Of a stretch of 24,671 bases of DNA, positions 1-24,671 are shown piece after piece. This DNA comes from a virus. The notes beneath the pieces were generated by a model, which did no database searches, was not told the DNA's origin, and saw only the letters and a program-made list of their open reading frames with translations. A program made the position numbers and the translations under genes. The stretch lies in the IMG/VR virus record IMGVR_UViG_3300034082_002205, positions 1 through 24,671 of that record; one strand, 5' to 3'. How positions within the stretch are numbered: the first letter of the stretch is position 1; every line of letters begins with the position of its first letter.

Positions 1-636
1 CAAGTCTAATGCTTTACCTAGATTGATTAAATCTGTACCAAATACACCAGTTGACAAACTTATCCCAGTAACATCAGCAGTGATTAAATCATTCATGTTA
101 CTATATGTACCATCTAAAAACGTCAATGAATTATACATTGCTGTTATTGATTGGTTGGAATACTCAATAAATGATCCAGCACTAATGAATGATCCTACAA
201 AGTCATTGTACATTCCAGAAAGTGCTAGTGTATTATTATAATTAAATTCAGAATATGCTTGTAGTGGAAATATTCTAATATATCCATAACTAGCATTTTC
301 ACCTGTATAAGCAATGTTGTAACTTTCGCTTTGAACATAATTAGGAGGAATGCTATTGCCCAATGCAGGTATAGTTGAACTTCCCATAGATTTAAGATTG
401 TTATAAGTTGTTAAACTTAAGTCACCTGCGTTGTATCTAACCCAGCCCTCTCGGATAGCGTTTGTTGCATTGTTTAATACTGTGTTTGATATTATAGTAC
501 CGTAAGTGTAATTATTAGCACCAGTACTAGAACCAACAATATTGGCTGTGGGTTGATTAATCCAAAAGCCTTTGCCTTGGAGTAAACCACTCATTACGTT
601 AACGCCCAACGGGCTTTGTTTTCCTGTATTGCTCAT
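1..636 (-). CDS. Probable phage structural protein, N-terminal part (cut by the left window edge)
   Basis: An open frame of 212 codons starts at the ATG at 636-634 and reaches the window edge with no stop, so the C-terminus is missing. It begins MSNTGKQSPLGVNV, followed by a segment containing GLLQGKGFWINQPTAN and later the motif SSTIPALGNSIPPNYV. There is no signal peptide or membrane segment; the protein is rich in Asn, Ser, Tyr and Thr. The ATG overlaps the stop of the PAAR gene by one base (TAATG), which argues for translational coupling and for this start. From memory, T4-like marine phages carry similar proteins beside a PAAR gene, usually labelled hypothetical or virion structural. A baseplate or spike-associated role is inferred from the neighbour only. 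The reading frame is sure; the function is not. Confidence 0.75.
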   Translation of the reverse strand, partial: MSNTGKQSPLGVNVMSGLLQGKGFWINQPTANIVGSSTGANNYTYGTIISNTVLNNATNAIREGWVRYNAGDLSLTTYNNLKSMGSSTIPALGNSIPPNYVQSESYNIAYTGENASYGYIRIFPLQAYSEFNYNNTLALSGMYNDFVGSFISAGSFIEYSNQSITAMYNSLTFLDGTYSNMNDLITADVTGISLSTGVFGTDLINLGKALDL

Positions 637-917
637 TATGGTACAAATATATCAGGACTACCTTGAATGATACTATGTCCGCAAGTGTTTCCTGATCCTA
701 TTCTTAATACAGGATCACCCTCTGCGAATACTGTAGGGCTTCCTTGTGTAGTAGTGGGTGCAGCATGAGGGGGATGTGGTTTGCCCCACGGGGCATGAGG
801 GGTAATGCCGCTTACATGCAATCCAACGGGTATTCCATTAGCAAATACCGTAGCGGCGCCGCGAATAATTGTCCCGCCTGTTTGATTTGCATCACCCATC
901 CTACTCAATGCTGCCAT
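636..917 (-). CDS. PAAR-domain baseplate spike-tip protein (T4 gp5.4-like)
   Basis: This 93-residue protein has PAAR-family layout: an N-terminal MAALSRMGDANQTGG segment, repeated short strands of the type GAATVFANGIPV and GSPTVFAEGDPV, and a terminal GSPDIF. PAAR proteins fold into a small cone that sits on the tip of the membrane-piercing spike and binds one metal ion. Candidate metal ligands visible here are His34, His41, Cys79 and His81, with extra His48 and His51 in a Pro/His-rich loop (about residues 40-54). Its length is close to T4 gp5.4 (97 residues). It lies one base after the Sm-like ORF and overlaps the next gene by one base, as a tight virion-protein cluster would. Family assignment is confident; the exact ligands are inferred. 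Confidence 0.88.
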   Translation of the reverse strand: MAALSRMGDANQTGGTIIRGAATVFANGIPVGLHVSGITPHAPWGKPHPPHAAPTTTQGSPTVFAEGDPVLRIGSGNTCGHSIIQGSPDIFVP

Positions 918-918
918 C

Positions 919-1212
919 TTACCCCATTACAATTTTCTTATCCGGTAGCTTAATACCAGTCGTTGCCTCAATATACTTATCTTTGATGTTATCATCAGTG
1001 TTAGCATAAAACGCAATCGCACTAGTATTTAGCGTAACATTTCCTCGTGCCTCTGCGGTAAACATGCTGGGAATCATCTGCATTCCCTGTTGACTTGGTG
1101 CAATTGATACTGGATCTGTTACTATGATATTGTCACGAGTTATCTCAATAACTTTAGTGATTACTTCTTCACCACTGTTCAACTTGATGGTATATATTTT
1201 TCCTGCTTCCAT
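919..1212 (-). CDS. Small conserved phage protein, possibly with an Sm-like beta-barrel
   Basis: This 97-residue protein starts MEAGKIYTIKLNSGEEVITKVIE and continues with alternating hydrophobic strands (DNIIVTDPVSI). The pattern of a short strand, SGEEVI turn, strand, then an IxVTDPxxI strand resembles Sm/LSm-like small barrels seen in phage proteins of unknown role. The second half contains a Gln/Met-rich loop (QQGMQMIPSM) and ends with a basic KLPDKKIVMG tail. There are no catalytic motifs or membrane segments. Its ATG overlaps the glutaredoxin stop by one base (TAATG), and one base separates its stop from the PAAR start codon. Its position between a redox protein and a spike protein does not settle its role. 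Treat the Sm-like idea as a weak structural guess. Confidence 0.7.
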   Translation of the reverse strand: MEAGKIYTIKLNSGEEVITKVIEITRDNIIVTDPVSIAPSQQGMQMIPSMFTAEARGNVTLNTSAIAFYANTDDNIKDKYIEATTGIKLPDKKIVMG

Positions 1213-1442
1213 TAGACACTTTCTGTTAATTTTTTCTTGAGTTCTGTAAACCCACCCACAAGTTCTCCGTCTAGGAAGATTTGTGGAACTGTACGAGCAG
1301 TTGGTACTGCTTCTAGTAATTCTTCTTTTGTATAACCGTCTCCGATTTTCTTTTCTTCAAACATTATCCCTTTGCTCTTTAGCAATGCTTTTGCTTGGTC
1401 ACAATAAGGACAGTGGTACCTACTCCATAATACTGCTGTCAT
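1212..1442 (-). CDS. Glutaredoxin (CPYC active site)
   Basis: This 76-residue protein is a small glutaredoxin that reduces disulfides with electrons from glutathione, and is the expected electron donor for the ribonucleotide reductase encoded just upstream. The redox motif CPYC is at residues 11-14, the cis-proline signature TVP at 51-53, and the GG of the glutathione-binding region at 63-64, all in canonical order. Its length suits a phage or NrdH/Grx-type protein; the CPYC rather than a CVQC/CMQC centre favours glutaredoxin over NrdH-redoxin. The start is 11 bases after the nrdB stop, with an AAAAGGAAA ribosome-binding site. It plays the same part as T4 nrdC, although it is not necessarily an orthologue. 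Confidence 0.92.
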   Translation of the reverse strand: MTAVLWSRYHCPYCDQAKALLKSKGIMFEEKKIGDGYTKEELLEAVPTARTVPQIFLDGELVGGFTELKKKLTESV

Positions 1443-1453
1443 TCTATTTCCTT

Positions 1454-2554
1454 TTATAAATTTGGTAATTGATCGTAATCAAGTTGTTCACCCATTACAC
1501 CCAAAACGTAATTGGTGCTTTCAGTTTCTTGTAATGCTGATTGCTTCTTACTAGTATCAACGTGTTTAGTAAACCAAGGTATAGGAGTACTTTTTGGACT
1601 GTTACCTTGATACTTAATACCAATCTCTTTCAATGCCCCTACTGCTGTATAATCAACAAAGTCTTTCAATACATTGGCATTCAATCCAATGACAGGACCT
1701 TTGTTAAACAAATAATCTGCCCAGGCTTTTTCTTCACGGATAACATCTGCATATAATGCATATACTTCACCTTCACATTGACCTTTAATATCAGCAAAGC
1801 GTTGGTCATCTTTGATTACTTGATTAATAATGTAGGCAGTCCAGCCTTTATGGAGAAGTTCATCTTGGAGAATTAAACTGATAATATTGCCATTACCAAT
1901 AAAGATTTTGTTCTCAACCATTGCTAGACTAGTAGCAAATGATACCATAAAGCGGAATGCTTCCAAAGCGTATGAAGCATGTAAGGCCATCCAAATTGCT
2001 CTTACATGCTCAATTTCTTCTACGGGTTGACCTAACGCTTTTGCACAGTTGATCCTGTGTAGGTCTTCATAATACTTGCCAACACTACTGGCCATGTCAA
2101 TAATTTCTTGTGTATCATGTATAGTGTTGAATACTTCTTTAGGCACATTATAAATGTTACGGATAATGTGACTATAACTCTTACTATGAATATTAGTTTC
2201 AAAGAAGGTCCAATTGTATATCAATGCTTCTAATTCAGGTAAGCTGACTACCGGCATGAATACTTGACTTGGTGCTCGTCCTTGTAAACTATCTAATGCT
2301 GTTTGTCTTAACAAGTTACTAGTGAAGATATGTTTAACTGCATCACTAGCATCTTTGAAGTCGTTGGCATCTTTTGTTAAACTGATTTCTTCTGGTTGCC
2401 AAAAGAATCCTCTTGCTGTTTCTTCAAATTTAGCGATCTTTGGATACTTTACTTCCTCAAATCGTTGAATAGTAACTGGACCAGCTGGGTCTAGAAACAT
2501 CTTACGATTTAAATAGTCTGTCTTTGTTGTTAAGTTATATTGTTGTTTTGACAT
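1454..2554 (-). CDS. nrdB: Ribonucleoside-diphosphate reductase class Ia, beta (radical) subunit
   Basis: This 366-residue protein is the diiron-tyrosyl radical subunit that pairs with NrdA to convert NDPs to dNDPs. By alignment from memory with E. coli NrdB, the landmarks are Trp52 (FFWQPEE), Asp88 (LDSLQGR), Glu119, His123, radical Tyr127 (HSKSYSHI), Glu198 (ALEAFRF), Glu232 and His235 (QDELLH), and the C-terminal radical-transfer Tyr349 (STNYVLG). The C-terminal tail ends DYDQLPNL, the part that docks to NrdA. One oddity: Glu119 and His123 are four residues apart (ETNIH), whereas the E. coli motif is ETIH, so one residue is inserted between two metal ligands. An AAAGGG ribosome-binding site lies in the end of the upstream ORF, three bases from which this gene starts. 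Confidence 0.97.
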   Translation of the reverse strand: MSKQQYNLTTKTDYLNRKMFLDPAGPVTIQRFEEVKYPKIAKFEETARGFFWQPEEISLTKDANDFKDASDAVKHIFTSNLLRQTALDSLQGRAPSQVFMPVVSLPELEALIYNWTFFETNIHSKSYSHIIRNIYNVPKEVFNTIHDTQEIIDMASSVGKYYEDLHRINCAKALGQPVEEIEHVRAIWMALHASYALEAFRFMVSFATSLAMVENKIFIGNGNIISLILQDELLHKGWTAYIINQVIKDDQRFADIKGQCEGEVYALYADVIREEKAWADYLFNKGPVIGLNANVLKDFVDYTAVGALKEIGIKYQGNSPKSTPIPWFTKHVDTSKKQSALQETESTNYVLGVMGEQLDYDQLPNL

Positions 2555-2557
2555 TTA

Positions 2558-2776
2558 TTACCCTTTAATCTGTTCTCGTTTTTCACGATATTCTTGATAT
2601 AGTTCAATTTCTTTCATGTTGACTAAATGTCCTGCAGCAGTAATATGATTTTTCAACATACCCTCACTGAGCCATTGCAATCTTTGTTTAAATTCTTCCA
2701 AATTTGCACATTTCATATACTCATATGCATTCATGAGTTCTTTTCTTAGTGCTGCTAATTTTTGTTGTTTGGTCAT
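2558..2776 (-). CDS. Small ORF of unknown function between nrdA and nrdB
   Basis: This 72-residue, highly charged, probably all-helical protein begins MTKQQKLAALRKELMNAYEYM and ends with a Glu/Lys/Arg-rich segment (YQEYREKREQIKG). It has no Cys pair, catalytic motif or membrane segment; one Cys lies at about residue 23. Its ATG overlaps the nrdA stop as ATGA, and three bases separate its stop from the nrdB start, so it is translated as part of the reductase operon. I do not recognise the family. Being locked between the two subunits is compatible with a role linked to the reductase, but phage genomes often insert unrelated small ORFs in such places. The frame is well supported by its tight fit between neighbours. 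Confidence 0.72.
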   Translation of the reverse strand: MTKQQKLAALRKELMNAYEYMKCANLEEFKQRLQWLSEGMLKNHITAAGHLVNMKEIELYQEYREKREQIKG

Positions 2777-5091
2777 AATTTACACGCCTCACATTCAGCT
2801 TCATCATCAAAGTCAATTGGTTCTAACATTGTTGGTGCTATCTCAGCATCAGCTTTACTACCTTGTTTGTTAATCAAACTATAATAAAAAGTTTTTAGGC
2901 CCCAATAGTGACTTTGCATCAAGTTTTTTGCTATCAATGTAGTTGGAACTTTACGATCTGCATAGTGTGCAGGATTATAAAATGTATTTGTACTGATACT
3001 TTGATCTACGTAAGCTGCCAATACTGCCGCAGTCTTTAAGTAACCATCGCAATCCTTTTGTTCCCACATCAATTGATATTTGTGCTTTAGTTTATGATAT
3101 TCTGGAACAACTTGAGTAAAACTTCCTGCTTTAGATTCTTTTACTGATATTAAACTCATTGGCAGTTCAATGCCGTTTGTGCTATTGATAACTACACTAC
3201 TTGATTCTACTGGAGCGATAGCCATTTGTGTAGCATTACGCACACCGTGTTCTTTCATCTGTGTACGTAGTGTTTCCCAATCTAATTCTGGAGTAAAGTC
3301 TGCTAGTTCATTAACACCGTTAGCACGTAGTTCCCAAGGAAAGATACCTTGACCATATCTTGTTTTGTCACTACCTTCACACTTGCCGCGTTCTTTTGCA
3401 AGTTCTACACTAGCTTCAGTTAAATAGAATGCTAGATGTTCTGCCCAGGTTTTAACTTCTTGTAGCGCATCTTTCTCTCCATACTTCAACCCACGCTTTG
3501 CATGCCAGTATGCTAAGTTAGTAATACCAATACCCAACGGACGAATCTCATCATTAGATAGTTTAGATTGTATGCTTAGGAAGTCTTGATAGTCAAGAAT
3601 ATTATTAAGACTGCGGTGTAAGATACGACTGGCGCGGCGCATATCTTCGGGATTTCTGAATGCACCGTAGTTCATACTTCCAAGTGTGCATAACGCAATG
3701 CGTCCTTCTGCATCATCAAGACGTTTGAATGACTTAGTTGGTAATAGGATCTCGCAACATAAGTTGCTTTGATAGATAGTGTGGTACTCGGGATCAAACG
3801 GACCCTGCTTCATTACATTGTCAATGAACACTAGATAGATACGTCCTGTATCAGTGCGTTCTTTCAGTATGCCTGACTTGAACACCTCTTCGGCACTCAT
3901 GGTCTTCTTACGTAGTCCTTTTTGCTTTTCATACTTAACGTATAGTTCCTCAAAGAGTTCCGTATTAGAGTAGAACGCTTGATAGAGGTCGGGGACTTCG
4001 TTAGGGTCGAAAAAAGTGATATTTTCTTTGTTCTTAAATCTACGCCAAAAGAAAGCCGATAGCACGACCCCGTAATCCATGTGTCTAACACGGGTTTCTT
4101 CTGTTCCTTGGTTGTTCTTGAGTACGATAAGGTCATCAAACTGATGATGCCATATAGGATAAAACACAGTAGCACTAGCATTACGAATACCTCCTTGTGA
4201 GCAACTACGCAAATCACCAAACCACTTCTTTAAGAATGGTATCATTCCAGTATGCATGATTTCGCCACCGCGAATGGGACTACCAAGAGGTCGCAAACGT
4301 CCAATCTCTAGGCCAATGCCAGCACGTTTGCTAGCATACTTGGCCATCATTTCACCAGAAGCGAAAATACTATCCAGGTCATCGTCACTCCGAATAAGTA
4401 CGCACGAACTGAATTGCTTAGTAGGGGTACCGAGACCAGCGAGGACAGGAGTAGCAAGGGTAAAAAGTCCGTCAGATGCTGCATTGTAGTATTCCTTTAT
4501 ATAGCGCATTCTAGCATTGTTCGGTTCTTCTTTATGAAAAACAGTAGCTGCTGCAATCATATAACGAACTTGTGGTGTTTCGTAGATTTCTTTTGTGCTA
4601 CGATTCTTTACTAGATACTTTTCAATAAGTTGCTCAATGGCGGCATAACTATAAGTTTCATCCTTAGAATGATCTAACATATCATTCATCTTATTCCAAT
4701 CTTCTTCAGTATACCATTCTAGTAATTCTTTTGTGTATAGTCCTGTAGCTACATTCTTTTTAACAATTTCGTACAACGGAGGTACCGCATAAGTACCATA
4801 TACATCCTTACGCAGCATACTCATACGTTGCTTACCGGCTACATATTGATAGTTAGTGTGCCCAACATCTGAATTTGATTCAACGTCAATCAAATCAACG
4901 ATTGCCCGTAGTGTTATATTATCTATTTGACTTGTAGTAATGCCATCATAGAAGTGTAATTGTGACTTAATCTCAATCATACTTGGGCTTACATCTGCTA
5001 TTCCGTTACATACTGTTGCTACTTGTGCTTGCCATTTCTCCAACATCAATGGCTCTTTTTTACCATTACGTTTTACTACATTAATAATCAT
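2773..5091 (-). CDS. nrdA: Ribonucleoside-diphosphate reductase class Ia, alpha (catalytic) subunit
   Basis: This 772-residue protein is full length against E. coli NrdA (761). Residues about 1-90 form an ATP-cone-type regulatory domain (VVKRNGKKEPL, FYDGITTSQID), followed by the ten-stranded barrel. Catalytic residues seen by alignment from memory: Cys230 (FSSCVLI) and Cys468 (IALCTLG) as the substrate-reducing pair, Asn443, Cys445 and Glu447 (SNLCCE) around the thiyl radical, and Tyr736-Tyr737 (TFYYSLI) in the radical path. The C-terminus carries Cys767 and Cys770 in CEAC, the pair that shuttles electrons from glutaredoxin. E. coli has CxxxxC here, so this tail is two residues tighter. The start has an AGGTGAAG ribosome-binding site, 10 bases after the preceding gene. 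No intein or intron interrupts the active-site regions. Confidence 0.98.
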   Translation of the reverse strand: MIINVVKRNGKKEPLMLEKWQAQVATVCNGIADVSPSMIEIKSQLHFYDGITTSQIDNITLRAIVDLIDVESNSDVGHTNYQYVAGKQRMSMLRKDVYGTYAVPPLYEIVKKNVATGLYTKELLEWYTEEDWNKMNDMLDHSKDETYSYAAIEQLIEKYLVKNRSTKEIYETPQVRYMIAAATVFHKEEPNNARMRYIKEYYNAASDGLFTLATPVLAGLGTPTKQFSSCVLIRSDDDLDSIFASGEMMAKYASKRAGIGLEIGRLRPLGSPIRGGEIMHTGMIPFLKKWFGDLRSCSQGGIRNASATVFYPIWHHQFDDLIVLKNNQGTEETRVRHMDYGVVLSAFFWRRFKNKENITFFDPNEVPDLYQAFYSNTELFEELYVKYEKQKGLRKKTMSAEEVFKSGILKERTDTGRIYLVFIDNVMKQGPFDPEYHTIYQSNLCCEILLPTKSFKRLDDAEGRIALCTLGSMNYGAFRNPEDMRRASRILHRSLNNILDYQDFLSIQSKLSNDEIRPLGIGITNLAYWHAKRGLKYGEKDALQEVKTWAEHLAFYLTEASVELAKERGKCEGSDKTRYGQGIFPWELRANGVNELADFTPELDWETLRTQMKEHGVRNATQMAIAPVESSSVVINSTNGIELPMSLISVKESKAGSFTQVVPEYHKLKHKYQLMWEQKDCDGYLKTAAVLAAYVDQSISTNTFYNPAHYADRKVPTTLIAKNLMQSHYWGLKTFYYSLINKQGSKADAEIAPTMLEPIDFDDEAECEACKL

Positions 5092-5101
5092 TCTTCACCT
5101 A

Positions 5102-5539
5102 TTATAGTTTTTTATTTATTTTGGTCATGTCTATATGACTAGTCACTTTGAAATTGTTTAGACTATTACTTATGACCGTGTTAGGGTGGTAATTACATAT
5201 ATATTTTGCGCTATTAACCATGACTAGAGAGTATTCTTCACTATTATCGTCTATTGCGATACAAAAGTCAATGTCGTTGATACCCACTAAGTGTAGAGTA
5301 TATACCATGCCCAGTCCCCTGGCAATTTGACAGTAGTTATTTTCTACTAGTAATTCCCAAGGTCCGGGCCAGTTATCTATATCAGTTGGGTGAAGATAAT
5401 GGTTTAATAGTGGTGCAAATTGCCACCATTTGTCTATTGCTAGACAAATAGTGTTAACGTCTTTATCTTCAAGTGATTTTCTTAAGTCGTACCAACTCTT
5501 AAGTCTGGCTTCATAGTTTAATTGAAAAACATTAGTCAC
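5102..5539 (-). CDS. Conserved phage hypothetical protein (WWQFAP / NWPGPWELL motifs)
   Basis: This 145-residue protein starts with GTG at 5539-5537; no in-frame ATG fits better, because the nearby ATG at 5532 is out of frame. It contains the aromatic motifs DKWWQFAPLLNHYLHP and DNWPGPWELL in its first half, a Cys/Tyr-containing segment NNYCQIARGLGMVYTL, and a beta-rich second half. The Trp-rich motif is familiar from small proteins of T4-like aquatic phages, but no function is known to me. It has no signal peptide or clear membrane helix. It lies 18 bases after the 116-residue ORF and 10 bases before nrdA, so it may be co-transcribed from the late-type promoter at 5926-5933. Confidence 0.78.
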   Translation of the reverse strand: MTNVFQLNYEARLKSWYDLRKSLEDKDVNTICLAIDKWWQFAPLLNHYLHPTDIDNWPGPWELLVENNYCQIARGLGMVYTLHLVGINDIDFCIAIDDNSEEYSLVMVNSAKYICNYHPNTVISNSLNNFKVTSHIDMTKINKKL

Positions 5540-5557
5540 ATACTACTTATCGTTGTA

Positions 5558-5908
5558 TTAGACTACTATTTCTTTCCACGATACAGTTTCTTCATCCCAA
5601 TTATAGAGCTTATCGTCAGTTGGTCTTGGGGTTGGTGCTTCCCATTGACAAGTATCTTCATTTAATAGCCAGCTATTAAATGGTTGGGGTGCGATAAAAG
5701 CATCACGTACACTATCATACGTGAAACCTATGCCTGCATAGTTTTTTCGTAGTGGTGTTCCACCCAATGTATGTTGCCCACCATATGTGTTATAGCTTGT
5801 TTGTACCCAAGAAGCCGGGTCTCCCCATAATCCAGAAGCAAGAACGTCTTGTTCTATAACAATTACTTGGGTAACTATTCCGTTTTCTACTTTTGCAAAA
5901 TGACTCAT
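5558..5908 (-). CDS. Conserved fibre-neighbour phage protein (HFAKVENGIV family)
   Basis: This 116-residue protein starts MSHFAKVENGIVTQVIVIEQ and contains WVQTSYNTYGG, LRKNYAGIGFTYD, RDAFIAPQPF, a TCQWEAP segment and a closing NWDEETVSWKEI. This motif series is familiar from proteins encoded near structural genes in T4-like cyanophages and other aquatic phages, where annotations vary between hypothetical and tail-fibre-associated. The paired beta-hairpin phrases around Trp and Tyr suggest a small virion or chaperone-like protein. It is the first gene after the glycine-rich array and has its own leader, with TATAAATA at 5933-5926 and AAAAGGAA before the ATG. This suggests late expression of a structural or assembly protein. 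Function is inferred from context only. Confidence 0.82.
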   Translation of the reverse strand: MSHFAKVENGIVTQVIVIEQDVLASGLWGDPASWVQTSYNTYGGQHTLGGTPLRKNYAGIGFTYDSVRDAFIAPQPFNSWLLNEDTCQWEAPTPRPTDDKLYNWDEETVSWKEIVV

Positions 5909-5925
5909 GATGTATTCCTTTTATG

Positions 5926-5933
5926 TATTTATA
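5926..5933 (-). promoter_or_regulatory. T4-type late promoter box TATAAATA
   Basis: On the minus strand bases 5933-5926 read TATAAATA, identical to the T4 late-promoter consensus, which is recognised by the gp55 sigma factor together with the gp45 sliding clamp. Transcription would start about six bases downstream, near 5920, leaving a leader of about 12 bases that includes AAAAGGAA before the ATG at 5908. It sits in the only sizeable gap (50 bp) in the left half of the window. The match is exact and well placed, but no other member of the late-transcription system is in the window. Confidence 0.6.
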
Positions 5934-5937
5934 TTTA

Positions 5938-5965
5938 TTTTTAATTAAATTATTTTAATTAAAAA
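5938..5965. repeat. Perfect 12-bp A/T inverted repeat with 4-base loop
   Basis: Bases 5938-5949 (TTTTTAATTAAA) are the exact reverse complement of 5954-5965, separated by TTAT. The right arm covers the stop codon of the last glycine-rich gene (5959-5961). The element lies directly upstream of the TATAAATA box for the next gene. It is built only of A and T, so an RNA hairpin would be weak, and no U-run follows on the minus strand. It may be an A/T upstream element, a weak 3'-end structure or chance in A/T-rich DNA. Confidence 0.5.
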
Positions 5966-6882
5966 GTTATTGAACCTGAACTGGTCCATATATATGTTCT
6001 GTACCCACCCGATACTAGATAAGTTGGACTTCCTGTAGTAGTGGTTGCAGCTTCAAACGAGTCAGAGTAACTAATAATAACAACTCCGTCGCCGCCGGCA
6101 CCACCGCCACCTGCAGGATAGCCACCGCCCCCGCCGCCTCCACCTGTATACGCAGTTCCAGCAGTACCTCGTACACTATTTCCACCTGATCCAGCACCAC
6201 CTCCTCCAGTTCCACCGACACCAGCTATTGTTCCATTAGAAAATGTATATGCTGCTCCGCCACCGCCACCTGCAAAATAAGTAGAACCTCCGCTAACTTG
6301 TCCTACTCCTGCAGAAGTGGCTTGTGCAGTTGTGATTATAGTAGATGCTAGCCCTACCCCTCCGGCGCCGCCACTAGTGTTAACAACTGCGCTTACTCCA
6401 ACCGCTCCTGCACCACCACCGCCACCTGCAACATACCCATTTCTACCTAATCCTGCACCACCTGCGTTGCCTTGACCAACAGTACCGGCAGCACCAGGAT
6501 AGGATGTGTCAGTTTCACTTGAACCGCCACCGCCACCTGAGCCTCCCGAAGTATTAGATCCGCCGGCAGCTACATATGAACCACCGGCGCCACCGCCTAC
6601 TGCGGTTAGTCCAAACGCAGTAGAACCGCTTCCATTTGTACCGGGAGTAGAGCCTGCGGCTGCTGATTGTGTTGCACCTGCCCCAACAGTAATGGTATAG
6701 GTAGTTCCAAGAGTAACAGATGAAGTGCTACTATTTAAATATCCTCCGGCGCCGCCGCCGCCGCCAAATGAAGCTCCGCCCCCACCCCCACCTGCTACTA
6801 TTAGATAGTTTACACTATCTGGTGCGGTAGCCTCGGGAAGAAACACTACCCCAGCTTCAATAACCGATCCTTCTATAATCAT
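5959..6882 (-). CDS. Glycine-rich adhesin-type protein, single module (array copy 8, last)
   Basis: This 307-residue protein has a leader of about 24 residues (MIIEGSVIEAGVVFLPE), then the core opening NYLIVAGGGGGG, and a long stretch of Gly clusters separated by short Ser/Thr/Ala segments, including YTITVGAG and several GGGGGAG blocks. It closes with a strand pair DGVVIISYSDSF and GGYRTYIWTSSGSITF. This layout matches glycine-rich domains in phage tail proteins. Gly-rich proteins such as the T-even gp38 adhesins fold as polyglycine helix sandwiches whose loops bind receptors, so a fibre-tip adhesin is the best guess. It differs from its siblings in having NYLIV instead of VEYLV at the core start. 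AGAGGA before its ATG is the best ribosome-binding site of the array. Confidence 0.85.
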   Translation of the reverse strand: MIIEGSVIEAGVVFLPEATAPDSVNYLIVAGGGGGGASFGGGGGAGGYLNSSTSSVTLGTTYTITVGAGATQSAAAGSTPGTNGSGSTAFGLTAVGGGAGGSYVAAGGSNTSGGSGGGGGSSETDTSYPGAAGTVGQGNAGGAGLGRNGYVAGGGGGAGAVGVSAVVNTSGGAGGVGLASTIITTAQATSAGVGQVSGGSTYFAGGGGGAAYTFSNGTIAGVGGTGGGGAGSGGNSVRGTAGTAYTGGGGGGGGYPAGGGGAGGDGVVIISYSDSFEAATTTTGSPTYLVSGGYRTYIWTSSGSITF

Positions 6883-6895
6883 TTTTATTTCCTCT

Positions 6896-8635
6896 TTAAA
6901 AAGTTATTGAACCTGAACTAGTCCACTTGTATACTATATAACCACCGGCAGTAGTGATAGTTGGACTACCAGTTGTACTTGATGCTGACGGATATGTATC
7001 TGCGTAACGAATAATTACGATACCTGAACCACCTGCAGCAGTTACAGCAGCATACCCACTACCTCCGCCTCCTCCTGTATTTACAGAGCCGGCCGCACCG
7101 CTTCCGCCACCTGCGGCACCATTTCCACCGCCATATGAAGCAGTACCACTTACTGATGACCCGCTGCCGCCACCACCTCCTGCATAATTGGTAGATGATC
7201 CTGAAATAGATGACGTAATACCTACACCACCATTTCCACCAGTAGCAGCAGTCGCAGTTCCTCCTATTGCACCAGCACCTCCCCCGCCCCCTGATGCAGT
7301 TGCTCCTGTTATAGCTAACCCCCCGTTATAACCTTGTGTACTTGTGCCATAACCCGAAGTACCAGGACTATAAGGGGATGTAGAAGAACATCCGCCCCCG
7401 CCCCCTGATCCAGTTGTTCCTGCACTAGTAGCTAATCCGTTTTGCAGCGTGGAGCTAAATGCACCACCACCTCCGCCACCAAGACTAGTAATACTTGAAA
7501 AAACAGATGAATCTCCGTTTGTACCTTGTACTCCACCACTGGCTGCACCTGCGCCGCCACCGCCAACAGTAACAGTAATTGGTGTCCCGGAGGCTACTGC
7601 AAAGCCAGTATCAGTTCTATATCCGCCTGCGCCTCCTCCTCCAAAACTGCCACCGCCGCCGCCGCCGGCTACTACTAAGTATTCAACTGTAGATGTAACA
7701 GGAACGAAAGATATTGAACCACTAGTAGTCCAAGTATATATTCTATATCCGCCTGCAGTAGTGATAGTTGGTGAACCAGTTGTACTTGTTGCGGCTGCAT
7801 AAGTATCTGAATAACGGATAATTACAAGACCTGAACCGCCTGTTCCGCCTACCGATGCATTAGGAGCACTACCGCCTCCACCACCTGAATTTGCTATTCC
7901 TGATGTTGCGTTTGCGGATGATGAACCACCTGCACCTCCGCCACCAACGGCGCTAGTAGAGGCAGCACCACCACTATATGATCCTCCTCCACCACCACCA
8001 CCAGCTATGTAGTAAGTTGCTCCTGATAATACGCCAGCACCGGCTGCGCTTAGTAATGCTGAATATGTTCCAGTACCTGCACCGCCCGGAGCTCCGGCTG
8101 AAGTGCCGGGGGCTGAACCCGGTGCGGCGGCGCCGCCACCACCAGCACCACCAGAACTTAAAATTGTGCCGCCGCTTCCTGCTTGCCCATAATATATACT
8201 ACCTATCGGATTGACCCCTAGACTAGCCTGAGTACTAGAACCACCTCCTTCATTAAAGTATCCGCCACCGCCACCTGAACCGCCATTTCCGCCAGTAGTG
8301 TAAGAGCCTCCGCCACCACCGCCCTTTGCAACAACTAAATTACTACCAAAAATAGAGTCACCGCCGGATCCTCCAACGACCGAGGCACCAGATAATACGC
8401 CTTTGGTTCCACCTGCGCCTACGGTAATTGCATATGGACCAAGTGCAATTGAGTATGCAGCTTGATAAATGACGCCACCGGCACCGGCGCCGCCGCCCGG
8501 AACTGCATTACCTGGGTACTCCCCAGTTCCTCCACCGCCACCGGCAACTACCAAGTATTCAACCGTAGAGGGTGCGATCAGGACTCCATCGGTTAAATCA
8601 ACCCCATCTTCAATAGTCATTCCTTCTACAATCAT
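6896..8635 (-). CDS. Glycine-rich adhesin-type protein, double module (array copy 7)
   Basis: This 579-residue protein contains two complete modules in one frame. The leader (MIVEGMTIEDGVDLTDG) is followed by module 1 from VEYLVVAGGGGG (about residue 25) to YTWTTSGSISF (about 310). Then, without a stop, PVTSTVEYLVVAGG opens module 2, which ends YKWTSSGSITF. Module 1 carries an unusual ALGPYAITVGAGG segment and few repeats of the QG-N type; module 2 contains TSGYGTSTQGYNGG and a CSST segment, giving one of the very few Cys residues in the array. The junction near 7690-7710 looks like an erased stop and start between two formerly separate genes. The ribosome-binding site is AAGAAG, 13 bases after the preceding stop. 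A virion adhesin role is inferred. Confidence 0.87.
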   Translation of the reverse strand: MIVEGMTIEDGVDLTDGVLIAPSTVEYLVVAGGGGGTGEYPGNAVPGGGAGAGGVIYQAAYSIALGPYAITVGAGGTKGVLSGASVVGGSGGDSIFGSNLVVAKGGGGGGSYTTGGNGGSGGGGGYFNEGGGSSTQASLGVNPIGSIYYGQAGSGGTILSSGGAGGGGAAAPGSAPGTSAGAPGGAGTGTYSALLSAAGAGVLSGATYYIAGGGGGGGSYSGGAASTSAVGGGGAGGSSSANATSGIANSGGGGGSAPNASVGGTGGSGLVIIRYSDTYAAATSTTGSPTITTAGGYRIYTWTTSGSISFVPVTSTVEYLVVAGGGGGGSFGGGGAGGYRTDTGFAVASGTPITVTVGGGGAGAASGGVQGTNGDSSVFSSITSLGGGGGGAFSSTLQNGLATSAGTTGSGGGGGCSSTSPYSPGTSGYGTSTQGYNGGLAITGATASGGGGGAGAIGGTATAATGGNGGVGITSSISGSSTNYAGGGGGSGSSVSGTASYGGGNGAAGGGSGAAGSVNTGGGGGSGYAAVTAAGGSGIVIIRYADTYPSASSTTGSPTITTAGGYIVYKWTSSGSITF

Positions 8636-8648
8636 TTTTATTTCTTCT

Positions 8649-10355
8649 TTAGAAAGTTATTGAACCTGAACTAGTCCAATTGTATATTATATATCCGCCG
8701 GCATTAGTGATAGTTGGGCTACCAGTTGTACTTGTTGCGGCTGCATATGTATCTGGGTAGCGAATGATTACAATACCAGAACCACCTGCACCACCATTAG
8801 AATTATTTTGCCCGCCGCCGCCACCGCCACCTGTATTAGTTGTTCCGTTAGTACCTACTCCAACAACAGACCCTGCCCCGCCGCCACCTAGTCCTCCGGC
8901 TCCCGCAGAGCCTCCACCGTAGGCACCTCCCCCACCGCCACCTGCGTAATATGTTGCCGTACCAGATATACTAGACGATAGACCGTCACCTCCGGGCCCT
9001 GCTACGCTAGTTGCTGTGTTGCCTGCAGTTCCGGCTGCACCAGCACCGCCACCGCCACCTCCGCGATAATTGTTAGTACTTCCTGCACCGGCACCTCCAT
9101 TAGTTCCTTGGCCTGATGTGCCAGAGCCAGCTGCCTGGTTGACGCTTAATCCGTAGCCATTTCCGCCGCCACCTGAGCCTCCGTTGGCGCCTGCTCCACC
9201 TACTGCTTCAGTTGCACCTGCACCGCCGCCCAATGAGATGATAGAACCAAACACAGAATTGAGTCCGTTAGTAGCAGCAGTTGTTTGGTATCCTACTCCA
9301 CCGCTGCCACCGGTGCCAATTGTAACTGTTATAGGAGTGCCTGCACTTACCGCATATCCTGCGGCAGTTAATAATCCACCGGCACCACCTCCGCCTCCAT
9401 TTGAGCCACCGCCTCCTCCGCCGCCAGCAACTACTAAGTATTCAACTGTAGAAGGAGCTGCGGGAAGTGGATTTCCAAAAGATACTACACCTGAACTAGT
9501 CCAAGTATAAGTTTTATACCCACCGGCATTAGTGATAGTTGGGCTACCTGTAGTTAGTAAATCCGAGTATGTATTTGGATAAGTAATAATAACTACCCCA
9601 CTACCGCCATTGCCACCAATATTGGTATTAGTGGAATAATTTTGGGCTGCACCACCGCCGCCGCCGCCTGTTCCGGCGCCGCCGGATCCGGCTGTTAGTG
9701 TACCAACTTGAGCTCCGGTCCCTCCGCCTCCAGTTCCACCCGCTGCACCACCTCCACCATTTGATGCACCACCGCCACCGCCACCTGCATATGTATTACT
9801 ATCTAGCCAGATTGATCCGGCGCCGCCTGCACCAGCGGTACCACCACTACGATCTCCACCCACAGCACCAGCGCCGCCTCCCCCACCTGCTCCTTGATTG
9901 CCACCGCCACCAGTGCCACCTGCACCACCATTATTTCCTTGGCTTGGACTAGTTGCTGGGGTATTTCCGTTAGCAGTAGCAGCACCACCTGATCCACCAT
10001 TGCCGCCACCCGAACCACCTGATCCACCGGTCTGCGAGCCAGTATCGCTGCCACCTCTACCGCCGCCGGCAGCACTATAACCAAATGCAGACGATGCTAC
10101 TCCGTTTGCAGAATCTGTAGCACTGGTATTTTTGGCGCCCAGGCCACCTGCACCCACTGTAATGGTATATGTTACTGCACTAGAAACTGCTAGTGTAATA
10201 AATGACCTAAATCCGCCTGCGCCTCCACCTGCTCCGCCATTATTGCTTAATGAAGCACCACCTCCACCTCCACCTCCAACTATTAGTAAATCAATAGTGG
10301 GCGGCGGGTTTAAGAACAAAACGCCAGTCGTAACAGTTACCCCTTGTATAATCAT
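8649..10355 (-). CDS. Glycine-rich adhesin-type protein, double module (array copy 6)
   Basis: This 568-residue protein has leader MIIQGVTVTTGVLFLNPPP. Module 1 starts IDLLIVGGGGGGG, a diverged version of the usual VEYLVVAGG opening, and ends YTWTSSGVVSF at about residue 293. A short Pro/Ala linker (GNPLPAAP) leads to STVEYLVVAGG and a second full module ending YNWTSSGSITF. Module 1 is the most Gly/Asn-rich of the set, with GGNGGSGG- and GTGGGG-type clusters; module 2 contains AAGYAVSAGTPITVTIG, close to the equivalent segment of the copy at 12970-13848. The linker differs from those of the other two double copies, so the fusion may be independent. AAGAA before the ATG is a weak ribosome-binding site. 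Confidence 0.86.
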   Translation of the reverse strand: MIIQGVTVTTGVLFLNPPPTIDLLIVGGGGGGGASLSNNGGAGGGAGGFRSFITLAVSSAVTYTITVGAGGLGAKNTSATDSANGVASSAFGYSAAGGGRGGSDTGSQTGGSGGSGGGNGGSGGAATANGNTPATSPSQGNNGGAGGTGGGGNQGAGGGGGAGAVGGDRSGGTAGAGGAGSIWLDSNTYAGGGGGGASNGGGGAAGGTGGGGTGAQVGTLTAGSGGAGTGGGGGGAAQNYSTNTNIGGNGGSGVVIITYPNTYSDLLTTGSPTITNAGGYKTYTWTSSGVVSFGNPLPAAPSTVEYLVVAGGGGGGGSNGGGGGAGGLLTAAGYAVSAGTPITVTIGTGGSGGVGYQTTAATNGLNSVFGSIISLGGGAGATEAVGGAGANGGSGGGGNGYGLSVNQAAGSGTSGQGTNGGAGAGSTNNYRGGGGGGAGAAGTAGNTATSVAGPGGDGLSSSISGTATYYAGGGGGGAYGGGSAGAGGLGGGGAGSVVGVGTNGTTNTGGGGGGGQNNSNGGAGGSGIVIIRYPDTYAAATSTTGSPTITNAGGYIIYNWTSSGSITF

Positions 10356-10368
10356 TTTTATTTCTTAT

Positions 10369-11220
10369 TTAAAAAGTTATTGAACCTGAACTAGTGAATT
10401 TATATGTTCTATATCCACCGGTATTAGTAATAGTTGGGCTACCAGTTGTACTTGCTGCTGCTGCGTACCCAGATGGATAACGAATAATCACGACACCAGA
10501 GCCACCGGAACCAGCTGTTCCGGTGTATGCAGCACCTCCGCCACCGCTACCGGAATTTGCTACACCACTACCTGCATTTGCATATGGTGCTAAAGGGTCT
10601 CCACCGCGACCACCGCCACCTGTACCACCGGCACCATAGGTACCAGAACCCACTGATGTACCGCCGCCACCGCCTGCATAGTAATTACTGTCTACCCATT
10701 GATACCCTGCTCCGCCGGCACCGCCCTGATTGCTACTAGCGGTTTGCCCTACTGCGCTAGCACCACCTCCGCCACCCGATGGAGCACCGGCAAGACTGCC
10801 CGCACTGGTTCCACCTGCATATCCTTGCCCTGCTGTGCCAGCACCGCCTGCATTTGTTCCCCAACCCGATCCACCTCCGCCAGAACCTCCTGATTGACCA
10901 ACACCACCATTAAGATAACCACCGGCACCGCCACCTATTGCAGTAGTCATTCCAGTCATACTTGAATTAGTACCAGATATGGGCGCGACCCCGTATGTTT
11001 GTCCAGTACCGCCTGCACCAATTGTAATAGTTATTGGTGTTCCAAACACAGTTAGAGTATAGCTACCCAAAACTAGTCCTCCGGCACCGCCTCCACCTGC
11101 AGGCTCACTGTAACCACCCGAACTTCCACCCCCGCCGGCTACTATTAAATATTCAATCAAAGCTGGTGGCATTAGGAATGATACACCTGGTTCTACATTT
11201 ATTCCTGGAGTTATAAGCAT
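10369..11220 (-). CDS. Glycine-rich adhesin-type protein, single module (array copy 5)
   Basis: This 283-residue protein has leader MLITPGINVEPGVSFLMPP, core opening IEYLIVAGGGG, and an N-terminal segment (GGLVLGSYTLTVFGTPITITIG) that is nearly the same as in the copy at 12134-12958. It ends YKFTSSGSITF. The middle carries different loops from its neighbours, such as SGWGTNAGG and YQWVDSNYYAGGGGG, so variation is concentrated between conserved ends. An AAGGAT ribosome-binding site precedes the ATG. It is the boundary copy: the gap before it is 11 bases, as in the upstream half of the array, and the gap after it is 13 bases, as in the downstream half. Confidence 0.85.
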   Translation of the reverse strand: MLITPGINVEPGVSFLMPPALIEYLIVAGGGGSSGGYSEPAGGGGAGGLVLGSYTLTVFGTPITITIGAGGTGQTYGVAPISGTNSSMTGMTTAIGGGAGGYLNGGVGQSGGSGGGGSGWGTNAGGAGTAGQGYAGGTSAGSLAGAPSGGGGGASAVGQTASSNQGGAGGAGYQWVDSNYYAGGGGGTSVGSGTYGAGGTGGGGRGGDPLAPYANAGSGVANSGSGGGGAAYTGTAGSGGSGVVIIRYPSGYAAAASTTGSPTITNTGGYRTYKFTSSGSITF

Positions 11221-11231
11221 CTACTTTATCC

Positions 11232-12122
11232 TTAAAAAGTTATTGAACCTGAACTGGTCCATTTGTATATATAATATCCGCCTGCATTAGTGATAGTTGG
11301 ACTACCAGTTGTACTTGATGCTGCTGCGTATGTATCTAGATAACGAATAATTACGACACCGGATCCACCACTACCACTAGTACTACCACCTCCGCCGCCC
11401 CCACCACCGGTATTAACTGTGCCTGCTGTAATACCTGTGTCAACATAGCCTCCATTTCCGCCGCCACCGACTCCACCAACTCCTGCATGTGAATAATAAG
11501 GAGGCGAGGGAACATAACCTACCCAAGTTCCTCCACCTCCACCGCCTGCATAAGCAACCGATGAGCCAGTAATAGATGAATATAATCCTGCCCCACCGTT
11601 TCCTTTAGTTCCATCAGGTGTATCAATGCCGGTTGATGCTACAGTACCTATTCCGTCGCCGGATCCAGCATATCCACCGGCGCCGGCTCCGCCGCCACCG
11701 CCTCCGGATCCGTATGATACCGAAGAATATCTACCAGAGGTTCCGCCATTATTACCTTGTCCCGCAGTTCCGGTGCCAGCAGTTGAACCATTGTAAAGCG
11801 TAGCTCCTCCACCTGATCCGCCGTTACCGAGGCCAGTACCGCCACCAACAGAAGTGACAGTAGTAAAGATACCATCAGATAATTGAGAATTTGTTCCTGC
11901 CGAGCCGACTCCACCAGCTCCTACTGACACTGTTATAGCAGAACTTACAGTAACACTTAATCCAGTTGCAGTTAAATATCCACCAGCACCGCCGCCTCCC
12001 CCGTAGCCGGTGCCACCTGCTCCGCCGCCAGCAACTACTAAATATTCAATTGTAGGAGGCGGAACTGGGGGAGCCTGTACATATACACCTGCACCAATAT
12101 ATAATCCTGAAGTTATAAACAT
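11232..12122 (-). CDS. Glycine-rich adhesin-type protein, single module (array copy 4)
   Basis: This 296-residue protein has leader MFITSGLYIGAGVYVQAPP, a Pro-rich linker (PVPPP), then IEYLVVAGGGAGG. Distinctive loops include GIDTPDGTKGNGG and a Tyr/Pro-rich WVGYVPSPPYYSHAG, rare bulky side chains in an otherwise Gly/Ser/Ala protein and good candidates for a binding loop. It ends YKWTSSGSITF. AAGGAT lies upstream of the ATG and 11 bases separate it from the preceding stop. The receptor-binding role is inferred from the family; nothing here identifies the receptor. Confidence 0.85.
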   Translation of the reverse strand: MFITSGLYIGAGVYVQAPPVPPPTIEYLVVAGGGAGGTGYGGGGGAGGYLTATGLSVTVSSAITVSVGAGGVGSAGTNSQLSDGIFTTVTSVGGGTGLGNGGSGGGATLYNGSTAGTGTAGQGNNGGTSGRYSSVSYGSGGGGGGAGAGGYAGSGDGIGTVASTGIDTPDGTKGNGGAGLYSSITGSSVAYAGGGGGGTWVGYVPSPPYYSHAGVGGVGGGGNGGYVDTGITAGTVNTGGGGGGGGSTSGSGGSGVVIIRYLDTYAAASSTTGSPTITNAGGYYIYKWTSSGSITF

Positions 12123-12133
12123 ATGATTTATCC

Positions 12134-12958
12134 TTAGTAAGTGAGTGTACCTGAACCGGTAAATGTATATATTCTATATCCACCGGCTGTAGTAATTGTT
12201 GGACTACCGGTTGTAGATGAAGCTAAAGGAAATGTGTCTAGATAACGAATGATTACCACACCAGAACCACCGGCCCCACCGGTGCTAGAATACAGGCCGC
12301 CTGCACCGCCACCGCCGGTATTTGCAGTGCCGTTGATACTTGGTCCATAATTACTGCCACTACCGCCTCCGCCCAACCCACCTGCAGAATATTTTGTACC
12401 ACCACCACCGGCATAATAAGTAGAGATACCGCTGATATCATACTCCTTGCCAACGCCGCCGTTCCCTGTATAAGTGCCACCGGCTGCACCTGCGCCGCCG
12501 CCAGCACCCATGTAATAGGCAGCTGCATTTCCACCATCATTACCAAAACCACCCCATACGCTAGCGGGTTGTAGTCCTGTACCCGGGAGACCAAAACCGC
12601 TACCGCCACCTTGTGTGCCGGCACCTCCACCCGAGCCTCCACTGGCTGCTGTAGCAGTCCCGACTGATCCCATGCCACCACCTAGTGCGGTAAGGTTTAA
12701 AGAACTGCTGGCTATTGTGGTGTTTGCCCCACTTGACGATTCTGCTGCTCCACCTGCTCCAATTGTAATAGTTATTGGTGTTCCAAACACAGTTGTATAG
12801 CTACCCGAAACTAGTCCTCCGGCACCACCACCACCACCACCGGCGGTTCCTCCACCAACTCCGGCTCCGCCACCGGCAACTACTAGATATTCAACTGGAA
12901 TGGGAGGACGGTTGAATGTTAAACCTGAACCAACATATATTCCTGAAGCTATAATCAT
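12134..12958 (-). CDS. Glycine-rich adhesin-type protein, single module (array copy 3)
   Basis: At 274 residues this is the shortest copy. Leader MIIASGIYVGSGLTFNRPP is followed by VEYLVVAGGGAG. Its GGLVSGSYTTVFGTPITITIG segment is shared with the copy at 10369-11220, down to a near-identical DNA stretch. Variable loops include GLPGTGLQPASVWGGFG and AAAYYMGAG. It is the only copy whose C-terminus departs from SGSITF, ending YTFTGSGTLTY. TAGGAAT precedes the ATG. The diverged tail suggests either relaxed constraint or a separate origin of its 3' end. Confidence 0.85.
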   Translation of the reverse strand: MIIASGIYVGSGLTFNRPPIPVEYLVVAGGGAGVGGGTAGGGGGGAGGLVSGSYTTVFGTPITITIGAGGAAESSSGANTTIASSSLNLTALGGGMGSVGTATAASGGSGGGAGTQGGGSGFGLPGTGLQPASVWGGFGNDGGNAAAYYMGAGGGAGAAGGTYTGNGGVGKEYDISGISTYYAGGGGTKYSAGGLGGGGSGSNYGPSINGTANTGGGGAGGLYSSTGGAGGSGVVIIRYLDTFPLASSTTGSPTITTAGGYRIYTFTGSGTLTY

Positions 12959-12969
12959 TTACTTTATTC

Positions 12970-13848
12970 CTAAAACGTAATTGAACCTGAACTGGTCCAC
13001 TTGTATATTCTATATCCACCGGCTACTGTGATAGTTGGACTACCAGTTGTACTTGTTGCTGCGAGGTCAGTATCTGGGTAGCGAATGATTACGATACCGG
13101 AACCACCTGCAGCACCACCTCCGTAATTACCACCTCCACCCCCACCTGTATTGGCTGTACCAGCTACTGCGGCTACTGAAGGGGAGTACGAACCACCAGC
13201 GCCGCCGCCCCCGATGCCGCCAGCGCCAACACTTCCGGGTACTCCGGTATAGGTTCCGTTGGGCCAAAGTGCGGTACCGCCGCCGCCCCCTGCATAATAA
13301 GTAGAAGTTCCACTAATAGATGATGCAATACCCGGACCGCCGGCACCACCAACGTTATTGACAGCAGCACTTGACCCAGCACCACCTGCTCCACCGCCAC
13401 CGGCAGCATTTCTATCACCAAATGCAGCATATCCATATATACCACCGTTATTTCCTTGCCCTACAGTGCCGGAACCAGCCCCACTTGGCGTGCCACTGGC
13501 ACTGTCCCATGTGCCGGCACCGCCGCCACTGCCGCCACTGCCGCCTTGTACTGACCCAGATCCTGGCATCGGGCCGCCGAAACCTCCACCATACGTTAAA
13601 ATTGAACCAAACACAGAGTCTACTCCATTGGTGTTTGCGGCTCCGCCTGAACCAACCGTAACAGTTATTGCGGAACCAGTAGCAACTGCATATCCTGCAG
13701 CAGTTAATAATCCTCCGGCGCCACCACCACCACCGCCACCACCACCACCACCACCAGCTACCACTAAGTATTCAACTGTAGAAGGTGCTACAAGCGGTGG
13801 CTCTATTGCTACACCCAACCCAATAATTAAACCCGGAGTTAAAATCAT
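12970..13848 (-). CDS. Glycine-rich adhesin-type protein, single module (array copy 2)
   Basis: This 292-residue protein has leader MILTPGLIIGLGVAIEPP, then VEYLVVA followed by an uninterrupted run of 12 Gly encoded by GGT and GGC codons at 13755-13720, the longest pure tract in the array. The following segment AAGYAVATGSAITVTVGSGG resembles the second module of the copy at 8649-10355. Later loops include FGGPMPGSGSVQ, FGDRNAAGG and GGTALWPNGTYTGVPG. It ends YKWTSSGSITF. AAGAAT is the ribosome-binding site. The trinucleotide tract could change length in frame by slippage. Confidence 0.86.
   Translation of the reverse strand: MILTPGLIIGLGVAIEPPLVAPSTVEYLVVAGGGGGGGGGGGGAGGLLTAAGYAVATGSAITVTVGSGGAANTNGVDSVFGSILTYGGGFGGPMPGSGSVQGGSGGSGGGAGTWDSASGTPSGAGSGTVGQGNNGGIYGYAAFGDRNAAGGGGAGGAGSSAAVNNVGGAGGPGIASSISGTSTYYAGGGGGTALWPNGTYTGVPGSVGAGGIGGGGAGGSYSPSVAAVAGTANTGGGGGGNYGGGAAGGSGIVIIRYPDTDLAATSTTGSPTITVAGGYRIYKWTSSGSITF
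13720..13755 (-). repeat. GGT/GGC trinucleotide tract coding 12 glycines
   Basis: Read on the plus strand this is a run of GCC/ACC triplets, almost all ACC with two GCC. It encodes the pure Gly run at the core opening of array copy 2, where sibling copies have mostly five to seven Gly. Pure triplet tracts are prone to in-frame expansion and contraction. Confidence 0.7.
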
Positions 13849-13859
13849 CTACTTTATTC

Positions 13860-15614
13860 TTAAAAAGTTATTGAACCTGAACTGGTCCATTTATACACTC
13901 TATATCCACCTGCTACTGTTATTGTTGGCGATCCTGTTGTACTTGATGCTTCTGCATATGTATCTGCATAGCGAATAATTACAATGCCAGAACCACCTGC
14001 ACCACCGCCGTGTGAACTATATGAAGAAGTAGCATCACTACCGCCGCCGCCTCCACCTGAATTAATTCCACCAGCACCAGCAATAACTCCTACTCCGCCA
14101 TTACCACCACCATTGCTACCACCGGTGCCCCCAGTTGAGCCAGAATATGTACTACCGCCTCCACCACCACCTGCTCCACCATTACCGCCCGTTACCCCAC
14201 TATTAAAACAACCCCCACCGCCGCCGCCAGAATAATATGTTGCTGTTCCTGAAATTGAAGTTTGTAATCCTATCCCTCCGTTTGCGCCTGAAGGGAAAGA
14301 TGCAGCAATAGCATTTGAGCCTTGTGCACCGGCTCCGCCGCCACCGCCCGCACCACCACCACTACCATCAATACCTCCGCCACCGTTATATCCTTGTCTT
14401 GGAGGGCCCGAAACGCCAGCGCCGCCACCTGATGCAACACTGCTACTACCAGAATCGGCGCCGCCACCGCCAGAACCGCCGGTGCCACCTATTGAAGCAA
14501 TTGCTGATGCTCCGTAACCGCCTCCAGAAGCAATAACAGTTGAAAATACAGAGTTACTACCAACAACCCCGAGGTTTGCCCCATTTGCCGCACCGCCGTT
14601 ACCACCTGCTCCTACAGTAACAGTAATTGCAGATCCAGAAGAAACAGATAATCCAGTATCAGTTAAATAGCCGCCTGCACCTCCACCGCCACCTAGCCAT
14701 CCTCCGCCTCCACCGCCACCGGCAACTACTAGATATTCTACTGTTGATGTTACCGGCAGTGCTGGCCAGGTGATTGAACCACTAGTAGTCCAAGTGTATA
14801 TTCTATATCCACCTGTTACTGTTATTGTTGGCGATCCTGTTGTACTTGATGCTTCTGCATATGTATCTGCATAGCGAATAATTACAATGCCAGAACCACC
14901 TGCTCGGTTAGGATTTCCAGTATAGCCACCACCACCACCACCACCACCGGTGTTTACTGTTCCGACAGTTGGGCCAATAACATTGAAATTTCCACCATTG
15001 CCGCCGCCCCCGGCACCACCTGTAGTAGTTGAACCAGAGCCAGTATATCCGCCGCCGCCACCCGCATATGAAGTAGCAGAACCTGATATTGATGATGATG
15101 TACCTGCACCTCCATTGCCACCTTGATTAGCAGTTGGAGCAGTTTGTCCATTGGCTGATGCACCGCCACCACCACCACCTGAATTATTAGATGAACCATT
15201 ACCCCCGGTATTCCCTTGACTAGGGGTAGTTGACGGTGTATTGCCAGCCGCACCTGTAGAAAAACTGCCGCCACCTGAACCACCGGCAGATGCGCCTAAA
15301 CCATTATATGATCCACCGCCTCCACCACCTGCAGAGGTGATAGTTCCAAATACGCTATTATCTCCAATAACTCCAGAAGATGTAGAAGTGCCAGCAGTGA
15401 TACCGCCACCAGCACCCACGGTAACAGTAATAGCAGAACCAGATGAGACAGCTAGTTCGGTGTTTGTTCTATAACCACCGGCGCCGCCGCCACCAATCCA
15501 ACCACCGCCACCGCCACCGGCAACTACTAAGTATTCTACTGTAGGTGGTGCTATGGGTGGTGCGGGTGGTTCTAAAACATATCCACCGGTAAATGAGACT
15601 CCTGAAAAAATCAT
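13860..15614 (-). CDS. Glycine-rich adhesin-type protein, double module (array copy 1, first)
   Basis: This 584-residue protein is the first of the array in transcription order. Leader MIFSGVSFTGGYVLEPP leads to a Pro-rich linker and VEYLVVAGGGGGG. Module 1 ends YTWTTSGSITW at about residue 280, and PALPVTSTVEYLVVAGG opens module 2, which ends YKWTSSGSITF. The closing segments of the two modules are almost identical in DNA (14804-14903 and 13901-14000, one difference in 100 bases, 903 bases apart), which implies recent duplication or conversion. The PVTSTVEYL linker matches that of the double copy at 6896-8635. A late-type box lies 17 bases upstream of the ATG. An adhesin role is inferred as for its siblings. 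Confidence 0.87.
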   Translation of the reverse strand: MIFSGVSFTGGYVLEPPAPPIAPPTVEYLVVAGGGGGGWIGGGGAGGYRTNTELAVSSGSAITVTVGAGGGITAGTSTSSGVIGDNSVFGTITSAGGGGGGSYNGLGASAGGSGGGSFSTGAAGNTPSTTPSQGNTGGNGSSNNSGGGGGGASANGQTAPTANQGGNGGAGTSSSISGSATSYAGGGGGYTGSGSTTTGGAGGGGNGGNFNVIGPTVGTVNTGGGGGGGGYTGNPNRAGGSGIVIIRYADTYAEASSTTGSPTITVTGGYRIYTWTTSGSITWPALPVTSTVEYLVVAGGGGGGGWLGGGGGAGGYLTDTGLSVSSGSAITVTVGAGGNGGAANGANLGVVGSNSVFSTVIASGGGYGASAIASIGGTGGSGGGGADSGSSSVASGGGAGVSGPPRQGYNGGGGIDGSGGGAGGGGGAGAQGSNAIAASFPSGANGGIGLQTSISGTATYYSGGGGGGCFNSGVTGGNGGAGGGGGGSTYSGSTGGTGGSNGGGNGGVGVIAGAGGINSGGGGGGSDATSSYSSHGGGAGGSGIVIIRYADTYAEASSTTGSPTITVAGGYRVYKWTSSGSITF

Positions 15615-15630
15615 ATTAAATACTTTGCTA

Positions 15631-15638
15631 TATTTATC
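15631..15638 (-). promoter_or_regulatory. Probable T4-type late promoter box GATAAATA before the glycine-rich array
   Basis: On the minus strand 15638-15631 read GATAAATA, seven of eight bases of the T4 late consensus TATAAATA. The last base lies 17 bases from the A of the ATG at 15614, against 18 bases for the perfect box at 5926-5933 and its gene. It falls in the 32-base gap between the giant fibre gene and the array, the largest gap upstream of the array. Placement supports it; the sequence alone would be weak evidence. Confidence 0.42.
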
Positions 15639-15646
15639 ATCTTATA

Positions 15647-18600
15647 TTATGCTGTCTTAATTACAGCAAAGTTAAGTATTGGTGATTCAGCAGGGGTAAC
15701 TGCCAATCTATTGAAAATTTGCACTTGGAATGAGCCTGCTGCTACGTTTGACACACCAATTTGATATGCAGTAGTATTACCAGTTCTTTGATTTAAAATA
15801 ATTACATCAGTTGCGGCTACAGTAGTATTAGTAACGGTGAACACATTTGCTGTATTAGCAGTAGTAGTTGAACTAACCAATGTAATAGCACCAGTAACGT
15901 TACTGATCGTGACAGCAGTATCACGACTAGTTAATTGAGTAGCTGCGCCAATAGTAGCATTATATCCTAACCCACCTTGCCCAGTTACACGCAAGTTGGC
16001 GCCCATGTTGACGTTACCTGTTATATTAGCAGTACCGGTAATATTAGCACCAGTACCAGTGACAGTTAATGTGGTATTACCAACTGCTGCTATAGTAACG
16101 TTCCCGTTAGCTGTTGCTATATAAACATTACTATTACCATTTGCTACTGTACCAATAATATTACCAAAGAAACGAGAGTTCCCGGCTACCATTAATGAAT
16201 AAGGGTTAGTAATAGTTGCGTTAGTTCCTGCTGTTGGACCAGCTGGGATATAGAATGTAGCAGCATTTGTAAATGTTACACTAGTATTTGCTGCTGCTAA
16301 TGTTGGTACACCAAATGCATGTATAGCAGAGTTCGCAATAGTTGCTGATGCCGCGGCTGAGTTGTCTGTGTAGGTTGATGCTAGAGTTCTTATGCCCATA
16401 ACACCAGTTACAGTTGATACGTTAGCATTACCCGTGACTGCACCATTTGCGGTGTAGCTATTAGATGTTATTGCGTTTGCACCTGCAATGTTACCACCGG
16501 TACCTGAGCCGATTGTAACATTACCACTTTGTACAACAAGGTTACCGGTGATGTTAGCGTTTGCAGCTACATTCATACTAGTATTAGTAAAGTTTACTAC
16601 GTTAGCTGTGCCAGAAACGCTTACAAGAATATTACCACTAGCAACAGGGATAGCAAAGTTGCTAGTGCCATTGCTAAGACCGGACGCTATCACACTTGTT
16701 AAACCACTGCCATTACCATAGAAAAATGCAGCGTTGGCTGTCCCTGTTACATTAATCCCGGTTCCAGTAACTACTAATATATTAGCATTACCGACTGCAC
16801 TCATGGTAATATTGCCGTTTGCTGCCGGTATATTTACATTACTATTACCATTGCTGATATTTACGATTCCAGATAACTGACTACCATTGCCTAAAAAGGT
16901 ATTAGCACTGATTACATTAGCACCCGTAATGTTGCCTCCAGATCCTGCACCCACAATCACACTACTACTGAAATTACCAGTATTAGCACCAATAATATTA
17001 GCACCGGTAATGTTGCCTCCGGTGCCTGACCCAGTTGTTATTATCCCGGTGATGTTTGCAGTACCTGCAACATTCATACCAGTACCGGTAACAATAACTA
17101 CATTAGCATTGCCAACAGCACTCATAGTGATATTGCCGTTTGCTGTTGGAATACTTACATTGCTGTTGCCATTACTGATGTTTGAACTACTGCCACTTGC
17201 TATACCAGTTAATTGACTACCATTGCCTAAAAAATATGCTGCGGTTACATTAGCACTGAAATTACCTGTACCTGCAACATTCATACCTGTTCCAGTTACA
17301 ATAACAATATTAGCATTGCCATCAGAACTCATAGTAATATTCCCATTTGCTGATGGAATACTTACATTGCTGTTGCCATTGACTATGGCAGTTGCATTAC
17401 CCACACCAGTTAACTGACTGCCGTTACCAATGAAATATGCTGCGGTTACATTTGCACTGAAATTACCAGTATTAGCACTTATTACGTTTGCCCCGGAAAT
17501 GTTACCGCCATTACCAGTGCCAGTTGTTAAATTCCCGGTAATGTTTGCAGTACCTGCAACATTCATACCTGTTCCAGTTACAATAACAATATTAGCATTG
17601 CCAACAGCACTCATAGTAATATTCCCATTTGCTGATGGGATGCTTACGTTACTATTGCCATTGAAAATTGAATTACTAGTGGTAGATATACCAGTTAATT
17701 GACTGCCGTTACCCAAGAAATATGATGCGGTTACATTTGCACTGAAATTACCTGTATTGGCATTTATTACGTTTGCACCGGTAAAGTTGCCGCCGTTACC
17801 CCCACCGGTTGTTATATCACCCAAAACAGTGACATTTGCACTGAAGTTGCCGGTATTAGCACTTATTATATTAGCCCCGGTAATGTTGCCTCCGGTACCT
17901 CCACCGGTTGTTATATCACCGGTGATGTTTGTAGTACCTGTAACATTCATACCAGTACCGGTAACAACTACTATGTTTGCATTACCAACTGCACTCATGG
18001 TAATATTCCCGTTTGCGGCAGCGATACTTACATTGCTATTGCCATTACTGATATTTGAACTACTGCCACTTGCTATACCAGTTAATTGACTACCGTTACC
18101 CAAGAAATATGATGCGGTTACATTAGCACTGAAATTACCTGTACCAGCTACATTCATCCCTGTACCAGTAACAGTTAATGTGGTATTACCTGCTGCTGCT
18201 ATAGTAACATTGCCGTTTGCTGTTGCTATATAAACATTACTATTTCCGTTTGCAAATACACCAACGAAATTACCTGATGTAGTGTTACCGGAAACATTTA
18301 AACTTGATAGTGTACCAACACTAGTAATATTGGGTTGTGCATTAGTTGTTAGTGTACCGGTGAAGTAATTAGCACTTACTAAATTAGCTCCGGTGATATT
18401 GCCACCAGTTCCGGCGCCAGCTGTAATATTACCACTAACATTAGCATTACCCGTAACTACTAATCCAGTACCGGTAACCACTACAATGTTTGCATTACCA
18501 ACTGCCGAAATGTTAATATTCCCGTTTGCTGATGGAATACTTACATTGCTGTTGCCATTAACTATAGCAGTTGCGTTACCCACACCAGTTAATTGACTGC

Positions 18601-21600
18601 CGTTACCAATGAAATATGCTGCGGTTACATTTGCACTGAAATTACCAGTATTAGCACTTATTACGTTTGCCCCGGAAATGTTACCGCCATTACCAGTGCC
18701 AGTTGTTAAATTCCCGATAATGTTTGCAGTACCTGCAACATTCATACCTGTACCAGTAACCACTACTACATTAGCATTACCAACTGCCGAAATGTTAATA
18801 TTCCCGTTTGCTGATGGAATACTTACATTGCTATTTCCGTTTGCAAATACACCAACAAAATTACCTGATGTAGTATTACCGGATACAGTTAAACTTGACA
18901 ATGTACCGACACTAGTGATGTTAGGTTGTGCATTAGTTGTTACTGTACCTGTGAAGTAATTAGCACTTATTATATTAGCCCCGGTAATGTTGCCGCCGGT
19001 ACCTCCACCGGTTGTTATATCACCGGTGATGTTTGTAGTACCTGTAACATTCATACCAGTACCAGTAACAACTACTACATTAGCATTACCAATTGCCGAT
19101 ATATTAACATTGCCGTTTGCTGCTGGTATACTTACATTGCTATTACCATTTGCAAATACCCCAACGAAATTACCTGATGTAGTATTACCGGATACAGTTA
19201 AACTTGACAATGTACCGACACTAGTGATGTTAGGTTGTGAATTAGTTGTTAATGTACCTGTGAAGTAATTAGCACTTACTAAGTTAGCTCCGGTAATGTT
19301 TCCACCAGTTCCGGCGCCAGCTGTAATATTACCACTAACATTAGCATTACCCGTAACTACTAATCCAGTACCAGTAACAACTACTACATTAGCATTACCA
19401 ACTGCCGAAATGTTAACATTGCCGTTTTCTGCTGGTATACTTACATTGCTATTACCATTTGCAAATACCCCAACGAAATTACCTGATGTAGTATTACCGG
19501 ATACAGTTAAACTTGTTAATGTACCAACGCTAGTGATGTTAGGTTGTGCATTTGCTGTTACTGTACCTGCTGTTGATGCACTACCAGCAGAACCAGTACT
19601 AATTGCGTATGTTGCATTTGCTACAGTACCTGTTACATTAGCGCCAGCAATTGCACTTAGTCCAATACCATTACCAGTAAATACACCTGTAGTAGCTGTA
19701 ATGTTAGCTGATGTGATGTTACCACTAACACCCAAGTTACCCAATGTACCAACACTAGTTAAACTAGATGTTACAATAGAAGCGTTAAGTGTTGTACCTG
19801 TTAAATTCGCTGCATTTGCAGTGATAGTTACATTTGCTGCTGCTGTTAATTGACCCTGGCCATTAACAGTATAAGTTGGCACACTATCACCATTACCATA
19901 CGAACCCGCAGTAACGGTCGTGTTACTGATACTAAAAGTAGTACCTGTTAATGTCAACCCTGTTCCCGCATTATATGTGCCTGCACCCGAGAATTGAGTA
20001 AATAAAATTGTATTACCAGCAGTACCAATTGCCGCCGGACTGTCAGTTTGTACCCAACCAGTATTATCATATAATGTACCGCCGGTACAGAATACAAAGT
20101 CACCTGCTTCTACTTCAGGGACACTATCATAATCAGTTGCACGAGTAATTACAGTAGTAGTACTCCAAGTATAGATGCCGTTGTGTACTGCATTTGCTTC
20201 ATTTTTAACTATAATACGTGTACCAACGGTTTGTACATCTACCCCATCTATTAAGTAAAATATACCGGTTGTTGTTAAGGTTGCTCCTACCCCACTTGCA
20301 CCATTATTATATGTTACAATCCCGCTGGTTATATTTGCCAATGTGTCCGGTGTTCCTGCTTGAACTGAATCATGTACATTCAAGCCCTGAGCAACGTCAT
20401 CAACATATTTCTTTGTTGCTGCATCAAAATCTGCTACAGGAGTCTGTACGTTGGCTATTATAAAGTTATTAACATTAACTTTTCCTGTACCAGTTGGTGT
20501 TAGATTAATATTCTGATTTGTGCCGGCTGCGGTAATTGTTACACTTGAAGTTCTACCTACAATATCATTAGTGATGATATTTGTGGTACTAGTAATATTA
20601 CCCTGAGCTACTATCAATCCAGTGGTGCCTAAGTTACCAACGTTTGCATTGCCACCTACACTTAGGTTACCACCTGTATTTAAGCTACCACCTGTAATAT
20701 TACCCAATGTCATTATTATTCCACCTACCCCAAGATTCCCAATATTTGCATTTCCTGCAATTGCTGCATCATAAAATGCATTGAATTTAGTATATACATT
20801 GACATTTGACCCTGTAATAGTTACTCTATCACTATTTCCCTCAGCCGATAGTGCAATGGTTGAGTTGGCAGCGATACTGATATTGCTATTACCATTTGCA
20901 AAGTTTAATGCATTGATGCTGCTAGATACATTTAAATTACCGGCAACTGCTACCCCTGTATTAGCAACTACTAGTACATTTGGAACTCCGTTTGCAGTTA
21001 TATTGACATTACTGCTATAAGTTACTAAAACATTACTGCTGCCATTAATAATAGCAGTACCTGCAGGTATAGTTAAGTTAGTTAATAGATAACCATCACC
21101 ACTAACAAAATTAGCTTCTGCTAAGTTACCTAAGTTAGCGTTTAATGATTTTAGATTTCCTGTGAAGTTAGCACCAATAGCCTTGATATTACCACTAACG
21201 TTGGCATCAACAGCAACCGTTAATGTACCGGTTGTATTTAAGTTTCCGGCTGCATTTATATTAGCTCCCGAAATATTACCCGTAGCAGAAACTAACCCGC
21301 CTACACTCAAATTACTACTAATATTAGCAGTACCGGTGACATTTGCTCCGGTGTTTGATACTACAAGCACATTTGAAACACCGGCCACACTAGTTGTTAC
21401 ATTACCGCTTGTGTTTACTATAACATTACTAGTACCATTGGTCAACGATGAACCAGCACTGATTGTTAAGTTAGATAACAAATAACCGTCACCTTGAAAG
21501 AAATTCGCTTTTGCCAAGTTACCTAAGTTAGCGTTTGCTGATGTTATGTTGCCTGTAAAATTACCAATACCGGCATTAACATTATTAATATTTAAATTGC

Positions 21601-24112
21601 CGGTTATATTTGCATTGCCGGTTATATTGGCATTGCCGGTTATATTTGCGTTGGCAGTATTCAGCCAAATACCAGCATTTATATAATTTGCAGTAACAGC
21701 ATTATTAGCCTGTAAACTATTGCGTACTAATATATCATTAGTATTAAGTGAAGTTAAATTTGAGTATGCAGCGTCGGCAAAAATGTGCTCATAGACGTAA
21801 AGATTACCAGCAATACTTCCGGTACCAGCAGTTCCAATAGAATTTCTGTTGATTGTCAAAGTTGTTGCGGTTACTGTACCGTTTGCGGTTATACTACCGT
21901 TTGAGTACATACTACTATTAGCGTTTACCACTCTGGCATTTACAATATCTATATTAGCATTAGAAGTAACAAATAAATTACTTATAGTAGTTGTTTTATC
22001 AATAAGAACTGAATCACCTGTTACTATAACAATATTTGCATTACCAGCAGCAGATATAGTTACATTGGCATTTGGAGCTACTTGTACATTACTGTTACCA
22101 TTAACGATTGCAGATCCAGCTGCAATTGTCAAGTTAGTTAATAGAAAACCGTCACCTTGAAAGAAATTCGCTTTTGCTAGATTACCTAAATTAGCGTTTA
22201 ATGATGTTACGTTACCCGTAAAATTACCAATAACGGCATTAACATTACCACTATTTGTATTGCCAGTTATATTTGCATTGCCGGTTATATTTGCAGTTAC
22301 CGCGTTGAGATTAGATGATGTGTTTAAGTTACCTGCTACACTAACTCCTTGAAAAAAAACTCCCGGAGAATCTTCTCCTGTAAATACTGTTAATATATTG
22401 TTGAAACCGTTGGCCGATATAGTTACATTTGCGCCACTAGCAATAGCTATATTGCTAGTACCATTGACAAATTTAGGTGCATTAATAGAACCAGTGGTAG
22501 TAAGATTACCAGAACCTATACTAATGTTACCAAAAGTTATTCCTAAATTACCTATTAGATTTGCGCTATTTCCTGTAACTGTTAGTACATCGTTGTTACC
22601 TGCTACTGATATGGTTACATTAGCACTTGGAGCTACTTGCACATTACTGGTACCATTAACAATTGCAGATCCAGCTGCAATTGTCAAGTTGGTTAATAGA
22701 TAACCATCACCATTAAAGAAATTCGCTTCTGCTAAGTTACCCAAATTAGCGTTTAATGATTTTAGATTTCCTGTAAAATTACCAATACCGGCATTAACAT
22801 TACCGCTATTTGTGTTGCTGGTTATATTTGCATTACCGGATATATTTGCATTACGGCCAACTGTCAAATCTCTTCCAAGAGTCACATCCCATGTAGAGTT
22901 GAAGTTATTCGCACTAATGTTGCTGCTTGCACTTATTGAGGTTGTTATCAAGTTTTGCAAATTTGATAAGCCCGATACAGTTAGATTAGCACTGATGTTT
23001 GCATTACCTGTGATAAAAGCACTACCTGTAACGTTTAGATTGGCCGATGCGATAAGATGATTACCAGATACATTGCCGGTTGCTACTACTATTCCACCGG
23101 TACTTATATTACCACCGGATATATTACCAACTACTGCTAATAATCCATCACCTGCTATGTTATTACCCGATAAGTTACCAACAGCATTAACTTCGCCGTA
23201 TGAAAACAAATTGCCTACTGTTGCATTACTAGTAACTGATGCAGTACCAGTAACTGTTAAGTTCCCTGCAGTAGATAAATTTCCACCGGTAATAGTTGAA
23301 GTAACATATAATGTACCACTTATATTAACCGCGTTAGTGGTATTGTTAAATATTAATCCAGCCGCAGCACTTATATTACCGCCGTCGTTATACAATACTT
23401 GTGTGTTAGATCCAGGAGATACAATATTACCTGATATATTACCTACAAAGTTACCAAGAAAGTTACTAGCTCTTACATTGCCCAGTTGATAGATAGTTGC
23501 TACATTACTAGCAACAGTAACTTCACTAGCCAAGGTGAACTCAGCATTACTATTATCCCAGCCTATAAAGGCTGTTGCCGGGAATCCCGCTCCACCTGCT
23601 GTATAGTATTGTAGTAGTTGACCTCGATCTTCACCATCATTAGAAGGTAGAGGTGCTCCATTTGGATATCCGCCGATAGAGATTAATTTTGCACCAGTTA
23701 CAAAGCTGTTGTTGATTACGGCATTATTAGCGACTAAGTTTCCAGTTATGTTTGCATAACCCAAAATGTTTGCACCAGTACCAGTAACTACTAGTATATT
23801 GGCATTGCCATGAACACTTGTTGTTACATTACCGCCCGATGTAGCAATTGTAACGTTACTATTACCGTTAGATATTCCCGTTGATCCAGATCCTTGGGCT
23901 ATCCAAGATAGATTGCCGGCACCGTCAGTACTTAATATATATCCAGATGAGCCACCTATAATGGTAACATTAGCATTGCTACCTAAATTGGCATTGTTTG
24001 CAACTGTGATGTTATTTGTAGTAACATCACCGTTCGCTAATATAACGGTTGTTGAAGTTGCTCCTTCACCTACTGCTATACCACCGACTAAAGTAAAAGG
24101 TTTTAATGACAT
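15647..24112 (-). CDS. Giant repetitive tail-fibre-type protein (2,821 residues)
   Basis: The N-terminus starts MSLKPFTLVGGIAVGEGA. Most of the protein is Asn/Gly/Ala/Thr/Val repeats of the types GNANITGN, NGNSNVSIP, GNFSANVTA and VVVTGTGMNV, almost without charged residues or Cys; such repeats suggest a long trimeric beta-solenoid shaft. Non-repetitive domains interrupt it: about residues 137-210 (GEDRGQLLQYY, AFIGWDNSNAEF), about 1222-1380 (KKYVDDVAQGLNVHDSVQ, RIIVKNEANAVHNGIYTW, FTQFSGAGTYNAGTGL), about 2560-2650 (RTLASTYTDNSA, AIHAFGVPTL) and a C-terminal domain from about 2720 ending ILNFAVIKTA. These domains are familiar from fibre and structural proteins of phages. Three bases separate it from the preceding gene; only a weak AGAG ribosome-binding site is visible, so coupling is likely. 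It is probably a long tail or side fibre. Confidence 0.88.
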   Translation of the reverse strand: MSLKPFTLVGGIAVGEGATSTTVILANGDVTTNNITVANNANLGSNANVTIIGGSSGYILSTDGAGNLSWIAQGSGSTGISNGNSNVTIATSGGNVTTSVHGNANILVVTGTGANILGYANITGNLVANNAVINNSFVTGAKLISIGGYPNGAPLPSNDGEDRGQLLQYYTAGGAGFPATAFIGWDNSNAEFTLASEVTVASNVATIYQLGNVRASNFLGNFVGNISGNIVSPGSNTQVLYNDGGNISAAAGLIFNNTTNAVNISGTLYVTSTITGGNLSTAGNLTVTGTASVTSNATVGNLFSYGEVNAVGNLSGNNIAGDGLLAVVGNISGGNISTGGIVVATGNVSGNHLIASANLNVTGSAFITGNANISANLTVSGLSNLQNLITTSISASSNISANNFNSTWDVTLGRDLTVGRNANISGNANITSNTNSGNVNAGIGNFTGNLKSLNANLGNLAEANFFNGDGYLLTNLTIAAGSAIVNGTSNVQVAPSANVTISVAGNNDVLTVTGNSANLIGNLGITFGNISIGSGNLTTTGSINAPKFVNGTSNIAIASGANVTISANGFNNILTVFTGEDSPGVFFQGVSVAGNLNTSSNLNAVTANITGNANITGNTNSGNVNAVIGNFTGNVTSLNANLGNLAKANFFQGDGFLLTNLTIAAGSAIVNGNSNVQVAPNANVTISAAGNANIVIVTGDSVLIDKTTTISNLFVTSNANIDIVNARVVNANSSMYSNGSITANGTVTATTLTINRNSIGTAGTGSIAGNLYVYEHIFADAAYSNLTSLNTNDILVRNSLQANNAVTANYINAGIWLNTANANITGNANITGNANITGNLNINNVNAGIGNFTGNITSANANLGNLAKANFFQGDGYLLSNLTISAGSSLTNGTSNVIVNTSGNVTTSVAGVSNVLVVSNTGANVTGTANISSNLSVGGLVSATGNISGANINAAGNLNTTGTLTVAVDANVSGNIKAIGANFTGNLKSLNANLGNLAEANFVSGDGYLLTNLTIPAGTAIINGSSNVLVTYSSNVNITANGVPNVLVVANTGVAVAGNLNVSSSINALNFANGNSNISIAANSTIALSAEGNSDRVTITGSNVNVYTKFNAFYDAAIAGNANIGNLGVGGIIMTLGNITGGSLNTGGNLSVGGNANVGNLGTTGLIVAQGNITSTTNIITNDIVGRTSSVTITAAGTNQNINLTPTGTGKVNVNNFIIANVQTPVADFDAATKKYVDDVAQGLNVHDSVQAGTPDTLANITSGIVTYNNGASGVGATLTTTGIFYLIDGVDVQTVGTRIIVKNEANAVHNGIYTWSTTTVITRATDYDSVPEVEAGDFVFCTGGTLYDNTGWVQTDSPAAIGTAGNTILFTQFSGAGTYNAGTGLTLTGTTFSISNTTVTAGSYGNGDSVPTYTVNGQGQLTAAANVTITANAANLTGTTLNASIVTSSLTSVGTLGNLGVSGNITSANITATTGVFTGNGIGLSAIAGANVTGTVANATYAISTGSAGSASTAGTVTANAQPNITSVGTLTSLTVSGNTTSGNFVGVFANGNSNVSIPAENGNVNISAVGNANVVVVTGTGLVVTGNANVSGNITAGAGTGGNITGANLVSANYFTGTLTTNSQPNITSVGTLSSLTVSGNTTSGNFVGVFANGNSNVSIPAANGNVNISAIGNANVVVVTGTGMNVTGTTNITGDITTGGGTGGNITGANIISANYFTGTVTTNAQPNITSVGTLSSLTVSGNTTSGNFVGVFANGNSNVSIPSANGNINISAVGNANVVVVTGTGMNVAGTANIIGNLTTGTGNGGNISGANVISANTGNFSANVTAAYFIGNGSQLTGVGNATAIVNGNSNVSIPSANGNINISAVGNANIVVVTGTGLVVTGNANVSGNITAGAGTGGNITGANLVSANYFTGTLTTNAQPNITSVGTLSSLNVSGNTTSGNFVGVFANGNSNVYIATANGNVTIAAAGNTTLTVTGTGMNVAGTGNFSANVTASYFLGNGSQLTGIASGSSSNISNGNSNVSIAAANGNITMSAVGNANIVVVTGTGMNVTGTTNITGDITTGGGTGGNITGANIISANTGNFSANVTVLGDITTGGGNGGNFTGANVINANTGNFSANVTASYFLGNGSQLTGISTTSNSIFNGNSNVSIPSANGNITMSAVGNANIVIVTGTGMNVAGTANITGNLTTGTGNGGNISGANVISANTGNFSANVTAAYFIGNGSQLTGVGNATAIVNGNSNVSIPSANGNITMSSDGNANIVIVTGTGMNVAGTGNFSANVTAAYFLGNGSQLTGIASGSSSNISNGNSNVSIPTANGNITMSAVGNANVVIVTGTGMNVAGTANITGIITTGSGTGGNITGANIIGANTGNFSSSVIVGAGSGGNITGANVISANTFLGNGSQLSGIVNISNGNSNVNIPAANGNITMSAVGNANILVVTGTGINVTGTANAAFFYGNGSGLTSVIASGLSNGTSNFAIPVASGNILVSVSGTANVVNFTNTSMNVAANANITGNLVVQSGNVTIGSGTGGNIAGANAITSNSYTANGAVTGNANVSTVTGVMGIRTLASTYTDNSAAASATIANSAIHAFGVPTLAAANTSVTFTNAATFYIPAGPTAGTNATITNPYSLMVAGNSRFFGNIIGTVANGNSNVYIATANGNVTIAAVGNTTLTVTGTGANITGTANITGNVNMGANLRVTGQGGLGYNATIGAATQLTSRDTAVTISNVTGAITLVSSTTTANTANVFTVTNTTVAATDVIILNQRTGNTTAYQIGVSNVAAGSFQVQIFNRLAVTPAESPILNFAVIKTA
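17342..17571 (-). repeat. 230-bp near-identical repeat, copy A (partner 18521-18750)
   Basis: This stretch matches 18521-18750 with six differences that I could see in 230 bases. The offset is 1,179 bases, 393 codons, so the frame is kept. Such high identity between non-adjacent segments points to recent duplication or gene conversion in the fibre shaft. Confidence 0.75.
18521..18750 (-). repeat. 230-bp near-identical repeat, copy B (partner 17342-17571)
   Basis: This is the partner of copy A, 1,179 bases away in frame. It ends inside the 309-bp tandem repeat block, so the two repeat systems overlap and share units. Confidence 0.75.
18735..19570 (-). repeat. 309-bp in-frame tandem repeat within the giant fibre gene
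   Basis: The marker GCAAATAC on the plus strand starts at 18843, 19152 and 19461, exactly 309 bases (103 codons) apart, and the flanking sequence repeats with it. Each unit encodes SVGTLxSLTVSGNTTSGNF, NGNSNVSIP, a VVVTGTG strand, GGNITGAN and SANYFTG. Two full periods plus partial flanks are visible; another related copy starts at 18252. Confidence 0.82.
21599..21652 (-). repeat. Three tandem 18-bp units coding an ITGNAN-type hexapeptide
   Basis: Units at 21599-21616, 21617-21634 and 21635-21652 read GCCGGTTATATTTGCATT with one change in the second and one in the third. They encode NANITG-type repeats, the smallest periodic unit of the shaft. Confidence 0.8.
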
Positions 24113-24115
24113 TTT

Positions 24116-24671
24116 TTAGATAACTCTATATTGTGTAGTCCAAACAGTTGAATTACTGCTAGCTGGAGTTACTTGAAGTTCAATATTAGAATTAAGTCCA
24201 ACTGATGTAATGTTAACTGCAAGTGATCCTATGGATCCTCCTAAGTTAACTGTACCAAATGTTGAATAATCCGCTGAAGTACCGTCCGTAACTGCCATAA
24301 CTGTGGCTACACTGTATTTAGCTCCGGTTGAATCAACCCCCTTAACAATAAATTCTACCCCGGTTATAGTAGTACTGGTTATCTGTACTGTTGATATAGT
24401 TTGATTTGCAGTGGTTGAAGACGTTGTTACCGTTCCCGATAGAATAGAAGTGTTATTTATACCTATTGCATTAGAAGTTGATATGTTTCCAGTTGCAACT
24501 ATTAATCCACTAGTACCAAGATTACCAACATTAGCGTTACCAATAACATTAGCAACGCCACTTGTTACCAAATTGCCACCGGTTATGTTTCCAGTAGCTA
24601 CTATTAGTCCACTTGTACCTAAGTTACCAACATTAGCATTACCGATTACATTAGCAACACCTCCTGTTACC
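24116..24671 (-). CDS. Fibre-type structural protein, C-terminal part (cut by the right window edge)
   Basis: An open frame runs in from the right edge and stops at 24116; 184 codons are visible. A start at the TTG at 24571 is not needed, because the same frame continues upstream without a stop. The visible N-terminal portion holds two copies of a 34-residue repeat (GVANVIGNANVGNLGTSG, LIVATGNI). From about 24470 to the end comes a non-repetitive domain with VEFIVKGVDSTGAKYSV, FGTVNLGGSIGSLAVNI, LQVTPASSNSTVW and a terminal TTQYRVI. That closing domain is familiar from structural proteins of T4-like phages. The gene ends three bases before the giant fibre gene, so the two are probably co-translated partners in the same fibre or in sequential fibre segments. 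Its full length is unknown. Confidence 0.82.
   Translation of the reverse strand, partial: VTGGVANVIGNANVGNLGTSGLIVATGNITGGNLVTSGVANVIGNANVGNLGTSGLIVATGNISTSNAIGINNTSILSGTVTTSSTTANQTISTVQITSTTITGVEFIVKGVDSTGAKYSVATVMAVTDGTSADYSTFGTVNLGGSIGSLAVNITSVGLNSNIELQVTPASSNSTVWTTQYRVI
24480..24671 (-). repeat. 102-bp direct repeat in the partial fibre gene
   Basis: The plus-strand hexamer GTTACC at 24666-24671 recurs at 24564-24569, 102 bases (34 codons) away, and the sequence following each copy matches closely. The first copy continues beyond the window, so the number of units is unknown. The second degenerates at about 24480, where the unique C-terminal domain begins. Confidence 0.78.

Follow-up and report, generated by a model that had tools for sequence, protein, structure and literature searches.

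In the T-even phages S16, PP01 and T2, the adhesin gp38 exposes hypervariable receptor loops that protrude from a glycine-rich lattice, and it is normally encoded by one gene, beside the fibre gene (PMC12892980); the S16 protein has 10 glycine motifs arranged in three layers (PMC9608196). The Pam3 fibre protein gp24 combines a TNF-like domain with a glycine-rich domain of 12 glycine blocks (PMC9608196), and has been solved in complex with gp25 (PDB 7YPX). Several receptor-binding proteins can also be carried by one phage, as in the branched multi-spike complexes of Ackermannviridae (TSP1-4) and Klebsiella phage phiKp24, which are gained and lost by recombination (PMC11414711). In marine phages, finally, host-recognition clusters and metaviromic islands form a fibre locus that is hypervariable although the phages are otherwise conserved (PMC7029224, PMC3909814); those of PMC7029224 are T4-type. 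A fold of this kind, phages with several adhesins and hypervariable loci for host recognition are already known. What appears to be new in the locus described here is that the leaders of a glycine-rich array are slot-specific and that a chaperone is assigned to it; the consulted parts of the two marine papers describe islands, and no glycine-rich arrays in which leaders are fixed and modules swapped. We consider it reasonably likely that this locus encodes tail-fibre adhesins that each consist of a slot-specific leader and a swappable receptor-binding module, are folded by a chaperone, and are probably displayed together.

The window (the whole stretch of DNA analysed, 24,671 nt, record IMGVR_UViG_3300034082_002205) is a 24.7-kb fragment of the genome of a large aquatic phage. 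Its ORF list contains eight adjacent minus-strand ORFs that occupy exactly 5959-15614 (g1 to g8), located between a gene for a 2821-aa fibre and one for a 116-aa PHROG 7759 protein:

15647..24112, minus strand: 2821-aa repetitive fibre gene, directly upstream of the array
13860..15614, minus strand: g1, 584 aa, slot 1, leader MIFSGVSFTGGYVLEPPAPPIAP, two modules (m1 ~15536-14739, m2 ~14738-13863)
12970..13848, minus strand: g2, 292 aa, slot 2, leader MILTPGLIIGLGVAIEPP, one module (modelled with AlphaFold2)
12134..12958, minus strand: g3, 274 aa, slot 3, one module
11232..12122, minus strand: g4, 296 aa, slot 4, one module
10369..11220, minus strand: g5, 283 aa, slot 5, one module
8649..10355, minus strand: g6, 568 aa, two modules (m1 ~10292-9444, m2 ~9443-8652)
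6896..8635, minus strand: g7, 579 aa, slot 7, two modules (m1 ~8560-7685, m2 ~7684-6899)
5959..6882, minus strand: g8, 307 aa, last slot, one module
5926..5933, minus strand: TATAAATA, resembling a T4 late promoter, 25 bp upstream of the next gene
5558..5908, minus strand: 116-aa PHROG 7759 protein, predicted assembly chaperone for glycine-rich proteins
5102..5539, minus strand: conserved 145-aa gene, function not known, marking the downstream border

All eight array proteins matched the Pfam profile PF21722, Gly_rich_2 (E 5e-12 to 2e-43, 47-149 bits, far above the curated cut-off of 24.3 bits), and PHROG 2295 (E 2.7e-32 or better). They comprise 11 modules (2+1+1+1+1+2+2+1 from g1 to g8), which confirms the eight-gene, 11-module tandem array of the original prediction. 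None of the eight ORFs is interrupted, and the spacers between them measure 11 or 13 bp. Modules are 45-66% identical in pairwise comparison; their middles differ in both length and sequence, and a C-terminal tail (TTGSPTI..GGY..Y.WTSSGSITF; ~140 bp, mutually similar between copies) is almost invariant. Conserved C-termini and differing middles had been predicted together with conserved leaders, and this last part did not hold: leaders of different genes have a median identity of 33% over all compared gene pairs and follow only a loose common pattern, and it is their conservation by slot between phages that proved informative. Between paralogues the synonymous difference is 0.48 in the tail versus 0.66 in the core, which is suggestive of gene conversion in the tail and undecisive. 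The array is the largest among the approximately 240 clusters sampled, most of which have one or two genes and some three or four; its size is unusual. The expectation that such adhesins are single genes is correct for gp38 and incorrect for the Gly_rich_2 family, in which two to four genes per locus are common.

To identify the fold of the module, comparison of structures was needed, since a PDB sequence search with the modules gave only glycine linkers and chance matches. Comparison of the modules with annotated phages at the protein and DNA level likewise gave almost nothing, which is probably an effect of low-complexity filtering on glycine-rich sequence. The AlphaFold2 model of the g2 module is confident (pLDDT 93.4, pTM 0.90) and matches the Pam3 fibre (7ypx_A; Z 11.6, rmsd 3.0, 158 residues) and the Bxb1 tail tip (9d93; Z 11.7), the next best match being at about 5. 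It contains the TNF-like plus glycine-rich receptor-binding domain of Pam3 gp24, and 113 sequences show the 12 glycine blocks of that protein, eleven of them invariant in length, with variable segments between them that correspond to its variable tips. In Pam3 a single fibre gene encodes an N-terminal helical trimerisation/docking domain; the window instead has eight genes with 20-26-aa leaders and an extra beta tail, and in the module model only a short non-helical leader precedes the first strand. Assignment to the T-even gp38 type was not upheld: a Pfam scan of the eight proteins found no family other than PF21722 at E values up to 0.01, hence no gp38 match, and the fold matches that of Pam3 gp24. 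gp38 structures were absent among the structural matches listed, which is not evidence of absence. The array resembles T-even gp38 in its glycine-rich lattice and its position beside a fibre gene, a role in presenting receptor loops being predicted here. Altogether, the array proteins are very probably receptor-binding tail adhesins, as had been proposed.

The neighbouring PHROG 7759 gene was found in 70 of the 79 loci retrieved by a glycine-rich query, mostly at 51 bp or less. The two genes are also adjacent in the cultured phages Methylophilales phage Melnitz (three gene pairs), Pelagibacter phage HTVC025P, CRP-207 and Synechococcus phage Bellamy. In Melnitz, HTVC025P and Bellamy the PHROG 7759 gene comes after the glycine-rich one; in contrast to the window, the stretches examined of these three phages contain one to three glycine-rich genes, annotated as hypothetical, and no eight-gene array. 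The model of the 116-aa protein (pLDDT 93.9) had as its best match the Pam3 chaperone gp25 (7ypx_a; Foldseek probability 0.94, Z 5.5 over 53 residues, an extent that, taken alone, could reflect a common arrangement), which was the sole chain with Z of at least 2. Neighbouring genes thus match both partners of one solved complex, the module matching 7ypx_A and the 116-aa model 7ypx_a. As in Pam3, the gene adjacent to the array has a beta-sandwich domain resembling that of gp25, in agreement with a Tfa/gp25-type protein whose fibre binding is putative. It is shorter than gp25, whose C-terminal half is helical and serves trimerisation; this half is absent from the model, in which the C-terminal half consists of strands and loops, and none of 97 PHROG 7759 members matched a Pfam chaperone family. 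We predict that the 5558-5908 product is a Tfa-like chaperone.

Near relatives of the window were retrieved with the 145-aa gene (5102..5539) as query; all of them are metagenome contigs, in which repeats could be mis-assembled. No relative of this gene was found in the bacterial and archaeal genomes searched. At the same locus these relatives have 7, 6, 3, 2 or 0 glycine-rich genes (8 in the window), likewise with a fibre gene at the upstream side. The N-terminal leader, 20-26 aa long, is characteristic of its slot and stays the same where the module that follows it differs. The g2 leader is 100% identical in L014_3 and L017_2, where the modules are only 46-57% identical; the g5 leader resembles those of L014_6 and L017_5 (81%) with a different module (60%), and the g7 leader is common to L014_7 and L017_6 (81%) with differing modules (47-49%). 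The order of leaders by slot is identical in the window, L014 and L017. In these closest phages 41-45 of 45 leader DNA positions are identical, and leader conservation could partly represent an unrecombined flank rather than selection. In a second lineage (17 loci), slot leaders are conserved across longer divergence, with a same-slot identity of 74% compared with 41% after shuffling. No slot leaders were found on non-glycine proteins among the ORFs of the fetched loci, which had been picked for glycine-rich genes. Our guess is that the leader is the attachment part, the modules being without the helical docking domain of Pam3 gp24. The arrangement recalls Ackermannviridae TSP1-4 and phiKp24, which have position-specific N-termini and variable C-termini (PMC11414711); there, however, tail spikes are anchored by large gp10-like XD and TD domains, whereas the window has short leaders on paralogues of one fold, and a Pfam scan of the eight array proteins found no XD or TD domains. 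All copies might instead be expressed and compete for one docking site per fibre, yielding mixed virions, a possibility consistent with the common fold and tail, the operon-like spacing and the loose leader pattern of the window lineage. We consider it unlikely, because leaders that differ between slots and are slot-specific in two lineages fit different sites better.

Variation in copy number and modules between relatives is strong, and the eight genes are not a fixed set, contrary to the outcome that had been named as refuting the original prediction. In phages that are 96-99% identical beside the array, a module either agrees closely with its counterpart (89-100% identity) or is plainly a different one (at most 64%), with sharp boundaries. 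g1 m1 corresponds to m1 of L014 gene 1 (97%) and g1 m2 to m1 of L017 gene 1 (93%), the module make-up of gene 1 in three close phages being AB, AC and BC. g3 is 98-99% identical to its counterparts in L014, L017 and L243 and is kept in every near relative with an intact array, g4 is kept in near relatives (89%), the g8 module is 98% identical to one in L245, and the g6 slot has no clear counterpart in L014 or L017. Near-identical phages with different tips at the same places suggest a built-in means of altering which bacteria the phage recognises. In being hypervariable among otherwise similar phages, the locus resembles the marine host-recognition islands. Such movement, with every module flanked by conserved tails and some whole modules private to a single phage, would also be expected of a recombination reservoir, in which one or two proteins reach the virion and the rest are stored cassettes moved to an active position. 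This second alternative we regard as improbable: each copy is uninterrupted and has a start and a spacer of its own, orthologous copies evolve under purifying selection (dN/dS 0.1-0.5), leaders that differ by slot and persist in the second lineage are unexpected for silent stores, and no resolvase or invertase was found in four related records of up to 303 kb. The unbroken ORFs, the purifying selection and the leaders tied to slots speak for co-display, with recombination superimposed, rather than for silent storage.

We propose that each co-displayed adhesin would carry, behind a short slot-specific leader, one or two receptor-binding modules, each formed by a beta jelly roll of the TNF-like type, the strands of which enter a glycine-rich lattice of 12 short blocks linked by variable loops, and then by the conserved beta tail. 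The Tfa-like protein would aid folding of the glycine-rich part, and the leader would act as an address fixing the docking position on fibre or tail, for which the 2821-aa fibre may be the shaft. Homologous recombination, whether between related phages or among the copies, would swap the exchangeable module between the leader-side flank and the beta tail, and would also delete or add whole modules, so that swapped, lost or gained modules would change specificity. With the leader as address and the module as exchangeable part, several adhesins would probably be displayed on one virion. The fullest form of this proposal, with six to eight different adhesins per virion at leader-set sites, one shared mini-chaperone and tips traded slot by slot among co-circulating, near-identical phages, is tentative and somewhat more doubtful than probable.

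Decoration of the capsid or fibre shaft without receptor binding would agree with a fold that is widespread, including in algal viruses. It is quite improbable given the close match of the module to a fibre receptor-binding part and a tail tip, the linkage to the chaperone candidate, the C-terminal location of modules in long proteins (of 38 ORFs of at least 600 aa, 30 have modules that reach to 60 residues or less from the C-terminus), the adjoining fibre gene, and a rapid turnover that is typical of host-recognition loci. The array could also be chimeric, with reads of co-occurring phages joined via the similar ~140-bp tails of a metagenome contig. We hold this very improbable, because L014 and L243, from separate metagenomes, are 99.99% identical over 7988 bp including four array genes, g3-g4 recur in order in the window, L014, L017 and L243, g8 recurs in L245, there are no broken ORFs, and the leaders keep the same slot order. 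A diversity-generating retroelement or site-specific inversion, suggested by variable loops within otherwise conserved proteins, is hardly credible as the driver, since the variation is whole-module replacement rather than scattered substitution, six related records, including the 14-16 kb near relatives and contigs of 145-231 kb, showed no reverse transcriptase, and the four records of up to 303 kb showed no resolvase or invertase.

If co-display of addressed adhesins is true, aquatic phages would hold a broad and fast-changing host range by means of fixed short addresses, exchangeable tips and one chaperone, and the array sequence would record, in readable form, how host recognition changes in natural populations. 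Two large families listed as unknown would also gain proposed functions that can be tested, adhesin for PHROG 2295 and chaperone for PHROG 7759; the two co-occur in cyanophages, pelagiphages and methylophages as well as in many uncultured phages. In the large relatives, the sheath profile PF04984 was not matched, and gp23 was matched in two. Scanning the array for promoters and terminators gave site counts about equal to those of shuffled sequence, and TATAAATA is not enriched in the window (2 found, 3.8 expected by chance); the motif is present at or near the equivalent position in L014, L017, L244 and L245.

In the window, a 24,671-base viral contig, a run of glycine-rich genes lies between a fibre gene and a set of smaller genes, of which nrdA, nrdB and glutaredoxin were assigned from their sequences:

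15647-24112, minus strand, repetitive fibre gene (2821 aa), upstream of the array
5959-15614, minus strand, eight glycine-rich ORFs with unbroken reading frames, from g1 (13860-15614) to g8 (5959-6882)
5558-5908, minus strand, 116-aa gene (PHROG 7759), downstream of the array
5102-5539, minus strand, 145-aa gene
beyond it, in order: nrdA, nrdB, glutaredoxin, a small gene, PAAR and one more gene

The array ORFs are spaced by 11 or 13 bases, and in profile searches all eight proteins matched Pfam PF21722 (Gly_rich_2) and PHROG 2295. Three genes carry two modules and five carry one, which confirms the original prediction of a same-strand array of eight genes and 11 modules. Pairwise identity among the modules is 45-66%. 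Their C-termini are conserved and their middles differ, as had been proposed: the final 45 residues are near-invariant across the array, and the middles vary in both length and sequence. However, the leaders (the 20-26-aa N-terminal segments before the modules), also claimed to be conserved, are little alike between different array genes (median identity 33%).

To place the array among other phages, a viral collection was scanned with three glycine-rich proteins, the 116-aa neighbour and the 145-aa gene, the last being rare and serving as a lineage marker. The scans returned at least about 240 distinct glycine-rich gene clusters, not counting the window. Among the matches listed, 129 clusters have one gene, 70 two, 15 three and 23 four, with one cluster each of five, six and seven; these counts are not population frequencies, and some clusters are cut by contig ends. 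The window's array is thus the largest, and its size is indeed unusual, most clusters having one or two genes. Also among the matches listed, L014 and L017, both near relatives, are the only others with arrays of at least six genes, and up to five tandem modules occur within one protein (L164). Copy number varies at the same locus: the fibre-nrdA interval holds eight glycine-rich genes in the window, seven in L014, six in L017, three in L089 and L250-L252, two in L246-L249, and neither a glycine-rich nor a 116-aa gene in L253 and L255. A T4-type gp23 capsid gene is present in two large lineage members (231 and 303 kb contigs). In another relative, L244, 96% identity to the window starts 30 bases upstream of the 116-aa gene and continues onwards, and no array is present at the array position. 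There (L244:1-3405), at least 3.4 kb of upstream sequence is occupied by genes for a WFGGG/ATASVRGPL repeat protein, a glycosyltransferase and a 2OG-Fe(II) oxygenase, together with a small ORF. Immediately before the 116-aa gene (about 3378-3407) we read a WTSSGSIKF-stop stub, the end of a module tail, and its retention indicates that the array was lost or replaced in L244.

For an AlphaFold2 model of the module (113 sequences; pLDDT 93.4, pTM 0.90), Foldseek ranked the Pam3 fibre first among PDB entries, at a score that is weak in itself (E 0.15). A second structure aligner returned the Bxb1 tail tip (Z 11.7) and Pam3 fibre gp24 (Z 11.6 over 158 residues), followed by the glycine-rich domains of ALK/LTK (Z near 5). 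In the module alignment, variable segments separate 12 glycine blocks whose length is (nearly) constant, the arrangement reported for Pam3 gp24 (PMC9608196). Among viral models this fold is frequent in uncultured phages and is also present in cyanophages, pelagiphages and prasinoviruses; it is predicted in proteins of viruses that infect the algae Bathycoccus and Micromonas (BFVD A0A7S6NY19, G9E5X5). Modules extend to the C-terminus in 30 of 38 long ORFs (at least 600 aa), some of which encode fibre-like proteins (900-1265 aa) that end in a lone module. The order is reversed in 800-1340-aa proteins of L139, L131 and L124, which have the module at the N-terminal end. Among 79 loci retrieved by searching with a glycine-rich protein, 70 encode the 116-aa protein, usually no more than 51 bases from a glycine-rich gene, and a gene of this type follows a glycine-rich gene in the cultured phages Melnitz (three pairs), HTVC025P, CRP-207 and Bellamy. 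The Melnitz pairs (MZ577097.1, 1914-3741, 13605-15372 and 16406-18014) are annotated as hypothetical. For the 116-aa model (pLDDT 93.9), a single structure reached a Z of at least 2: the beta-sandwich at the N-terminal end of Pam3 chaperone gp25, matched over 53 residues with Z 5.5 (in Foldseek, probability 0.94 and E 0.11). Taken alone this match is weak; the stronger point is that the models of two neighbouring genes independently match one partner each of a single complex (gp24-gp25, PDB 7YPX), which points to a putative chaperone. Pam3 differs in that gp24 has a helical docking domain and gp25 a trimerising half, which the array proteins and the 116-aa protein, respectively, do not have.

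The flanks of the array are mostly 93-100% identical between the window and L014 or L017, except for a patch in nrdA (about 3472-4281; about 68-80% identity amid 90-100% surroundings), and nrdA is therefore a recombination mosaic. Array modules of near relatives are either 89-100% identical or at most 64% identical over their length, so the loop variation looked for in relatives takes the form of whole modules that differ between near-identical phages. Genes g3 and g4 are common to the window and to both L014 and L017. L245 carries a counterpart of g8 at 98% identity, whereas close copies of g2, g5, g6 and g7 are lacking among the relatives compared. The first module of g1 resembles that of L014 (97%), its second resembles the first of L017 (93%), and the second modules of L014 and L017 resemble each other (91%). 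Gene 1 is therefore AB, AC and BC in the three phages, and the simplest account is that each lost one module from an ABC ancestor. Along a swapped slot (gene position), identity is high in the leader (93-100%), drops to 33-70% in the module core and recovers in the tail (95-100%). With dN/dS of 0.1-0.5 where orthologues exist, specificity seems to change by module replacement and not mainly by point mutation.

Slot order is identical in the three phages, with extra slots inserted in the window (g6 and g8) and in L014 (one). Leaders follow the slot: identity for leader and module, respectively, is 100% and 61% in slot 1 (window and L017), 81% and 60% in slot 5, and 81% and 47-49% in slot 7, and in slot 2 the leader is 100% identical in L017 and L014 with modules at 57% and 46%. 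Between such close phages, where 41-45 of 45 leader bases are identical, the leaders may just belong to flanking DNA that the exchange left in place. This question is resolved in part by a second lineage of 17 more divergent loci, in which glycine-rich genes surround the 116-aa gene and there are four distinct leaders (e.g. MSLSKVGGILSAGLNGINYPV, MANGLFNLKQVMQAVQQGGW, MSQTLLGGFLSATFNPLSG and MAQYSGMWTLSQVSQAVKDLNWTG). Here, leaders of the same slot share 73.6% identity, a level attained in 0 of 500 shuffles of the slots, which gave 41.1 ± 1.4% (the loci are mutually related, so this count is not a strict probability), and same-slot module identity is 62.9 against 58.4%. We infer that the leader is a docking address.

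The best-supported account is that the array encodes fibre adhesins folded by the putative chaperone, each joining a position-specific leader to an exchangeable putative receptor-binding module, and that several are probably displayed together. Mixed occupancy of one site by the array proteins is possible. A silent reservoir of genes fits in part, being compatible with recombination, but the genes are intact, under selection and slot-labelled. Variation driven by a retroelement or inversion found no support, with no reverse transcriptase in six related records and no resolvase/invertase in four. Chimeric assembly is unlikely because L014 and L243, from independent metagenomes, agree over 7988 bp at 99.99%.

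In the proposed account the adhesins would work like gp38, but membership of the T-even gp38 type, as originally proposed, was not supported: none of the eight proteins has a gp38 Pfam match, and the fold matches Pam3 gp24. Branched tail-spike systems combine several spikes with position-specific N-termini and swappable C-termini (PMC11414711); the array resembles them in its fixed N-termini and exchangeable C-termini but its proteins do not have their XD/TD domains. Hypervariable host-recognition clusters in T4-type marine phages (PMC7029224) and, among marine phages as a whole, tail-fibre islands (PMC3909814) were already known. As far as the literature searched shows, the following are new: a glycine-rich array of this size, the apparent slot-leader rule seen in both lineages, the module-by-module turnover among near-identical phages and the putative chaperone assignment for PHROG 7759. 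The fibre gene varies among near relatives too (best matches 55-64% identity), and tandem repeats (309 bp x3, 99 bp and 102 bp; 18650-19569, 17733-17920 and 24482-24671) lie in this giant gene and a truncated upstream ORF.
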